DNA from: Aliikangiella marina
Lineage (GTDB): Bacteria > Pseudomonadota > Gammaproteobacteria > Enterobacterales > Kangiellaceae
NCBI RefSeq assembly: GCF_007004765.1
Contig: NZ_VIKR01000007.1
Coordinates: 124,001-188,000 of the forward strand
Reading direction: 5' to 3'
Length of the DNA stretch: 64,000 bases
Below, in pieces: positions 1 to 64,000 of this stretch. The position numbers were made by a program, and so were the translations under genes. Positions within the stretch are counted from its first letter, which is position 1. Each line of letters starts with the position of its first letter. The notes below the pieces were generated by a model. That model made no database searches, was not told the DNA's origin, and worked only from the letters and a program-made list of their open reading frames with translations.

Positions 1-471
1 GGCAAACTCCTCTCCACCGACTCGCGCAAAAATGTCATAGGATCTCACGAGATCTTTCACAGTCTTAGCAACTTCAATCAAGACTTTATCACCGACTGGA
101 TGGCCATAAGTGTCATTTACTTTTTTAAAATGATCCAAGTCGAAATAGATTAAAGACACCGGCGTCTCATAACGGCGCGCTCGATCGGTTTCTTGTTGCA
201 TTCGTTCTATAAAGTAACGCAAATTATAAATATTAGTCAGTGCGTCTCGAGAGGCAATTTGCGTCATATGGGTTTCCTTTCGCGCCACATAAATAGCAAA
301 CAAGACAAACACTGTCATGGTTCCAAACAACATATAGGTATAGAGATCCCAGTTATTGAGGATCTCTTGCGCCAGATCAACTCCCTTCAAAAACTGAATA
401 AACAACCAACCTAAGGGAGCACCTGCCGCAAAGAGGGCAGCCTGAATGGAACGGAGAATGACTTTGTTCAT
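1..471 (-). CDS. GGDEF diguanylate cyclase (partial, C-terminus off window)
   Basis: This is the first 157 codons of a gene that runs off the left edge. From the ATG at 471-469 the protein begins MNKVILRSIQAALFAAG and has two hydrophobic stretches (about residues 5-27 and 42-62), so it is membrane-anchored. A GGDEF domain follows: residues read FDLDHFKKVNDTYGHPVGD and the window ends at the catalytic signature GGEEF. Family knowledge: GGDEF proteins make cyclic di-GMP from two GTP. The substrate-binding residues of the visible part are intact, so it is probably an active cyclase. The signal input is unknown. It diverges from the transporter gene at 676. Confidence 0.88.
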   Translation of the reverse strand, partial: MNKVILRSIQAALFAAGAPLGWLFIQFLKGVDLAQEILNNWDLYTYMLFGTMTVFVLFAIYVARKETHMTQIASRDALTNIYNLRYFIERMQQETDRARRYETPVSLIYFDLDHFKKVNDTYGHPVGDKVLIEVAKTVKDLVRSYDIFARVGGEEFA

Positions 472-577
472 ATCGATAAGTCTAGACCTAAACCCACCAA
501 AAACCCAATGATTTAAGTCAAATTCAGCTTAACATCTTTAATAAACTCAGTAAGTTACCGATGATTTTACGGTTACC

Positions 578-605
578 TTGAGTGTTGTCAGCGCATGTGT
601 ATACT
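578..605 (+). promoter_or_regulatory. Probable sigma70 promoter of the AbgT transporter gene
   Basis: TTGAGT (578-583) and TATACT (600-605) are separated by 16 bases, about 70 bases before the start codon at 676. The ribosome binding site AAGGAG lies at 661-666. Spacing and the 5/6 match of the -10 box support it; no experimental start is known. Confidence 0.5.
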
Positions 606-675
606 GGCAAGTTGGTAAATAAAAATAATACTGATCGTTTTACCGATTCGATCGGCGAATAAGGAGAAATCATTA

Positions 676-2220
676 ATGAGCAGTAAAACTGAAACTAACG
701 CGACTTTATCGTTAGTGGAAAAAATCGGCAAAAGTATTCCCGATCCCGTAATCATTTTTATGTTTTTATTAGCTTTTTGCTTAGTTTTAACATCGCTTAT
801 CGGTGATTTAACCTTTCATACTAAAAGCATGGATGGCGGCTTAACCACTCATGTTATTAAGGATATGACCGACACAGAAAACGTTCGCTGGCTTTTTGAT
901 AACGCATTAGTTAAAAATTGGCTGGCCTTTGGAAACGGGGTTCTAGGTGTCATTTTGATCGTAATGTTAGGTGTAGGAGTCGCGGAAAACTCAGGATTGT
1001 TAACGGCAATTATTAAAAAACTCGGGACTCACTTAAGCGATAAGTTCTTACCACCAGCGATTGTATTTCTCGGCATAATGAGTTCCATTGCCACAGACGC
1101 TGGCTACTTGGTATTAATTCCGCTCGCAGGTTTACTCTATGCTGGTCTCGGTAAAAATCCGTTAATCGGCATGGCTGCCGCTTTCGCGGGCGTCTCAGCC
1201 GGGTTCAGTGCTAACTTAATTCCGGCCACGCCAGTGGACGTCATTATCGGATTGAATGCAAAGGTTTTTGCTGAAGCACAGAGTGTTCCCTTTACCCGAG
1301 CAGATGGCAGTGAGTTAACGCCAGCAACCATGCATTATTATTTCATTTTCGTCTCCACTTTTTTACTTGCTGGGCTGGGAGCATGGGTAACAACAAAGTT
1401 TGTCGCTCCAAGGCTTGAAAAAGTCGACTATCAACTACCGGCGGAAGTTAGTTTTTCCGACTTTGAAGTTACCGAGGACGAAAAGCGCGGTTTGAAAGCT
1501 TCAATATGGGGATTGTTGATCGCCATTGGTATCCTAGTGTTTTTAGCCATGGGACCACTCGCCAGTTATACCGACGAAGCGGGTAAAACCGTTTCACCTT
1601 TTCTTAATAATATTATATTGATGATTGCACTGGTGTTTACTATTGTAGGTGCGGCATTTGGTTACGCTTCAAAAAAATTCTCCAGCCTGATGGATGTTGT
1701 CCAAGCGATGGTCGCGCAAATGAATACGATGGGCTACATTCTGGTGCTAACATTTTTCTGTTACAACTTTCTTGGTTTGCTCGGCTATTCTGGGCTTGGA
1801 ACTTACGTCACTTTTCTTGGTGCTAGCTTTCTTGAGTGGTTAGGTTTACAGCAGTTCCCAATTCTATTAATTATCGGTTTTATTTTAACCACCGCATTAA
1901 TAAATTTATTTGTCGGCGGGCTCACCTCGAAATGGATGTTACTCGGTCCAATCTTTATTCCAATGCTCTATCAGGTTAATCCTCAAATGACACCTGATTT
2001 AGTTGCAGCAGCCTACCGGGTGGCAGATTCTTCAACTAATATTATTACGCCTATGATGAGTTACGCGGGCGTCATCTTAGCCTTCATGCGTAAATATAAA
2101 CCTGATTTAACTTTTGGTGATATGATTATTATGATGGTGCCGTACTCTGTGGTTTTCTTAGTCGCATGGACAGGTTTATTGGTAGCATTTTTTGCCTTCG
2201 GTATTCCACTAGGATTTTAG
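676..2220 (+). CDS. AbgT family transporter
   Basis: A 514-residue inner-membrane protein with about a dozen hydrophobic helices. It matches the AbgT family (p-aminobenzoyl-glutamate importer AbgT and the MtrF-type drug exporters) in length and in the motifs ATDAGYLVLIPLAG and ADSSTNIITPMMSYAG. Family members move p-aminobenzoyl-glutamate or sulfonamide-like compounds, driven by an ion gradient; which one applies here cannot be read from sequence. The start is well supported by AAGGAG nine bases upstream of the ATG. It is monocistronic: its own promoter lies upstream and a strong terminator directly follows. It is not obviously part of the neighbouring sugar locus. Confidence 0.9.
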   Translation: MSSKTETNATLSLVEKIGKSIPDPVIIFMFLLAFCLVLTSLIGDLTFHTKSMDGGLTTHVIKDMTDTENVRWLFDNALVKNWLAFGNGVLGVILIVMLGVGVAENSGLLTAIIKKLGTHLSDKFLPPAIVFLGIMSSIATDAGYLVLIPLAGLLYAGLGKNPLIGMAAAFAGVSAGFSANLIPATPVDVIIGLNAKVFAEAQSVPFTRADGSELTPATMHYYFIFVSTFLLAGLGAWVTTKFVAPRLEKVDYQLPAEVSFSDFEVTEDEKRGLKASIWGLLIAIGILVFLAMGPLASYTDEAGKTVSPFLNNIILMIALVFTIVGAAFGYASKKFSSLMDVVQAMVAQMNTMGYILVLTFFCYNFLGLLGYSGLGTYVTFLGASFLEWLGLQQFPILLIIGFILTTALINLFVGGLTSKWMLLGPIFIPMLYQVNPQMTPDLVAAAYRVADSSTNIITPMMSYAGVILAFMRKYKPDLTFGDMIIMMVPYSVVFLVAWTGLLVAFFAFGIPLGF

Positions 2221-2245
2221 AAACTCAAAAAAGTATTAGGCCAAC

Positions 2246-2282
2246 AAAAAAGCGAGCCCGAATATGAGGCTCGCTTTTTTTA
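2246..2282 (+). terminator. Bidirectional intrinsic terminator
   Basis: Stem GCGAGCC / GGCTCGC with loop CGAATAT-like, flanked by A6 on one side and T7 on the other. It ends the AbgT gene on the plus strand and can also serve the LacI gene ending at 2383 on the minus strand. Confidence 0.85.
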
Positions 2283-2382
2283 TTGCTCATCAATTGCGAC
2301 ATCAATTTTGACTTCGACTCGCTGGAAAATTTTTAAATTTCTTAATATATTTTCAACCTTTGAGCGTAAGAGTGCTGTCGCT

Positions 2383-3384
2383 TTAGTTAATCTTAGAGAC
2401 CGAATCTCTGACTATTAGCTCGGGGTCAAATAGATGTTTTATCTTTAAGTTGTTTGCCTGATAACTATTTTGCAAAGTCAATTTAGCAGCCATGTGACCC
2501 ATCTCAATAATGGGGTAGTCTAAAGTGGTAAGTTTTGGATACAGGTGACCTGCAAATATAATATTATCGAAACCAACAATCGAAACTTCTTCGGGTATTT
2601 TTAAATTATTTTCTCTGCAAACTGTCATTGCTCCACTTGCAGTTTCGTCGTTTGCACATACTACTGCAGAAAATGATTTACCCGATTCAATCAAGTGATT
2701 CATTCCTGCAACACCGCCTGATTGTCGATAATTTCCCTCAAAAAATAGTTCATCGGAAAAATTTAAATTGTGTTCTGCCAAGGCTCTTTTATGTCCAGCA
2801 AGACGCCCTAATGCATCAGATTTCCACATTGGACCAGCGATATAGGCAATATCTTTATGGCCTTTATCAATTAATGTTTTTGTTGCAACATAACCACCTT
2901 TTTCATTATCCAGACTTACGCAATTATCCGCTAATTCTTTTATATTTCGATTGATAAGCACAAACGGAACCGCTCCTTTACTCAGCTCTACCAAGTATTC
3001 GTCGGACACCGCCTCAACATGCAATATCAGTGCGTCACAACTTCTATCGATGAGAAACTCGATGCCATCAATCTCGTCTGCCTCATTGGCATGTCCGGCA
3101 GTAATGATGACATGTTTGCCTGCTTCTCTAAGCTCTGCCTCAATCCCACTCAACATAGCACCGTAAAACTGCCCCTTTAACTCCGAGACTAAAATTCCAA
3201 CGCTGTTAGAACGATTTGAGGCTAAAGATTGGGCAACCGCATTAGGCCGATAGCCCAACTCAGCCATAGCATCCAATACTTTTTTACAGGTTTTTTCGCT
3301 AACTTTAGCATTCTTGTTCATTACTCGAGAAACAGTCGCTAAAGAGACGCCCGCGAGTACAGAAACATCGTAAATTGTAGCCAT
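2383..3384 (-). CDS. LacI-family transcriptional regulator
   Basis: 333 residues, full LacI length. The N-terminal helix-turn-helix reads TIYDVSVLAGVSLATVSRVMN, and the hinge helix is present (RPNAVAQSLASNRSNSVG). Residues 62-333 are the periplasmic-binding-protein-like effector domain. The recognition-helix pattern (S-x-ATVSRVxN) is shared with LacI members that bind palindromes centred on AAGCGCTT, and five such sites occur in this window in front of the sugar genes. It is therefore the best candidate for the local repressor (inference). It lies 88 bases downstream of the GPH transporter gene on the same strand, so it could be partly co-transcribed. No copy of the operator precedes the gene itself. 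The effector is unknown; a beta-glucoside or its breakdown product is likely. Confidence 0.93.
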   Translation of the reverse strand: MATIYDVSVLAGVSLATVSRVMNKNAKVSEKTCKKVLDAMAELGYRPNAVAQSLASNRSNSVGILVSELKGQFYGAMLSGIEAELREAGKHVIITAGHANEADEIDGIEFLIDRSCDALILHVEAVSDEYLVELSKGAVPFVLINRNIKELADNCVSLDNEKGGYVATKTLIDKGHKDIAYIAGPMWKSDALGRLAGHKRALAEHNLNFSDELFFEGNYRQSGGVAGMNHLIESGKSFSAVVCANDETASGAMTVCRENNLKIPEEVSIVGFDNIIFAGHLYPKLTTLDYPIIEMGHMAAKLTLQNSYQANNLKIKHLFDPELIVRDSVSKIN

Positions 3385-3472
3385 ATCTTTAAAAACACCT
3401 TATATACCTATAATGCTACTTTACCATAAATGCCTAGTAATCAGGTTACTGATGATTTATTTTTTCAACTTC

Positions 3473-5020
3473 TTACTTGGTACGTCTGGCTAATAAATCA
3501 GACTCAATTTGCATCATTGCATCCTCGGTTAATGGATAAAACAGCATGATTCCCGCAGCAATAAATGAGAACGCTGCTGGCACCCAGCTCATTAGTAGTT
3601 TGATACCCGGTAAACTTTGCTCAACAGTAGTAGCATCCATCCCGTCGTAACCATAACTTGCCAACACTAATAAAATGAGTGCACCGGCAAAACCACCACC
3701 AGTTTTATTGATAAAAGTTCCCGCCGAATAGAACAGGCCAGTCGCTCTTCGATGATTTTTCCATTCTGAAAAATCTGCAGCATCTCCCAACATACTAAAA
3801 AATAATACTGGCATAAACGCGGCAAAAACCTCTGACAAACAACCTATAAAAAACAATAGTTTTACCTGATCAGGCTCTAAAAAATACAATGTTCCAGTCG
3901 TCAACCCACCGAAAAACAAAGCATTGATGAATAGTGCTTTTTTGCTGACAAACTTACAAATATATCCTGCAGACAAAGCAGCAATGATTGATATAACTAG
4001 CAAAGCGATAAAGTAAGCGCCAGCCAATATTTCGTTACCGGTATAATACTTAAAATAATAAATAATCGTTCCCATCTTGATGCCATTAAACATCATAAAT
4101 AAAAACCCAATTGCTAACAAAATCCACCATGGCTTGTTGGTAATCAAGTCTACAAGGTCTTGTTGAGTGTGGGAGAGGTTTTCACTGCCTCGTTTTATTA
4201 AGCGTTTTGCAAGATAATAAGTGATGCCAATAACGAATAAAAAGAATAGACCAGTATAAATATCGCGATAATAAAAAAATAAAGTTATCGCAACCAAGGG
4301 CAAAAGTATAAAGGGTAGGTTTTTAGAAAAGTCGACTAGCTGTGCTTTTAGGTTTAACGTCACATCAATGGGCGGCTTAACTCGTTCTCGGGTGGTCATA
4401 AAGGTAATTAAAAATAAAACCACCAAGAGCCCAGCAAATAAAAACATTGCATATTGATAGCCTTGTTGTTCATCGCCATTTCCAAGTAACGAGACGATTG
4501 CCGGGAGAAATCCCATGATTAATGCGCCACCTAAAAAAGCGCCGGCAAACCGCCAACCGGAAAGAATATTTCTTTCTGTGGGATTTGCTGTCATAACGCC
4601 CATTAAGGCAGAGTAGGGCACGTTACTAACCGTGTAAGCCAAGGTTAGGCCAATATAAGTTACATAAGCCCAAACCAATTTACCTTCGGGGCTCAAATTG
4701 GGCGTCGTGAAACTAAGCACCATAAAAAGACCTAGAAAGGGCGTTGACCAAAGAATCCAAGGTCTAAATTTTCCCCACCGCGTTTCCGTTCGATCGGCGA
4801 TCATTCCGATCATGATATCGGTCACACCATCTGAAAGTCTCACCAGTAATAACAGTAAAGACGCAGCAATTGCGGAAATCCCAAAAACATCGGTATAAAA
4901 TACCGCCATATAGGCGAGTGCACCACGCCAAACTAAATTTGAAGCAGCATCACCCAATGCATAACCGATTTTTTCATGAAAGGGTAATTGATGCTTGGCT
5001 AAGTCTAAGTTGTTACTCAT
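3473..5020 (-). CDS. GPH-family sugar:cation symporter (MFS)
   Basis: 515 residues with about 12 membrane helices. The start (HEKIGYALGDAASNLVWRG), the motif LVRLSDGVTDIMIGMIADRTETRWGKFRPW and ADFSEWKNHRRATGLFYSAGTF are typical of the glycoside-pentoside-hexuronide (MelB/LacS-like) symporters. It has an extra loop at about 230-290. The ATG lies next to the stop of the GH1 gene (zero gap), so the two are translationally coupled in one operon. Context suggests it imports the beta-glucoside that GH1 hydrolyses (inference). Confidence 0.9.
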   Translation of the reverse strand: MSNNLDLAKHQLPFHEKIGYALGDAASNLVWRGALAYMAVFYTDVFGISAIAASLLLLLVRLSDGVTDIMIGMIADRTETRWGKFRPWILWSTPFLGLFMVLSFTTPNLSPEGKLVWAYVTYIGLTLAYTVSNVPYSALMGVMTANPTERNILSGWRFAGAFLGGALIMGFLPAIVSLLGNGDEQQGYQYAMFLFAGLLVVLFLITFMTTRERVKPPIDVTLNLKAQLVDFSKNLPFILLPLVAITLFFYYRDIYTGLFFLFVIGITYYLAKRLIKRGSENLSHTQQDLVDLITNKPWWILLAIGFLFMMFNGIKMGTIIYYFKYYTGNEILAGAYFIALLVISIIAALSAGYICKFVSKKALFINALFFGGLTTGTLYFLEPDQVKLLFFIGCLSEVFAAFMPVLFFSMLGDAADFSEWKNHRRATGLFYSAGTFINKTGGGFAGALILLVLASYGYDGMDATTVEQSLPGIKLLMSWVPAAFSFIAAGIMLFYPLTEDAMMQIESDLLARRTK

Positions 5021-6364
5021 TTAGTTACTCGAGACCGTAGAGCGATTACTGATAAGATCTTTATAGGCTAACGCGCTGTGTTTTAACACTCTTTTTTGAT
5101 TTTCATAATCGACATACACGATACCAAACCTTTTAGCATAACCTTCTGCCCACTCGAAATTATCCATCAAACTCCAGTAAAAATATCCCTTAACATCGAT
5201 ACCTAAATTAATAATCTTATCCAGCGCAGTTAAATGGTCTTGCACATATCGAGTTCTATCATAATCAATCACTTCGCCATTTTGATAATCGTCGGCCATC
5301 GCTGCGCCATTTTCGGTTATGTAGATTGGCGGTAGATCATATCGTTGATTGAGATCGCTCATCAAATCAACAAACGCTTGCGGAAAAATTTCCCATCCGA
5401 TATCCGTAACAGGTTCACTTGGTGGCAAAGATACAAATTGATTTTCAGTATCTGCTTGATAAACCTGCCGAGTGTAAAAATTGACGCCCATAAAATCCAG
5501 TGGCGCGGCAATAATTTCCATATCGCCTGCAAAAATTTCCGGACGTTCATCTTTGGGAATTGTCTCAATAATCTCAGGATACTCGGCGTCGAAGAGTGGT
5601 TTGATATACCACTGATTGAAATGAGCATCAGCCATTTTTGCCGCTTGGATATCTGCCGAAGCGCTCGTTGACGGATAACAAGGGGTGAAGTTTAGAACAA
5701 TACCATTCTGAGTATTGGGGCTGTTCGCCTGTAAAGCTTTCATCGCGAGCCCGTGACCTAATAACAAATGATGCGCAGCACGTTTTCCATATTTTTTACT
5801 CGCCAGTCCTGGCGCGTGAATGCCCGCTTCATACCCAAGGTAAGCACTACAGTATGGCTCATTTAATGTCGCATAACTGAATACTCTATCACCGAGGGCA
5901 CGACTAATTTTATCGGCGTAATCGGCATACTCGAAAGCAGTTTCCCGGTTTAGCCAGCCACCTCTATTCTCGTGGTGTTGAGGTAGATCCCAATGATACA
6001 AAGTGACAAATGGCTTGATCTGTTTGTCATTTAATCGATCAAGAATACGCTTATAAAAATCGACCCCCTTTTGATTGATGGAGCCATCCATTTTGAGGAC
6101 TCTTGGCCAAGAAATCGAGAGTCGATAAGCATCAACTCCCAATGTTTCAATTAGATCGATATCCTGTTGCCAGCGATTGTAGTGGTCGCAAGCAATATCA
6201 CCATTAGAGTTATCTTTTATTTTTCCCTTAACACGACAGAAAGTATCCCAAATACAAGGGAGGCGTTCATCAACCCCTCCCTCAATTTGAAACGAGGCCG
6301 TTGCGACACCATAGGTAAACTCAGGCGATAGCAACTTTGAGTCATTCGGTAGTGAAATCTTCAT
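5021..6364 (-). CDS. GH1 beta-glucosidase, cytoplasmic
   Basis: 447 residues, the usual GH1 length, with no signal peptide. The acid/base glutamate lies in TLNEP (E169) and the nucleophile in YITENGA (E351); other family blocks are seen at residues 20-40 (ASFQIEGG) and 121-130 (TLYHWDLPQ). The family hydrolyses terminal beta-glucosyl residues of cellobiose and related disaccharides. First gene of an operon with the GPH symporter, and divergent from the FucP-like operon across a 304-base region with two LacI-type operators. Exact substrate (cellobiose, laminaribiose, gentiobiose) is not decided by sequence. Confidence 0.95.
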   Translation of the reverse strand: MKISLPNDSKLLSPEFTYGVATASFQIEGGVDERLPCIWDTFCRVKGKIKDNSNGDIACDHYNRWQQDIDLIETLGVDAYRLSISWPRVLKMDGSINQKGVDFYKRILDRLNDKQIKPFVTLYHWDLPQHHENRGGWLNRETAFEYADYADKISRALGDRVFSYATLNEPYCSAYLGYEAGIHAPGLASKKYGKRAAHHLLLGHGLAMKALQANSPNTQNGIVLNFTPCYPSTSASADIQAAKMADAHFNQWYIKPLFDAEYPEIIETIPKDERPEIFAGDMEIIAAPLDFMGVNFYTRQVYQADTENQFVSLPPSEPVTDIGWEIFPQAFVDLMSDLNQRYDLPPIYITENGAAMADDYQNGEVIDYDRTRYVQDHLTALDKIINLGIDVKGYFYWSLMDNFEWAEGYAKRFGIVYVDYENQKRVLKHSALAYKDLISNRSTVSSN

Positions 6365-6506
6365 CGTTCTTCTTTTAAATCCCTATTTAAATTTCAAAAG
6401 GCGGCCCATAGTCAGTAAGTACTAACAACCGCCATAAACCATTAAAATCAGCAAGCTAGATCACACCAGCACAAGGCGATAATTTCTTTGTTTTTCCCCA
6501 AAAACA

Positions 6507-6520
6507 TGTAAGCGCTTACT
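6507..6520. promoter_or_regulatory. LacI-type operator, site 1 of the divergent GH1/FucP region
   Basis: TGTAAGCGCTTACT, 13 of 14 bases of the perfect palindrome TGTAAGCGCTTACA. It lies 143 bases upstream of the GH1 start on the minus strand. Centre-to-centre distance to the next site is 59 bases. Confidence 0.75.
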
Positions 6521-6537
6521 TTTTGTCGCAAAATACA

Positions 6538-6566
6538 TTGCTTTTAACAATCAGTGTGATATAAAT
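6538..6566 (+). promoter_or_regulatory. Probable promoter of the FucP-GH3-halogenase operon
   Basis: TTGCTT (6538-6543), 16-17 base spacer, then TATAAA/ATAAAT (6560-6566). The operator at 6566-6579 abuts the -10 box and would cover the transcription start, the classical repressor position. Confidence 0.5.
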
Positions 6567-6579
6567 GAAAGCGCTTACA
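6566..6579. promoter_or_regulatory. LacI-type operator, site 2 of the divergent GH1/FucP region
   Basis: TGAAAGCGCTTACA, one mismatch from the perfect palindrome. Located directly downstream of the predicted -10 box of the plus-strand operon. Confidence 0.75.
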
Positions 6580-6668
6580 TTAGGTTAGAGGTAAAAAAGA
6601 TAAAGGTCAACCATTTAATCTAATGAGTCTAGAAATTGAGAAAACCTGCGTTTAAAGCAACAAAGTGA

Positions 6669-7955
6669 ATGGAAAACTATATGCCAAACTCACCTATCGC
6701 ATCAGAGGGTTTACCTGCGCAATCAGAGAGCAAACAGACATTCCGATTTGCCTTAGTCGCTTTAACATCTCTATTTTTTATGTGGGGATTTTTAACGGCA
6801 CTCAATGATATTTTGATCCCCTACCTCAAATCTCAATTTTCTCTCAGTTATACCCAGGCAATGCTTATCCAATTTTGTTTTTTTGGCGCCTATTTTTTGG
6901 TGTCACTCCCTGCGGGCGCATTGGTCCAGCGGATCGGATACCAGAGTGGCATCGTATTCGGTTTAATCATCGCCGGAATTGGGTGCTTGCTTTTCTATCC
7001 AGCGGCATCAATTGGGATCTATGGAATATTCTTGCTCGCATTATTCGTGCTGGCATCAGGAATTACTATTTTGCAGGTCTCAGCCAATCCTTATGTGACG
7101 ATACTAGGCGATCCCAAAACGGCTTCCTCACGGCTAACTCTAACGCAAGCTTTTAACTCGCTGGGAACAACACTAGCGCCATCATTTGGCGCAATCCTCA
7201 TCTTATCAACAATGGGAGAATCTAATGGCATTTCTAGTGATGTTGGTTCTCAAGATGCGGTCAAATTTCCCTACCTTTTGCTAGCAGGCGCTCTGCTGAT
7301 TTTAGCAATTGTGTTTGCGTTTCTTAAGCTTCCCAAGATTGCTCATGATACTCATTCAAACCAGGCTAAGTCACCGCATAAATCGGCATGGCGATATCGC
7401 CATCTCGTGTTGGGTGCAGTCGCGATTTTCGTCTATGTTGGCGCGGAAGTCGGCATAGGCAGCTTTTTAGTTAACTTTATTAGCCTGCGCTCAATTGCCG
7501 GAATAGAAGAGTCTCAAGCCGCCCACTATGTTACTTACTACTTTGGCGGTGCTATGGTTGGCCGATTTATTGGCGCAGCTGTCATGCAGAAAATTCCTGC
7601 AGGGAAGGCGTTAGCGTTTAATTCAGTATGCGCCTGCATCTTGATCACCATCGCAATATTCACTCAAGGTTTTGTCGCAATGTGGTCGATCTTATTGGTC
7701 GGACTTTGTAACTCAATTATGTTTCCAACAATTTTTACATTAGCAATCGCTCATCTAGGAATTTACACCAGCCAAGGCTCGGGTATTTTGTGCCTTGCGA
7801 TTGTTGGTGGTGCCTTTTTGCCACTACTTCAGGGAATAACAGCTGACAGTATCGGCATCCAAATGGCATTTTTCATTCCGTTGATGTGTTATCTGTATAT
7901 CGCTTACTACGGACTACTCGGACACAAACCCTCTTTTCAAAATAATCAAAAATAG
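6669..7955 (+). CDS. FucP/GluP-like sugar MFS transporter
   Basis: 428 residues with 12 predicted helices. The stretch [19 protein letters not shown] followed by [12 protein letters not shown] is typical of the FHS family (L-fucose permease FucP, glucose/galactose permease GluP). It probably carries a hexose, most likely glucose released by the GH3 enzyme encoded 3 bases downstream. The start is not certain: the ATG at 6669 has a poor ribosome binding site, and the in-frame ATG at 6681 is an alternative. First gene of a three-gene operon with GH3 and a halogenase homologue. Confidence 0.88.
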
Positions 7956-7958
7956 CTT

Positions 7959-10514
7959 ATGGAACTCAAATCTCTTAACAATAAACTGAAAATTCTAACT
8001 CCCTTGATCGCGACTAGCTTTGCGTTAGTGTCCTGCTCCCAAGAGAAAGCGCCCGACGCAAATATCGACCAAGCTGAACAACATGTTGAAGTGTCAAAAA
8101 CCGTCCCGGCGTTCTGGCCAGTTGTGGCTAATCCCATTCAAGCGGATCGTTCGACTGAAAAACGAGTTCAAGAAATTTTACAAAGCATGACTATCGAGCA
8201 AAAGATAGCACAAATGATTCAACCTGAGATTCGCTCGATAACCCCAGAAGACATGCGCAAATATGGTTTTGGTTCCTACCTAAATGGCGGGGGCTCATTT
8301 CCCAATCAAAAAAAACAATCTTCCATATCCGACTGGATAGATTTTGCCGAACAAATGTATCTGGCTTCCATCGACGCATCGATGGATGGCTCAACCATTC
8401 CGACAATGTGGGGCACAGATGCTGTCCATGGACATAACAACGTTATCGGCGCAACACTGTTTCCACATAACATAGGTTTAGGCGCAGCTAATAATCCGCG
8501 GCTTATCGAGCAAATTGCTCAAGCAACTGCAACTGAGGTCATGGTAACTGGAATTGACTGGATTTTCGCACCAACGGTTGCTGTCGTCAGAGATGACCGT
8601 TGGGGAAGGACTTATGAGGGCTACTCCGAAGATCCGGAGATCGTCAAAGCCTACTCAGCAGCAATCGTCCGCGGACTTCAAGGGCAAGGTAATCAGTTTT
8701 TAGGTGATGATAAAGTGATTGCCACGGTGAAGCATTTTTTAGGTGATGGGGGAACTGAAAAAGGCGACGATCAAGGAAACAACATCGCTAGCGAAGAAGC
8801 ACTCTATAAAGTGCATGCTCAGGGCTACATCGGTGGATTAACATCTGGCGCACAAACTGTTATGGCCTCTTTCAATAGCTGGCATGGGAAAAAAAATCAT
8901 GGTAGTTACTATTTACTCACTCAAGTTTTGAAAGATCGAATGGGGTTTGACGGTTTTATTGTCGGCGACTGGAACGGTCATGGACAGGTGAAAGGCTGCA
9001 GTAATGAAAGCTGCTCACAAAGTATCAATGCCGGACTCGATATGTTTATGGCACCAACCGATAGTTGGAAACCACTCTACTACAATACGCTTGCGCAAGC
9101 TAAGTCAGGCGAAATTCCAATGAGTAGAATAGATGATGCTGTCTCACGCATACTCAGGGTTAAAGTTCGGGCGGGACTATTTGATAAACCCAGTCCAGCG
9201 AAACGGCTTCTCTCTGGGAAAACTGAATTGATTGGGCATCCAGATCACCGTGCTATTGCTCGCCAAGCGGTTAGAGAATCATTGGTTTTGCTCAAAAATA
9301 AAAATAATCTCCTGCCTTTGCCACAAAATAAAAATATCTTAATCGCCGGCGATGCAGCCGATAATATTGGTAAGCAATCTGGCGGATGGACTATTACTTG
9401 GCAAGGTACAGGCAATACTAACAATGATTTTCCTGGAGCAACTTCTATTCTTGATGGTATTAAAAATAAGCTAGCCGATAGCGACGCGAATATTGAGTTT
9501 AGTCCACAAGGCAATTACCAAACCAAACCCGATGTAGCTATCGTGGTTTTTGGAGAGGAGCCTTATGCAGAAGGTAATGGCGACCTCGATAACCTCGAGT
9601 ATCAACGGGGTAACAAACGCGATTTGGCACTCCTAAAAAAGCTTAAACGCGATAATATTCCGGTTATCGCTATCTTCATTAGCGGTCGACCCATGTGGGT
9701 TAATCCAGAGCTCAATGCATCTGATGCATTTGTTGCGGCTTGGCTGCCTGGAACTGAAGGGCAGGGGATAGCAGATGTAATTTTCCGCAAAAGAAATGGA
9801 GAAGTAGATTTTGACTTTACCGGCAAGCTTTCTTTTTCTTGGCCAAACTCTCCTATTCAGACAACAGTCAATCGATATGACACACAATATAATCCATTGT
9901 TACCCTATGGTTTTGGATTAAGTTATAGCGACACCAATATTATTGCTGATAACCTAGATGAAGAAATAGAAACGCTCAATAGCGACTTAATTGCGCTCAA
10001 TCTTTTTAACGCGCCGTGGCGACCGGCAATTGTCAACGAATCCGATGTTGAGCTAATCACAAGTAATAATTTTAGCGGTACCAGTATTAAATACCAAACG
10101 ATCGATCGAGATACTCAGGAAGATGCGCGACGAATAGAGTTTACCGGTGACGCCAGAGTGATGTTTGAGATACAAGATAATTTTGTTTTCGACTTGCGTG
10201 GATATGCCGATGCAAATGCTGCACTATCATTTGACATTAGAAGAAACCATGCAGAGGAACTGCCATTATATTTATCGATGCGTTGCGAGCAGGAGTGTAA
10301 TCCAGCTATCGATTTATCAAACTTACTTAAAACCGCAGAGCGTAAGGCTTGGCAAACTGTTCAAATAGCGTTAGCCTGTTTTTCGAATAAAGGAGCAACA
10401 ATGGATAAAATCATCGCTCCCTTCGTTCTATCAACGAATAAACCACAAATTGTTGAGATTGCTAAACTAGAAATAACCACGACTAAGTCCAAAAATGTCA
10501 TTGAATGTCGATAA
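7959..10514 (+). CDS. GH3 beta-glucosidase, outer-membrane or periplasmic lipoprotein
   Basis: 851 residues. The N-terminus is a lipoprotein signal ending in LVSC (lipidation at C26). The GH3 N-domain contains the DRWGRTYEGYSEDP and KHFLGDGGTEKGDDQG blocks and the nucleophile Asp337 in GFIVGDWNGHGQ. The GH3 C-domain carries the acid/base region with EEPYAEGNGD. Residues after about 665 form an extra beta-rich C-terminal domain, as in ExoP-type marine exo-1,4/1,3-beta-glucosidases. It removes glucose from the non-reducing end of beta-glucan oligosaccharides at the cell surface. It lies 3 bases after the transporter and 18 bases before the halogenase gene. Asp at position 33 or later of the mature chain does not allow a firm choice between inner and outer membrane. 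Confidence 0.94.
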   Translation: MELKSLNNKLKILTPLIATSFALVSCSQEKAPDANIDQAEQHVEVSKTVPAFWPVVANPIQADRSTEKRVQEILQSMTIEQKIAQMIQPEIRSITPEDMRKYGFGSYLNGGGSFPNQKKQSSISDWIDFAEQMYLASIDASMDGSTIPTMWGTDAVHGHNNVIGATLFPHNIGLGAANNPRLIEQIAQATATEVMVTGIDWIFAPTVAVVRDDRWGRTYEGYSEDPEIVKAYSAAIVRGLQGQGNQFLGDDKVIATVKHFLGDGGTEKGDDQGNNIASEEALYKVHAQGYIGGLTSGAQTVMASFNSWHGKKNHGSYYLLTQVLKDRMGFDGFIVGDWNGHGQVKGCSNESCSQSINAGLDMFMAPTDSWKPLYYNTLAQAKSGEIPMSRIDDAVSRILRVKVRAGLFDKPSPAKRLLSGKTELIGHPDHRAIARQAVRESLVLLKNKNNLLPLPQNKNILIAGDAADNIGKQSGGWTITWQGTGNTNNDFPGATSILDGIKNKLADSDANIEFSPQGNYQTKPDVAIVVFGEEPYAEGNGDLDNLEYQRGNKRDLALLKKLKRDNIPVIAIFISGRPMWVNPELNASDAFVAAWLPGTEGQGIADVIFRKRNGEVDFDFTGKLSFSWPNSPIQTTVNRYDTQYNPLLPYGFGLSYSDTNIIADNLDEEIETLNSDLIALNLFNAPWRPAIVNESDVELITSNNFSGTSIKYQTIDRDTQEDARRIEFTGDARVMFEIQDNFVFDLRGYADANAALSFDIRRNHAEELPLYLSMRCEQECNPAIDLSNLLKTAERKAWQTVQIALACFSNKGATMDKIIAPFVLSTNKPQIVEIAKLEITTTKSKNVIECR

Positions 10515-10532
10515 ACTAAGCTACTTATACTT

Positions 10533-12095
10533 ATGACACAGCCATTAGTTAAAAAAATTGTAATTGTTGGTGGTGGCTCAGCCGGCTGGCTAGCTGCCGG
10601 ATTACTCGCTGCTGAGCACAATGCTTGTGCTGAAAACGGTATCAAAATAACCTTGATTGAATCACCCAACGTACCTGCTATCGGTGTCGGCGAAGGAACT
10701 TGGCCAACGATGCGAGAAACACTCGATAAAATTGGCGTTAGTGAAACTGATTTTTTTCGTTCATGTGATGCTTCTTTTAAGCAAGGAGCCAAGTTTTGTA
10801 AATGGGTAGATGGCAAAGACGATGATGCGTATTACCATCCATTGGTGATTCCTAACGGCTACACTAAAACAAACTTAGTCCATGCTTGGCAACACCACAA
10901 AGATAAAATCGCCTTTGCCGATGCCGTATGTTACCAAGGTCATTTATGTGAGCAAGGTAAAGCACCTAAACAGATTTCTACACCAGAATATGCATCAGTT
11001 GCCAACTATGCTTATCACTTAAACGCGCCGAAGTTAGGAGAGTTCTTAAAGCAACATTGTACTGAAAAACTCAATGTAGAATTGATTGTTGATCATGTTA
11101 TCGACATAAACAATGATGATGATGGCTATATTGAATCACTCACTACTCAACAAAATGGTCGACTTTTCGGCGACCTATTTATTGACTGTACCGGTTTGAA
11201 ATCTTTACTCCTAGGACAACACTATCAAATTCCATTTCAGTCAAAAAAAGATATTCTATTTAATGATAGTGCTTTAGCTATTCAAGTGCCTTACCAGAAT
11301 GAAGACGACCCAATCGCTTCCCACACCATCTCTACCGCTCAAAGCGCCGGCTGGATTTGGGATATTGGATTACCGACTAGGCGTGGTGTCGGTTACGCTT
11401 ATGCCAGTGACTATATTTCAGACGAAGATGCTGAAAAGGAATTAAGAGCCTATATTGCAGAAAAACTCGACCGAGATCGTGTTGATGAACTTACCGTTAG
11501 GAAAATTCAATTTAATCCCGGTCATCGAGAAAAATTCTGGCATAAAAACTGTGTGGCAATTGGTATGGCTGCCGGTTTTCTTGAACCCCTCGAAGCTTCA
11601 GCTTTAGTTTTAATTGAGCTGGCTATTGCTAAAATTAGTTTAGATTTACCGGCAAACCGCGAAGTAATGGCAATTGCAGAAAAGCGTTTTAACAAGCTCT
11701 TTTTATATCGCTGGCAAAGAATTATCGACTTTTTAAAATTACATTATGTATTGACCAAACGAGAAGATACCAGTTATTGGTGCGACAATTGTAAACCTGA
11801 AACAATCCCTGATTCACTCAAAGAGATGTTAACTTTCTGGAAGCACCAACCGCCAAGCCCACATGATTTTACACATATCAACGAAGTCTTTCCGTCAGCA
11901 AGCTGGCAATATATTTTATATGGTATGGGGTTTGAAACACTTCCTAGCCATACCGATCGGAAAACCAGTGACTACGAAAAAGCGATTAATTTCTTCCGCG
12001 AGACTCAACAAACGACCCATCAATATTTAGATGCATTACCGAGTAATCGAGAATTGATCAATAAGATATTAAAATATGGAATGCAAAGCGTTTAA
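10533..12095 (+). CDS. Flavin-dependent (tryptophan) halogenase family protein, variant motif
   Basis: 520 residues, cytoplasmic (no signal). The FAD-binding GGGSAGW motif is at the N-terminus. The lysine needed to handle hypohalous acid is present in ASFKQGAKF, and the glutamate region in GFLEPLEASAL. The diagnostic WxWxIP motif of classical halogenases reads WIWDIGLP here, as in a subfamily common next to TonB-dependent receptors. Third gene of the FucP-GH3 operon, so it is expected to be induced by beta-glucosides. Neither substrate nor halogenating activity can be inferred; it might be a flavin monooxygenase with another role. Confidence 0.88.
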   Translation: MTQPLVKKIVIVGGGSAGWLAAGLLAAEHNACAENGIKITLIESPNVPAIGVGEGTWPTMRETLDKIGVSETDFFRSCDASFKQGAKFCKWVDGKDDDAYYHPLVIPNGYTKTNLVHAWQHHKDKIAFADAVCYQGHLCEQGKAPKQISTPEYASVANYAYHLNAPKLGEFLKQHCTEKLNVELIVDHVIDINNDDDGYIESLTTQQNGRLFGDLFIDCTGLKSLLLGQHYQIPFQSKKDILFNDSALAIQVPYQNEDDPIASHTISTAQSAGWIWDIGLPTRRGVGYAYASDYISDEDAEKELRAYIAEKLDRDRVDELTVRKIQFNPGHREKFWHKNCVAIGMAAGFLEPLEASALVLIELAIAKISLDLPANREVMAIAEKRFNKLFLYRWQRIIDFLKLHYVLTKREDTSYWCDNCKPETIPDSLKEMLTFWKHQPPSPHDFTHINEVFPSASWQYILYGMGFETLPSHTDRKTSDYEKAINFFRETQQTTHQYLDALPSNRELINKILKYGMQSV

Positions 12096-12178
12096 ATGGG
12101 TATTAACGGATTTTCTATCACCGCAAGCCATCATCCAGACGAACAACTATTTTTAACTCATCTCATACTTGGTTCAAA

Positions 12179-12922
12179 TTAGTCAATAAGCCGAATTTTC
12201 CCAAAACCACTCGCATCTTTATAACCAAGGTTTTTATCGCCATTGACAGGTGTAATCTCATGGGAACCCACAAAATGCTCTCTTCTCATAGAGCCGTCAT
12301 TATCACAGTAAGCCAGCATAAAACCGATTTTTTTATCTTTGCTTAGATATACGCGAGAAGCATTCTTTTCTTCTTCAGGTGAGAATTTGTCACTAAAAAG
12401 TTTGATGGCGACTTCCCAGGTAATGGTATGTGGTGCGGTTTCACCTCTTTTCCATTGGCTTTTGACATGGTCGTTTAACAAAAGGAATTGTTCATTGCCA
12501 TTGGCATCTTTCTCACCAATATCGACTGATTGATTATCTAGGGCGATATGATAGGCAAAAGCATTATAGTTATATAAATGATCACCGCCTGATGCATCTT
12601 CGTCAATAAATACCTCTAAGCAATCATCGTCCCAGTATTGTTTTAAGGGATCGGGACGAGCATCAAATAAAACGTCATCTTGGATTTCAGCCAGCAGATA
12701 TAAATAGTTTTCATCCCAACGCAATTTGTAACGCCCGCTAAAATCACTTTTATCCGGGAGATCACCAATAATCGCTTTATCTATAAGATACCAGTCATCT
12801 CCTTGCCATGGCGTTTGTTCCGCAATACCATCAATGATTGGCGCAACCTTTGCCTTAGGTACTTCCTGAGCAGGCAAATTAGCCGCAATAAGCAACAACG
12901 ATAGGTTAACGAGCTTTTTCAT
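12179..12922 (-). CDS. Secreted CBM9/DOMON-like sugar-binding protein
   Basis: 247 residues with an N-terminal signal peptide (KKLVNLSLLLIAANLPAQ). The body starts with the typical APIIDGIAEQTPW block and contains YLYLLAEIQDDVLFDARP and DDDCLEVFIDEDASGGDH, features of the CBM9-like family that binds reducing-end sugars. It ends the cellobionate operon: its ATG overlaps the gluconokinase stop by 4 bases (ATGA). Context suggests it holds cellobionate or cello-oligosaccharides in the periplasm (inference). A related, shorter protein is encoded at 48088-48714. Confidence 0.8.
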   Translation of the reverse strand: MKKLVNLSLLLIAANLPAQEVPKAKVAPIIDGIAEQTPWQGDDWYLIDKAIIGDLPDKSDFSGRYKLRWDENYLYLLAEIQDDVLFDARPDPLKQYWDDDCLEVFIDEDASGGDHLYNYNAFAYHIALDNQSVDIGEKDANGNEQFLLLNDHVKSQWKRGETAPHTITWEVAIKLFSDKFSPEEEKNASRVYLSKDKKIGFMLAYCDNDGSMRREHFVGSHEITPVNGDKNLGYKDASGFGKIRLID

Positions 12923-13440
12923 TGTATAAATTCGCTTTGTTTTAGTTGTTTAAATGATAATGCCAATAAATCATTGAGTTCAAGATCATCGGTTAACCGA
13001 ATGATATCTGCTTCATTACTGGGATCTTCCATTGCTTTAAATTGGGAGTCCAATAACTTTGGGTTAAAGAAATGATTTTCTCGCTGATTTAACCTTGATG
13101 CAATGACGGCTTGTGATAGGTCGATGTAAAGAAAAGCAACAATAGCATTTAATTCTCTTAACATTTGACGATGAGTCGATTTAAGACCAGAGAATGATAA
13201 AACACAATTACTACCACTATCCGCCTTTAAAAATAATTCACGACATATCATGTTTATCCATGGCAATCTATCAGCGTCATTCAAAGCTATCCCTTTCGCC
13301 ATTTTTTGCTTATTCACTTCACTGTGGAAGTCGTCCGCTTCAACAAAAGACCAATTAAGTGTATTCGCAATTGCTTGCGCCAATGAAGTTTTACCGCTTC
13401 CACTGACACCCATAACGACAATTAATCGAGAGTCCTTCAT
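12919..13440 (-). CDS. gntK: Gluconokinase
   Basis: 173 residues, the usual length of GntK. The P-loop GVSGSGKT is at residues 11-18, followed by the family block FVEADDFHSEVNKQKMAKGIAL and NDADRLPWI. It phosphorylates D-gluconate with ATP to 6-phosphogluconate. Both ends overlap neighbouring genes by 4 bases (ATGA), so it is translated together with the GH94 phosphorylase. That pairing explains its job: gluconate is the second product when cellobionate is phosphorolysed. Confidence 0.95.
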   Translation of the reverse strand: MKDSRLIVVMGVSGSGKTSLAQAIANTLNWSFVEADDFHSEVNKQKMAKGIALNDADRLPWINMICRELFLKADSGSNCVLSFSGLKSTHRQMLRELNAIVAFLYIDLSQAVIASRLNQRENHFFNPKLLDSQFKAMEDPSNEADIIRLTDDLELNDLLALSFKQLKQSEFIQ

Positions 13441-15833
13441 ACGAATTTGTTTTCATTGACTATCGGAATGAGAACCCGCAGCTGATATTCCTTACCCGGC
13501 TGAATATTAGTCACTTTGGCCGTGTCTAGTAATTTATTATCCAAATAAACTTGTTGAGAAACTACATTTTCGTCCCGCTCAACTTGCATGTTAAAAGTCG
13601 CCTCTTTAAATCGTCTTGTCACTTGCATAATATTCCAATGACTGGGAAGTTGAGGATTAACTAACAGATCGCCTTGAGAACCTTTTAAGCCACACAAGTT
13701 TTCTATCACGCAACGATAATACCAAGCCGTTGTACCGGTATTGATTAGTTGGCTTGAGCGACCCGCAACTTCTGGCAATTGATGATAAGCACCTCGATAA
13801 TAATTAGGTACAAATAGCGGTAGTTGACCTCGACGCTCAATATTGGAACCGTCAGGGATCATAGTCCGCAACACTCGAAACGCTTTATCACTATAATTTT
13901 GTTGATACAAACTATAAGCATAAAAAGCGGCCGCATGATTATAGACAGAACCGTTCTCAGCAACACCGGGAAATTTTTGGGTAATTCGACCGATATCCTC
14001 AACCATTTGAGTATAACTCGGTGCCAACATCATAACACCATCTGGTGTTTCGAGATTGGCTTCGATTGCTTCTAACAGTTGATTCATTTTGACTGAATCT
14101 GCGGCTCCACTTAACATCGCCCAGCTTTGTGGATTTAAGTAGATTTTTCCTTCTTCATCGTCGCTAGTACCAAATACCCGGCCGTTATCAGTGATCCCCC
14201 TGGCATACCATCCATCAATCCAGCAATAGTCATTAACTGCTTTATTAATTTCTTGAGCCTTCTCAATCAAATCTTCGGCTTTGTCTTCTTTACCGGATTG
14301 TCTACAAATTTTCGCCCAAACATTCAGACTATATGCTGTTGCAACCGAAAGCCAAGATGAGACACCGATGCCCTTTACACCGACCATATTCATGGGGTCG
14401 CACCAGTCACCCTGCTCGATATAACTTAAACCGCGCTCGTCCCTTGCATTCACCAACCAAATGATTGAACGCTCGATGTGCTCTCTGACGGTATGCCTAT
14501 CACTGCAATCTGCATACGGAATTTTTTCTTCTAGTAGCTGATAATCATTCATTTCATCTAAATAAACCTCTAACAATAACGGTAGCCAAACACAATGATC
14601 AGTATGTGGAATTTGATTGATGTACTTAAGCTCAGCTTTTGGGTTCAACAGGATTCCATCGGGCATCGCGCCGCTTCTAAATTGTTGGCTTAATGCCTTG
14701 ACTAGCGCATGACGAGTTGCATTGCTGTCGAGATAACACATACCTAAATTATCTTGTAAATAATTTCTGGTCTGTGGGTCACTCGTCATACGGTTGACTC
14801 GGCCGTGGTAATAAACTTGTCGAGGTAGCCATTGATTGACAAAACGATCGAAATCCGGATCTGGCGTCTCAATCTGTAATACATCAGGCCCTGTCATACT
14901 AGCAGTTTTAAAAGCGTCAAATTTTAGCTTTGAAGAAGCCGTTTCGTTTTGTTCAAAATAGAATCGCTTAAATTGCTTTACGTCTTCGATATCTTTCGCC
15001 GGACCAAAAAGATAGTTAAGTTGAGTTTCTTTTTTTGGATTGATTTCGATATGATGATGCAATATGGCTGCCGGAGTCTGATAATTCGCCGAATCATTGT
15101 TTAAAATTTCTTGCTTAAGCGCTTCTGGATTATGTAATCCATTTGTCCCTTCAAATGCCGCAAGCTGAGCACAATACGAATCTATTTTTTTATTCGATAA
15201 AAGAAAAGTAAGGTCCTTAAAATCTTTCTGTTTGTAGTAGTCCTCTGTTTTTTGATAGGGTGCAATGCTCGAGGCAATAATGCCATTCAATTCACTAGAG
15301 AAACTCGCTGACTGGTTCATCCATGACATATAGCCGATCGAAAAATAAGGATATACGTTTATCTTTTTGACTTTATTCGTTTGATTAATTATCTTCAGCG
15401 ACCATAATTCTACTACGTCTTCTTTGGCTAATTGAAGACTGATTTTATATTTCAGTCCACCGTGTTTAATTCGCCAACAAATATCATTTTGACCAACAGA
15501 AAACTCAAAAGACTCTAACTGACTTTTGACCGGAGCAAATGGTATTGATATCAAAGAATCCTTATTTTCTTCTTTGATATAAAAAAAACGTCCCGGATGA
15601 TGCGCATAAAATTCTTGCTCGGGCATCATAAAAGTTTTCGCTTCAATATTTGGGCCATAGGAATATTTAGAAGCATCATGTTGCATATACTGGCTTTTGA
15701 CATAGCCCGCACAATTCACCTGAAGCAACATTTTTTTATTCCATAAATATCCACTCGCTTGATCTAACTCAGTTGGCGAAGTAAGCGTTATACGTTCTTT
15801 TGTAGAATAAAATAGATCAGATTGTTGAGACAC
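13437..15833 (-). CDS. GH94 phosphorylase, probably cellobionic acid phosphorylase
   Basis: 798 residues, no signal peptide. It has the GH94 layout: a beta-sandwich N-domain (about 1-290) and an (alpha/alpha)6 barrel. The catalytic-acid region reads GDWCDPMNMVGVKG (residues 475-488, Asp479 the likely general acid), where classical cellobiose phosphorylases have DWND. Later blocks LPNYYRGAY-like and INTGTTAWYYRCVIENL are typical of the family. The enzyme splits a beta-1,4-glucoside with phosphate to alpha-glucose-1-phosphate. Coupling with gluconokinase strongly favours cellobionate (4-O-glucosyl-gluconate) over cellobiose, giving gluconate as the second product. Inference rests on context plus the altered active-site motif; biochemical proof is missing. 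Confidence 0.85.
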   Translation of the reverse strand: MSQQSDLFYSTKERITLTSPTELDQASGYLWNKKMLLQVNCAGYVKSQYMQHDASKYSYGPNIEAKTFMMPEQEFYAHHPGRFFYIKEENKDSLISIPFAPVKSQLESFEFSVGQNDICWRIKHGGLKYKISLQLAKEDVVELWSLKIINQTNKVKKINVYPYFSIGYMSWMNQSASFSSELNGIIASSIAPYQKTEDYYKQKDFKDLTFLLSNKKIDSYCAQLAAFEGTNGLHNPEALKQEILNNDSANYQTPAAILHHHIEINPKKETQLNYLFGPAKDIEDVKQFKRFYFEQNETASSKLKFDAFKTASMTGPDVLQIETPDPDFDRFVNQWLPRQVYYHGRVNRMTSDPQTRNYLQDNLGMCYLDSNATRHALVKALSQQFRSGAMPDGILLNPKAELKYINQIPHTDHCVWLPLLLEVYLDEMNDYQLLEEKIPYADCSDRHTVREHIERSIIWLVNARDERGLSYIEQGDWCDPMNMVGVKGIGVSSWLSVATAYSLNVWAKICRQSGKEDKAEDLIEKAQEINKAVNDYCWIDGWYARGITDNGRVFGTSDDEEGKIYLNPQSWAMLSGAADSVKMNQLLEAIEANLETPDGVMMLAPSYTQMVEDIGRITQKFPGVAENGSVYNHAAAFYAYSLYQQNYSDKAFRVLRTMIPDGSNIERRGQLPLFVPNYYRGAYHQLPEVAGRSSQLINTGTTAWYYRCVIENLCGLKGSQGDLLVNPQLPSHWNIMQVTRRFKEATFNMQVERDENVVSQQVYLDNKLLDTAKVTNIQPGKEYQLRVLIPIVNENKFV

Positions 15834-17187
15834 TTGCAGATTCCTTTTCCGCTATTCGTCGCTCAGACAATTCTGTTTGGATGCTTTCAAGTTTATATTG
15901 GTTAAGCGGGTATAAACTAACTATCCAAACAGCAATAAATGCAAACACACCAGGAATGACGGTGAGTAACCAAACAATTCCTTGTTCTGACGCACCACTC
16001 TGAACTTGATTCGCTTCATACCCGAAAGATGCAAGGACATAACCCATAATCGCACCAGCAATTGCACCACCGACTTTTTGAGAAAAAGCAGCGGCAGAAA
16101 AAACCATTGCTGTTGCTCTACGACCATTTTGCCATTCAGAATAATCGGCCGTATCGGCATACATGGAGAATACTAAGGGTGATTTAGGACCAAGACATAG
16201 ACCAATTAAGATCTGCAAAGTAAACATTAATCCGATTTGATCTTTCGGAATAAAATAAAACGCGGAGGAAAGAACCGCGACAGCCAACATCAAATAGAGG
16301 AGTAACTGTCTTTTGTCGAGCAAACGAGTCAATAAAGGAGTGACAGCTGCGCCAATTGCTAAGGCGATCATATAGGCCGTCGCGAAAGCACCGATTAGAT
16401 CTTCTCTACCTACATAATACTTAAAATAAAAAGTACCGCTGCTTGCACGCAACGTAATCGTTAACATAATGATCAGCGCAAGCGAAAATAAAACAACCCA
16501 TGGTCGATTATGAAGCAAGTCGGCGATGTCTTGGCCAATACTCGACTGTTGGTTTTTAGGCGGACTAATTCTCTCTCGCGTTGTTAAGAAGCTGGTAATA
16601 AATAACAGTGCGGCTATCAAACCATAAACAGCCATGGTTAGCTGCCACCCCCTAGCCTCATCTTCACCACCTAACCATGAGACCAGTTCCGGCGTAAAAT
16701 ACGCGACCAAGGTACCACCGCCAAAGGCGCCGATAAATCGAAAGCTTGTAAGACTGGTTCTATCTTGAGTATTGTCGGTTACAACACCCAACAACGCGCC
16801 ATAAGGCACATTAATAAAGGTATAGGCCAACATCATAAAAATATAACTGGCATAGGCCCAGACTAACTTTCCATCTTCATCTAAGTTGGGCACAGTAAAG
16901 GTTAAAATACCTGCAGCTACCATCGGAATGATACCCCAAATTAAATAGGGGCGGAATTTACCAAAACGAGTATTGGTTCTATCGGCGAGGGCCCCCATCA
17001 TAGGATCACTAAACGCATCGATTAATCTTGTTACTAACATCATTGTGCCAACCGCAGCAGCGGAGATTCCAAACACATCAGTAAAGAAAATAAACAAAAA
17101 GACATCAAAAATTCGCCAGTAAAAATTTGATGCAATATCGCCACAGGCATAACCCAATTTTTCTTTTAATCTGATTTTTTGCTGCAT
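15817..17187 (-). CDS. GPH-family symporter, probable cellobionate importer
   Basis: 456 residues, about 12 helices, with GPH landmarks KLGYACGDIASNFYWRIF, TRLIDAFSDPMMGALADRTNTRFGKFRPY and DYSEWQNGRRATAMVF. First gene of the operon: its end overlaps the start of the GH94 gene by 17 bases, so the two are coupled. It is clearly related to, but shorter than, the GPH protein at 3473-5020. A LacI-type operator lies 41 bases upstream of the start. Position with GH94 and gluconokinase suggests transport of aldobionates (inference). Confidence 0.88.
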   Translation of the reverse strand: MQQKIRLKEKLGYACGDIASNFYWRIFDVFLFIFFTDVFGISAAAVGTMMLVTRLIDAFSDPMMGALADRTNTRFGKFRPYLIWGIIPMVAAGILTFTVPNLDEDGKLVWAYASYIFMMLAYTFINVPYGALLGVVTDNTQDRTSLTSFRFIGAFGGGTLVAYFTPELVSWLGGEDEARGWQLTMAVYGLIAALLFITSFLTTRERISPPKNQQSSIGQDIADLLHNRPWVVLFSLALIIMLTITLRASSGTFYFKYYVGREDLIGAFATAYMIALAIGAAVTPLLTRLLDKRQLLLYLMLAVAVLSSAFYFIPKDQIGLMFTLQILIGLCLGPKSPLVFSMYADTADYSEWQNGRRATAMVFSAAAFSQKVGGAIAGAIMGYVLASFGYEANQVQSGASEQGIVWLLTVIPGVFAFIAVWIVSLYPLNQYKLESIQTELSERRIAEKESASVSTI

Positions 17188-17227
17188 AATTTATCGTTTT
17201 ACGTTGTTATTAAAAAAATTCATTAGT

Positions 17228-17241
17228 AGTAAGCGCTTTCA
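17228..17241. promoter_or_regulatory. LacI-type operator of the cellobionate operon
   Basis: AGTAAGCGCTTTCA, two mismatches from TGTAAGCGCTTACA. It lies 41 bases upstream of the transporter start at 17187, in the 93-base gap to the second halogenase gene. Confidence 0.7.
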
Positions 17242-17280
17242 TTTTGTCGCTGTGATTTTTGAAACAACTGTGTTAGAAAT

Positions 17281-18771
17281 TTAAATCGGATTTGCTTTGC
17301 AGTAATGGTCAATAAACTGCTGATGTGTCGGCATATTGGTTAGCTGACTATCGACCTGATTTCGGAGGATCATTAAAAACCTGTCCAACTCACCATCGGG
17401 CATCATATCTACAATTTGATGGTAATTATCCGGCCTAACTCGCTGACCGAGCATCACTTGAGTCCAGGAGTCAATTTTGAATAGTTCCGTGTCAGTAATA
17501 CAGACTCGTCCGGTATCTTTAAACAATCGCATACGATGAGCGAGCGTTTCAGGTACTGTCATGTGCTTACAATATTGCCAGAATGAAGAGTCTTCTCTTT
17601 CTGTCGCCTTGTAGTGCAAAATAATAAAGTCTCTAATCCGTTCCATTTCTTCAATATATTGACGATTATATTCGTCAACATTCGATTGGCTGATTTCGTT
17701 GTGAGGAAATAAACGCATCAAGCGCAAAACAGCAGACATAATTAAATGAATCGCGGTCGACTCGACTGGCTCTAAAAATCCACTTGATAACCCAATCGCG
17801 ACACAGTTTTTAACCCAGCCTTTTTTGCGGGTTCCTGTTTTATATTTTAAAACTACGGGATCGGTAATCGCTTCGCTTTCCAAATTACTCATAATGGTTT
17901 CTTGGGCAGTTTCATCCGAGGCAAACTCACTGCAATAAACCAAGCCATTACCCACACGATGCTGCAGTGGAATTCGCCATTGCCAACCAAAATCATGCGC
18001 AATTGCCTGGGTGTAAGGTTTTGGGTCACCATGCTTAACGGTTTGCACAGGAACTGCTGAATCACAAGGGAGGTAGCTTTGGTAACTCTCAAATCCAGCC
18101 TCTAAAGTTTCTTCAATTAGCTTAGCCGCGAAGCCACTACAATCAATGAAAAAATCACCAGCTATTTTTTGTCCATTGCTTAATTCGACAGATTCTATGT
18201 ATCCGTTTTCAGTATTTTGATGAACTTGGGTAATTCGACCTTCAATCCATTTTAACCCGTTAGTCATCGCAAACCTTTTTAAATAAGCGGCATAAAGTCC
18301 AGCATCAATATGATAAGCATAGTTAAGCTGTATATCTTTGTTAAAGCCGAATTTACCCGCTTTCGCAGCTTTGAGCTCTAAGCAGTAGTCGCCAAATTCA
18401 TTTTGTATATTTCTTTCTAGACCGCCTAACCAAAAATGCTGAAACTCTCCAGCCCAACAAACTTTTCCTGTTGCGCCAAAAGAATGAATGTAACTGTCGC
18501 CACGCTCACCCCAGTTTTGAAATTCAATACCCAACTTAAAAGTTGCCTGGCATGAACGCATAAAATCTTGTTCATTAATACCCAATAATTGATTGAATAC
18601 TCTCAACGGCGGTATTGTTGCTTCACCCACACCAATTCGACCGATCTCTTCGGATTCGATCAGCGAGATATCAAGATTTTTTCCCAACAGCTTGGCTAAT
18701 GCCGCACCTGCCATCCAGCCAGCACTACCACCACCAACAATTACAACTTTTTGAATTCTGTTATTGGACAA
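17281..18771 (-). CDS. Flavin-dependent (tryptophan) halogenase family protein, canonical motifs
   Basis: 496 residues, cytoplasmic. The FAD motif GGGSAGW is at residues 12-18 and GVGEATIPP follows. The catalytic lysine lies in ATFKLGIEF, the canonical WxWxIP is present (WQWRIPLQ), and the conserved glutamate region is GFLEPVESTAIH. All residues known to be needed for halogenation in PrnA-type enzymes are in place. Directly downstream of the SapC gene (19 bases), in the receptor-SapC-halogenase arrangement seen in several marine and freshwater proteobacteria. The substrate is unknown; such enzymes may act on free indoles or modify another small molecule or peptide. Confidence 0.9.
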   Translation of the reverse strand: MSNNRIQKVVIVGGGSAGWMAGAALAKLLGKNLDISLIESEEIGRIGVGEATIPPLRVFNQLLGINEQDFMRSCQATFKLGIEFQNWGERGDSYIHSFGATGKVCWAGEFQHFWLGGLERNIQNEFGDYCLELKAAKAGKFGFNKDIQLNYAYHIDAGLYAAYLKRFAMTNGLKWIEGRITQVHQNTENGYIESVELSNGQKIAGDFFIDCSGFAAKLIEETLEAGFESYQSYLPCDSAVPVQTVKHGDPKPYTQAIAHDFGWQWRIPLQHRVGNGLVYCSEFASDETAQETIMSNLESEAITDPVVLKYKTGTRKKGWVKNCVAIGLSSGFLEPVESTAIHLIMSAVLRLMRLFPHNEISQSNVDEYNRQYIEEMERIRDFIILHYKATEREDSSFWQYCKHMTVPETLAHRMRLFKDTGRVCITDTELFKIDSWTQVMLGQRVRPDNYHQIVDMMPDGELDRFLMILRNQVDSQLTNMPTHQQFIDHYCKANPI

Positions 18772-18790
18772 AACAGCTCCTTAGTATTGA

Positions 18791-19528
18791 TTATTCTTGT
18801 CGCAAAAAAATTCGCTGATTTTTCATTTCAATTAATTTTCTCATATTGCCTAAGGAAGCAACGACTGAATAAGCGGCTTGTAGATAGCCATTCTTGTTGA
18901 GCTCCTCTAACGCATCGCCTTTAAGGTTCAACAGTCTATCCTCATGGATCGTGTAGTTACCCGGTATTTTAATCGCTTGCCCACTATCCAGTTGAATGTC
19001 TAGATTGACTGGCTCAATTAAACCAAAACGATTGAAACTCTCAAACATCGCCTTACTAAATTCGATGCCTTTGTGTATGGCAAGTAGATATCGGTTAATT
19101 TTCTGAGTGAACTGAGTCGCTTGGCCATCACTATCAAATAGCGACTCGCCTTCAAGCTCACTTATTTTAGGACTCGAAGTATCAATACTAATAATTGGTT
19201 CTTGTTTACTTTTACCAATTGGTCGTTGATCTTGATAAGAAATCACAAAAGGTCCTCGGGCAAACGCTAAAGGAATATAATTTCCCTTCCACCTTTGATT
19301 ATCTAAAAATAAGTTTTCATCTTCTCGTAACCCCAATAATAAAATTGAGCAAAATTCTCCCGTGTCAGGATCTTTACGAAAAAAAATGGGGTATTCGAGC
19401 ATAACGCTACCATATTCAGTCGGGAAGGTGAGGGCGCTTCCTACGTCATCCCCAAGTACCTTGGACTGGTGGGTTACAACCCTTAAATTCTTGTGCGTCA
19501 CATTATTTAAAACTTCTATGTTAGCCAT
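18791..19528 (-). CDS. SapC family protein
   Basis: 245 residues, no signal peptide or membrane helix. Blocks ALTFPTEYGSVMLEYPIFFRK and IPLAFARGPFVIS match the SapC family (PF07277), named from an S-layer gene cluster but of unknown biochemical role. Members are usually found beside TonB-dependent receptors and halogenase homologues, as here. It is separated from the receptor gene by a strong terminator, so it probably has its own weak promoter or depends on read-through. It lies 19 bases upstream of the halogenase gene and forms a pair with it. Confidence 0.85.
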   Translation of the reverse strand: MANIEVLNNVTHKNLRVVTHQSKVLGDDVGSALTFPTEYGSVMLEYPIFFRKDPDTGEFCSILLLGLREDENLFLDNQRWKGNYIPLAFARGPFVISYQDQRPIGKSKQEPIISIDTSSPKISELEGESLFDSDGQATQFTQKINRYLLAIHKGIEFSKAMFESFNRFGLIEPVNLDIQLDSGQAIKIPGNYTIHEDRLLNLKGDALEELNKNGYLQAAYSVVASLGNMRKLIEMKNQRIFLRQE

Positions 19529-19610
19529 AATGAATTCCCCAAATTACTCTCTCACTAAGCATAATTTAAAAATATCTTACTCAAAAGCCCTAGTATTTAA
19601 AAAATGTTTA

Positions 19611-19649
19611 AAAAAAGGCCGCTCGAATAGGGAGGTATTCGGCGGCCTA
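19611..19649 (-). terminator. Intrinsic terminator after the TonB-dependent receptor gene
   Basis: Long hairpin: AGGCCGC / GCGGCCT, a one-base bulge, then CGAATA / TATTCG with a six-base loop, followed on the minus strand by a T6 tract (19611-19616). It lies between the receptor gene and sapC. Confidence 0.85.
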
Positions 19650-19674
19650 AATTCTAACTGCATGTTGAATGATG

Positions 19675-22600
19675 TTAGAAAGAGTATCTGACGCCTAAAC
19701 TGTAGCGAGCGCCATATTCCTCTAGATTCCACATTTGAACGCTTGTTCGCCCATGGACTCTAAAGTTTTCTTCGGTCAAGTTGATGCCTTCAAATTGAAT
19801 GGTCAAATCTTCGTTAAACTCATAACCAACACTCAGATCAACTTGCGAATATTCCTCAACAAATCCTGGCTCGGAGGCATATCGAGCGGCACTGTTAAGA
19901 AAGTCATCTCGCCAGTTGTAACTCAAGCGCGCATTCCAACCAAATTTTTCATACATAAAGACCACGTTTGCGGTATCGCTAAGTCCTTGCAATGCAAACT
20001 GAGTAACATCCGGTGCTGCAGACAAATCAAAACCAACATCTCCATCGACGGTTGTGTAGTTCGCTTGAATACCGAAACCAGACTCGCCAAAGAAGTGTTG
20101 GACAGCGATTTCAAATCCATCGATTTGTGCTTCTTTATTGTTAACTGGCGCTTGATATAAAAATTGCATCAAAGGATCGTCAGCATTAGCAGAAATATCA
20201 ACTGCGGCTTCAAACTCATTCGCTGTCATTGAGAAATAATCTACGCCTAGCTGATTAGCAGCCATCATCGAGAATAAATTGGTTTCATTAACAGTTTCGC
20301 CAATCGCTTGCAAATCAGCAATCGCTTGTTGAGCTCTCGGTCCGGCACTAGGGTCTCTCAAACCATAAAAGTTTTGAACTATTGGTGCGGTGCCGATGAA
20401 ATTACTCACGTCTTTTAAGTAATAACCAATAGAAAAGTAACTTGATTCATCAAAGTAATACTCGGCTGATAGATCAAAATTTTCCGACTCTAAAGGCACC
20501 AGAGCCGGATTGCCACTTGTGGCACTGCCGGGCTGAGCATTGCCTAGTATTGTCGGTGTTGAAGGTCCGCCCGTCACTGTGGCAGCAGAACTTAAGTTAC
20601 CAAAGCTTGGTCGTGCAATTGTTTTACTATAAGAAAAACGTGCAATTACATCCTCAGCAAGTTCAATATCAAAATCGAGATTTGGTAGGAAATGATCATA
20701 GTCATTCGACAAAGTATAGTTTTCTTTGTTATCAGACGAGCCTGCGATTACTCGGAAATCATTATTAGATTCCCAAAGCACTTCTTGGGGTATCGCAATG
20801 TTAGCTGTAGATTTTGACGTCGTATCTTCATAGCGGAACCCAATGACTAAATTGTAGGGCTTTCGATTCCAATCACCTTCAAATCGAAATTGCGTATAAA
20901 CAGAAGTGACTTCTTCTTCGATCAAACGATTCGTCTGCTCATCAGGGTTTCGATTAAACGCAAAGCCATACAAATTTGCGGCCCACGCGCCAATCATTGC
21001 AGCATCTCCACGAAATCCTTGTGTCCAAGCGCCAGCGGTACTGTAATCACTGTAAACATTGGCAAAGTTGACTGGCGTTAAGAAACCAGCAGGTAATTCG
21101 CCCGGGTTTTCTACTCCCCAGTTGCCCATAGTGTCGTTGATATTTGATTGAATGGTATGGTTTGACATGTCGCGCATTTCAATACCGAAATCGACACTGA
21201 AATCATCAAAATCAAAGGTACCATCAATTCGCGTTTGTTGAATATCACTATAATTTTCTGAAAATGCTCGCTGTTGAATAGACGTTCCGACATCATCTTG
21301 ATCAAATTGATTATTACAGTTCAATCCAATTCGTGGGTCGCAATCATCAAACTCGACAATCATGGTTGGCAACCCGTTGTTATAATTAGCCCCCTGAGCA
21401 GCGACCACATTAGCGCCTAAACCAACTTTCAAGAAATTACCATAGCCTTGAGTCGGTGTCGTTTCTGCGGAGGAATCATGATAATCGAATGCCAGACGAA
21501 AACGATCATTAACATCCCATTCGAAATTGAAGCCAATTGAATCAGTGACCGTTTCAGCATTTTGATTGATCTGTGCAACGGCAATATCTCTCGGTGCTAA
21601 ATCAAACCGATCCTCGCGATAAATAATCGGCGTCCGGCTAACACCATTATCGAAAGTTAAAGCACTTTTGTATTCGGCATACCAAATAGACAACTCAGAT
21701 CGCTCTTCGTTTTGATCTAAGTTTGCGTAGGTATAATCGAGAGTTGCCGTCATATTACTTTTCGGCTTGAACTGCATTGTTAACTGCGCATTCGTTCTTT
21801 CCCGCTCTCGATCTGCCATATAGTAAATTAGGTTAGAGGGTAGAGCGTGCGTATCACCGATTGCAGGCTCATTGGTGAAAACAGTCGGGTTGTTAGGATC
21901 GATATCTGGGACCGTTCCATCCCAAGGAGAAGAACGCCATTGGTCAATGGTGGCGCCTGCAACACCGCTGTCTCTTTCCGAAAAACTCGCATTTAAAGAC
22001 ATTCCAAATGTTTTTTCCGGATTTGCCCAACTGACAATTCCAGAAACCTCTGGAGTAACATCTGATCCTTCGAATACTGTCGTATCATGCACTAACGTTG
22101 CGCCGACACTCGCGACAAAATCCGGATTATCCAGTGGTTTCGCCGTCACGATATTTATCGTTGATCCCATACCACCTGAAGCAATATTCGCTTTACCCGT
22201 TTTAAAAACTTCAATCGACTGAACAGCATCAGATGACAAGTTTTCGAAACTAAAAGCTCGAGTATCAGAAGCGCCCCCGCCACTTGGGAGTGAAGACCCC
22301 GGCATCGTACGTCCATTTAAGGTAACCATATTAAACTGAGGGCCAAACCCTCTAACCGTCACTTGACTACCTTCTCCGTTTTGCCGATTGATAGACACGC
22401 CAGATATTCTCTGTAATGATTCTGCGAGATTAGTATCTGGAAATTTACCAATATCTTCCGCTGTTATTGCATCAACGACACCGATTGCATCTCTTTTCTT
22501 GTTCATGGAGCTCATTAAGCTCCCGCGGATCCCCGTGATTAAAACGACTTCGCCTGCATCTTGCTCTTCCCCGGTTTCGGTATCTGACTCGGCGGCATAG

Positions 22601-22680
22601 AGAGGATTCATGGCCATTGTGCCGAGAATGAGCGACAAACTTGCAGCGATGGGGGTTTTACTGAATTTATTATTCTTCAT
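19675..22680 (-). CDS. TonB-dependent receptor (carbohydrate type)
   Basis: 1001 residues with a signal peptide (about residues 1-29, ending in NPLYAAE). The plug begins with VVLITGIRGSLMSSMNKKRDAIGVVDAI and contains DTNLAESLQRISGVSI. The protein ends in an aromatic residue (YSLGVRYSF), as outer-membrane barrels do. Blocks match the long Xanthomonas/Caulobacter-type receptors used for plant or algal oligosaccharides. The ribosome binding site GGAGG is at 22692-22696. Two LacI-type operators flank a 125-base leader. The substrate is inferred to be a beta-glucan fragment from the neighbouring enzymes. Confidence 0.95.
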   Translation of the reverse strand: MKNNKFSKTPIAASLSLILGTMAMNPLYAAESDTETGEEQDAGEVVLITGIRGSLMSSMNKKRDAIGVVDAITAEDIGKFPDTNLAESLQRISGVSINRQNGEGSQVTVRGFGPQFNMVTLNGRTMPGSSLPSGGGASDTRAFSFENLSSDAVQSIEVFKTGKANIASGGMGSTINIVTAKPLDNPDFVASVGATLVHDTTVFEGSDVTPEVSGIVSWANPEKTFGMSLNASFSERDSGVAGATIDQWRSSPWDGTVPDIDPNNPTVFTNEPAIGDTHALPSNLIYYMADRERERTNAQLTMQFKPKSNMTATLDYTYANLDQNEERSELSIWYAEYKSALTFDNGVSRTPIIYREDRFDLAPRDIAVAQINQNAETVTDSIGFNFEWDVNDRFRLAFDYHDSSAETTPTQGYGNFLKVGLGANVVAAQGANYNNGLPTMIVEFDDCDPRIGLNCNNQFDQDDVGTSIQQRAFSENYSDIQQTRIDGTFDFDDFSVDFGIEMRDMSNHTIQSNINDTMGNWGVENPGELPAGFLTPVNFANVYSDYSTAGAWTQGFRGDAAMIGAWAANLYGFAFNRNPDEQTNRLIEEEVTSVYTQFRFEGDWNRKPYNLVIGFRYEDTTSKSTANIAIPQEVLWESNNDFRVIAGSSDNKENYTLSNDYDHFLPNLDFDIELAEDVIARFSYSKTIARPSFGNLSSAATVTGGPSTPTILGNAQPGSATSGNPALVPLESENFDLSAEYYFDESSYFSIGYYLKDVSNFIGTAPIVQNFYGLRDPSAGPRAQQAIADLQAIGETVNETNLFSMMAANQLGVDYFSMTANEFEAAVDISANADDPLMQFLYQAPVNNKEAQIDGFEIAVQHFFGESGFGIQANYTTVDGDVGFDLSAAPDVTQFALQGLSDTANVVFMYEKFGWNARLSYNWRDDFLNSAARYASEPGFVEEYSQVDLSVGYEFNEDLTIQFEGINLTEENFRVHGRTSVQMWNLEEYGARYSLGVRYSF

Positions 22681-22742
22681 CTAATTATTTTCCTCCGATC
22701 TCCATCCCGTTATCTGTGACTATACTCTTTTATTTTCGTAAA

Positions 22743-22756
22743 TGTAAGCGCTTTCA
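22743..22756. promoter_or_regulatory. LacI-type operator in the receptor leader
   Basis: TGTAAGCGCTTTCA, one mismatch from the perfect palindrome, 63 bases upstream of the receptor start. Spaced 55 bases centre to centre from the next copy, which would suit looping by a tetramer or two dimers. Confidence 0.72.
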
Positions 22757-22766
22757 GTCCTACTTC

Positions 22767-22798
22767 AAAAAAAACCAAGATCGACTCCTGGTTTTTTT
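22767..22798 (-). other. Hairpin with T tract in the receptor leader (possible attenuator)
   Basis: On the minus strand A7-CCA and TGG-T8 pair around an 11-base loop, lying between the two operators. It resembles an intrinsic terminator, but only three G:C pairs support it, so termination may be weak. It lies inside the predicted leader of the receptor mRNA. Confidence 0.35.
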
Positions 22799-22811
22799 GT
22801 AAGCGCTTACA
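22798..22811. promoter_or_regulatory. LacI-type operator at the receptor promoter (perfect palindrome)
   Basis: TGTAAGCGCTTACA, a perfect 14-base palindrome and the reference copy in this window. It sits directly downstream of the predicted -10 box of the receptor promoter. Confidence 0.8.
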
Positions 22812-22813
22812 TT

Positions 22814-22842
22814 AAGCTAAATTAATAATCTCTCCCAGTCAA
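22814..22842 (-). promoter_or_regulatory. Possible promoter of the receptor gene
   Basis: Minus strand TTGACT (22842-22837) and TAGCTT (22819-22814) with a 17-base spacer. The -35 is good and the -10 poor, as expected for a controlled promoter. The perfect operator follows at once. Confidence 0.4.
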
Positions 22843-22908
22843 CTCTTTTTTGTTTTTAAGATTAAAAAACGAACGGTTAGTCATTTTAAAAGTGGGAATT
22901 GTGGAAAC

Positions 22909-22930
22909 AAAAAAGGGGCGATCAGCCCCT
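22909..22930 (-). terminator. Second terminator downstream of gcvP
   Basis: Minus-strand stem GGGGC / GCCCC with five-base loop followed by T6. It backs up the terminator at 22962-22987. Confidence 0.75.
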
Positions 22931-22961
22931 GATAGAATGTTATAACTACTTGTTTTTTATT

Positions 22962-22987
22962 CAAAAAGGCGGAGTACCGCCTAATTT
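22962..22987 (-). terminator. Intrinsic terminator directly after gcvP
   Basis: Minus-strand stem AGGCGG / CCGCCT with a four-base loop and T5 tract, 15 bases after the gcvP stop codon. Confidence 0.8.
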
Positions 22988-23001
22988 TACAGTGACTTAT
23001 A

Positions 23002-25875
23002 TTACCGATAATCTTCCGGAGAAGGACAGGCACACATCAGGTTCCTATCACCATAAACATCATCGATACGGTTAACCCGTGGCCATAGTTTGCGATCTTC
23101 TTGTCCTTCAACCGGATAAATACCTTCTTTAATGGAGTAAGGTTTATCCCAGTTGAGTAAATCGACTTGGGTATGTGGCGCATTACAAAGCGGGTTGTTA
23201 TCCGCAGCCCACTCACCAGAGCGCACTTTTTCAACTTCAGCTTTAATCGCAATCATTGCCTCTGCGAATCGTTCAATTTCACATAGTGGCTCACTTTCGG
23301 TTGGCTCTATCATGAGTGTTCCCGCTACTGGGAATGACATTGTCGGCGCATGAAAACCATAATCCATTAAACGCTTGGCAATATCCACTTCAGTCACGCC
23401 AGTTTCAGCCTTGATTGGTCGCAGATCAACGATACATTCGTGCGCCACTTTATTATTGCGGCCGGTATAAAGAATCGGATAGTGATCGCTTAATTTTTTC
23501 GTCAGATAATTAGCACTTAATAAAGCGACTTTTGTTGAATGTTCGAGCCCTTGTTGCCCGAGCATTGCAACATACATCCAAGAGATGGGTAATACTCCCG
23601 CCGATCCATAAGGTGCGGCTGATACTGCACCATTTGATTCGTCAGTATTGAGAACTTTACGAACCGAATGATTCGGCAGGAATGGTTTTAGGTGTTCTTT
23701 TACACCGATCGGACCAACACCTGGACCACCGCCACCGTGCGGTATCGCAAAGGTTTTATGCAAGTTTAAGTGAGACACGTCAGAACCCATTAAGCCTGGA
23801 GAAGTAATGCCCACCTGTGCATTCATATTAGCGCCGTCCATATAAACTTGGCCGCCATGTTCATGAATCAAAGCACAAATATCTTTGATAGCTTCTTCAT
23901 AAACACCGTGAGTAGAAGGGTAGGTAACCATCAAACACGATAAGTTTTCAGAAACTTCTTCAGCTTTCGCTTTTAAGTCATCAAAATCAACATTACCTTG
24001 GTCGTCACAATTAACAATAACAACTTTCATGTTCGCCATTTGCGCGCTCGCCGGATTAGTGCCATGTGCGGAGCTTGGAATTAAACAAATGTTACGATGA
24101 CCCTCACCACGACTTTCATGATATTTTTTAATGGCTAATAGACCAGCGTACTCACCTTGTGCGCCCGAGTTAGGTTGCATAGATACCGCATCATACCCAG
24201 TAATTTCAACTAACCAACCTTCGAGCTCTTCAATCATTTGCTGATACCCAAGGGTTTGATCCGAAGGCGCAAACGGATGGATTTGACTAAAACCAGGCCA
24301 GGTGATTGGTAACATCTCTGAAGTTGCATTGAGTTTCATGGTGCAACTTCCCAAGGCGATCATCGCGTGCGTTAACGACAGATCTTTGTTTTCTAGATGC
24401 TTCAAATAACGAAGCATTTCAGTTTCGCTGTGATGGGTATTGAAAGTTGGGTGCTGCAAAATCTCGCTTGTTCTCAGCAAACCAACTTCAAATGACTCAT
24501 GCTCCTGCGCACGAGTATCAAGTGCCGCGATGTCGAGCTTGGCATCATCACCCGTCAATACGTAGTAGAGTGTTTGAATGTCGCCAGGGTTAGTCGTTTC
24601 GTCGATACTCAAACCGACTTGACCGTTGGTATCAATTCGCAGGTTAATTTCCGCTTCTGTCGCACGCGCAATGATGTCATCACGCTTGTCTGCAACATCT
24701 AAAGTCAAGGTATCAAAATAAGATTGATTAACCACCGAGACGCCAGCATCTTTTAACGCATGAGCTAAGATTCCTGCCAGTCGGTGAATGCGATAAGCGA
24801 TCTGCTTTAATCCTTCTGGACCATGATAGACCGCATAAAATGCCGCGATATTCGCGAGTAAAACCTGCGCAGTACAGATATTCGAGGTAGCCTTTTCACG
24901 TCGAATATGTTGTTCCCGCGTTTGCATCGCCATTCTGTAAGCTGTTTTCTCATTGCTATCGATTGATACGCCAATGATTCGTCCTGGTATTGCCCGTTTG
25001 TGCTTTTCGCGAGTTGCAAAAAATGCCGCATGTGGACCACCAAATCCTACCGGTACCCCAAATCGTTGCGACGATCCTAAAACAATATCAGCTCCCATTT
25101 CACCGGGTGCTTTTAACATCACTAAACTCATAATGTCAGCACCAACCGCAACGATCGCTTTCTTTTCTTGTAGCCCTTTGATGATGTTTTCTAGGTCAAT
25201 CACCTCACCGGTTCGATCCGTGTATTGAACAAAAGCACCAAAAACGTCGTGATTAACGGCATCAGAAACTGGCCCAATAACCAACTCAAAACCATAGTGT
25301 TCAGCGCGAGTCTTAATCACGTCGATAACTTGAGGATAGGCATTTTCATCAACAAAAAATTGGTTCGATTTTTTGTTTTTGGAAACACGCTTAGCCATAG
25401 CCATCGCTTCAGCGGCGGCGGTTGCTTCGTCAAGCAGTGACGCACTCGCCAACTCCATGCCGGTTAAATCAATCGTCATTTGCTGGTAAGTTAAAATTGC
25501 TTCTAAACGACCTTGGGCAATTTCTGGTTGATAGGGCGTGTATGCCGTGTACCAGCCAGGATTTTCTAAAACATTTCTCAAAATAACCGTCGGTGTTTTC
25601 ACTGAGTAGTAGCCCATACCAATATATGACTTGAACACCTTATTCGAGTCTGCATAGCGACGAATATCATCTAATGCTTGTTGTTCACTGCGGGCACTCG
25701 GAATATTTAGTGGCTCAGGCAAGCGAATTTTCTTTGGCACGGTTTGCTCTAGCAGCTCATCCAAAGAAGATAGCCCAAGGTACTCAAGCATCTGACGAGT
25801 TTCTTCCGCATCCGGACCAACGTGGCGCGAAATAAATTCTTGGTGATTTGATAACTGGTGTAGGCTCTGTTTCAT
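23002..25875 (-). CDS. gcvP: Glycine dehydrogenase (decarboxylating), P protein
   Basis: 957 residues, the length of the single-chain GcvP. The N-half begins [17 protein letters not shown]. The pyridoxal-phosphate lysine lies in [19 protein letters not shown] in the C-half. The enzyme decarboxylates glycine and passes the aminomethyl group to lipoyl-GcvH. The ATG follows the gcvH stop by 124 bases. That gap contains a terminator hairpin, so its expression may be set apart from gcvT-gcvH. Two tandem terminators follow the gene. Confidence 0.98.
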
Positions 25876-25923
25876 ATGGGTTCTCTAAAATCTAACTAGC
25901 AATTTTCACTTGGGAAAAAACTG

Positions 25924-25949
25924 AAAAAGCCCCGACGCATGCCGAGGCT
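25924..25949 (-). terminator. Intrinsic terminator between gcvH and gcvP
   Basis: Minus-strand stem AGCCTCG / CGGGGCT (one G:T pair) with an eight-base loop, then T5. It lies 50 bases after gcvH and 49 before gcvP, inside what would otherwise be one operon. Confidence 0.7.
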
Positions 25950-25999
25950 AAACCATTCCCTTTTCGCTAACTTAACTGACTGTCGCGTCTTCAGTTAAA

Positions 26000-26386
26000 T
26001 TAGTCTTCAATTTCAGCAGCGTAAGCTTCTGCGTCAAGAAGATTATTAATTTCCGATTCTTCAGAAGGTTTCATCTTGAACATCCAGCCATCATCATAGG
26101 GCGATGAGTTAACTGTTTCTGGCGCGTCTTCCAAATCTTCGTTGACGGCAATAATTGTTCCTGAAATCGGCGCGTAAATGTCTGACGCTGCTTTGACCGA
26201 CTCGACTACTGCGATTTCATCTTCCAGGGCAACTTCGCTGTCAATTTCTGGCAGTTCAACATAAACAACGTCACCGAGCAGCTCTTGCGCATGGTCAGTG
26301 ATACCAACTGTCACTGTGCCATCGTCTTCCATTCTGAGCCATTCGTGCGAAGTGACATATTTTAAATCGGTTGGGACATTACTCAT
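26000..26386 (-). CDS. gcvH: Glycine cleavage system H protein
   Basis: 128 residues, typical GcvH. The lipoylated lysine is in [17 protein letters not shown], and the N-terminal [15 protein letters not shown] block is conserved. It shuttles the aminomethyl and reduced lipoyl group between the P, T and L proteins. It lies 59 bases downstream of gcvT on the same strand. Confidence 0.98.
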
Positions 26387-26445
26387 CGTTTTTTCCTCAA
26401 ATTAGGTTGTCCAAATTCTCGACATTGATGAAATTGGCGCACATT

Positions 26446-27528
26446 TTACACCAATGGCTCACCTTTGCGAACAAAACACGGTTTAACTACTTTGGCTGGC
26501 ACTAGCTTGCCACGTATATCCAACATAACCGATTCACCTGTCGCTTTGGGAACTCTCGCCATGCCAATACTTTTCTTGAGCGTCGGCGACATGGTGCCAC
26601 TGGTTGTTTCGCCTTCACCTACGCCATCAATAACTACTTTCATGTGGGCTCGGATAACCCCTTTACCTTCAAGCACTAAACCGACAAGTTTGTTGGCCAC
26701 GCCGGCTTCTTTTTGTGCTGCAAGGGCAGCTTTACCAATGAAATCTCTGTCGTCTGACCAAGCGATTGTCCAACCCATATTAGCTTCTAAAGGTGAAATT
26801 GATTCATCCATATCATTACCATAAAGGTTCATTCCGGCTTCTAAACGGAGCGTATCACGGGCACCGAGACCGCAGGGTTTAACACCAGCTGCCATTAACT
26901 TGTTCCAAAAGCTCTCTGCCTGGTTCGCTGGCACCATAATCTCGTAACCATCTTCTCCCGTGTAACCGGTGCGAGCAATGAAATAACCCTCGCTGTCAAC
27001 AGCAACGAACACGCCTAAGCCCTCAACTGCTTGTTGTTGAGCTGGAGAGAATACGCTATTCGCTTTCTCTAATGCATTGGGTCCTTGCACGGCCAACATG
27101 GCAAAATCGTTATTCTCAGTGACTTCCACAGCAAAATGTTCTGCTTGCTCTGCCATCCAAGCCAAGTCTTTATCTCGTGTCGAGGCATTCACAACCACAC
27201 GGTAATGGGTATCCGATAAATAATAGACGATTAAATCATCAATCACGCCGCCTTTTTCATTCAGCATGCCGCTGTAGAGGGCCTTACCGGAAACTGTGAG
27301 TTTAGCAACATCATTAGCCAGTAACTTCTGCAAATAAGCTTTGGCATCATCCCCGGAAACTTCGACAATCGTCATATGAGAGACATCAAACATCCCCACA
27401 TCTTGTCGCACAGCATGATGTTCTTCAATCTGTGAGCCGTAATTAAGAGGCATATCCCAGCCGCCAAAATCGACAATTTTTGCGCCAGCTGCTTTGTGAC
27501 AGTCGATAAAAGGAGTTTGTTTTCCCAT
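26446..27528 (-). CDS. gcvT: Aminomethyltransferase, glycine cleavage T protein
   Basis: 360 residues from the ATG at 27528. It has the family blocks [28 protein letters not shown] and [12 protein letters not shown], and [11 protein letters not shown]. It transfers the methylene group from aminomethyl-GcvH to tetrahydrofolate and releases ammonia. A longer reading frame opens at 27576. The start at 27528 is preferred because GGAAG lies eight to nine bases upstream, homology starts at [11 protein letters not shown], and the predicted transcription start (about 27556) lies downstream of 27576. Confidence 0.95.
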
Positions 27529-27562
27529 AGTGTCGCTTCCAAGGGTCAAAAAATGAGCGTGG

Positions 27563-27591
27563 ATTATACCCGTCAAGACGGCTATTGAGAA
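27563..27591 (-). promoter_or_regulatory. Promoter of the gcvT-gcvH(-gcvP) unit
   Basis: Minus strand TTCTCA (27591-27586), 17-base spacer, TATAAT (27568-27563). The perfect -10 box lies 35 bases upstream of the chosen gcvT start. No glycine riboswitch was found between here and gloA. Confidence 0.65.
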
Positions 27592-27661
27592 CTCAGATGA
27601 CTTAGATATTAGCCGATATTTGCATCAAAAAAACTAATGCGAATCTTGACCATTTGACCAA

Positions 27662-28078
27662 CTACCAGCTGCCAACGCTTTCCATTTCGGACCAAGGTGC
27701 CTGCGGCGGTAGGCTATCTCCCTTTTGCAGCAACTCGATTGAAATATTATTGGGATCTTTCACGAAGGCCATGTGACCATCTCTAGGCGGCCGATTGATG
27801 GTGACGCCCATATCTTGTAAATGCTGACAAAGCTGATAAATATCATCAACTCTAAAAGCGAGATGGCCAAATTGGTCACCACCGGTGTATTCGCGTTCAT
27901 CCCAATTGTGAGTTAACTCAATCATTGGGCCATCCTCAGACTCACCCAAGAAATACAGGGTGAACTTACCGGCCGGAACTTTCTTCTCGCTGAGTAGTTT
28001 TAAACCTAAGCCTTTCACGTAAAAGTCGATTGATTCTTGCGGACAATTAGTTCGGATCATCGCATGTAGATATTGCAT
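27662..28078 (-). CDS. gloA: Lactoylglutathione lyase (glyoxalase I)
   Basis: 138 residues, one glyoxalase/VOC domain in two halves. The metal ligands are in place: His in YLHAMIR, Glu in MIELTHNWD, His in FGHLAFRVDD, Glu in ISIELLQK. The enzyme converts the methylglyoxal-glutathione hemithioacetal to S-lactoylglutathione. It precedes the gcv genes on the same strand, but the gap and the gcvT promoter argue for separate transcription. Confidence 0.93.
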   Translation of the reverse strand: MQYLHAMIRTNCPQESIDFYVKGLGLKLLSEKKVPAGKFTLYFLGESEDGPMIELTHNWDEREYTGGDQFGHLAFRVDDIYQLCQHLQDMGVTINRPPRDGHMAFVKDPNNISIELLQKGDSLPPQAPWSEMESVGSW

Positions 28079-28253
28079 GGTGCGCTCCTGCTCCAGAGTC
28101 GAATGGGTGATTATTGCTTTTTAACATGAATAAGAACAATAGAGAACTCCAACCCGCGAATGATAGTCGACATCCCCTATAAGCTACCGATGAGAGAAGC
28201 CTGTGCTATCGATGAAAGAAACTTCTGTCAGTGATGAAGCAAACCTCATTCGT

Positions 28254-29276
28254 CTATCGCTTTTTGAGTCGATAAATCAACTTAAAAACTGTACTCAATA
28301 TCCCGCCATGGAAATAAAAGGATGTAAATAGGGGTTTCTGATCAGGCCAAATTCGGTTAATCAAATAATTCTCCGACATCGTACAAGAGTCTAAGCTTTG
28401 ATAGCCATATTGTTCTAATGCCTTTAAATTAGCCAACTCGAGGTTCACCCCGGGATAGACCTGTTTATACGATTCGTTATAGCAAGTCTTTAGATCGAAT
28501 GCTTGATTGTTAGATATCACCCGAAAAGCCACCGCAAACCAAGTCGATTGATTGCGATATCCCTGGTACTGTATTTTTCCCAATTTGGCAGCGTTTTCAT
28601 GCATGGCTTGATAATAGTTAAGCGTATCATCGTCCGATAGAATGGAAGTCTTTGCTTTCGCTTTCCAACCGCTATCCTCTAATTCGCAAAAGACCTTCAG
28701 CCAATCTACTTTAGGGTGAGTATCAGAAGTGACATATTCAGCTTTGGTTGCTTCCGAAAATCGTTTAGTAATCCGGTTATTTTCAGACCGAATCTTCCGC
28801 GGCAGGTTGATTAAATGTTTCGCTACGCCATTAAGGTTAAGAATAGCACCCCGCGAATATTCGACAATGACGCTGTTTTGGTTGATATCTCGCCCAAATG
28901 AACAGAATGAATGATCACGGATTCTGAACGCTAACATCTTTAAATTGCGGATAGTAAACTGAACAATTTTTGCTAATTCATCTGGCTGACTGCATAAAGG
29001 ATCGGTGAGAAAGCAATGGTGATGCTTCCATACATCAATATAAGGGATTCCAAACTTTCGATTACCCAATTCAATAGGGAACAAGGCGATTAGTTCTTCC
29101 GCTTTATAGGCGGCCACCACTTTTACATCCGAGTTTTTTGTAAAGTATTTTAGTGCAGGAATTAGATTCCAAGACTCGTAAAAAGGGTTGGTTGTGGCAC
29201 TTTTTTGAGCAAGCCGATCCCACTGCTGCCGATCAACTTGATCGATCTGGTCACTGTTAAGAATTTTGACTTGCAT
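28254..29276 (-). CDS. BioF2-like/GNAT acyltransferase-fold protein
   Basis: 340 residues without membrane helices. It has the layout of the BioF2-like GNAT family (PF13480, also in CelD/FemAB-related proteins): an N-terminal half with PFYESWNLIPALKYF and a second GNAT half with WFAVAFRVISNNQAFDLKTCYN. Third gene of an ABC exporter operon, overlapping the previous gene by 20 bases. Related proteins attach amino acids or acyl groups to cell-envelope glycans or lipids. The actual substrate is unknown. Confidence 0.7.
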   Translation of the reverse strand: MQVKILNSDQIDQVDRQQWDRLAQKSATTNPFYESWNLIPALKYFTKNSDVKVVAAYKAEELIALFPIELGNRKFGIPYIDVWKHHHCFLTDPLCSQPDELAKIVQFTIRNLKMLAFRIRDHSFCSFGRDINQNSVIVEYSRGAILNLNGVAKHLINLPRKIRSENNRITKRFSEATKAEYVTSDTHPKVDWLKVFCELEDSGWKAKAKTSILSDDDTLNYYQAMHENAAKLGKIQYQGYRNQSTWFAVAFRVISNNQAFDLKTCYNESYKQVYPGVNLELANLKALEQYGYQSLDSCTMSENYLINRIWPDQKPLFTSFYFHGGILSTVFKLIYRLKKR

Positions 29277-30399
29277 TATTGACTATCTTATTCCAGTTAC
29301 GTTTAATCAATAAACGTAGCTTTTCTTTTGACCACATAAAAACGTAATAGAAAAAAAGCGGATTAATTTTAAAAACAACAGTATCTTTAGTTGGGTATAT
29401 TTCTGAAGACCAAGCATTAATATAATGGGCAAACCCGGCTAAAAAATCACCTCTACGATAATTCTTTTCGAGAAAGTATTCGATAAACTTGGAAGTACTG
29501 ACACTACCGGGAGATAATTTTTTATATTCATTATTGTAGGTGCCATGGGCGAAGTATACGGTATCTAAATAGATAAAACTTAGTTCGACTGACACCGGCG
29601 TATTACCATCGTACAAGATACCAAAACATGCTTGTCCTTTTGGCGCTAGTCGCGATATCAACCCACGATAAAATGCTTCGCCCGTTTCCTCTGATAAGCC
29701 CTGATTAACTTTCCAGCTTAACCTTTCTGTTTGAATATATTCTTGAAGACATTGTTCCATGTCGTCGGGTTGAGTGAATACTTGATACGAATAGTTGTCT
29801 CCAAGCACCCGCTGCATTCTTCGATATTTTTTTCTCATATTTCGATGAGCAGCCCAATACTGATCTTTATTTTGGGTTAAATCGACAATCGGTGAAACGG
29901 GCCCAGAATTTTGTTTAGTGTAAAAATAGGGTAATGAAAATAAAGTCTTCAACGCATGGTTTAATCGGGATTCTGGAATAACTTCAGCATACTCAATCCA
30001 ATCCCAGTCGGTGTATTCGCGCTTAAAAAAATCGCGAAAGCTTTCCCAAGCTATTTTTTCATAATCACGATGAATAATCGGGTAGGGTTTATCAACATCA
30101 CTATTATGCGTAGTAACCGCATGTTCAATCATTCTCACATTTTTTTTATAGCAAGGTCGTTCGCCTCGACTCATCGGAAATACGGCAACCAATTTCTGCG
30201 AGCTGAGATCGCGTAAAAATAATATAAATACCGATTTTGTCTCCTCGTCAACATAATGCTGGACTGACAAATCAATATAATCAAAGCTAGCGTAGATTGA
30301 TGGTCGCGTACTCTGCGGAAGTAGTGCTTCCCATTCAGCAATGAGGGATTCGGTCAGGTCAGAGAAATTAACTTTAGTTAAATGAAACCGACTAGCCAT
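29257..30399 (-). CDS. Second BioF2-like/GNAT acyltransferase-fold protein
   Basis: 380 residues, soluble. A conserved RNMRKKYRRMQRVLG block and the GNAT core (ACFGILYDGNTPVSVELSF, then FAHGTYNNEYKKLSPGSVST) place it in the same PF13480-like family as its neighbour, though the two are only distantly similar. Its first base overlaps the last of the ABC gene, and its end overlaps the next gene by 20 bases, so all three are translated together. Likely a modifying enzyme for the molecule handled by the exporter (inference). Confidence 0.72.
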   Translation of the reverse strand: MASRFHLTKVNFSDLTESLIAEWEALLPQSTRPSIYASFDYIDLSVQHYVDEETKSVFILFLRDLSSQKLVAVFPMSRGERPCYKKNVRMIEHAVTTHNSDVDKPYPIIHRDYEKIAWESFRDFFKREYTDWDWIEYAEVIPESRLNHALKTLFSLPYFYTKQNSGPVSPIVDLTQNKDQYWAAHRNMRKKYRRMQRVLGDNYSYQVFTQPDDMEQCLQEYIQTERLSWKVNQGLSEETGEAFYRGLISRLAPKGQACFGILYDGNTPVSVELSFIYLDTVYFAHGTYNNEYKKLSPGSVSTSKFIEYFLEKNYRRGDFLAGFAHYINAWSSEIYPTKDTVVFKINPLFFYYVFMWSKEKLRLLIKRNWNKIVNNASQNS

Positions 30400-32114
30400 T
30401 AATCTCTCACTAGAGTTTGTTCGAGATCGATAATTTGATCCGCAAACTCGGTCACTGAAGGTCGATGACTTACAAAAATTATCGTTAATTGAAATTCTTT
30501 TTTAATTTTACTTAAAATTCGTTTTTCTGAAGCAAGATCTAATGCATCGGTAGATTCATCAAGAATCAGTAGTTTTGGTTGTCGGTATAGCGCTCGAGCC
30601 AAGCCAATCTTTTGAATTTGTCCCGAACTAAAACTTAAGCCGTTGTCACCGACAATAGCTGAGACACCTTCTTTTAATGACCCCACCAAAGAGTCAAGCT
30701 CAACAAGTTCCAGTAGCGACTGAAGGCGATTATTATCGATTTGCTGCTCATCAAAACCAAGTGCAATATTTTCAGCGAGCGAAACATCCATTAAGTTGAC
30801 CTTAGCGGGGACATAACCGACTTGATCTTGCCAAGCATTATTCTCATACAGATCAATTGCTTGATTATCTAAGGTTATCGTCCCCTTATTCGGTCGATAA
30901 AATCCACAAATAATATTGAGTAGCGTCGATTTTCCGCAGCCTGTCTTACCCATGATGCAATGAAATTTTTCTAATTCGAACGCTAAGTTAATATTATTGA
31001 GTAACAAGGGTTGATTACTTCGATAAGCAAAACTGATGTTGGCTAACTTCAAGACCGAGCTCGATTTTAATTCAATGGGTTCGAAAATCTGAGTCGGCTG
31101 TTCTTTTGTTAACTGTTTAACTAAACGCCGCAATATTGCTGAGCCAAATTGAATCTGCTCAAAGCTATCAAAAATTTCTTCAACTGCAGGCATTAATCGA
31201 TACATTGCAAAAGCATATACACCGATTAGCGTTAATGACGATGCCCCTAAACTTTCTTCTAAGGCAAAATAAATGGCTATCATCAAAATACTGGCATAAC
31301 CAATCGTTTCAATCACCCTTTGGGGAACTAAACTAATGAGCTCATATTTCAATCGATTGGTTATCATATCTCGGAAGGTCTCCGAATAACGATCAACGAA
31401 AAAAGCTTGAATTCTTGCAAGCTTTATTTCCCGATGTAATTTTAAAGCCTCTAAAACATCGCTGTATAAATCGGTTTCAATATCGGCAAACTCTTTACCT
31501 AGTCTATCGAGTCTTTTCGAAGCAATTTGGTAAACTAACAGATATACCGCAATAATTGCGGCACTAACGATTAAAGTTGCTTGATAATCAACGACCAATA
31601 ACAAAATGAAAATTAAGCTTGCCATAACCATGCTAGCGAACATATCAATCTGTGCAAATAGCGTATCTAAAATCACTCGATCAACATCGGCTAGTACCGA
31701 TTTGACTCGTTCTGACTGTTTTTGCTTGGCAAACTCAAGGTCATCGGCTTGCAAATAGTTTGTTAGTAACTGACCACTTAGCTGGCGTTCTTTAAAATAG
31801 CCAAATTTCGCTGAAACCCAAACATCGGATGCACTTAAGACATTACCGGCGAGCACCAATATAAACGAGATGATCGCAAAAGCGACAACTAGCTCTGAAT
31901 ACTCTGAAATACCCGTGTAAGAGGAAAAAGCGATTAGATACTCGTTGGTTTCAATTAACTCTGGTTCAGAGATTAAACCAATAAAAGGAACAATTGAGGC
32001 AATACCGGCAACGCCAAGTACGCCATTGACGAGCGACAATACAACTATCAGCAGTAAGCGCCGCTTATCCGCTTGATTCATTAAGCCATAAATCAGGAGA
32101 AATTTCTTATACAC
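30399..32114 (-). CDS. ABC exporter, fused permease and ATPase
   Basis: 571 residues: six-helix transmembrane domain (about 1-330), then a nucleotide-binding domain. Walker A is GKTGCGKST, the signature is diverged (FSSGQIQ instead of LSGGQ), Walker B is LLILDEST, and the H-loop is SHR. Half-transporter of the MsbA/PglK-like type that works as a homodimer. Followed without gap by two GNAT-fold genes. This suggests export or flipping of a modified lipid-linked sugar, peptide or small molecule; no glycosyltransferase is adjacent, so the cargo is open. Confidence 0.88.
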   Translation of the reverse strand: MYKKFLLIYGLMNQADKRRLLLIVVLSLVNGVLGVAGIASIVPFIGLISEPELIETNEYLIAFSSYTGISEYSELVVAFAIISFILVLAGNVLSASDVWVSAKFGYFKERQLSGQLLTNYLQADDLEFAKQKQSERVKSVLADVDRVILDTLFAQIDMFASMVMASLIFILLLVVDYQATLIVSAAIIAVYLLVYQIASKRLDRLGKEFADIETDLYSDVLEALKLHREIKLARIQAFFVDRYSETFRDMITNRLKYELISLVPQRVIETIGYASILMIAIYFALEESLGASSLTLIGVYAFAMYRLMPAVEEIFDSFEQIQFGSAILRRLVKQLTKEQPTQIFEPIELKSSSVLKLANISFAYRSNQPLLLNNINLAFELEKFHCIMGKTGCGKSTLLNIICGFYRPNKGTITLDNQAIDLYENNAWQDQVGYVPAKVNLMDVSLAENIALGFDEQQIDNNRLQSLLELVELDSLVGSLKEGVSAIVGDNGLSFSSGQIQKIGLARALYRQPKLLILDESTDALDLASEKRILSKIKKEFQLTIIFVSHRPSVTEFADQIIDLEQTLVRD

Positions 32115-32318
32115 CAGCTTCCCTTCGCGTTATTTTTATTCATGGTGTTAACGCCTTAAATCCAATGCCCGAATTTTACTGGATGAGGCGGTTCAGGCAA
32201 AGATTTAATTCCTTTATCTTAATCCAATTTGCTCGTGATCACACCTTTTGCCAATGCTGAATTTGCATTACAATCAGTGAGGCACTAACCCATTCCTTAA
32301 CCTCGAAAGGTAATCACT

Positions 32319-33182
32319 TTGCAAGCTAATGTAGAGACGTTTTTTGATAAGCCGACTTTTTCTTTTACCCATGTCGTCTCTGATCCGACTACGGGTCAAG
32401 CCGCAATTATCGACCCAGTCCTAGACTATGATGCCGCTGCAATCAATATTAGCCAGCAAAGTGCCCAGAAACTGTTAGATTATATTGAAGCCAACAGGTT
32501 AACCGTAAAATGGCTACTAGAGACCCATGTTCATGCTGATCACCTAACAGCAGCCCATTGGCTAAAACAACAGACCGGCGCCCCAACCGCGATAGGCGAG
32601 GGCATTAAGCAAGTACAAGAAACCTTTAATCAAATTTACGAACTTGAGGGTTCTGCTGCAGGTAACCAATCTGATTTTGATATGCTGCTTAAAGATGGTG
32701 ATACGTTACCCTTAGGTGAGTTAACGATCCAGGTGATGGCGACTCCCGGACATACTCCAGCATGTTGCACTTACCTTGTTGATGACGCGGCATTTGTTGG
32801 CGATACCTTATTTATGCCTGACTACGGCACTGCTCGCTGCGATTTTCCTGCGGGTGATGCCCAAACCTTGTACCAATCCATCCAAAAAACCCTTGCACTC
32901 GCAGCGGATACTCGGCTATTTATGTGCCATGACTATATGCCTGGCGGTAGGGAATTACAGTGGGTAACAACGGTTGCAGAACAGAAAGCGAAAAATATTC
33001 ATATTAATGACACTATCAGCGAGACTGCGTTTGTTGAAATGCGCACAACTCGCGATCAACAGCTGAGTGTGCCAAAGCTCATATTACCTGCGCTACAAAT
33101 CAACATGCGTGCGGGGAGGCTTCCTGAGCCAAGCAGCTCGGGAGTTTCTTTCCTTAAGCTCCCCATTAACCAATTCACCTAG
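32319..33182 (+). CDS. ETHE1-like metallo-beta-lactamase fold hydrolase (probable persulfide dioxygenase)
   Basis: 287 residues beginning at a TTG codon, with GAAAGG as ribosome binding site. The zinc/iron signature THVHADH (residues about 70-76), ATPGHTPACCTYLVDDAAFVGDTLF and CHDYMPGG match the ETHE1/Blh group, which oxidises glutathione persulfide or related sulfane sulfur. The protein ends in LQINMRAGRLPEP, a family feature. It stands alone between the ABC gene (divergent) and the ammonia-lyase gene 31 bases on. Confidence 0.85.
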   Translation: MQANVETFFDKPTFSFTHVVSDPTTGQAAIIDPVLDYDAAAINISQQSAQKLLDYIEANRLTVKWLLETHVHADHLTAAHWLKQQTGAPTAIGEGIKQVQETFNQIYELEGSAAGNQSDFDMLLKDGDTLPLGELTIQVMATPGHTPACCTYLVDDAAFVGDTLFMPDYGTARCDFPAGDAQTLYQSIQKTLALAADTRLFMCHDYMPGGRELQWVTTVAEQKAKNIHINDTISETAFVEMRTTRDQQLSVPKLILPALQINMRAGRLPEPSSSGVSFLKLPINQFT

Positions 33183-33213
33183 GGTGGTTAGGGAGATTTG
33201 AAGCCACTTTTGC

Positions 33214-34443
33214 TTGTCAGTCAAAAAAGAGAGCTGTTCGTTGAGTGATACCATTACATTCGCGAAAAACCATCGCTTAAACACCAATGTGATTGCGGCT
33301 ACTGAGTCGAATTCAATCATTGACGATCTAGTAGCAGACAATATCGGTGAGGCAGTAACGAATTTTCACCACAGTATTCCTCAATTTAATCAATCGCCTT
33401 TGGTTGAGCTCTCCGATTTAGCGACTCACTTGGGATTGGCTCGGATTTGGGTCAAAGATGAGAGTACTCGATTTGATTTAAAAGCCTTTAAAGTGCTCGG
33501 AGCGAGCTATGCAATCGCCAAACAAATTCAGCGTCTCGCGCTACCTGCTGAGCTTCCTTTAAAATTTGCAACCTTGAAGGAATTCGCGCAAACCAAAGAT
33601 ATTCATGTTGCAACCGCGACCGACGGTAACCACGGTAGAGCAGTTGCCTGGTGTGCAAAAATGCTGGGCTGCAAAGCACATGTGTTTATGCCACATGGTT
33701 CATCAGAGTTTCGCTTAGCTGCAATAGCAAAATATGCCGAACAAGCAGAAATTACCGACTTAAATTATGATCAGACGGTTGCAATGGTTAACCAATTGGC
33801 GCAAAAAAATGAGTGGGTACTTATCCAAGATACTGCCTGGAATGGTTATGAAGTCATTCCGGCGGACATAAAACGGGGTTATTTTAGTTTACTTACTGAA
33901 TTTGATTCACAATGCGTTGATGATTGGCCAACGCACGTTTTTTTACAAGCCGGTGTCGGCTCAATGGCTGCGGCAATTGCCGCTTATTTGGTCAAGCACC
34001 CGAAACCAACGCCACACCTAATTATCGTTGAGCCTGATAAAGCTCCTTGTTTTTATGACTCGATGAAAATTAATGATGGCAAGCCACATCTTTACGATGG
34101 TGAAATGGACACGATTATGGCAGGACTCGCTTGTGGTTTGCCCAGCAAGACGGCCTGGGATATTTTGAACGCTAGTTCGATTGGCACCATTAAGTGTCAA
34201 GATATCATTAGCGAGCAAGGAATGCGTCTTTATGCGAAACCCATGGGAAACGATAAAGCCATCATATCTGGCGAGTCAGCCGCCGTCACCTTGGGTTTAT
34301 TAAAGACATTAATGGAACAAAAAAGATTTGCACAGATTCGCCAACAAATCGCATTAAATAAACAATCGAAAGTATTACTGTTCTCAACAGAAGGTGATAC
34401 TGACCCTATTTTATACCAAAATATTATTGGCACAGCGCTTTAG
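33214..34443 (+). CDS. ygeX: Diaminopropionate ammonia-lyase
   Basis: 409 residues, fold-type II pyridoxal-phosphate enzyme. The lysine that holds the cofactor is in DLKAFKVLGASYA. ATDGNHGRAVAWCAKMLGC and LQAGVGSMAAAIAAY (phosphate loop) are intact, as is IIVEPDKAPC. It degrades 2,3-diaminopropionate to pyruvate and ammonia. The start is uncertain: TTG at 33214 opens the frame, but TTG at 33241 with GAGAG seven bases upstream fits family length better. Followed 29 bases on by a deformylase-like gene. Confidence 0.85.
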   Translation: MSVKKESCSLSDTITFAKNHRLNTNVIAATESNSIIDDLVADNIGEAVTNFHHSIPQFNQSPLVELSDLATHLGLARIWVKDESTRFDLKAFKVLGASYAIAKQIQRLALPAELPLKFATLKEFAQTKDIHVATATDGNHGRAVAWCAKMLGCKAHVFMPHGSSEFRLAAIAKYAEQAEITDLNYDQTVAMVNQLAQKNEWVLIQDTAWNGYEVIPADIKRGYFSLLTEFDSQCVDDWPTHVFLQAGVGSMAAAIAAYLVKHPKPTPHLIIVEPDKAPCFYDSMKINDGKPHLYDGEMDTIMAGLACGLPSKTAWDILNASSIGTIKCQDIISEQGMRLYAKPMGNDKAIISGESAAVTLGLLKTLMEQKRFAQIRQQIALNKQSKVLLFSTEGDTDPILYQNIIGTAL

Positions 34444-34472
34444 TAATTAGGACTTATCGAGGATATTGATCG

Positions 34473-34997
34473 ATGGCTGTTCAAGAAATTATTAAGTTGG
34501 GAAATCCGAAACTTCTCCAAAAATCAGACCCTGTTGAAATAGGAGATAACCAACTAATTAAAGTACTCAAACAAAACCTGGCGGATACTGCGAGGGCTTT
34601 TAACCGGCAGTATGGCTGGGGAAGAGCCATATCGGCAATCCAAATCGGTGTCGCCAAACGGGTAATCTATATGGCAGCCCCTGAGAAAATACTATTGATC
34701 AATCCTGAAGTGATCGATTCGAGTAATTCTATGATAGAAATTTGGGATGACTGTATGAGCTTTCCAGATTTGATGGTTAAGGTGAAACGTCATGAATCCT
34801 TCAAAATACATTATCTCGATGAAAACTGGCAAACGCAAGAGAGACTTATTGAAGGAGCAATGTCAGAACTTTTACAACACGAACTCGATCACCTTAACGG
34901 CATTGTTGCGACAATGCGTGCCATCGATGGAAGCCAGATTGCTCTCCAATCTGAGAAGCATCACCTCGACGCAACTTTGTTCGCCAACAAGACTTGA
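34473..34997 (+). CDS. Peptide deformylase-like protein
   Basis: 174 residues. Motif III is intact (QHELDHLNG: two metal histidines and the catalytic Glu). The metal cysteine is present in a changed motif II (DDCMSFPD for EGCLS), and motif I is altered (GRAISAIQIG for GxGLAAxQ). It is probably an active metal enzyme but not the housekeeping deformylase, which is normally next to fmt. It lies after the diaminopropionate lyase gene. It could deformylate another substrate, or be a detoxifying or antibiotic-resistant copy (inference). Confidence 0.8.
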   Translation: MAVQEIIKLGNPKLLQKSDPVEIGDNQLIKVLKQNLADTARAFNRQYGWGRAISAIQIGVAKRVIYMAAPEKILLINPEVIDSSNSMIEIWDDCMSFPDLMVKVKRHESFKIHYLDENWQTQERLIEGAMSELLQHELDHLNGIVATMRAIDGSQIALQSEKHHLDATLFANKT

Positions 34998-35010
34998 TAA
35001 GGAAATCGCT

Positions 35011-35637
35011 GTGTATAAATATTTAGCTTTAACCATAAAAACATCTCTAGCTTTACTAGTGTTAAACAACGGAATCGCCAATGCATCCTCAGAATCGAGA
35101 GCAATTGAAAAGCACTCGGTAGAAAAATCATCACCGGAAAATAGCTCACTAGCCTTTAGCGAGTGTGGCAACAATGAAAATGCGAGACAATTAGCTAAAT
35201 TAATTATTCTCGACCCAAGACAACCAAGACAAAAACTTTCCTGTAATTCACTACTCACTGAGATCGCCGATAAAAAAGCAAAGGAAATGGCTGAGCTAGG
35301 GCGGGTCACTCATGTCGGTCGCTCTTCTGCGAATAAACGACTTATTGATGCGGGCTATCCTTTGTCAAAAATTTATCCTCGACTATTTGAAAACAACGTT
35401 GAAGCTATTGCCGGAGGGATTAGCGACGCCAATGAAATGTGGGAACAGTTTAAGCTTTCTGAAACTCATCGTACTCACTTACTGGCCGAACATGAGTTTT
35501 ACTTACTACAAGATGAAATAGGCGTTGGCTTTTTTAAAGATCGACGTTCGCCACATGTCGAATATTGGGTTGTTTATTTGGCACATCAAGGCGAGTCAAA
35601 GGCGTATCGTGGAAAAGTAGCTAAAAGTAAGGATTAA
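35011..35637 (+). CDS. Secreted CAP/SCP-domain protein
   Basis: 208 residues from a GTG at 35011 with AAGGA eight bases upstream. A signal peptide follows (LALTIKTSLALLVLNNGIANA). The CAP domain (YkwD/PR-1-like) shows KAKEMAELGRVTHVGRSS, NNVEAIAGG, MWEQFKLSETHRTHLL and GVGFFKD. A longer frame from 34792 overlaps the deformylase gene and is not the real start. CAP proteins in bacteria are exported and of largely unknown function. Followed three bases on by the DUF3667-type gene. Confidence 0.82.
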   Translation: MYKYLALTIKTSLALLVLNNGIANASSESRAIEKHSVEKSSPENSSLAFSECGNNENARQLAKLIILDPRQPRQKLSCNSLLTEIADKKAKEMAELGRVTHVGRSSANKRLIDAGYPLSKIYPRLFENNVEAIAGGISDANEMWEQFKLSETHRTHLLAEHEFYLLQDEIGVGFFKDRRSPHVEYWVVYLAHQGESKAYRGKVAKSKD

Positions 35638-35640
35638 CTC

Positions 35641-36456
35641 ATGAATAAGAGTCAGTGTCCAAGCTGTGGCAACCAATTTAACGGAAAATTTTGTGATGCC
35701 TGTGGAGAGCAAAAACTCGATGCTGAGCAACGATCCTTACTTGTTCTGGTCTCACACTTAGTCGAAGAGCTCACTTCTGTAGATGGCAAACTATTTAAGA
35801 CAATCAAATATTTTTTTATTAAACCTGGTTTTCTTTGTCGCGAATTCCGACGCGGCGCTCGCAAACCCTATTTATCGCCAATTACGCTATTCTTCATCTT
35901 CAATTTAATTTATTTTTTCTCTGCACCACTATCCGATTTTAACCTGTCATTAAAAGAACAATATCTACAACCGCATGCGGCTTTAATCGTACCAACGATT
36001 GAAGCGTATCTTGTTGATCATCAAATATCTGAAGAAGAATTGGCAGAGAAATACAACAAGGTATCACCAACCATCGCAAAATCTACGGTGATCATTAGCA
36101 TTCCTTTTTTGGCTTTTTTAGTATGGTTGATTAATATCGATCGACGCTATTTTGCTCAAGATCATTTTATTTTTTCGCTTAACATCTATAGTTTTATTTT
36201 AATCTGGCCAACACTACTCAAACTAATATCTAACTCGCTAGATTGGCTTTTATCTGTTGCGATATTTTCTGACCATTACTTTTATTGGTTACAAGCCGGT
36301 TTATTGATTTATCTTTGGCTGTCGCAAAAAAACTTTTATGAAACCCAATGGGTAATAACCTCCCTTAAAACGGTTCTTTTGATTATCGCCGTGTTTGTTT
36401 CTCACTTTATGTATCGTTTTATTCAATTCTGGCTTACCTGGTCACAAATCACCTAA
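35641..36456 (+). CDS. DUF3667-type membrane protein with N-terminal zinc ribbon
   Basis: 271 residues. The first 22 residues form a CPSC...CDAC zinc ribbon, followed by EQRSLLVLVSHLVEELTSVDGK and FKTIKYFFIKPGFL. About five membrane helices follow (residues 80-95, 145-160, 175-200, 205-235, 240-262). Zinc ribbon plus TLK-like linker and RKPYLSPITLFF identify the DUF3667 family, whose role is unknown. The ATG lies three bases after the CAP-domain gene, so they are co-transcribed. Confidence 0.8.
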   Translation: MNKSQCPSCGNQFNGKFCDACGEQKLDAEQRSLLVLVSHLVEELTSVDGKLFKTIKYFFIKPGFLCREFRRGARKPYLSPITLFFIFNLIYFFSAPLSDFNLSLKEQYLQPHAALIVPTIEAYLVDHQISEEELAEKYNKVSPTIAKSTVIISIPFLAFLVWLINIDRRYFAQDHFIFSLNIYSFILIWPTLLKLISNSLDWLLSVAIFSDHYFYWLQAGLLIYLWLSQKNFYETQWVITSLKTVLLIIAVFVSHFMYRFIQFWLTWSQIT

Positions 36457-36658
36457 ATCAGTCAAATCAACTAAACGAAAATATTGATTGAACATTTTCT
36501 TTAGGCCGACTTAGGCTTATCACTTAAATAGACTGAAATATAAAATTTTTAGACAATAAATTACTAAATAGCGATAAATATTTAAAAAATAAGCCAAATT
36601 CCACTATATTCGAAGTAGAGTAGTTCATATACCCAACGATTGCATGGAGGCAATTAAG

Positions 36659-36853
36659 ATGATCGTACGACAAGGCGAAGAATCTAAGTCTTGGTTCCGC
36701 ACCGAACGTTACTACCACACGACTGAGGGTTGGTGGTTTATGACCCGCGAAAATGGTGAACGTGGACCTTACGAATCCCACAAAGACGCTGAGCAAGAAT
36801 TTTTTATCTATTTGAGAAATCTACGCGTTTATGATGGCCTTTTAAATCAATAA
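36659..36853 (+). CDS. Small conserved protein (DUF6316-like)
   Basis: 64 residues from the ATG at 36659, chosen over the ATG at 36644 because GGAGG at 36646-36650 lies eight bases before it. The sequence RTERYYHTTEGWWFMTRENGERG and GPYESHKDAEQEF resembles a small gammaproteobacterial family with a WYF-TRE-GPF pattern; assignment to DUF6316 is from memory and tentative. Soluble, no cysteines. Convergent with the RND gene. Confidence 0.65.
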   Translation: MIVRQGEESKSWFRTERYYHTTEGWWFMTRENGERGPYESHKDAEQEFFIYLRNLRVYDGLLNQ

Positions 36854-36927
36854 TATCCGCAGTGCATTCAAGTGATAACCTTTTGCAGATAATGACTTTA
36901 TTTAGGTAATAACTTCAATCTCGTGAA

Positions 36928-39900
36928 TCAGGCTGTCACTTGAGTAAGCTCTTCAGCGTGTTCTTGTGCTTTAGCGAGCCCGTAGTCTTCCAAAATCGCA
37001 TATAGACACGGAATCACAAAAAGCACCAGTAACGTCGAAGTTGCTATGCCAAACACAATACTAGTCGCAAGTGGTATCAATACTTGTGCTTGCAAACTCG
37101 TTTCAAATAACAGCGGCGTCATACCTGCAATGGTGGTTACCGAGGTTAAAAATACTGCTCTAAATCGATCGTAACTTGCTTTAGCCGCTGCATCATGAAC
37201 GTTAAAACCTTGGGCAACACGCTTTTTAACAAACTCAACTAACAAAATTGAATCATTGACCACAATCCCTGATAGCGAAACAAACCCTAGCATCGACGGC
37301 ATTGTAAATTGTAATCCCATAATTAAATGTCCCCATACGACACCAATCAACGCTAAGGGAATCGCAATTAAGACCACAAATGGTTCTAAATAGCCTTTAA
37401 ATTGGAAGGACAGCAAGATAAATACCCCGAACAGGCCTAAGACGAATGCTTTAACCATAGACTGTTGCGTCGTACCTGCGTTTTTTACTTCGCCTTCAAA
37501 TGAATAGGTTAGCTCTGGATATTTGGCATTAAACTGGGGAATCCAGCGATTTTTTAAGTCGTTAAGCACCTCATTGGTATTGCTAACATTAGAATCAATG
37601 TCACCATAAACAGTCAGTGCGCGTTGATTATTAACCCGACTAATTCTCGAAAAGCCTCGCGCTTGCTCGATGTTAGCAACTGAGGATAGAGGGATAGCCA
37701 CTTTAGAAGTTGGATGAATAATCGCGAAAGTATCAAAATCGATAAACTCGTCACGCGACTCCTCCGCCAACATTACCGTCACTTCAAAGGTTTCCAAATC
37801 AACATTGGTCTCTAACACTTTAACCCCTTGGAAGGCAGCTCTCAGTTGATTCGCAATGGTTTGCGCATCAATACCAAGGCTCAAGGCGCCTGGTTTTAGC
37901 GAAATCGAAAACTCTGGTTTTCCTGGACGAAGATCGTCCATTAAATTGTAAACCCCCGTATAACCACTCAACCAAGACTGAAGATCTAACGACGCCCTGG
38001 ATAACATCTCAAAGCTGTCACCCATTAGCCGTATTTGGATCGCTCGACCGCTCGGCCCAATTGCGGGCTCTTTAAACGAAATGACTTGCGCCTGGGGTAT
38101 CACACCAGAGTTATCTCGCCAACGATTAATAAAACTTTGCAGCCTTGTGTTTCGTTCTTCAGCCGTGAGCAAATCAACGGTAATCGTTGCTAAATGCGCC
38201 CCTGTTTCAAATGCATCTGCATTTTCGTTATGACTGACGGTAATGGCTTTGATCAGTTTTTGTGATTCTTCAACTTGAAAAATTTGATTGGTTTCTTCGA
38301 GAGATGCGAGTAGTTTATCAACGACTAACTCCGTCTGTTTTAAGGGAGTTCCAGCCGGCATTAAGATCCTCGCTTGAACCATATCGCCTTCAATACTTGG
38401 GAAAGCCGAAAATTTGAGTACGCCTGAAACAAGCATCGATAAAGAAAAGAAAAATAATGCTAACACGCCACCGATAAATGCATATCGATACACGATAAGC
38501 TTCTCCACAAAGTTAAACACTTTCTGGCGAGTTTGTTCAAATTTGCTATCAAATTGTTCTCTAAACTTCGCTAAAGGCTTGTTGTGCGCGTGAGCTAAAG
38601 AATGATGTAAATGACTTGGTAGAATAAAAAAAGCTTCTATCAAAGAGACGGTTATTACGGCAATTAATACGATAGGTATGACTTTTAATATTTGCCCAAG
38701 ATCACCTTCAATAAAAACCAAACCAATAAAAATACAGAGTGTGGTTGCAAAAGAGGATACAACGCCCCTTGCGACAATTTTGGTACCATCAACAGCAGCC
38801 TTCAACGGCGATGCACCTTTTTTAATTTGGCTACCAATTGATTCTGAAATTACAATGGCATCGTCCATCAAGATACCAAGCGCCAGCAACAACGCCACCA
38901 TTGATATCATATTGATTGTTATGCCCATCATTCCGAGAACAAAAAAACTTGCCAAAAACGATACCGGCAATCCCATAACAACCCAGAATGCATAGCGGAT
39001 AGTAAAAAATAGCCACATCACCGCAAACACTAACAACAATCCTTGCCATGCATTGGTAACCAGTAGTGATATTCTATCTTTAACAATACTGGTTGCATCT
39101 TGAGTCAACGACAAATCAACGCCCCTGGGCAGCAATGCTTGTTCTCTTGCAACAATTCGTTCGACCGCAGAAAGCACTCTCAAACTGTCATCGATTGAAT
39201 TTTTATTCACTTTGAGCAGCGCAGTTGATTTGCCATTGTAGCTGACTTTTTGTTCTGCTAATTCAAAGGTATCTGTGATTTGAGCGATATCTCCCAATCG
39301 CACATCATTGCCTTGTTCACCGCTTATGATAAGTATTTCAGCAAGTTCTGCCGGTGTACGTCGTTCATCATTAAATCTCAATTGAGTTTCGCTAAAGTTG
39401 GTTTCTATCGAACCAACGGGTAAATCTAAATCTTGTTTACTAATGATATTCGCAAGATCTTGTAAGCTTAATCCATACCGGCGCAGATTAAAGTCTGCGA
39501 CTTCAACTCTGAGCTGTCTTTCAGAAAATCCTTGAATACTGACAAGCGGGATCGCCGGATCTTTCAGCAATTTTTGTTTTAATTGTTCAGCAAGTGTCTT
39601 AAGTTCAGATCGAGGTATGTCGGCGGTTAATGCAATAGAAATAACATTTTGAGTTCGTCCTTTTTCAGTGACCGTTGCGACTTCAGTTTCATCAGGAAAA
39701 TCGCTAATACTATCAATCGCACTCTTAACATCATCAAAAAACTTGGGGAAGTCGCCTTGTTCGAACATTTTTACTGTCATTAGTCCTAAGTTTTGTCGCG
39801 CTTCACAACTTTTTTCTTCAATAAAACTAATTCCATCTAAAGCATCTTCCAAAGTTAAACAAATTCCTTGCTCTACATCAAAAGGCGCAGCCCCAGGGTA

Positions 39901-40044
39901 AGGAACTTTAATTTCTACTGAATATGGTTTGATCTCTGGAAAGGTCTCTCGATTAATTTCTGGTAACGTGACGATGCCAATAGCCATGAGCAACAACATT
40001 AAGAGATTGCCCGCAGTAGGGTGGGCCGCAAAAAATCGAATCAT
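36928..40044 (-). CDS. RND efflux transporter, inner-membrane subunit
   Basis: 1038 residues, the AcrB/MexB length, with 12 helices and two large periplasmic loops. Helix 4 carries the two proton-relay aspartates in LALGILMDDAIVISE. It begins MIRFFAAHPTAGNLLML. It pumps drugs or other toxic compounds out, using proton influx. It is two bases downstream of the membrane-fusion gene, and no outer-membrane channel gene is adjacent. Divergent sequence features place it in the group of RND pumps often called HAE-type of unknown specificity. Confidence 0.95.
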   Translation of the reverse strand: MIRFFAAHPTAGNLLMLLLMAIGIVTLPEINRETFPEIKPYSVEIKVPYPGAAPFDVEQGICLTLEDALDGISFIEEKSCEARQNLGLMTVKMFEQGDFPKFFDDVKSAIDSISDFPDETEVATVTEKGRTQNVISIALTADIPRSELKTLAEQLKQKLLKDPAIPLVSIQGFSERQLRVEVADFNLRRYGLSLQDLANIISKQDLDLPVGSIETNFSETQLRFNDERRTPAELAEILIISGEQGNDVRLGDIAQITDTFELAEQKVSYNGKSTALLKVNKNSIDDSLRVLSAVERIVAREQALLPRGVDLSLTQDATSIVKDRISLLVTNAWQGLLLVFAVMWLFFTIRYAFWVVMGLPVSFLASFFVLGMMGITINMISMVALLLALGILMDDAIVISESIGSQIKKGASPLKAAVDGTKIVARGVVSSFATTLCIFIGLVFIEGDLGQILKVIPIVLIAVITVSLIEAFFILPSHLHHSLAHAHNKPLAKFREQFDSKFEQTRQKVFNFVEKLIVYRYAFIGGVLALFFFSLSMLVSGVLKFSAFPSIEGDMVQARILMPAGTPLKQTELVVDKLLASLEETNQIFQVEESQKLIKAITVSHNENADAFETGAHLATITVDLLTAEERNTRLQSFINRWRDNSGVIPQAQVISFKEPAIGPSGRAIQIRLMGDSFEMLSRASLDLQSWLSGYTGVYNLMDDLRPGKPEFSISLKPGALSLGIDAQTIANQLRAAFQGVKVLETNVDLETFEVTVMLAEESRDEFIDFDTFAIIHPTSKVAIPLSSVANIEQARGFSRISRVNNQRALTVYGDIDSNVSNTNEVLNDLKNRWIPQFNAKYPELTYSFEGEVKNAGTTQQSMVKAFVLGLFGVFILLSFQFKGYLEPFVVLIAIPLALIGVVWGHLIMGLQFTMPSMLGFVSLSGIVVNDSILLVEFVKKRVAQGFNVHDAAAKASYDRFRAVFLTSVTTIAGMTPLLFETSLQAQVLIPLATSIVFGIATSTLLVLFVIPCLYAILEDYGLAKAQEHAEELTQVTA

Positions 40045-40046
40045 GG

Positions 40047-41423
40047 TTAGTCTCCTTTCTGCTCACTCGATGATATCCATTGAGTCATCTGCTTTTGACT
40101 GACTTGATCGACGATTGGCGTTAAGTCCATTCCTGGAACAGCAGGGAATAGATCCGAGGTTATGATTCTATCGCCAGGCATTAGCAAGTTATTGACTAAA
40201 GCCAAATTGCCCTGAGTTTGTATTTCTGACAATCGAACACGCTTTAGTTTATTCTCAGGCGTAATCGTTAAAACCTGATTGTCTCTAATGGCGAACCGCG
40301 GTAAAGCAATAAAATCTCTTGGCGCCCCCATCAGTGAGACTTTCATATACATGCCTTCAAGCAACGGTGGTTTGGTCCCGGGTTCTATATTCCGATAATT
40401 ATCTTCGATACTCACAGTCACACCCAGGGTTCTTGACTGAGGATCAAGATCATCGCTAAATCGTTCTACTTTAGCCGGCCAAGATGCAAACTTTCCATTC
40501 GCTAGCTCTACCTTCGCGGAAAGACCTAAAGAGGCCAACATCGTTTTCATATTAGAAAAATTTTGAAGATCATCTAAGTTGATTTCTCGTTGATTGAAAC
40601 CTCGTGCAAACAAACTAAATTGTTCCATCGTAAATTGCGCATTAATAACGACTTTATCGAGGCCTGAGGCGTCAAACAATTGAGCACCTGTCGCAACATA
40701 TTGATCAAGCTCTACATGAACTTTGCTGATTCTTCCATTAAACGGTAATCGAACCTCGGTTCTTGCTAAGTCTCGCTGACTTCGTTCAAGTTTTGCCTCG
40801 GCAATTGCCAGCTGCGCTTTCATCACTTCGAGATCTGATGGTAAGGTTGTTTGTTTATTTTTGAGTTGCTGAACTTCTTGTTGCTGTTGAAGTAAGTTTT
40901 GTCGCTCTGAGTCTAATTGACTCTGCGATACCGAGCCGCTTTTTCTTAATTGCGACAATCTGGCGAATTCGTTTTCCCTGACTTTCAATTTCTCTTGAGC
41001 AAGCTGGAGTTCAACTTCATTATTTTGAATAACCAGCTTCATTTCTTCGAGGTTAGCTTGATTAGCTAATACGTCAGCTTCTGCCTGTTTTAAGGCGAGC
41101 TGATAATCCTTGTCATCAATTTTGAGTAACAAGGTATCCTTGGCGAAGATTTCACCTTTTTTTAATGCGGGATTGATGAAGGTGACTCTACCCGTAACCT
41201 CGGCTTTCGCTTGCAAAGCAAGGTCCGGCTTTACGGTGCCAAAGCCAATGATTTCTGGTCGGATTGAGTGACGCTCCAGTGTAATATAGTTGACGGGGAC
41301 ACTCGGCCGAGCTTGAATATCGTGTTGTAAGTCTGGTTGCAATTGAACAACTAGTACCAATAATATTAATCCGATACCGGCAACAGCTGGCAAAGCAAAT
41401 CTGGTCTTCAATCGTTTTAACAT
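40047..41423 (-). CDS. RND periplasmic adaptor (membrane fusion protein)
   Basis: 458 residues, longer than typical adaptors (360-400). An N-terminal membrane anchor (AVAGIGLILLVLVVQL) is followed by a lipoyl-like half motif (PDLALQAKAEVTGRV), and a coiled coil at about residues 110-210 rich in Q/E/L. The second lipoyl half is VRLPFNGRISKVHVE, followed by a beta-barrel. It links the pump to an outer-membrane channel. Its start overlaps the TetR gene by one base, and its stop is two bases before the pump gene: one operon. Confidence 0.92.
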   Translation of the reverse strand: MLKRLKTRFALPAVAGIGLILLVLVVQLQPDLQHDIQARPSVPVNYITLERHSIRPEIIGFGTVKPDLALQAKAEVTGRVTFINPALKKGEIFAKDTLLLKIDDKDYQLALKQAEADVLANQANLEEMKLVIQNNEVELQLAQEKLKVRENEFARLSQLRKSGSVSQSQLDSERQNLLQQQQEVQQLKNKQTTLPSDLEVMKAQLAIAEAKLERSQRDLARTEVRLPFNGRISKVHVELDQYVATGAQLFDASGLDKVVINAQFTMEQFSLFARGFNQREINLDDLQNFSNMKTMLASLGLSAKVELANGKFASWPAKVERFSDDLDPQSRTLGVTVSIEDNYRNIEPGTKPPLLEGMYMKVSLMGAPRDFIALPRFAIRDNQVLTITPENKLKRVRLSEIQTQGNLALVNNLLMPGDRIITSDLFPAVPGMDLTPIVDQVSQKQMTQWISSSEQKGD

Positions 41424-42043
41424 TAGTTAAGCTCCTGTTTGCAGCCGTACATAAAAAGCGAATATACGTGGTTGGCCCATCTGGGGTCAGTGAGTTCTTT
41501 GTCTGAAATGTGCCAGGCAAGTTTTCGTACAGGTTCGCCCACAAACGGCATAATGATTAAGGTCATCAAACTGAAAGCGAGGTACTTGGCTCGCTGAGGA
41601 TCATCAATCTGGCAGTGTTTGGCCACAAGAAGCGGTAAAAATTGGGCCATTTTTGTTGGAAATCGTTCGATAAATGCCGTTTGTAATGGCGAGTCATCTG
41701 ATAAGACTTCGTCATGAATCATGCGAGCCAAGCCGCTATTTTCAGACAGTATTTGCAATAATTTTTCAATTAATCCGCGGATCGGATCATTACTAACAGC
41801 GAGCGATTGCACTTCCGAAAAATGCTCGGCTGACATTTTGTCCAACAAAGCAACAAATAGCCCCTCTTTGTTTTCAAAGTAATATCGCACCATGGCAGAA
41901 TTGACTCCCGCTCTGTCACCGAGTTCGCGGATAGTAATACTCCGATAGCTCTTTTCAGATAAGAGTTCACGGGCTGATTCTAGAAGGCGCTGCTTTTGCT
42001 CAGCCTGTTTATCAGGATCGACAGGGCGTCCTCGCTTGTTCAT
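41423..42043 (-). CDS. TetR-family repressor of the RND operon
   Basis: 206 residues. The N-terminal helix-turn-helix reads SITIRELGDRAGVNSAMVRYYFENKEGLF, typical of TetR. The C-terminal ligand domain is not assignable to a known drug. First gene of the operon with the adaptor and pump genes (one-base overlap). A perfect 16-base palindrome sits 19 bases upstream of its start next to a good -10 box, so it very likely represses its own operon. Confidence 0.92.
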   Translation of the reverse strand: MNKRGRPVDPDKQAEQKQRLLESARELLSEKSYRSITIRELGDRAGVNSAMVRYYFENKEGLFVALLDKMSAEHFSEVQSLAVSNDPIRGLIEKLLQILSENSGLARMIHDEVLSDDSPLQTAFIERFPTKMAQFLPLLVAKHCQIDDPQRAKYLAFSLMTLIIMPFVGEPVRKLAWHISDKELTDPRWANHVYSLFMYGCKQELN

Positions 42044-42061
42044 TTATCCAGACCTATTTAG

Positions 42062-42077
42062 TTAATCAATTGATTAA
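42062..42077. promoter_or_regulatory. TetR operator palindrome
   Basis: TTAATCAATTGATTAA, a perfect 16-base palindrome, 19 bases upstream of the TetR start. It lies directly downstream of the predicted -10 box (TATTAT at 42087-42082). Confidence 0.72.
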
Positions 42078-42081
42078 TCAA

Positions 42082-42109
42082 ATAATAAATGTGATCAAAA
42101 TTCAATCAG
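42082..42109 (-). promoter_or_regulatory. Predicted promoter of the tetR-RND operon
   Basis: Minus strand CTGATT (42109-42104), 16-base spacer, TATTAT (42087-42082). The operator follows at once. Confidence 0.45.
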
Positions 42110-42270
42110 GTGAAGTGTAAATTTAGGTAAATTTGCTGACGGGCTGCATTTAAAACGCCCCAATTACCCTAAAGTTGACAAAAAACTCGTTTTTTACGCG
42201 TCTAAGCAAACTTTTTGGGTTTGGCCATCGACATAAAGAGCAACCCCAATAAACAACGAGTACTTTTAAC

Positions 42271-42912
42271 ATGTCCACCCAATTTACAAAGCCTTTAATT
42301 GCAGCGCTCGGTTCAATTTTTATGCTGGGTATTCTCTTGGCTTGTCAAACCACTGTGGCTACGACCCAAAACGCTAGTCAGCAGCACAGCCAAATTTCGG
42401 TGAATGATCACAATGGTCGTTCACTATCAATACGCCACTTACATACCGGAAAACGACCGGTCTATGTTCTCGACGGAAAAACCTATCAATGGGAAGACCT
42501 GACTTCAGCTCAGCAAGAGCAACTACTCGTCATCGAAAAACGAATGCTAGAAGTCGAGTCAAAATTCAAAGCCCATGAAATCGCTTTTGCACCTGTTGTC
42601 AGAGAGTTAGAAGAGAAGGCTAGAATGATTGAATTACAAGCTCGCGAGGTCGAGAGAGAAGCACTATCAATCGAAACTGAAGCAGCAAAAATCGACTTAG
42701 AATCGCTCCGCGAATTAGAAAGCAAGATGAAAAAGCTCGAGCTTAAGATGAAACAAAAGGAGTTAGCGATGCGAGAGCATCAAGAACTGATGCTAGCCAA
42801 GGAGAAAGAACTTCGAAAAATGGAAAGTGCACTCCACAAAGATGCTCGTCTATTTGAAAAGGAAATGAATAAAAATATTGACCAGGTTATTGAAATTTTA
42901 GACGCAGGATAG
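42271..42912 (+). CDS. Coiled-coil lipoprotein of unknown function
   Basis: 213 residues. The lipobox LLAC gives lipidation at C25. A short conserved-looking segment follows (KRPVYVLDGKTYQWEDLTSAQQEQ). Then residues 85-205 are an uninterrupted, highly charged helix rich in E, K, L and M: a long coiled coil. No known family was recognised. Monocistronic and convergent with nothing; a strong terminator lies 27 bases downstream. Confidence 0.75.
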   Translation: MSTQFTKPLIAALGSIFMLGILLACQTTVATTQNASQQHSQISVNDHNGRSLSIRHLHTGKRPVYVLDGKTYQWEDLTSAQQEQLLVIEKRMLEVESKFKAHEIAFAPVVRELEEKARMIELQAREVEREALSIETEAAKIDLESLRELESKMKKLELKMKQKELAMREHQELMLAKEKELRKMESALHKDARLFEKEMNKNIDQVIEILDAG

Positions 42913-42939
42913 ATTTACAGTCCAGATTGTCTATTGGGT

Positions 42940-42975
42940 AAGCTCTCTTCTCCGCTTGAAGAGAGCTTTTTTTAT
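42940..42975 (+). terminator. Intrinsic terminator after the coiled-coil lipoprotein gene
   Basis: Perfect 11-base stem AAGCTCTCTTC / GAAGAGAGCTT, seven-base loop, T7 tract. Confidence 0.92.
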
Positions 42976-43206
42976 TGACTAACTCTCTATTAACATCGAA
43001 GCCAAAAGATCAACCTCTAGTCGCTCAGACTCGAGCTCATCTATTTTCCAGTGAAAACTTATTCCAATCTGACACTTCAGCTGAGATTTGCTATCTTGTA
43101 CTTCAAATGAAAGTTTCTAGACTACATATACCAGCTTCTGGCTAGCCATTTTTACCAGAGTGAAACTTAAAAACTGGACACTCAAAAAATTAGAGTAAAG
43201 AAATTT

Positions 43207-43632
43207 ATGATCCCGGATTCTTGCATAAAAATTAAAACTAATAAATTTCCGATACTAGCGGGTGAAGAAGAAGCGCTTGTGAATGAGAATATGTATGGAA
43301 AAGCGCTTTGCTTGTATCTTCAAGAAAATTTGCCTACGAAAGGCATTGAAGTACCATTTTATTGTTGTGAAGATTGGGGATGGTGGCTTGAGGTCAAAGA
43401 TAAAGATTTTGCGATGGGGCTTTGTGTTTATTCTGACCCAGATGCAGATGGAAATCCTACAAGCTATGCAATCATGCCTTCAATACATAATGCCAAGAAA
43501 TGGTCTTGGTCAAAGTTTCGTAAAATCGATGTCTCAGAGAATGTACTAAGTATTATGGACAAAGCATCAAATATTCTAGAAGATGATAGTGAGATCGATG
43601 AAGTAACTAGGCACCGGGACTTTCCATATTAA
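43207..43632 (+). CDS. Orphan protein, unknown function
   Basis: 141 residues, soluble, acidic, rich in W and C. Short blocks FYCCEDWGWWLEVKDKDFAMGL and PTSYAIMPSIHNAKKWSW look conserved, but no known family was recognised. First gene of an AT-rich stretch of short orphan genes (43.2-47.8 kb) with spacers of 80-330 bases and no shared operon. A motif AAACTGGACA lies 27 bases before the start. Immunity-protein-like size and composition, but that is only a guess. Confidence 0.6.
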   Translation: MIPDSCIKIKTNKFPILAGEEEALVNENMYGKALCLYLQENLPTKGIEVPFYCCEDWGWWLEVKDKDFAMGLCVYSDPDADGNPTSYAIMPSIHNAKKWSWSKFRKIDVSENVLSIMDKASNILEDDSEIDEVTRHRDFPY

Positions 43633-43714
43633 TAATGCAAGGCCTGGAATATATGATTATCAAGATCTGGCTTTATTTATCACTTAACTTTCATTAGGTG
43701 AAAGAGCCTGACTA

Positions 43715-44179
43715 ATGAAAAAACAGTCATTGAAAGATATAAAGAATACCCGTCAATTGATTGATAATAGAACACCTGAGTTATGGTTAGAGTTAGTTTC
43801 GCAGATGGATATGATGCATAAAATCATTAAAGAGTTAAGTTTATATTTTGGCTATTTGTTTTTTATACCTCATCCAACATATGAAGAGTTGTCAAATGAA
43901 AAGAATCAAAACGATAACAAGTTAGCTCGATACCGTCTTTATCTTGTGCTTTTCAGTTTCTTGGCTTTTCTTTTCGCACTAGTTGAACATCTTCCTTTTG
44001 ATTTTTTGAAAGAGAATTCAACGAGAGGTTTCGGAAGTGACTTGCTTGCAGTTGTGGCTCTATGTTCTGGAATTTTGATTTTTATTGCTATTAGCAATGC
44101 GATATGGGTATGGCTTATGCGAGCTTTTAAATTACTTGATGAAGACGTAATCTTAAGAGTCATTAGATATGGACGATAG
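43715..44179 (+). CDS. Small membrane protein of unknown function
   Basis: 154 residues. An N-terminal soluble part (1-72) is followed by two strong helices (about 73-95 and 111-137). Starts MKKQSLKDIKNTRQLIDNRTPELW. The product is unrecognised. Separated from the preceding gene by 82 bases without terminator, so the two may share a transcript. Confidence 0.6.
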   Translation: MKKQSLKDIKNTRQLIDNRTPELWLELVSQMDMMHKIIKELSLYFGYLFFIPHPTYEELSNEKNQNDNKLARYRLYLVLFSFLAFLFALVEHLPFDFLKENSTRGFGSDLLAVVALCSGILIFIAISNAIWVWLMRAFKLLDEDVILRVIRYGR

Positions 44180-44321
44180 TGTTCTTCAATTTAGTATGTT
44201 CATAAGTAACTATGAGTAGGAGTTCGAAGTACCCAAAAACGCATTCAATTTAGCTGGGGTTCGGCAAGATCCATCACATACCAGTTGTTCAACATTGTAT
44301 TAGACTGAATATCCATCATTT

Positions 44322-44331
44322 AAAGCGGTCA
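44322..44331 (+). other. AAAGYGGWCA motif, copy in front of the 44367 frame
   Basis: AAAGCGGTCA, 36 bases before a start codon. The same or nearly the same ten bases occur at 43171, 44965, 46317 and 46987, each ahead of an orphan gene. Confidence 0.35.
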
Positions 44332-44366
44332 CCGTTTTTTTAGATCTAATGATAAATAGGGGTTTA

Positions 44367-44525
44367 ATGGAGAAAATATCGCTAACTAAAGAACTATCGG
44401 ATTTAATGTCTACTCATGGAGTTAAAATTCTTATTGGAAATGGATGGGTTGTCCGTTTAGTAAGGTACCTGCTTTCAATGAAAAAAGCAGACACTCACAA
44501 TACAGGATTAATTAGTGGATATTAA
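44367..44525 (+). CDS. Short reading frame (52 residues), uncertain gene
   Basis: ATG at 44367 with AGGGG upstream and 52 sense codons. Sequence: MEKISLTKELSDLMSTHGVK followed by a hydrophobic-basic segment and a polar tail. The end overlaps the GTG start of the zinc-ribbon pseudogene by 11 bases. It may be a small gene, the remains of a larger one, or chance. Kept because start, ribosome binding site and overlap are plausible. Confidence 0.35.
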   Translation: MEKISLTKELSDLMSTHGVKILIGNGWVVRLVRYLLSMKKADTHNTGLISGY

Positions 44526-44880
44526 TGAAATTAAAACTGAGGTTATTGACTACGGAAAGTCCAATTGTTACGTACCAACTTCATTTGAGTACGTAATATG
44601 TTCGTGTGGCCACGATCTCTTTCAAATGTATTCTGATGATGATGAGGGCGGCTGTGGCATAACTTGTGCTAAGTGTGATAAAGGAATATCAATTGAAAAC
44701 TCTGCTGACTATATGGAAGATATAGGCCAAAATATTTGTACTTGCGGCTCGGAAGAGTTACATGTGCTTGTTGGTAAGGCTTTTTATCAAGACAGCGAGG
44801 ATGTGCGCTGAGTTTATGTTGGTGGGATGTGTCCAAAGTGTAACCTTTCAGGAGTTTATGTAGATTGGGCGCAACGGTGA
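44515..44880 (+). pseudogene. Zinc-ribbon protein gene broken by an in-frame TGA
   Basis: From GTG 44515 the frame codes CSCGH, CGITCAKC and CTCG clusters, then stops at TGA 44809-44811 after SEDVR. In the same frame without any shift, 22 more codons continue: VYVGGMCPKCNLSGVYVDW and AQR, then a true stop at 44880. The continuation carries a matching CPKC ribbon and looks coding. In related proteins that I recall, the position after 'VR' is a tryptophan, so TGG to TGA would explain it. The truncated 98-residue product would lack the final zinc knuckle. Alternatives are stop-codon read-through or a sequencing error. Function of the family is unknown. Confidence 0.7.
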
Positions 44881-44964
44881 TATTGGCTTTTCTTGTATAG
44901 TCATAAGGTTCTAACCATCACATTTTGGACAGTCGTCAACCACTCGGAACTGAGAATAGTGTCA

Positions 44965-44974
44965 AAAGTGGACA
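44965..44974 (+). other. AAAGYGGWCA motif, copy in front of the SUKH-like gene
   Basis: AAAGTGGACA, 45 bases before the start at 45019. A second related string (TTTTGGACAGTC) lies 40 bases further upstream. Confidence 0.35.
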
Positions 44975-45018
44975 TTGAATAGAGATTTTTAACTGATTAG
45001 ATATAAAGGGAAACGTTA

Positions 45019-45597
45019 TTGATGAAGTCGAACGACTTTAATCGCGCATACAAGAATTTTTGTGTGCAAGATTTTAATATCAGTACAGTTAAGTCACCTC
45101 CTTATGACCCTGAAGATGGAGGAATCCCACCAGATATGGTGGATAGCATTGTCGAAGATGACTGGGCTTCTTGGAAAACGGTTCCGTCTAAGCTATCTGA
45201 GTCTGAAGTTTTAGAATTCTTAAAATACTATTCCAAAAACATTCCCGAAGTCTTAGTTGAATATCTACTTTCCGATTGTCATATGCTGGACGAACTAGGG
45301 CTTGATGAAACAACAAATGTATTTATTCCACATATTCCCTCTGATGATCCATTAGGTCCAATGAAGCAACTATTAGAAGGTTGGAAGCTATTATTGAAAT
45401 TAGAGTATTTACCTATTGCTGAAATGGGACCTGGTTGGGGGCCAATTTGCATAAAACATGATGGAGGTGTTGTCTGGTTTGACCATGAACAATTAATAGA
45501 TATATCTGAAAGTGCTGAACTAAAAGAATTAGAATGCTTAGAACAGTCTGTAACTAAATCGGCAGCTGAATTTTACATGCAGATATTTACGGAGTAA
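45019..45597 (+). CDS. SUKH (SMI1/KNR4)-like protein
   Basis: 192 residues, soluble, acidic. The block LEYLPIAEMGPGWGPICIKHDGGVVWFDHEQL matches the SUKH domain pattern (conserved [I/L]-G-x-x-x-D-x-x-G and a W-x-x-H/D end). SUKH members are often immunity proteins against secreted toxins or stand-alone orphans, and no toxin gene is adjacent here. Good spacing GGG-AAACG before ATG. Independent transcription unit. Confidence 0.65.
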   Translation: MMKSNDFNRAYKNFCVQDFNISTVKSPPYDPEDGGIPPDMVDSIVEDDWASWKTVPSKLSESEVLEFLKYYSKNIPEVLVEYLLSDCHMLDELGLDETTNVFIPHIPSDDPLGPMKQLLEGWKLLLKLEYLPIAEMGPGWGPICIKHDGGVVWFDHEQLIDISESAELKELECLEQSVTKSAAEFYMQIFTE

Positions 45598-45794
45598 ATT
45601 AGCGGTAATACAAATTTCATCACTTTGCTGTCGTTGACCGTGTAATTTATAGCAATTAACCTGCACAAAAACGGCAGTTCACAAATAACGTCATCCTTCA
45701 ATTTAGCGATAATAGGGCGCCTCAATTGTGATTAGAGTTAAACGCGGAATATACCGCTATTTAGGACGTTACAATTCATCTAGTCGTGATTAGT

Positions 45795-46193
45795 ATGAGC
45801 AAACTGATGAATACCAAGAATAAGGAGGAAGTGTTACTAGCTTCTGCTTTTGGGGCGGCCATGCTCTCGTTCATGCTATATATTGTATCTTCTTTAACTT
45901 ATTTTCTAAAGAGTGAACCTTATACTGCACTTATCCTTTTTTTAGTCGGGTCGTTGTTTTTTATGATTTGCTATTTAATATACAGGTTTGGTTTTAGTAT
46001 TAGGAACCCGCTGCTGTATGCCATTACTATGCAAGGTGTCATGGGGCTTTTCGGCGTTGTCGGTGTTTGCGTTGGAGTAGCAAAGTTAAAAGGCTATGGA
46101 ATAGAATTTACTGTCAGTGTATTTTTAAGTATCTTATATTACGGAATATTTTATTTTAGCTTTAAAAAGCTCGCAAAACGAAACGGCTGGTAA
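45795..46193 (+). CDS. Small four-helix membrane protein, unknown
   Basis: About 132 residues from the ATG at 45795 (a GTG at 45786 and an ATG at 45807 are alternatives; none has a clear ribosome binding site). Four hydrophobic segments (about 14-38, 43-62, 73-95, 103-125) and a basic end KKLAKRNGW. No family recognised. Stands alone between long spacers. Confidence 0.55.
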   Translation: MSKLMNTKNKEEVLLASAFGAAMLSFMLYIVSSLTYFLKSEPYTALILFLVGSLFFMICYLIYRFGFSIRNPLLYAITMQGVMGLFGVVGVCVGVAKLKGYGIEFTVSVFLSILYYGIFYFSFKKLAKRNGW

Positions 46194-46316
46194 TACAACG
46201 CAACCCTTTATTTAACAAACTTTTGAAAGCTGATTCGGCGGAAATCGCTCACTATTAAAATAAGCGTTTGACAAGCATCACAAAGCCGCCTCTTGTAATG
46301 ATTAAATAGCAAAATA

Positions 46317-46326
46317 AAAGCGGACA
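46317..46326 (+). other. AAAGYGGWCA motif, copy in front of the 46401 gene
   Basis: AAAGCGGACA followed by GTCA, 75 bases before the next gene. Confidence 0.35.
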
Positions 46327-46400
46327 GTCAGCAAGTCAGATACTCTTATGATTGAGAGTGTAAAATAAGAACTAAAGCTCAGTTAAAAATAGGTCTACTT

Positions 46401-46862
46401 ATGTTGCTTCGTAGAATCTACATTATGTCACTTGAACACCCTGGAATCGGTTTTGTTGGTATTCTTGGTAAAGTGGGTCTTTATCCCAGTCTCGAAGATC
46501 TGGACTTGTATGTTCGAGGTTATTCGCAATGCCTTTTAGATGCAGATTTAGATGACTGGGAAGGTGGTTGGTCCGAGTTTATTGAATGGTTAAGAGAAAG
46601 AGATCATTTTCCTACAAAGGGATGGGCTGCCAAAATAATTGAGGAAAAAGGAGATGGCGAGCAAGCATTCAATCGATTTAAAGAGTTGTTGTTCGAATAC
46701 CTTGAGTCTGAGAAACCTAAATGGTTCTTAGAGTTTAATCTAGAGATACAGCCAAGTGCTTGGTGGGGTTTAGAAGGAAGTGGGGATGACTACTCAAAAT
46801 ATAAATCCGTACCTAAAAAAGCTGATATAAGGATAGAGAAACATATTCATCTCGCCAGTTAG
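46401..46862 (+). CDS. Orphan soluble protein, unknown function
   Basis: 153 residues (145 if it starts at the in-frame ATG 46425). Rich in W, E and D: GYSQCLLDADLDDWEGGWSE and FLEFNLEIQPSAWWGLEGSG. No family recognised. Alone between 200-base spacers in the AT-rich stretch, like the other orphan genes there. Confidence 0.6.
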   Translation: MLLRRIYIMSLEHPGIGFVGILGKVGLYPSLEDLDLYVRGYSQCLLDADLDDWEGGWSEFIEWLRERDHFPTKGWAAKIIEEKGDGEQAFNRFKELLFEYLESEKPKWFLEFNLEIQPSAWWGLEGSGDDYSKYKSVPKKADIRIEKHIHLAS

Positions 46863-46986
46863 TTTTAATGGTTGTAGAATGTTAAGGCTGTTTATATCAC
46901 AGATGTGTGTGAAAAGAATGCTTCGATAGTCTCTGGTCATCACACTTCAGTCGTTCAAAAAGTAATTGATTAAGAAATAGGCATAA

Positions 46987-46996
46987 AAAGCGGTCA
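46987..46996 (+). other. AAAGYGGWCA motif, copy in front of the 47084 gene
   Basis: AAAGCGGTCA, 87 bases before the next start. Identical to the copy at 44322. Confidence 0.35.
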
Positions 46997-47083
46997 ATTG
47001 ATAGGCCGATAGTTCTGCTTTCTTTCATCGTAGAATTTAGCAGACATTTATAATAATAAACATAATTATCAAGGGATGTTTTA

Positions 47084-47836
47084 ATGTATACGGCGGCAAG
47101 TCAACAAAATAGAACAGACAACGTATTTTCAACTCAAGACTCACTTTTTTTCTCTCGATTAACATTTTTTATTACTGTTGCAGTATTTGGCGGATTTGCG
47201 CTTAATTGGATAAATAATCCAGAGAAACTTGGGCATATCACTTTTTGGGTTGGATTACATGGTTTTTTCAGTGCTGCTTGGTACCTCTTGCTCATTTATC
47301 AATTACGACTTTCAAGAATTGGGAAAATCGTACAACATAAAACTTTGGGCAAGCTCAGTGTGCTGCTTGTCGTAGCCATCTTAATTACTGGTGTCGTTAC
47401 GGCGTTGGATTTATACCAGCGTCTTGTTTCTTTCGGTGTGTTTGATCCCACAGATGCAGCCGCAAGACTAAGGGCAGGTGGATTTATAGGAAGCACGTTT
47501 TTGCAATGGGCAGTATTTTTAATATTGTACATTTTGGGTTTGCTCAACAGACGCGCTCCATCGCATCATAAGCGATTTATGATAGCCGCAGCCATTCAAA
47601 TGATGCCAGAGGGATTGAATCGGCTCATTCATACTCTGGGCCTTCCTGGTGATGCGATGTTACTCACTATATTTTTAGTTTATTTGTCTGTCTTGGCATA
47701 TGATTGGAAAATTGAGAACCGAGTTCAGTGGAGTACTCTTTTATCTTTTGGACTATTCACTCTTTTAGCAGCTTTAATTCATACCCTGTTCCGCACGCAG
47801 GTCTGGGGAGATTGGGTCGTGAACTTATTAACCTGA
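47084..47836 (+). CDS. Seven-helix membrane protein, unknown
   Basis: 250 residues with about seven hydrophobic helices (20-42, 51-72, 85-108, 135-153, 165-180, 185-203, 215-238). Histidines in helices or loops (GLHGFFSAAWY, QHKTLGKLSV, SHHKRFM, LIHTLG) recall cytochrome-b-like or DUF2306-like folds, but no firm match. The ATG is eight bases after AAGGGA, a good ribosome binding site. Last plus-strand gene of the orphan stretch. Confidence 0.65.
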   Translation: MYTAASQQNRTDNVFSTQDSLFFSRLTFFITVAVFGGFALNWINNPEKLGHITFWVGLHGFFSAAWYLLLIYQLRLSRIGKIVQHKTLGKLSVLLVVAILITGVVTALDLYQRLVSFGVFDPTDAAARLRAGGFIGSTFLQWAVFLILYILGLLNRRAPSHHKRFMIAAAIQMMPEGLNRLIHTLGLPGDAMLLTIFLVYLSVLAYDWKIENRVQWSTLLSFGLFTLLAALIHTLFRTQVWGDWVVNLLT

Positions 47837-48087
47837 CTTTATTAATAAGTTAATCTCAATACGGTTAGAATCGGACATGCTTCTCATATGCTTTCTCTGT
47901 TCGACTTGTTGAACGTCCACTTTCGGGTAACAAAAATAGCTTCAAAACTTTAACCCGCGACTGTCTCCTTTATGGCAACTTGCGCCGTTCAGTAATATCC
48001 GATATTGACCAATTGCGAGACCATGAATTTTACGATTAGGTCAAAATCATGCGTCTGATTCTTCAGATCGAATAATAGCTACTACTT
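47837..48087. other. Gene-free spacer between convergent genes
   Basis: 251 bases with stops in all frames and no clear terminator hairpin. It holds one copy of the AAAGYGGWCA-like string in reverse orientation (AAAGTGGACG on the minus strand at 47923-47914), at the right edge of the orphan-gene stretch. Confidence 0.4.
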
Positions 48088-48714
48088 TTAACCATCCTTT
48101 TTGGAAAAAGAAAAGCTACCCCAAGTTGACTTTTCTTCGGCGCTCGCTTTTTCTGGATAAGAATATTCCGTCCATTCACCATTTCTTTTTATGTGTACTC
48201 CAAACATAATATTCCATTGATCCCCGGGAAATTTCTTACGCAATATCTGCACTTGTCGGTGAAGTCCTCTAAAAAACTTAGGCCGCTTTCCTTCCTCTGT
48301 CTCTTCATAACCGAAATAGGGAACCCAGAAACCTGTCCAATTATTTAACTTCCAGGAGCCTGTTTTTTGCCACCCTTTTTCCGTCTTTATTTGTTCGCCC
48401 ATTTGTGCGGAAAGATGAAACTTATGAAGATGGCCAGTTTGTGTATTTTCTATATAAAGGTCTAAAACCGTGGTATCTCCCTTAATACCTTTAGCACAGA
48501 TATAAAAGGAATCTCGATCATGCAATAAATAGATAGATGCTTGTGCCGGTAATCTAATTTTTGTCGCATCTCGCCACTCATCGTCTTCGCATTGGCCATC
48601 CAGTAATACCGACTGATTGGTCCAGTTGATTGGTATTACATTTGAAGCGTTAAGGGGGCTGGTCCGAGAAAGCAAAAGCGCACTTATTAAAAGGAGTTTA
48701 ACTATTTTTCGCAT
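48088..48714 (-). CDS. Secreted CBM9/DOMON-like protein
   Basis: 208 residues with a signal peptide (KLLLISALLLSRTSPLNA). After it come VLLDGQCEDDEWRDA and IYLLHDRDSFYICAKG, the pattern of the CBM9/DOMON-like fold seen also at 12179-12922, although the two are dissimilar elsewhere. The C-terminal half has FFRGLHRQVQILRKKFPGDQ. It stands alone, not near sugar genes, so a sugar ligand is not implied. Function unknown. Confidence 0.65.
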   Translation of the reverse strand: MRKIVKLLLISALLLSRTSPLNASNVIPINWTNQSVLLDGQCEDDEWRDATKIRLPAQASIYLLHDRDSFYICAKGIKGDTTVLDLYIENTQTGHLHKFHLSAQMGEQIKTEKGWQKTGSWKLNNWTGFWVPYFGYEETEEGKRPKFFRGLHRQVQILRKKFPGDQWNIMFGVHIKRNGEWTEYSYPEKASAEEKSTWGSFSFSKKDG

Positions 48715-49039
48715 AATAAACCTCAGGTTATTTATCGTATGCGGCTGACATCAAGTCGACCGTTATAAACATTCTGAGGAAAAATCTAGGCTAATTTTTC
48801 AAAAAACACCTGACGTCTTGCTGACTTTTACTTATCTTATATCTGAAAGATAATTTAAACCATAATTTTATTGAGTCAATCGAATTAACCGGTCGACAAA
48901 GACGATTAATAATTTTATTCTAAGAAAAAACTAAGGTATTTTTGTGATAGAGACAATCAAGCAATTGATTAAAATAGCCACAGAATATCGATAAATAGAA
49001 CATCAATAAACAGAATATCAATAACAAATTCAAAGGATC
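48715..49039. other. AT-rich intergenic region between divergent genes
   Basis: 325 bases, very AT-rich, no reading frame of note. It holds the 15-base tandem repeat described separately. Promoters for both flanking genes are expected here, but no convincing -35/-10 pair was found. Confidence 0.45.
48982..49026 (+). repeat. Three tandem 15-base repeats
   Basis: Copies AGAATATCGATAAAT, AGAACATCAATAAAC and AGAATATCAATAACA follow one another without gap (2-4 mismatches). They end 13 bases before the start codon at 49040, so they would lie in the leader or promoter of that gene. Confidence 0.7.
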
Positions 49040-50290
49040 ATGATGAAACATATTTGGGTAGTCGTACTAATAACGTTGACTAGCGCTCTCAATGCTGGAG
49101 AGCTAACTAGAGAAGCAGTCAAAGGTAGCTATTTCTTGGGTACTCCAGAGCGGGGCAAAACTAAGGTAGAAATGGACTTTGGCAACCTGGGAAACAAAGT
49201 TGTACTCGCAGTCGGCTGTAAAGGCTGTCCAACGGCAACTTATTCTTTTCTCAAAGAAGAGAGCTCAACCCTTGGCGTCGCTACTTTTTTTAACACCATA
49301 GGCCTTTATGTTTTCCAGTATGACGAAAATAGTTGGGTTGTCGTTCAACCTGATGGTCAACTCGGTCGTAAAGTATGGAACAAGATTGGTCATGCGAATA
49401 TCTATTCTAAAGATGCCAATAAAGCGAAATCCGTTGCGCGCGCCGATATTGAAAAATTCGCGATTGGATTATCAAGCAAGATCATGAATCAAGAAGTCGG
49501 CGAAATGAGCCATTCAGGTGGCACTTATCATCTGGCTGTACCAGTAAATCATATGGGTCGTGCGCAGTCATCCTACCAAGTTGAGTTCAACCGAGATGCC
49601 AAAAAAGCTATCAATATCAAACCATGTGATAAGTGCTCCGTTGATCAATACCAGCACCTTCCTCAAGAGAGCGATATCGCGGGAGTTGATATTTATCGTC
49701 ATGCGACCAGTTACTATATCTTTGATTTACAAGATGGTGTTTTGATTACAACTTTTGCGAATGCCTCAGGCCTCGGTAAAACATTATGGGGTAAGGGCAA
49801 TAACTACAATGTTTTGTCAAACAATAAGGCCTACATTCGACAAATTCTTGCAAGCAAGGAAAAGCAAGATACGATCGATAAGATGATGGCTGAATACTTT
49901 GCCATGATTAAAACCGAATTTGAAAAAAGAGCCGAGGAAGAACGGTTAGCAAAAGTTGCTACTCGAGACTTACCGGCTCAAGGAATACAGGACAGCGGAC
50001 AACAAAAACAGGCGTTAGAAGCGTCAATTCGTTGGGCTAAAGCTTGGAATTGGAAAGAAACTATCAATGCGGCCTACTTTACCAGTAACGATTGGGCAAT
50101 TACTCGAAATCGACTCACCGGTGTAATCACTGGTAAGGTCGCTAGAGGCTATATCACAATGAAACACCCTGATGGCCGGTGTCGCTTTCAATATGTCAGT
50201 TACCGACAGGACTACGACGGAAGTAACTATATGAATTTTCATATGACAGGCGTTGGTCCGATTTATGATTTGAAGTGCGATAAGATTTAA
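49040..50290 (+). CDS. Secreted protein with duplicated CxxC domain, unknown
   Basis: 416 residues with a signal peptide (to about LNA, residue 19). Residues ~27-145 and ~162-280 are two copies of one domain, offset by 136 residues. Each has a CxxC (C60/C63 and C196/C199), a glycine/aspartate turn and a closing L-G-[K/R]-[T/K]-[V/L]-W-x-[K]-[I/G] block. Residues 285-325 are a charged helix. The C-terminal part is W-rich with two further cysteines. No family recognised. The cysteine pairs suggest disulfides or metal sites in the periplasm. Ribosome binding AAGGA before ATG 49040. Confidence 0.65.
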   Translation: MMKHIWVVVLITLTSALNAGELTREAVKGSYFLGTPERGKTKVEMDFGNLGNKVVLAVGCKGCPTATYSFLKEESSTLGVATFFNTIGLYVFQYDENSWVVVQPDGQLGRKVWNKIGHANIYSKDANKAKSVARADIEKFAIGLSSKIMNQEVGEMSHSGGTYHLAVPVNHMGRAQSSYQVEFNRDAKKAINIKPCDKCSVDQYQHLPQESDIAGVDIYRHATSYYIFDLQDGVLITTFANASGLGKTLWGKGNNYNVLSNNKAYIRQILASKEKQDTIDKMMAEYFAMIKTEFEKRAEEERLAKVATRDLPAQGIQDSGQQKQALEASIRWAKAWNWKETINAAYFTSNDWAITRNRLTGVITGKVARGYITMKHPDGRCRFQYVSYRQDYDGSNYMNFHMTGVGPIYDLKCDKI

Positions 50291-50313
50291 CTAAAAAAGT
50301 TGTCAGGAATATC

Positions 50314-50352
50314 GTCTCTCCAGGTGAAAAAAGTTGTTCGGCTTGGAGAGAC
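50314..50352. other. Inverted repeat after the CxxC-protein gene
   Basis: GTCTCTCCA (50314-50322) and TGGAGAGAC (50344-50352) form a perfect nine-base stem around a 21-base loop, 24 bases after the stop codon. It lacks a following T tract, so it may be an mRNA end-stabiliser or a protein site rather than a classical terminator. Confidence 0.45.
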
Positions 50353-50556
50353 TTTGGTTCAGTTGACTTAGTTTTTGCTTTATCTGAACAGTGAAAAATC
50401 AAAGTTAAATATTGTCCTACAAAACACATATCAATAGGTTGAAATCCCACCTTCACTATTTGTCGTAAGTTATCACGAAGCTGGCATTGTGATTTTCGAA
50501 GTATCGGGAAATAAAACTTTGTTAAAGCAGCTTTAAACACCAACTTGATAAGCGAT

Positions 50557-51015
50557 TCATCCTTCGGATACTGCAGGTTGCAGTAAGCTGTTCTTTTGCT
50601 TTAAGACTAATTGATTCAGCCAGAAGGAACATAAAGCACCGACTACAATTCCTATACCAATCATAGTAAACCCAAAGCCTAAAAGAGTCGTACCACTTAA
50701 TCCACCAAGTAGAACTCCAAACCCCAACCAATATTGGTTGAGTTTGGTCTGTTTAAACACTAAACACTCCATAATAATGGTCGAAATGATAGATTGCACT
50801 CCTACAAAAATATACGCAAAACCGATTAATTCAATTAAAGCTCTAAAAGGTAAAAGCTGATCCGGCATCGGTGCATTAGGATTAGAAGCGACGACACTCG
50901 GGTCAGAATTTAACTCCAACAGCATAAAGTATATCAATGCTCCTACAATTGGAGGGAAGTTTAACCCTACGATGAAACGGTAAACACTATACTTTTTATT
51001 TTCCACAACATTCAC
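50557..51015 (-). CDS. Four-helix membrane protein, unknown
   Basis: 152 residues with four predicted helices (about 12-33, 55-80, 90-110, 113-138) and a glycine-rich third and fourth helix pair. No family recognised. First of three small minus-strand orphan genes upstream of the cyclase; spacers of 150 bases or less. Confidence 0.55.
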   Translation of the reverse strand: MNVVENKKYSVYRFIVGLNFPPIVGALIYFMLLELNSDPSVVASNPNAPMPDQLLPFRALIELIGFAYIFVGVQSIISTIIMECLVFKQTKLNQYWLGFGVLLGGLSGTTLLGFGFTMIGIGIVVGALCSFWLNQLVLKQKNSLLQPAVSEG

Positions 51016-51169
51016 TTTAATATAAATGGCTTCTATGATTAGCTAACTAGTTTTTTCACTGGGCTTATCAATAAACTTTTTGGATGGTTTATTTACAAAT
51101 ACTAAAACGATTGTATTAATATTAAAATTCAGCGCCTTTGTCTAAAACTTTGAGGTTCTGGTTATGCGT

Positions 51170-51589
51170 TCAATATCTAAATTGAGTAAGCTTTCTATCC
51201 GAAAGACTATCTATTCCGCCTTTTTCAAATGTTAAGGACCATATTCCAGTTTTAATTGACTTCTCAAGGACGCCGACTAATTCAACACCATCCGTCTCGA
51301 CAGTTACGTTAGCGTTAATGCAAATCCAGTTCGCTATGGAATCGATAACAATTGGATCTTCTTGATCACCTTTTATAAAGTGAATCGATAACGTGTTATC
51401 TGGATAGAATTCCAACTCCACAATACCGCGCGATCCTTGTGCAGACCATCCGCCATTTTCAGTTAAGACTTTACATTGAGAAAAAGTATCAAAGCTAAAA
51501 ACTAAAAGAGTGATCATCAACAGGTTAATTGGCGTATTTCGCCTTATGCGCACAAGCTTAGAGCCTAATATAACTTTAGAAAACCGCAT
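51170..51589 (-). CDS. Small exported protein, unknown
   Basis: 139 residues. A hydrophobic segment (INLLMITLLVFSFDTFS, about 21-37) after a basic N-terminus looks like a signal peptide. The mature part is beta-rich (GIVELEFYPDNTLSIHFIKG and WSLTFEKGG). It starts 13 bases after the lipoprotein gene ending at 51602, so the two form an operon. Confidence 0.55.
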   Translation of the reverse strand: MRFSKVILGSKLVRIRRNTPINLLMITLLVFSFDTFSQCKVLTENGGWSAQGSRGIVELEFYPDNTLSIHFIKGDQEDPIVIDSIANWICINANVTVETDGVELVGVLEKSIKTGIWSLTFEKGGIDSLSDRKLTQFRY

Positions 51590-51601
51590 AGTTTTAGTTA
51601 A

Positions 51602-52138
51602 TTATTGATCATTCGTTTTTTTTATAATAATTCGATAGTGTGTACTGTCAACCAAAAGATCTGTAATTACGATTTTCACTTTAACTTCTCTCCCTCTCGC
51701 TCCACTAGGAATTTGGTACGAACTCAGCTTAACTCCTGTGACAGTTCCACCTTTACCATCATAATGTGAACTATAGTTTGAAACGCCACTTATAAAATTT
51801 TCCTTTAAGACTACATCAGCATTTTTATAAATACGATATTCTCCCTCGATAGGAATTTTTATATTTTGTAAAGCCAGCATGTCATCCGCATTCAATTTCG
51901 GCTCAGGCAGTACAAGCATTACCAAATACCTTCCTGGATATTTGTGAGTGAACGAGCACAACCCCTCCGATTCAGCAGTAAATTCGATATCGCATAATAT
52001 TTCCGAGAAGTCACTTGGCGGAAACGCCATATTGTAGAACACACTATGTTGGTTTAAGACCGAGCAACCAGTCATAAAAATAGAAAATGTTAGAAAAGTG
52101 ATGATTCGAAATTTAATAACTTTAGACTTTCGCAACAT
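51602..52138 (-). CDS. Lipoprotein of unknown function
   Basis: 178 residues if started at ATG 52138, where the lipobox MTGC falls at the usual residue 25. A longer frame from 52186 would put 16 extra residues in front. The mature part has CDIEFTAESEGLCSFTHKYPG and a beta-rich C-terminus. It may belong to a DUF5625-like group, but this is tentative. Upstream of the gene at 51170 on the same strand. Confidence 0.55.
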   Translation of the reverse strand: MLRKSKVIKFRIITFLTFSIFMTGCSVLNQHSVFYNMAFPPSDFSEILCDIEFTAESEGLCSFTHKYPGRYLVMLVLPEPKLNADDMLALQNIKIPIEGEYRIYKNADVVLKENFISGVSNYSSHYDGKGGTVTGVKLSSYQIPSGARGREVKVKIVITDLLVDSTHYRIIIKKTNDQ

Positions 52139-52249
52139 ACCGCTGATAAAAATGTTTTGTCTCGGTTTTTTTAAATACTCTAGCATGACACTGAAAACTT
52201 CAAAGACCGATTTACTATGTCAGCACCCTCGCTAAAAGTCTTTAATCGA

Positions 52250-54229
52250 TTACAAACGTCCACTCTGACAGCGCTCAATTAACGCAAATAGCGATTTATC
52301 GTTAGGACTTTTTTCAATTTGGCGGCGGTAAAGTGCAACGGCTGTTGCTATATCGCCTTCTCGATATTTTTTCCAAGCACGAATCATCGTTGGTTGGTTG
52401 GCTGCTTTTTCTTCTTGTATACTGACCGTATCATTGTCGAATACTTCATAAAGAGTGACAGGTTTAGACTTGCCGCGAATTTGGCAGGCTGCGATATAAC
52501 GTAATCGATATTGTGTCAGGTCGCTCAAGTGTCGTTTAGTCTCTTCCGTAATAAGAATTTTAGTTGCAAATGCCTTGGTTAATGCTTCAACTCTTGCCGC
52601 AGCATTTACAGTATCAGATACTACGGTGGCATCCATTCTCTGTGTGGTCCCAACAGTGCCCAGCATCATTTTTCCATAATGAATACCCATACCAATTTCA
52701 ACAATAGGTAGTTTTTTCTGGCGAAGTTTTTCATTGTATTTATCTAACGAAGCAAGCATTTCAATCGCAGCTTTAACGGCATCGTCTGCGCGATTTGGAA
52801 ACAACGCCATAATTCCGTCACCCATGTACTTATCAATTATTCCACCATGCTTATTAATTACGGGTGCGATCTGTGATAAATATCGATTAATAAAATTAAA
52901 ATTCGCTTGCGGTGTCATCGATTCTGATAAAGTGGTAAAGCCACGAATATCACAGAATAGAACCGTCATTTCTCGCTCACAACAATCGCCCAAAGAAATT
53001 TCATCAACACTTGCAACACCTAATTGCTTGAGCAATCCATGAGGGACAAAACGATGATAGGATTTATTAAGTTGAATAAGCTCTCCACGGCTCTTTTGAA
53101 TATGTGCGAGCATTTGATTAAACTGTTCTGCTAGAAACTTAAAACTACCAAAACCTTTTGGTGGTAACTTAAAGTTAAAATCATTTTTAATCAGTCGAGT
53201 TATTGCTAAATTAAGCTGCTCGAGCGGACTGGTAATTTTTCTCGCAAAAAACATAGCAGCTAATAAAATCGCTGCAGACATTAAACTAAAAATCAACCAA
53301 ACAGATTGCAGAAGTTCGCGGCTTATACCATGGTAGGTTTCTTGAAAAACATGCATTACCACTGCGCCAAGCGGTTTATCCTCGCTAAATAATGGAGAAA
53401 CTAAATAACGATCGGCTTTCAAATTTTGACTATCTAATGAAATTTGTGCCGTTTCTCCCACAACGATGCGTTTGAGAATCTCTCGCTTTAAGCCTTTCTC
53501 GGCATAAAACAAAGAACCCGGTGGTTGCAATAATCCATCCTTAGGAACAAACCGATAAGTCACTTCTTCAGCAGAGGGTAGATTGATGGTCGCAACCTGT
53601 GCTTTTTTGCTCCAACGGTTGAGTTTAATCTCTTTGTAAGTCGCCGTCAGATTCTTGATATCCAAAATTCTGAGAATAATTTGCCCGTTTACAACTAGCT
53701 CTGGACGATTGCGGAATCGCAATTCAACTTGGGGTGGTCGAGTAATTCGCGGTTGACCGGGCAATCTAAGCTTCACCAGTTCGAGCTTTTCATTTTTAGG
53801 GACGATTAAAACTTTAAATAGGTCACTTACAACTAGCAGACCCTCTTGAGGTGATCTTTGATAAGAAGCCCCATAAGTCAGTGTTTCATTGTCTGGGTTT
53901 AAGTTTAACGAAAAAGTAATACCTTGGTTTTGCGTGAGAGCCTGAGCTTTGAAACTATTGGTTAATCGCTCAAAAATTGGCAGCTTTGCTTTGCTTACCT
54001 GGTCAAGTTGCTGATGTAATCTCGGATCAATGAGTTGAGCAATACTATTTAACTGGGATATTTTATTGTTATTAAAGTTTTCAAAAAGATAAGCTTCTGC
54101 ACGTTGAAATATATTTGTTGACCCAATGGCGACGATGAGTCCAACGATCATCAAAAACCAGCTGATGATATAACTTCTAAATTGACGTCCAGACTTTATT
54201 GACAAGCCGAGTTCCTCTTTAAGTAACAA
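52250..54229 (-). CDS. Membrane adenylate cyclase with HAMP domain
   Basis: 659 residues. TM1 (about 19-41), a periplasmic region (42-305) and TM2 (about 306-328) come first, then HAMP (329-385) and a class III cyclase domain (about 415-590). Both metal aspartates are present (LFCDIRGFT and KYMGDGIMALF), and the substrate-choosing lysine in DKYMGDGI favours ATP. SDTVNAAARVE matches the transition-state region. About 70 residues follow the cyclase domain. It senses an unknown periplasmic signal and makes cyclic AMP. Stands alone. Confidence 0.92.
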   Translation of the reverse strand: MLLKEELGLSIKSGRQFRSYIISWFLMIVGLIVAIGSTNIFQRAEAYLFENFNNNKISQLNSIAQLIDPRLHQQLDQVSKAKLPIFERLTNSFKAQALTQNQGITFSLNLNPDNETLTYGASYQRSPQEGLLVVSDLFKVLIVPKNEKLELVKLRLPGQPRITRPPQVELRFRNRPELVVNGQIILRILDIKNLTATYKEIKLNRWSKKAQVATINLPSAEEVTYRFVPKDGLLQPPGSLFYAEKGLKREILKRIVVGETAQISLDSQNLKADRYLVSPLFSEDKPLGAVVMHVFQETYHGISRELLQSVWLIFSLMSAAILLAAMFFARKITSPLEQLNLAITRLIKNDFNFKLPPKGFGSFKFLAEQFNQMLAHIQKSRGELIQLNKSYHRFVPHGLLKQLGVASVDEISLGDCCEREMTVLFCDIRGFTTLSESMTPQANFNFINRYLSQIAPVINKHGGIIDKYMGDGIMALFPNRADDAVKAAIEMLASLDKYNEKLRQKKLPIVEIGMGIHYGKMMLGTVGTTQRMDATVVSDTVNAAARVEALTKAFATKILITEETKRHLSDLTQYRLRYIAACQIRGKSKPVTLYEVFDNDTVSIQEEKAANQPTMIRAWKKYREGDIATAVALYRRQIEKSPNDKSLFALIERCQSGRL

Positions 54230-54505
54230 CTATAACTCGAGTCGATTTTAAAATAAGCGTCCAGGCCCCCAAATTAATTTAGTAACTATCCCTAGATATT
54301 TATTATTGCTTAGCGGTTAAGCTTTTTTTGAATTATTCCAGTGTTAGTCTTGAATAATATAACGATCGTCGATCGGAATTCAGGAGAACATTACAAACTC
54401 CAGCTCTTCAGTTTAGTGTAACTTCGTCAACTACACAATCCTTTATAATCTCGATTCGATCTATTCTCAACATCATTTTGGCACAATAAGCCTAGCCAAT
54501 TATCT

Positions 54506-55717
54506 TTATATTCCCATAGCACGACGAATGATTTCGTGTTTAATCGGGGCAGCATTATCGACAAAGTTAAGCGCACTGTTTCTTAACAAAGTCGGCACCA
54601 TCGCTGTATGGCCAAACAGCCACTTGAAACCCGTCATTGCATTTTGCATCAGCGCATTTTCGGCTTTTCTCTCTCTTTCAAAAGGTCTTAAGTTCGCCAT
54701 CAAGGTCCAGCTTCTGTTGTTTTCGATTAACGATTGCATCAGCCGACTTAGACACTCCACATCTTGAAACCCCAAGTTGACTCCTTGACCCGCTAATGGG
54801 TGAATGGTGTGAGCTGCGTCACCAATCAAAACGCATTGTTGCGTCAAATACCGTTCACTATGGCGCTTAATCAAGGGGAAACTGGCAACCTTAGAAATTG
54901 GGCTCAACTTACCAAACCGATTCTCAATGGCATGAGACAAGCGAGACACAAATGCACTTTCTGATAATGGCTTGAGTGCTTCTGCTTGATCGGAGTCGAT
55001 TGACCAAACAATCGAACACAAGTTAGGGTCCGGCAATGGCAGAAAAGCTACTGGTCCACTTTGGGTAAACCGTTGCCAAGCGGTATCTTGGTGAGCGAAC
55101 TCAGTCTTCACATTAGCAACAAATGCTGTCTGGTCATAAGATTGTGCTTGACTATTAATGCCTAACTGCTGTCGAACCGCTGACAACGCACCGTCCGCGC
55201 CGATCAGCAACTGACAAGCAAGTTGCTCTCCCGAATCAAGATTGATGGTGACTATTTGATTGCTTTCGCTAATTGCCGCAACTTGGCTATTTTCAATGGT
55301 CTCGACATTAGTAAAGGCTTGCAAGCTTGCAAGCGCAGCGGCACGAATCACTTGATTTTCAACAATTGTTCCTAAAAAAGGAACTGCTAGATCGGCAGCA
55401 TCGAATGCGATTTTACCATCGCCATCACCGTCCCATACTTTCATCCGCTGATAATTCGCTTTACGGGACTCTGGAATACTTTGCCAAATTCCAAGCTTGC
55501 TCAAATACGCCTGATTGCCAGGGCTAATCGCACTCACTCGATTCTGATAGTCAGATGGCTCACAAGCCTGAATATCCAACCAATTACCCGTCGATAAATG
55601 CCGAAAACTGCCAGTTTCCAGCACCGCGATTTGCAGATTAGTCTTGGCTAACGCTGCAGCCATAGTTAGACCAACCATACCGCCACCGACGATAATGACA
55701 TCATACTGAGTTGCCAT
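54506..55717 (-). CDS. ubiI: FAD-dependent ubiquinone-biosynthesis hydroxylase UbiI
   Basis: 403 residues. FAD blocks are DVIIVGGGMVGLTMAAALA, the DG motif LLIGADGALSAVR and the GD motif CVLIGDAAHTIHPLAGQGVNLGFQD, typical of the UbiH/UbiF/VisC family. Place after ubiH in the ygfB-pepP-ubiH-ubiI order points to UbiI (C5 hydroxylation of octaprenylphenol). Its first base overlaps the last of ubiH. Sequence alone cannot exclude UbiF. Confidence 0.9.
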   Translation of the reverse strand: MATQYDVIIVGGGMVGLTMAAALAKTNLQIAVLETGSFRHLSTGNWLDIQACEPSDYQNRVSAISPGNQAYLSKLGIWQSIPESRKANYQRMKVWDGDGDGKIAFDAADLAVPFLGTIVENQVIRAAALASLQAFTNVETIENSQVAAISESNQIVTINLDSGEQLACQLLIGADGALSAVRQQLGINSQAQSYDQTAFVANVKTEFAHQDTAWQRFTQSGPVAFLPLPDPNLCSIVWSIDSDQAEALKPLSESAFVSRLSHAIENRFGKLSPISKVASFPLIKRHSERYLTQQCVLIGDAAHTIHPLAGQGVNLGFQDVECLSRLMQSLIENNRSWTLMANLRPFERERKAENALMQNAMTGFKWLFGHTAMVPTLLRNSALNFVDNAAPIKHEIIRRAMGI

Positions 55718-56979
55718 TAACTTGCCTCTTTAATCATGGATTTGTTTGAGATCCCGCAAGCTAATCTCGAAGATTTGAGGTTACGTCCCATTGCCGCATC
55801 CGCTAACTGACGCTTGGCAAAAGGCAGCAAATTGAGACAGCTCATGGCTTTGTTACGCAGCATCACCAATGGTAGAAAATCGTTACTAAATACGCGCGTC
55901 AGTGAATCAGTCGCTAACACGGTCTGCTGCCAATCTTGCTGTCGTGAATCGACATAGCCCGCAAGGGTTGCTTTTGAGCCAATATCTTGATCATTTTCAA
56001 TCGCCGAAATTAAGCAGTCATTGAGCGCCGCAATATCTCGCAGTCCCAAATTAAAACCTTGTCCAGCGATTGGATGTAACGTGTGAGCGGCATTGCCCAT
56101 CAATAAAATTCGCTGTTCAAAATGCCTTTCAGCAAGATGCAAACTCAATGGATAATCGCTGCGACGACTGACTTTCTCTATCTTGCCTAAACGATAGCCA
56201 AAAGCCTTTTGCAACGCCTGGCAAAACGCTTCATCAGCAAGACCGAGGGTCGTCTCTTTTTCGGCTTCTGATTGACACCATACCAATCCCATTTGATGGC
56301 GGGATAGCGGTAATAACGCAATCGGGCCTTGCGCAGTAAACCGCTCATAAGCCCAGTTTTCGTGGTTTTTCTGTGTTTGAATGTTCGCGATAACCGCGTG
56401 CTGTTGATAGGAAGTTCTCGCGACTTCAATGTCGCTTGCAGCCGCAAGTTGAGAAAAGGTTCCATCGGCAGCAATCACAAGCCGCGACTGGATAATCGAT
56501 ACCTTATCTTGCTGGCTCAGGGTGAGTTCGCACCAGTCGTTGTAATGGTTTACCGCTTGCACTTTTGCCGGGCAATAAGTCGTGATTGATTTCTGCTTTT
56601 TAATGGTTTGCCAGATAACGGGCCCAACTTGCTCCAAGGTAATCACCTGGCCGAGTGCATCAACCGCGTAATCAACTGCGTGAAGTCGCGTAAACCCAGG
56701 GTTTCCTCGATCGGAAACATGAATATGGTTGATCGGACACGCCAGCGAGCGTATTAACGGCCAAAGTCCTAATGATTCAAATATTTTTATTGATGATGCG
56801 GATAGCGCAACGGCTCGCGAGTCAAAACTCGAGCTATCTTCGCCATTTGGCTCAATCGCTTCGATTAAAGCGACTTTAAGACCCAATTGGCTAAAACAGA
56901 ATGCTGCTGTCGCACCAACCATGCCGCCGCCAACTATGGTAATGTCAAATTGAGTTTGCGATATTTGCGACTCTGCCAA
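55717..56979 (-). CDS. ubiH: 2-octaprenyl-6-methoxyphenol hydroxylase UbiH
   Basis: 420 residues, same flavin hydroxylase family. FAD motif FDITIVGGGMVGATAAFCF, then VIAADGTFSQLA (DG motif) and LLMGNAAHTLHPIAGQGFNLGLRDI. The GD motif has Asn in place of Asp (GNAAH), as is usual in UbiH. Located between pepP and ubiI with a one-base overlap to the latter. It carries out a ring hydroxylation step in ubiquinone synthesis. Confidence 0.92.
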   Translation of the reverse strand: MAESQISQTQFDITIVGGGMVGATAAFCFSQLGLKVALIEAIEPNGEDSSSFDSRAVALSASSIKIFESLGLWPLIRSLACPINHIHVSDRGNPGFTRLHAVDYAVDALGQVITLEQVGPVIWQTIKKQKSITTYCPAKVQAVNHYNDWCELTLSQQDKVSIIQSRLVIAADGTFSQLAAASDIEVARTSYQQHAVIANIQTQKNHENWAYERFTAQGPIALLPLSRHQMGLVWCQSEAEKETTLGLADEAFCQALQKAFGYRLGKIEKVSRRSDYPLSLHLAERHFEQRILLMGNAAHTLHPIAGQGFNLGLRDIAALNDCLISAIENDQDIGSKATLAGYVDSRQQDWQQTVLATDSLTRVFSNDFLPLVMLRNKAMSCLNLLPFAKRQLADAAMGRNLKSSRLACGISNKSMIKEAS

Positions 56980-57003
56980 GTGATTGCTCCTAAAACCAGC
57001 CCA

Positions 57004-58317
57004 TTATGCTTCGGCCATTAAGGCCTCGATTGCTTTAGCTTCTTTTGGCACTTTCTTGGTCATAACTTTGTTTCCTTTGGCGGTTATCACCACATCATCC
57101 TCAATTCGTATGCCGATTCCCCACCACTTTTTGTCGAGACCTTTGGTTTTAGGCGCAAAATAAAGGCCAGGCTCGACGGTAAGAACCATGCCTTCGGCAA
57201 GTAATCGCGGATCTCTGTCTTGTAAGTAGTCGCCTACATCGTGAACATCAAGACCAATCCAGTGACCCGTTTTGTGCATATAGTAGGGCTTATAAGCTTC
57301 TTCTTCTACTAAGGTCTTAATATCACCTTCGAGAATCCCCATTGCAACTAAACCCTCGGTCAATATTTTAACTGCTGTATCGTGAGGCGCTGTCCATGGT
57401 TTGCCCGGCTTAGCGGCTTTGATGGCTTCAACGTTCGCTTTTAAGACCCAGTTATAAGCCTCTAATTGTTCCTTTGAAAATTTTCCATTAACCGGAAACG
57501 TTCGACTGATATCGGCGGCGTAACCATCAAGCTCCGCACCTGCATCAATTAATAACAAGTCGCCATCTTTAAGTTCGCAATTATTTTCCACGTAATGCAA
57601 TATGCAGGCATTTTCACCACCAGCGACAATTGATGAGTATGCCTCGTGTCGAGCGCCACGATTTGCAAACTGATATTTGAGTTCGGATTCTATGCGTAGT
57701 TCATTCATTCCAGGCTGACAGACTTTCATCGCAGCAATGTGTGCATCCGCGCTTATCTCTGCCGCTTTTTGCATCACTTTGAGTTCGCCTTTACTTTTAA
57801 TTAAGCGCATATCATGCAAAATATGACTCAAATCGATGAGTTCTCCTGGGGGATGTGCACCTTTTTTAACTTGCGCGCGCAAACTATTCACCCATCCCAT
57901 AATGGCATCATCGAACTCTGCCTGATTGCCAAACTCATAATAAATCCGCTCTCGTCCTTCCATTAAGCCCGGCAAAATGTCATCGATATCATCAATGGGA
58001 AAGGCATCGTTGCAGCCATAGTTTTTCTTTGCGCCCGCTTGTCCTTCGCGTCGACCATGCCAAGTTTCCATAACAGGATCGCGCTCGCGGCAAAACATGA
58101 CATATTCTCCATGTTCTCTACCAGGCAACAGAACCAATACCGCATCAGGCTCCGGAAAACCGGTTAAATAGTGAAAATCACTATCCTGGCGGAATGAAAA
58201 ATGAGTATCTCGACTGCGCACGATTTCTGAAGCTGAAGGTAAAATTGCGATGGAATTGTTTCCCATCAAGTCCATTAATTCTCGGCGGCGACGCGCAAAT
58301 TCTTGTCTTGAAATCAT
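57004..58317 (-). CDS. pepP: Xaa-Pro aminopeptidase P
   Basis: 437 residues. The five metal ligands of M24B peptidases are visible: two Asp in LLIDAGAELDGYAADISRTFP, His in HKTGHWIGLDVHDVG, Glu in LTVEPGLYF and Glu in GIGIRIEDDVV. The enzyme removes N-terminal residues preceding proline. Part of the conserved ygfB-pepP-ubiH-ubiI operon, 24 bases upstream of ubiH. Confidence 0.97.
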   Translation of the reverse strand: MISRQEFARRRRELMDLMGNNSIAILPSASEIVRSRDTHFSFRQDSDFHYLTGFPEPDAVLVLLPGREHGEYVMFCRERDPVMETWHGRREGQAGAKKNYGCNDAFPIDDIDDILPGLMEGRERIYYEFGNQAEFDDAIMGWVNSLRAQVKKGAHPPGELIDLSHILHDMRLIKSKGELKVMQKAAEISADAHIAAMKVCQPGMNELRIESELKYQFANRGARHEAYSSIVAGGENACILHYVENNCELKDGDLLLIDAGAELDGYAADISRTFPVNGKFSKEQLEAYNWVLKANVEAIKAAKPGKPWTAPHDTAVKILTEGLVAMGILEGDIKTLVEEEAYKPYYMHKTGHWIGLDVHDVGDYLQDRDPRLLAEGMVLTVEPGLYFAPKTKGLDKKWWGIGIRIEDDVVITAKGNKVMTKKVPKEAKAIEALMAEA

Positions 58318-58448
58318 CTTTTTAGTTTGGCCCTGAAACTGATCAAAAGGAGTTGCACACTGTATCGAGGGAACATTCTAGAGGAATTCGCCAAGTGAAA
58401 CTACTTGGCGTATAGCTAAAACTTAATTTTAAATGATATCTGTCAAGG

Positions 58449-59051
58449 TTAATGAATTGTCGGCTTACCATCATCAGTCGCGATACTTTGGGTAGCAGTC
58501 TTGGCGACCATCTCCCAATGAATAATTTGCACCGCCACCTTGATGTGCTCAATCAAGGTCACTAGTGCCTCTTGACTCTCTTCAGACTCGTCAGCCTCAT
58601 GCTCGAGACGACAGATTTCAGCCAAATCAGCCAGTGCTTCGCTCACTTCTTGGTTATTCACTTTCTGATTATCCGTCTGCAATCCAAAGCCGAGCAAAAA
58701 GCCTTGGCTCCATTCAATAATGGCTTCCAGCTGGTCAATCACAGGATAACCATCATCTGGTAACAATACGGGTGCGAGGGTTTCGTGCTGATTAACTTCT
58801 TCAGCAGTCCACAAATAGAGTGCAGCAAGTAAATTTGCAATATCATCAGTTATCGGTCGCCCGTCATTAATAATATCGACGAAAAAGTCTTGCCAATTAT
58901 TCTCTGCTGGCTTGGCTCCCGCGGATATCATGCCACAGAAAAACCCTTGAATTTCAGCGGCACTGGCTTCGCAGTCGGCGTCCGCTAGAATGCTCTCAAT
59001 TTCTTCGTAATCGAGGGAGACTTCGTCACCAGAATCGTCATGAAAATTCAC
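58449..59051 (-). CDS. ygfB: YgfB/UPF0149 family protein
   Basis: 200 residues, acidic and all-helical. It matches the UPF0149 family (YgfB/YecA) in ADCEASAAEIQGFFCGMISAG and EWSQGFLLGFGL. First gene of the ygfB-pepP-ubiH-ubiI unit. Role not established in most bacteria; in Pseudomonas a homologue represses a stress-response gene. Confidence 0.92.
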   Translation of the reverse strand: MNFHDDSGDEVSLDYEEIESILADADCEASAAEIQGFFCGMISAGAKPAENNWQDFFVDIINDGRPITDDIANLLAALYLWTAEEVNQHETLAPVLLPDDGYPVIDQLEAIIEWSQGFLLGFGLQTDNQKVNNQEVSEALADLAEICRLEHEADESEESQEALVTLIEHIKVAVQIIHWEMVAKTATQSIATDDGKPTIH

Positions 59052-59102
59052 TGTTTTATCCTCAAAACACTTTAAAATGGCTATTTAATTAACAATTTTA
59101 CG

Positions 59103-59111
59103 ATTATACCA
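59103..59111 (-). promoter_or_regulatory. Extended -10 promoter of the ygfB-pepP-ubiH-ubiI operon
   Basis: Minus strand TGGTATAAT, an extended -10 with a perfect hexamer, 52 bases before the ygfB start. It abuts the -35 box of the opposite promoter. Confidence 0.6.
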
Positions 59112-59140
59112 TTGACCGCAAAGGTTCTGCGCTCTATATT
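59112..59140 (+). promoter_or_regulatory. Promoter of the zapB-like/zapA operon
   Basis: TTGACC (59112-59117), 17-base spacer, TATATT (59135-59140). Strong sigma70 match, 30 bases before the first gene. Confidence 0.75.
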
Positions 59141-59169
59141 GAAATCATTCCAAAAAACAACGATTTGCC

Positions 59170-59349
59170 ATGGATACTTCAAATCTTTCACAACTTGAGA
59201 GTAGCGTTTCCAAGTTATTGTCAAAGTTTGAGACTTTACAGAAAGAGAACCGCCAACTTCGCCACGACCGTGACAGTCTGGTTGAAAAAAATAAACTCGC
59301 CAGCGAGAAAATAGAAGCCATGATCAGCAAACTCAAGGAAATGGCCTAA
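59170..59349 (+). CDS. Small coiled-coil protein upstream of zapA (TIGR02449/ZapB-like)
   Basis: 59 residues, predicted to be a single coiled coil (LESSVSKLLSKFETLQKENR and later EKIEAMISKLKEMA). The family of short helical proteins encoded just before zapA is known as TIGR02449 and resembles the division factor ZapB. No clear ribosome binding site. The stop is four bases before the zapA start, so the two are coupled. Confidence 0.8.
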   Translation: MDTSNLSQLESSVSKLLSKFETLQKENRQLRHDRDSLVEKNKLASEKIEAMISKLKEMA

Positions 59350-59353
59350 GACC

Positions 59354-59668
59354 ATGTCTGAAGTAAAGCCGATTACCGTTCATATTATGGGCAATGAATA
59401 CCATGTATCCAGCCCCGAAGATCAAACCGAACAGTTAGAAACAGCCGCTCGCGAACTCGATAGGCGCATGAGGGAAATCAAAAGCGGCGGCCGAATTGTC
59501 GGTATAGAGCGAATTGCGGTGATGGCAGCACTCAACCTTTCCTACGAATTACTCCAATCGAGTCAAGTTGATTCCGAATCGGCTGAAAAAATTGAGAGTA
59601 AGATCAACCAGTTAGTACAAGATATCGATTCTGTACTAGCGTCTGACGCACAATTAGAGTTAACATAA
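59354..59668 (+). CDS. zapA: Cell division protein ZapA
   Basis: 104 residues, the standard ZapA size. Conserved blocks KPITVHIMGNEYHVSSP, DRRMREIKSGGRIVGIERIAVMAALNLSYELL. It binds FtsZ and bundles its filaments at mid-cell. Followed by the 6S RNA gene as in Escherichia coli and relatives. Confidence 0.95.
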   Translation: MSEVKPITVHIMGNEYHVSSPEDQTEQLETAARELDRRMREIKSGGRIVGIERIAVMAALNLSYELLQSSQVDSESAEKIESKINQLVQDIDSVLASDAQLELT

Positions 59669-59722
59669 CTGCTGGTTCGCACTTTTTACCGGGTATTCAA
59701 TACCGCCAGGTAATACCTGTGA

Positions 59723-59928
59723 GCCCGCCATCGCCTGCTTTGTGCGCCAAGCTGTTGTAGTCCTTGAGCCGATAATTTTATCTCTGGGAATTCTTGTTAG
59801 TTAATGGTGTGCACGTCCGGCCAAGGTATTTTATCTTGGATATCGGAAAGCCTGATTTAATTACGGAATTCCCCCCTGAACCTCCGGGTTCATGGGCGAG
59901 ACCAGCAAACGGCAAAGCGGGTGATGAC
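59723..59928 (+). ncRNA. ssrS: 6S RNA
   Basis: Recognised from place (between zapA and the 5-FCL gene) and sequence. CCTTGAGCCGATA corresponds to the conserved CCCTGAGCCGATA, followed by CGGAAAGCCTGATTTAATTACGG and CCTGAACC-TCC-GGGTTCA as in known 6S RNAs. The ends pair: CATCGCCTGCTTTG near 59729 with CAAAGCGGGTGATG ending at 59926, giving the long rod with a central bubble. A -10-like TAATAC lies at 59711-59716. 6S RNA binds the sigma70 holoenzyme in stationary phase. End points are approximate. Confidence 0.88.
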
Positions 59929-59963
59929 TTTATTTCCCTCCTAATATAAAAACAACTCTACCC

Positions 59964-60560
59964 ATGAATGATTCTGCTCAATCGGTCAAAGCAACAATTA
60001 GAAAATCGATCCGCCAAATCAGGCAAACGATCAACCAAACTGAGTCGCTCAACGCGGCTAATCAGATTTGTGAAAATTTACTCAGCATTGAGCACTACAC
60101 AGCCAGTCGAAACATCGCGAGCTTTTTGTCTTTTGATGGCGAAGTCAGTACGCGAATTATTAATCAACGTTTACTCGACGATAAAAGGATTTTTTATCTG
60201 CCTAAGCTAAAGCCTTGGCCGCCCAACAGACTATGGTTTATGCCTTTTTATCCAGACGTAAAAATGACAACAAACCAATTCAACATTCCCGAGGTCGACT
60301 TGCCCGTTAGCCAAGCCATTAGACCCTCGCGCCTTGATATATTACTTATGCCACTGGTCGCATTTGACACGAGGGGTAATCGGTTAGGAATGGGAGGCGG
60401 ATTTTATGACGCGAGTCTGGCCCATTTGAAAGAATCAAATATCAAACCACTGTGTTTGGGACTCGCTTACGAGGTACAAAAAGTTGCCGACCTACCTTCA
60501 GAGCCTTGGGATTTTCAACTCGACGGCGTCATAACCGAAAAACAAGTTTATTGGTTTTAG
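59964..60560 (+). CDS. fau: 5-formyltetrahydrofolate cyclo-ligase
   Basis: 198 residues. The ATP-binding end LMPLVAFDTRGNRLGMGGGFYD is the family signature, and KATIRKSIRQIRQ begins the protein. It converts 5-formyl-THF to 5,10-methenyl-THF with ATP. Downstream of ssrS as in other gammaproteobacteria (ygfA), consistent with processing of 6S RNA from a shared transcript. Confidence 0.95.
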   Translation: MNDSAQSVKATIRKSIRQIRQTINQTESLNAANQICENLLSIEHYTASRNIASFLSFDGEVSTRIINQRLLDDKRIFYLPKLKPWPPNRLWFMPFYPDVKMTTNQFNIPEVDLPVSQAIRPSRLDILLMPLVAFDTRGNRLGMGGGFYDASLAHLKESNIKPLCLGLAYEVQKVADLPSEPWDFQLDGVITEKQVYWF

Positions 60561-60712
60561 TTCCTTGATTGGATTGAATGGTCAGTAGCATTAAATCGAT
60601 GCACTTTTCGAAGGAAAAATCTCGATGATAGATATTTAGATTGAGAGAATATAAGGAAGCGACAAGCCTTCATACTGCGAAGGCTGCTGGGTTGCGATCT
60701 TAATGTCGCTTG

Positions 60713-60844
60713 TTACTGCTTTACTGACGATACTTGTATTTCTTCGGGTGTCTCTGCGACACTTACTCCGCTAAAACTCGACAAAATCATGCCGATCCCA
60801 AGTAACGCAGCCAGTACAACTAATATATCTGGTTTACGTTTCAT
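60713..60844 (-). CDS. 43-residue single-pass membrane protein
   Basis: ATG at 60844 with GGAGAA six bases upstream and a stop at 60713. Sequence begins MKRKPDILVVLAALLGIGMI: basic end, one helix, then a polar tail with VSVAETPEEIQVSS. Too short for most gene finders. Possible signal-anchor microprotein. It lies convergent with the 5-FCL gene. Confidence 0.55.
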   Translation of the reverse strand: MKRKPDILVVLAALLGIGMILSSFSGVSVAETPEEIQVSSVKQ

Positions 60845-61165
60845 GTGGTTCTCCAAATAGCCCCTGAAGGCAATTTTTATTTTTATTAATTGGAGTCCGT
60901 GCCAATATTATTTCATTATCCCTTGTCCCTTTTGCCTGAAAACAAAACACCGTTTTCAGAAGGAAAATAAACATACTCTTGTTTTAGACGGTGATCAACC
61001 CGGTCTAAGAAAAAAATGGCCAAAATGTGAACAAGTCACAGAATTTTATTTCGCTGTTTCGTTTCTAGGGATATTTAATACGGTTATAATCTCATCACCC
61101 ACGGTATCAGTGATGGCCAAACCCACTCACATTATCCGACAAATTCTGCATGCCAGAGGACGCAA
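60845..61165. other. Intergenic region upstream of rpiA
   Basis: 321 bases without a solid gene. It contains an 8-base inverted repeat (CTGAAAAC / GTTTTCAG, 60936-60959), a perfect TATAAT at 61085-61090 (promoter listed separately) and a 24-codon frame at 61113-61187 that overlaps the rpiA start in another frame. Confidence 0.5.
61062..61090 (+). promoter_or_regulatory. Promoter of rpiA
   Basis: TATAAT at 61085-61090 and TTTCTA 17 bases upstream (61062-61067), about 75 bases before the start codon. Good -10, weak -35. Confidence 0.5.
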
Positions 61166-61822
61166 ATGGATCGACAAACAGAACTAAAAATGGAAGCCGC
61201 AAAAGCGGCACTCAAGTATATTCAAGACGACGAAATCATTGGGATTGGCACGGGTTCGACGGTTAATTGCTTTATCGAATTGCTCAAAGAACATACCCAT
61301 AGAATTAAAGCGGCAGTATCCAGTTCCGTAGCGTCAACTGAACGATTAAAAGCGATTGGTATTGAAGTCATTGACCTCAATGATGCCCATGATATTCCGG
61401 TCTATGTTGATGGTGCTGATGAATCAAATCACCAACTTCAATTGATCAAAGGAGGAGGGGGTGCATTGAGTCGAGAAAAGATAATTGCTGCGGCCGCACA
61501 AAAATTTGTCTGTATTGCTGACGAATCAAAGTACGTTGAGACCCTCGGCGAATTCCCGTTACCGATTGAAGTATTGCCCATGGCTCGGAGTTATGTTGCT
61601 CGTCAAATCGTTAAACTGGGTGGCGATCCTTGCTATCGCACTGGTTTTGTTACTGATAACGGTAACGTTATATTGGATGTACATAGTTTGGAAATCACCC
61701 AACCGAAAATTCTTGAAGCTGAGATTAATCAGATCACTGGCGTCGTTACCAACGGTTTGTTTGCACAACGCCCAGCCGATCACCTGATTCTTGCGACTGA
61801 GAACGGAATAAAAGAATTTTAG
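61166..61822 (+). CDS. rpiA: Ribose-5-phosphate isomerase A
   Basis: 218 residues, standard length. Blocks [37 protein letters not shown] and the closing [14 protein letters not shown] are intact. It interconverts ribose-5-phosphate and ribulose-5-phosphate. The ATG has AGAGGA six bases upstream. Its terminator overlaps the end of regA. Confidence 0.97.
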
Positions 61823-61848
61823 CTAGCGCACCAAAATATTAACAAAGC

Positions 61849-62382
61849 TCAACATTTAGCTGGCTTTTTAGCCAGCTTTCTTTGCAAAGTTCTTCGATGC
61901 ATACCCAAAGCTCGCGCCGTTGCAGAAACATTTCCCTGATTATCGGTTAATACTTTTTGAATGTGCTCCCACTCGAGACGATCAACCGACATTGGTTTTT
62001 CTTCAATCGCCATATCGGGATTTTGAGTCGGCTTATTCAGATGGGTTAATATTTCCCGGGCGGTTATCGGTTTGGCTAAATAATCATCGGCACCTAACTT
62101 AATCGCCTCGACCGCTGTCGAGATGCTCGCATAAGCCGTAAGCAAAATAATTGATACTTGCGAGTTAGCCTGTTTAATTGCTTGGATCCAACGTAGCCCC
62201 GAATCGTCGTCTAATTTAAGGTCCAATAAAACCACTGGCTTTTTCAATTCACTGATTGTCTGTAGTGCACTCCTCGGATGGTCAAAATCATAAACTTCAC
62301 ACGCGAGTTTAGTGAGGCTTCTAGTCAAAACACTTCTAAAAACCGATTCATCATCAATGACAACAACCGTCAGTCTAGTCAT
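61849..62382 (-). CDS. regA: Redox response regulator, RegA/PrrA/ActR type
   Basis: 177 residues. Receiver with phospho-acceptor D54 in VVLLDLKLDDDSG, then a Fis-type helix-turn-helix at 147-170 (GNVSATARALGMHRRTLQRKL), the layout of RegA/PrrA. It overlaps regB by eight bases. In other bacteria it controls respiration, redox balance and carbon use. Confidence 0.92.
   Translation of the reverse strand: MTRLTVVVIDDESVFRSVLTRSLTKLACEVYDFDHPRSALQTISELKKPVVLLDLKLDDDSGLRWIQAIKQANSQVSIILLTAYASISTAVEAIKLGADDYLAKPITAREILTHLNKPTQNPDMAIEEKPMSVDRLEWEHIQKVLTDNQGNVSATARALGMHRRTLQRKLAKKPAKC
61858..61877 (+). terminator. rpiA terminator overlapping the end of regA
   Basis: Stem AGCTGGC / GCCAGCT, six-base loop, followed by TTTCTTT. 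The stem also codes the last residues of regA on the other strand. Confidence 0.5.
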
Positions 62383-63679
62383 CTAATTTCTCCTCGGTAA
62401 AAACTGTAGGGTTGAGCGGTAAACGTATTTGAGTGATGGTCCCCTTGGGCAATGCTTTACTCAGATAAACTTCTCCACCAGCTCTTTGAATACTGGCATT
62501 AGATAAGAACAACCCCCAACCTAAACCATCCGATTTGGTTGAATCCACCACTTGGTCTCCAATCGATTTAAGCTGTGACTCAGAGATCCCTGAACCTCGA
62601 TCGATAATTTTTAGAACTAATGTTGTTGAGTCTTGGTCAACGGATAAATCGAGATGGGGATCATCAGCAGCAATACTCGCATCGGCGGAATTATCCAACA
62701 AATTAAGGATGGCTTGGGTCAAGCTCGTGGTCATTGAGTAACAAAGCAGGTCAGACTGATTTAACCACTTAACGTTTAATTGAATTTGCGGCCTAAAGAC
62801 TAACCATTGATTCAGTTTTTCTTCGAGCTGCACTTTCAACTGACTGGAAGACTCGGTTAATTCTTTTTCCTCACTCGAACGCCTCAATAACTGACTCTTT
62901 TCACCGAGTTCTTGAATAATTACCCGGCATTTATCGATTTGTTGCTCAACTAATGAGAGTTCCTTTTGGGTCTCTTGATCGGTCGTTTCATGTTTCAAGT
63001 CGTCCACCACTATCGCCATTGTCGACAGGGGGGTTCCGAGTTGATGAGCCGCATTAGCAGACATAATTCCCAAACTGAGTACTTGCTCATCTTTCATTTG
63101 CGCAGCATGTAACCGCTGGATTTGTTTCTCTTTTTTTAAAAGCGACTGTCGTGCTAGATATCCGAAAATCACGATTAGCAAAACGGTCAAAGCAAAGTTT
63201 ACCCACATCCCTAATAAATGCAGATGGAAAGAGGCGAGAGGACTCGATTCTCCCAATTCAAAAGGTCGTTGATAAAGATTCAACAGAGAATAAAGCGCGA
63301 CTTGCACTAAAGCCAAAATAACCAGTTCTCTAAATCTGAGCATCATGGTTCCCAGCGCAACTGGCAATAATAAGAGGTAAATAAACGGATTATTCGCTCC
63401 ACCGGTGAAGTAGATGAGTCCGGCCAAGATGAGCGAGTCGAAGAAAATATGAATCATTACCTCTTTTGAAGAGATTTGCTTAGCATTCTTTAGTCGATGC
63501 CAACTGAGCAACTGAAAAAGGATCTCAAAGGTTATTAAGATAAAAATACGATGTAAGGGCAGTAGGATTTCCAAGAGTACCGTTGCAATAACCAACAAAC
63601 TTAACTGGCTGATAATCGCGACAAAGCGGACTCGATTAAGAATCCCAAGGTTTTCTAAATTGGTTGAGATGTTTTTCAC
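62375..63679 (-). CDS. regB: Redox sensor histidine kinase, RegB/PrrB type
   Basis: 434 residues. Six membrane helices (about 16-180), with the quinone-binding motif GGANNPF at 93-99 between helices 3 and 4. H-box is NAAHQLGTPLSTMAI (phospho-accepting H212). N, G1 and G2 boxes are NLLDNSADAS, DRGSGIS and GLGWGLFLS. A cysteine (C251, in KCRVIIQEL) stands 39 residues after the histidine, matching the redox-active Cys265 of RegB. It senses the quinone pool and thiol redox state, and phosphorylates RegA. Confidence 0.94.
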   Translation of the reverse strand: MKNISTNLENLGILNRVRFVAIISQLSLLVIATVLLEILLPLHRIFILITFEILFQLLSWHRLKNAKQISSKEVMIHIFFDSLILAGLIYFTGGANNPFIYLLLLPVALGTMMLRFRELVILALVQVALYSLLNLYQRPFELGESSPLASFHLHLLGMWVNFALTVLLIVIFGYLARQSLLKKEKQIQRLHAAQMKDEQVLSLGIMSANAAHQLGTPLSTMAIVVDDLKHETTDQETQKELSLVEQQIDKCRVIIQELGEKSQLLRRSSEEKELTESSSQLKVQLEEKLNQWLVFRPQIQLNVKWLNQSDLLCYSMTTSLTQAILNLLDNSADASIAADDPHLDLSVDQDSTTLVLKIIDRGSGISESQLKSIGDQVVDSTKSDGLGWGLFLSNASIQRAGGEVYLSKALPKGTITQIRLPLNPTVFTEEKLDD

Positions 63680-63848
63680 AGAACTAACTTGTTTAATGAT
63701 AACGATTACATTTTAAAGAATCTCACTGAGAAAGCCACTGCGACAATTAGTCGCATCGCACCCCACCAACATTACGGGTAAGATCCCGCGGCGTTTTACG
63801 CAAAACAAAACACTCTGATAATGTCTTAATATTCTAAAAGAGAACCTA

Positions 63849-64000
63849 ATGACTACCCCTAAATGTAAATTCGCATCCTGTATCAGCTTAGCCTTGCTGA
63901 AAGGCTCGATTCTAGCAACTCCCACCAGCGTGCAAGCAAATAACAACACGCTCACCTCTCCGGATGGCTCAACAAAACTCGTCATCACCGGATCGCCCAT
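63849..64000 (+). CDS. Start of an exported protein, possibly TonB-dependent receptor (partial)
   Basis: The reading frame from ATG 63849 runs off the right edge after 50 residues. It opens with a signal-peptide-like stretch (FASCISLALLKGSILATP) and shortly after reads STKLVITGSP, like the start of a receptor plug (V-[IV]-x-G). GAGAA lies five bases before the ATG. Assignment is a guess from the short N-terminus. Confidence 0.45.
   Translation, partial: MTTPKCKFASCISLALLKGSILATPTSVQANNNTLTSPDGSTKLVITGSP

Follow-up and report, generated by a model that had tools for sequence, protein, structure and literature searches.

A cellobionate operon with a CBM9-like gene as a probable limb of a BglR-type cellobiose regulon in a marine relative of Kangiella

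A minus-strand unit of four genes in a marine bacterium related to Kangiella raises the question of which sugars it serves and what its small CBM9-like protein is for. In the window (the whole stretch of DNA that was analyzed, 64,000 nucleotides), the genes for a GPH symporter, a GH94 phosphorylase, a gluconokinase, and the CBM9-like protein overlap by 17, 4, and 4 bases according to their ORF coordinates, an arrangement described in an earlier, sequence-only reading and borne out by coordinates and family profiles. Judging from its sequence, this compact gene set should permit the use of cellobionic acid. The identical gene order recurs in other genomes, and the cluster is therefore beyond chance. 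Marine carbon flow through oxidized cello-oligosaccharides, the products of LPMOs and sugar dehydrogenases, is poorly mapped.

Identity of the GH94 enzyme and its partners

By sequence, residues, and tree, the GH94 protein (13437 to 15833, minus strand; 798 aa from a GTG start) is classified as a cellobionic acid phosphorylase (CBAP), the identity already proposed for it. Its supersandwich and catalytic domains both score over the cutoff (PF06165 and PF17167, the latter with 202 bits against 27), and NCBIfam returned no match for this protein or for the CBM9-like protein. It scores 990 bits to 4zle, the solved Saccharophagus CBAP (E 7.2e-297; 53.7% identity over 778 columns), versus 153 bits to the best cellobiose phosphorylase. 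The protein contains the motif DWCDPMN, with Asn at the Cys position in the five other aligned GH94 proteins (eight match rows in the alignment). In Saccharophagus numbering, all 86 distinct CBAP-clade rows, window and 4zle among them, have Q347, C471, D472, R609, and K613; fragmentary or repeated rows from the window and from locus L043 are not in this count, and the GH94 match L016 is absent from the alignment with the five other proteins. The active-site residues compared are thus all kept relative to SdCBAP, of which we take D472 to be the catalytic Asp, Q347, R609, and K613 to belong to the acceptor site, and R609 and K613 to contact the gluconate carboxylate. C471, R609, and K613 are absent from all five other proteins; the Q347 column, with Gln in two of them and Glu in three, is not diagnostic alone. 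A role in CBAP has been described for Q347, and chitobiose phosphorylase has Arg at the corresponding position (PMC5309861); as we see Gln or Glu where that paper has Arg, the column is unsure for the distant rows.

The tree was built from 43 hand-chosen rows out of 101 aligned, with no cellobiose phosphorylase of known activity among the comparators, and it places the window enzyme in the CBAP clade, apart from five other GH94 rows (SH-aLRT 100). The characterized 4zle and its Xanthomonas relatives form a branch (SH-aLRT 99) separate from that of the window enzyme, which is shared with Colwellia and Kangiellaceae enzymes; since the characterized CBAPs are not nested with it, a shifted acceptor preference is possible. 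Were the enzyme instead a cellobiose phosphorylase with an incidental gluconokinase neighbor, the presence of GH1 and GH3 cellobiose genes in the locus would fit, as would the fact that this is the sole GH94 found in the genome (a single PF17167 match). We consider this very improbable and rejected it on bit scores, residues, and tree: full-length identity to CBAP is 54%, against 22 to 29% to other GH94 proteins in related genomes, the residue pattern is that of CBAP, and a gluconokinase lies near CBAP in many distant genomes.

The partners agree with this assignment. The gluconokinase (12919 to 13440, minus strand; 173 aa, GntK/IdnK type) lies beside CBAP and scores 149 bits to TIGR01313 against a cutoff of 114, as the sequence-only reading had supposed, and the products proposed there, glucose-1-phosphate and gluconate, are supported by the known reactions. 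A GntK-type search found it to be the only clear gluconokinase of this type in the genome; the single further hit was weak, at 30% identity. The symporter (15817 to 17187, minus strand; 456 aa; TIGR00792, 398 bits against a cutoff of 231) is the presumed cellobionate importer. Among 14 fetched loci with both CBAP and the CBM9-like gene, a GPH symporter gene precedes CBAP in all 14, and an adjacent gluconokinase is absent from 5. One family search found no AA10 LPMO in the genome, GH9 was likewise not found, and GH5 gave one marginal match, over the cutoff only together with its neighbors in the frame. Since neither AA10 LPMO nor GH9 was found, cellobionate would come from other organisms or from sugar dehydrogenases, in support of the earlier suggestion that the host relies on oxidation by others. 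The cellobionate pathway is thus of a known kind and less novel than had been supposed; the host family, Kangiellaceae, is unexpected, and the setting is the new part.

An operator shared with cellobiose genes

A predicted LacI-type operator, WGWAAGCGCTTWCW, occurs at five sites in the 5.34-Mb genome, all inside this 20-kb locus, and is found before each of its transcription units. One site (TGAAAGCGCTTACT, 17228 to 17241) lies ahead of the symporter gene, within a gap of 93 bases. Upstream of that gene, on the same strand, is a cluster at 17281 to 22680 that encodes a tryptophan-halogenase-like flavoprotein (17281 to 18771, minus; PF04820, E 5.4e-181), a SapC-family protein (18791 to 19528, minus; PF07277, E 3.3e-64), and a TonB-dependent outer-membrane receptor (19675 to 22680, minus; TIGR01782, 638 bits against a cutoff of 310), which is OmpBgl-like by position and presumed to take up oligosaccharides. 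Two sites precede the receptor gene, at 22743 to 22756 and at 22798 to 22811, the second a perfect palindrome (TGTAAGCGCTTACA). The remaining two, at 6507 to 6520 and 6566 to 6579, lie between the GH1 and MFS permease genes, so that one operator is common to the cellobionate operon, the receptor cluster, and the GH1/GH3 cellobiose genes (2383 to 10514). The four genes thus stand as first described, but the extent given for the unit stops short, as the upstream receptor cluster shares its operator with the GH1/GH3 genes. This regulon link went unnoticed in the sequence-only reading.

The cellobiose genes resemble the BglR beta-glucoside regulon of Shewanella, given in passages of PMC2996990 as bglAI-bglT-bglR, glcP-bglAII, and ompBgl; a LacI gene, GH1, GPH symporter, permease, glucosidase, and TonB receptor are all present, matching that gene set. 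By position, the LacI-family regulator (2383 to 3384, minus; PF00356 and PF13377) is BglR-like, the second GPH symporter (3473 to 5020, minus; PF13347, E 1.5e-87) is BglT-like, and the GH1 beta-glucosidase (5021 to 6364, minus; PF00232, E 2.6e-142) is BglA-I-like. On the plus strand follow an MFS sugar permease (6669 to 7955; PF07690), presumed GlcP-Bgl-like from its rank in the gene order, and a GH3 exo-beta-glucosidase with an ExoP C-terminal domain (7959 to 10514; PF00933, PF01915, and PF18559), BglA-II-like by position and presumed exported. A second tryptophan-halogenase-like gene (10533 to 12095, plus; PF04820, E 1.7e-117) is convergent with the operon. By position and analogy, the LacI gene is presumed to pair with the operator and to encode the repressor for the entire locus, and in locus L166 the gene for a relative of this regulator (390 bits) is transcribed divergently from GPH-CBAP-CBM9. 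Among 14 related loci, 13 have the operator upstream of their symporter, receptor, or LacI gene, and the remaining one, L163, carries a variant that differs by one base, at 4612. Terminator-like sites numbered 18, versus 8.6 in shuffled sequence, and those at 22914 to 22982 bound the locus sensibly. A scan for sigma-70 promoters is uninformative, with 22 sites where 29 were expected. Taken as a whole, the four-gene operon is probably the oxidized-sugar limb of a BglR-type cellobiose regulon, with the CBM9-like protein serving the whole of it.

Fold, distribution, and possible roles of the CBM9-like protein

The CBM9-like protein (12179 to 12922, minus; 247 aa, single-domain) matches PF06452 (CBM9_1) with 129 bits against a cutoff of 23 (E 2.7e-37). 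Its hydrophobic N-terminal stretch, with no lipobox by pattern, supports secretion. The predicted fold (mean pLDDT 66) matches the CBM9 structures 1i82, 7nwn, and 7nwo with Z 16.4 to 16.9 and rmsd 2.5 to 3.0 over 164 to 170 residues at 23 to 25% identity; the match to 1i82, with bound cellobiose, has Z 16.4. In favor of a heme-binding DOMON-type cytochrome, one that donates or receives electrons as cellobiose is oxidized, in the manner of the cellobiose dehydrogenase cytochrome, the fold resembles 2ivf chain C (ethylbenzene dehydrogenase; Z 10.5) and 7b04 chain O (nitrite oxidoreductase; Z 9.3), which rank fifth and sixth by fold match and which we take to be heme-binding subunits, and the cellobiose dehydrogenase cytochrome 4qi3 (Z 5.0). 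The CBM9 folds score well above these chains, which have 6 to 10% identity, and Pfam returns CBM9_1 alone at E up to 1; we therefore disfavor the cytochrome reading, the least probable of those considered.

Of the two clamp residues of 1I82, Trp71 aligns with W97, which is kept in all 35 rows; Trp175 was placed at 234 by counting from the C terminus, where the model is unreliable (pLDDT is below 50 around both clamp positions) and 34 of 35 rows are aromatic, and the second clamp residue is probably a Tyr, Phe, or Trp there. The single row without an aromatic residue at 234, L140, is out of register at the C terminus. Fifteen polar residues are invariant in 35 of 35 rows (D82, D87, D99, D100, E103, D107, H115, H125, H152, R159, E170, D207, D209, R214, and E215), which is more than a lectin needs and, in a single-domain, putatively secreted protein, could point to an enzyme or enzyme helper, such as a periplasmic lactonase that opens cellobiono-lactone on a CBM9 scaffold. 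We know of no catalytic precedent for the CBM9 fold, and the structures that match the fold best are modules that bind sugars. Some of the invariant residues may be calcium ligands, calcium sites in known CBM9 structures being named in passages of PMC8280721, and we regard an enzymatic role as improbable.

The survey covered 394 genomes of the order, with CBAP in 35 and a strong CBM9-like match in 31; a further 19 genomes gave weak CBM9 matches (E 4e-7 to 7e-4) that were partial and mostly lay in much longer frames, and these are not counted in the 31. Both genes are present in 16 of the 394 genomes, with 2.75 expected (Fisher p 5e-11), and are adjacent in all 16. That every CBAP operon carries the CBM9-like gene is ruled out, as it was present in 5 of 80 named CBAP loci in a first look (L045 and some further loci have a contig end close to CBAP) and in 16 of the 35 CBAP genomes. 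A strict tie of the CBM9-like gene to CBAP is ruled out as well, as 15 of the 31 strong carriers (one of them, G170, only 82% complete) have no CBAP.

These counts bear on whether the protein is dedicated to binding cellobionate (an aldonate) and passing it to the symporter, with a pocket that has come to fit the open-chain acid instead of a cyclic reducing end. Adjacency to CBAP wherever both genes occur speaks for it, as do conserved basic or polar residues perhaps near the pocket (H125 and R214 in 35 of 35 rows, K230 and N231 in 33 of 35) and correlated CBM9 and CBAP pairwise distances (rho 0.52 over 20 loci; 1 of 2,000 permutations as high). However, CBM9-symporter (rho 0.54) and CBAP-symporter (rho 0.53) distances correlate equally well, so shared descent may explain the correlation, and besides the 15 carriers without CBAP, linkage to CBAP changes at least four times on the CBM9 tree (starred branches). 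According to passages of PMC8280721, a CBM9 responded less when the chain end was reduced (alditol) than when it was normal, a result that speaks against a strong preference for aldonates. The specific cellobionate binder of the sequence-only reading was not borne out, as 15 of the 31 strong carriers have no CBAP and the CBM9-like gene of one of these, L143, lies under the same operator as the GH3/GH1 genes, and we now think it unlikely.

Instead, the protein probably serves beta-glucoside use in general, as 15 genomes keep it without CBAP and 14 of these have the operator somewhere, versus 4 of 30 genomes with neither gene; kinship confounds these counts, as two of the four operator-bearing controls belong to genera with CBM9-positive genomes. 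Genomes with CBAP but no CBM9 have the operator just as often (18 of 19), and it thus tracks beta-glucoside use rather than the CBM9-like gene. Apart from L143, no operator lies near the CBAP-less CBM9 genes (14 of 15), and of the 74 named CBAP loci that lack CBM9, some of them shortened by contig ends, 2 have a BglR-type operator. Tentatively, the protein may be a new stand-alone periplasmic lectin of the marine gammaproteobacterial BglR regulon, working between TonB receptor and cation-driven symporter like the solute-binding protein of an ABC importer, recruited to the cellobionate operon and retained alone after CBAP loss.

Proposed mechanism and comparison with known systems

In the mechanism we propose, cellobionate, and perhaps longer oxidized cello-oligosaccharides, would enter via the TonB receptor, and the GPH symporter would move cellobionate into the cytoplasm. 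There the GH94 enzyme would convert cellobionate and phosphate to glucose-1-phosphate and gluconate, and the gluconokinase would supply 6-phosphogluconate to the Entner-Doudoroff or pentose-phosphate route. Through the one operator, the LacI-family regulator (2383 to 3384) would repress the operons of the symporter and the receptor together with the GH1/GH3 cellobiose genes, so that cellobiose and cellobionate use would be induced together. The CBM9-like protein, soluble in the periplasm (or released), would bind the chain ends of beta-1,4-glucosides and retain these sugars between both membranes, for the whole regulon and not for CBAP alone.

Such a locus would join oxidized-sugar use to an ordinary cellobiose regulon in a likely scavenger (no AA10 LPMO or GH9 was found). 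It also singles out a small, conserved, putatively secreted protein, found next to such genes in other marine bacteria too, whose ligand is directly measurable, and related genomes that carry the CBM9-like gene with and without CBAP provide natural contrasts. As had been claimed, such a partner of a cellobionate operon was not found described in the literature searched.

Passages of PMC4537572 describe a similar order of transport, phosphorolysis, and gluconate phosphorylation in Neurospora crassa (CBT-1, CAP, and gluconokinase), where a yeast strain required added gluconokinase for cellobionate use; that pathway is fungal, has its own MFS transporter, and comes with no mention of a CBM9-like protein in those passages. 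Cellobionate use in E. coli rests instead on AscB, according to passages of PMC4403981. Among characterized CBAPs, the closest are those of Saccharophagus degradans (Sde_0906, PDB 4ZLE) and Xanthomonas campestris (XCC4077), named as such in passages of PMC8950772; homology to the window enzyme is full-length, with the catalytic Asp and acceptor-site residues shared; the window enzyme lies in a separate branch, and its operon adds the CBM9-like gene and the BglR-type operator. The best sequence and fold matches of the CBM9-like protein are the CBM9s of Thermotoga maritima xylanase 10A (1I82) and of Caldicellulosiruptor kristjanssonii (7NWN/7NWO); the 1I82 CBM9 is a xylanase module, whereas the window protein is free, with an export-like N terminus, and has 247 aa versus 189 to 215 in the chains of these structures. 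Passages of PMC2996990 on the Shewanella BglR regulon do not mention cellobionate, and the term CBM is absent from its main text. By gene layout, that regulon shares its arrangement, divergent promoters, LacI-type regulator, and TonB receptor with the window at 2383 to 10514 and 19675 to 22680, and to this layout the window adds an operon of symporter, CBAP, gluconokinase, and CBM9-like genes under the common operator.

Gene order and identity of the phosphorylase

The four genes of the operon lie on the minus strand and encode a GPH symporter (15817-17187), a GH94 enzyme (13437-15833), a gluconokinase (12919-13440), and a CBM9-like protein (12179-12922); family models upheld all four names, and the overlaps of 17, 4, and 4 bases described in the sequence-only reading were confirmed. 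Immediately upstream, the same strand carries a stretch (17281-22680) with genes for a tryptophan-halogenase-like protein, SapC, and a TonB-dependent receptor. The operon's opposite flank holds three genes convergent with it, encoding a second halogenase-like protein, GH3, and a permease; beyond these, and divergent from them, come genes for GH1, another GPH symporter, and a LacI regulator. The locus is bordered by AbgT (676-2220) at one edge and by glycine-cleavage genes (from 23002) at the other. The two tryptophan-halogenase-like flavoproteins flanking the operon (10533-12095 and 17281-18771) are distinct, and related loci also carry genes of this kind together with SapC and TonB receptors. 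Elsewhere in the window (28254-32114), an ABC transporter and two acetyltransferase-like proteins are encoded in frames that overlap or abut, and they show no evident link to the locus.

Comparison of the GH94 protein with solved structures gave a nearly full-length match of 990 bits (53.7% identity over 778 columns) to 4zle, which the available text of PMC8950772 identifies as the Saccharophagus cellobionic acid phosphorylase (SdCBAP); the next-best structures were chitobiose phosphorylase (203 bits), cyclic glucan synthase (162 bits), and cellobiose phosphorylase (153 bits). Active-site residues Q347, C471, D472, R609, and K613 (Saccharophagus numbering) are all kept in the window enzyme and in 86/86 distinct sequences of the cellobionic acid phosphorylase (CBAP) clade, while the five other GH94 proteins from related genomes in the alignment (eight match rows) carry Asn at 471 and lack the Arg/Lys pair. 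We take D472 of SdCBAP to be the catalytic acid and R609 and K613 to be the binders of the gluconate carboxylate. The position of Q347 is reported to be Arg in chitobiose and cellobiose phosphorylases (PMC5309861, available text), whereas the same column holds Glu in three and Gln in two of the five other GH94 proteins; column 347 is therefore uncertain where rows are distant, and Q347 by itself is little proof.

In a tree of 43 chosen GH94 rows, built by a quick method with SH-aLRT branch support and no bootstrap, the window enzyme groups with Colwellia enzymes (SH-aLRT 86), inside a CBAP clade that leaves out five other GH94 rows (SH-aLRT 100). The structural match, the kept residues, and this placement together argue strongly for the CBAP family assignment first proposed from the sequence. 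The Saccharophagus and Xanthomonas enzymes sit in another branch (28 rows, SH-aLRT 99), and since the characterized enzymes are in this separate branch, the exact acceptor preference is not fixed by a near characterized relative. This is the single GH94 found in the 5.34 Mb genome, and 12919-13440 encodes the only clear GntK-type gluconokinase found there.

The CBM9-like protein and the predicted pathway

The CBM9-like protein is 247 aa long and has a hydrophobic N-terminus; no lipobox pattern was found in any of the 35 aligned CBM9-like proteins, so it is likely to be soluble and exported. The top Foldseek match of an AlphaFold2 model built from six sequences (mean pLDDT of 66) was the Thermotoga CBM9 structure 1i82, solved with cellobiose (E = 4e-10). 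With a second aligner, CBM9 structures scored Z 16.4-16.9, followed by a putative Bacteroides carbohydrate-binding protein (12.6), an ethylbenzene dehydrogenase chain (10.5), a nitrite oxidoreductase chain (9.3), and a cellobiose-dehydrogenase cytochrome (5.0). Trp71, described as part of the 1i82 clamp, aligns by profile with W97, which is invariant (35/35). Counting back from the aligned C-termini would place its clamp partner Trp175 at position 234 (Tyr in 29 rows, Phe in 4, Trp in 1, and another residue in 1) and Asn172, which is described as contacting glucose, at N231 (N in 33/35); we infer both placements from this count, as the model is poor in that region. The same source, in its available text, reports for one CBM9 a preference for the reducing end and a weaker response to cellotriitol, which gives no backing to an open-chain acid as ligand (PMC8280721 for all three points).

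Ordered by the known reactions of these families, the pathway would begin with uptake of the sugar through the TonB-dependent receptor, periplasmic binding by the CBM9-like protein, and import by the GPH symporter; GH94 phosphorolysis would then yield glucose-1-phosphate and gluconate, and the gluconate would be phosphorylated. Family searches found neither AA10 nor GH9 in the genome and only a marginal match to GH5, so the bacterium probably scavenges cellobionate, in keeping with the earlier suggestion that other organisms make it by oxidation. Four matches to the GSDH family (PQQ-type sugar dehydrogenases) are also present (L169-L172), at least two of them with export-like N-termini by eye; it is speculation that they oxidize cellobiose and could be the bacterium's own makers of aldonates. 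The same logic is seen in Neurospora and in engineered yeast, where a gluconokinase had to be added (PMC4537572, available text), whereas E. coli uses cellobionate via AscB, indicating that a glucosidase route exists elsewhere (PMC4403981, available text).

Distribution of the CBM9-like gene with and without CBAP

A scan of named genomes for CBAP found 517 relatives, and 80 loci were kept, in 5 of which (L017, L021, L028, L043, and L050, from Colwellia and Kangiellaceae) the CBM9-like gene follows gluconokinase; the sequence of L045 ends before that position. Across 394 genomes surveyed in the order, strong CBM9-like matches (E below 1e-80) occurred in 31 and CBAP (E at most 1e-150) in 35; 19 more genomes with weaker, partial CBM9-like matches were left out. 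Both occurred together in 16 genomes versus 2.75 expected (Fisher p = 5e-11, only indicative because genomes are not independent), 29 to 688 bases apart in 16/16. Among the 14 such loci inspected, a GPH symporter precedes CBAP in all and gluconokinase lies between CBAP and the CBM9-like gene in nine. Within the family, the CBM9-like gene was found in 4/40 genomes and CBAP in 4/37, the same four. CBM9 and CBAP distances correlate over 20 loci (rho = 0.52; 1/2000 permutations as high), no better than symporter distances do with those of CBM9 (0.54) and CBAP (0.53).

Fifteen genomes carry a strong CBM9-like gene without CBAP. With neighbors judged by eye and by comparison with the window proteins, no GH1, GH3, or symporter was seen beside the gene in 14/15 of these stretches; L150 has a permease weakly like the window's (172 bits) at a distance of a few genes. 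In one family (f6), GPH-CBAP-CBM9, with one further gene, sits between YceI-like and MutY-like genes (named by eye) in G139 and G238, and CBM9 stands alone at that place in G107, G177, and G247; L140, L144, and L150 (CBM9 alone) versus L156 and L161 (GPH-CBAP-CBM9) form a natural presence/absence contrast at one chromosomal place. In one genus (g21), G194 carries the full operon beside a DiaA-like gene (named by eye), a place occupied in G170 (82% complete) by CBM9 together with genes for GH3, GH1, and GPH. In this stretch (L143, 8067-15341), the CBM9-like gene adjoins those three genes and has its own palindromic LacI-type operator 102 bases before its frame, with another between GH3 and GH1; here the protein appears to be part of cellobiose use alone. 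On a 35-row CBM9 tree, CBAP linkage changes six times by parsimony and at least four times by starred branches; loss of CBAP with CBM9 kept would in our view be the simpler account.

The operator and a probable BglR-type regulon

Two copies of the palindrome TGWAAGCGCTTWCW (6507 and 6566) lie between GH1 and the permease, one (17228) is in the gap that precedes the symporter, and two more (22743 and 22798) precede the receptor. All seven strand-wise matches to GTAAGCGCTTNC fall at these five places, versus 0.05 expected, and WGWAAGCGCTTWCW is found genome-wide at them only; the five copies mark a private 20-kb LacI-type regulon. Of 14 related CBAP+CBM9 loci, 13 have the operator no more than about 450 bases upstream of a symporter, receptor, or LacI frame, and the 14th (L163) has TGTAAGCGGTTACA 68 bases before its symporter frame. 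All five Colwellia-type loci for which upstream sequence exists, L045 among them, also have the operator, as do 2/74 other CBAP loci; among CBAP-less CBM9 stretches it is present only in L143 (1/15). Per-genome counts with TGWAAGCGCTTWCA over 80 genomes found it in 16/16 with both genes, 14/15 with CBM9 only (not G125), 18/19 with CBAP only (not G386), and 4/30 with neither, these controls being the genomes from G064 to G099 that are absent from both match lists; kinship is a confounder, since two of the four positive controls (G069 and G088) are from genera with CBM9-positive genomes. Given its presence in CBAP-only and CBM9-only genomes, the operator goes with beta-glucoside or cellobionate use at large and is no specific mark of the CBM9-like gene.

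The locus resembles the Shewanella BglR regulon, in which bglAI-bglT-bglR is divergent from glcP-bglAII, ompBgl is included, and sites are predicted before them; this likeness is judged on gene layout. The available account of that regulon names no cellobionate, and its main text has zero occurrences of the term CBM (PMC2996990). In the literature searched, with most subscription papers outside its scope, we found no account of CBAP joined to a BglR regulon by a shared operator, together with a free CBM9-like protein that is conserved; judged by title and start of abstract, nothing on the CBM9-like protein was on point, and the sole match for cellobionic acid with CBM9 concerned Ruminococcus phosphorylases. 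To that extent, the earlier claim that the CBM9-like partner is undescribed in such an operon stands. Neither CBAP nor the BglR regulon is new in itself; within the literature searched, their combination in one operator-linked locus with this protein appears to be new.
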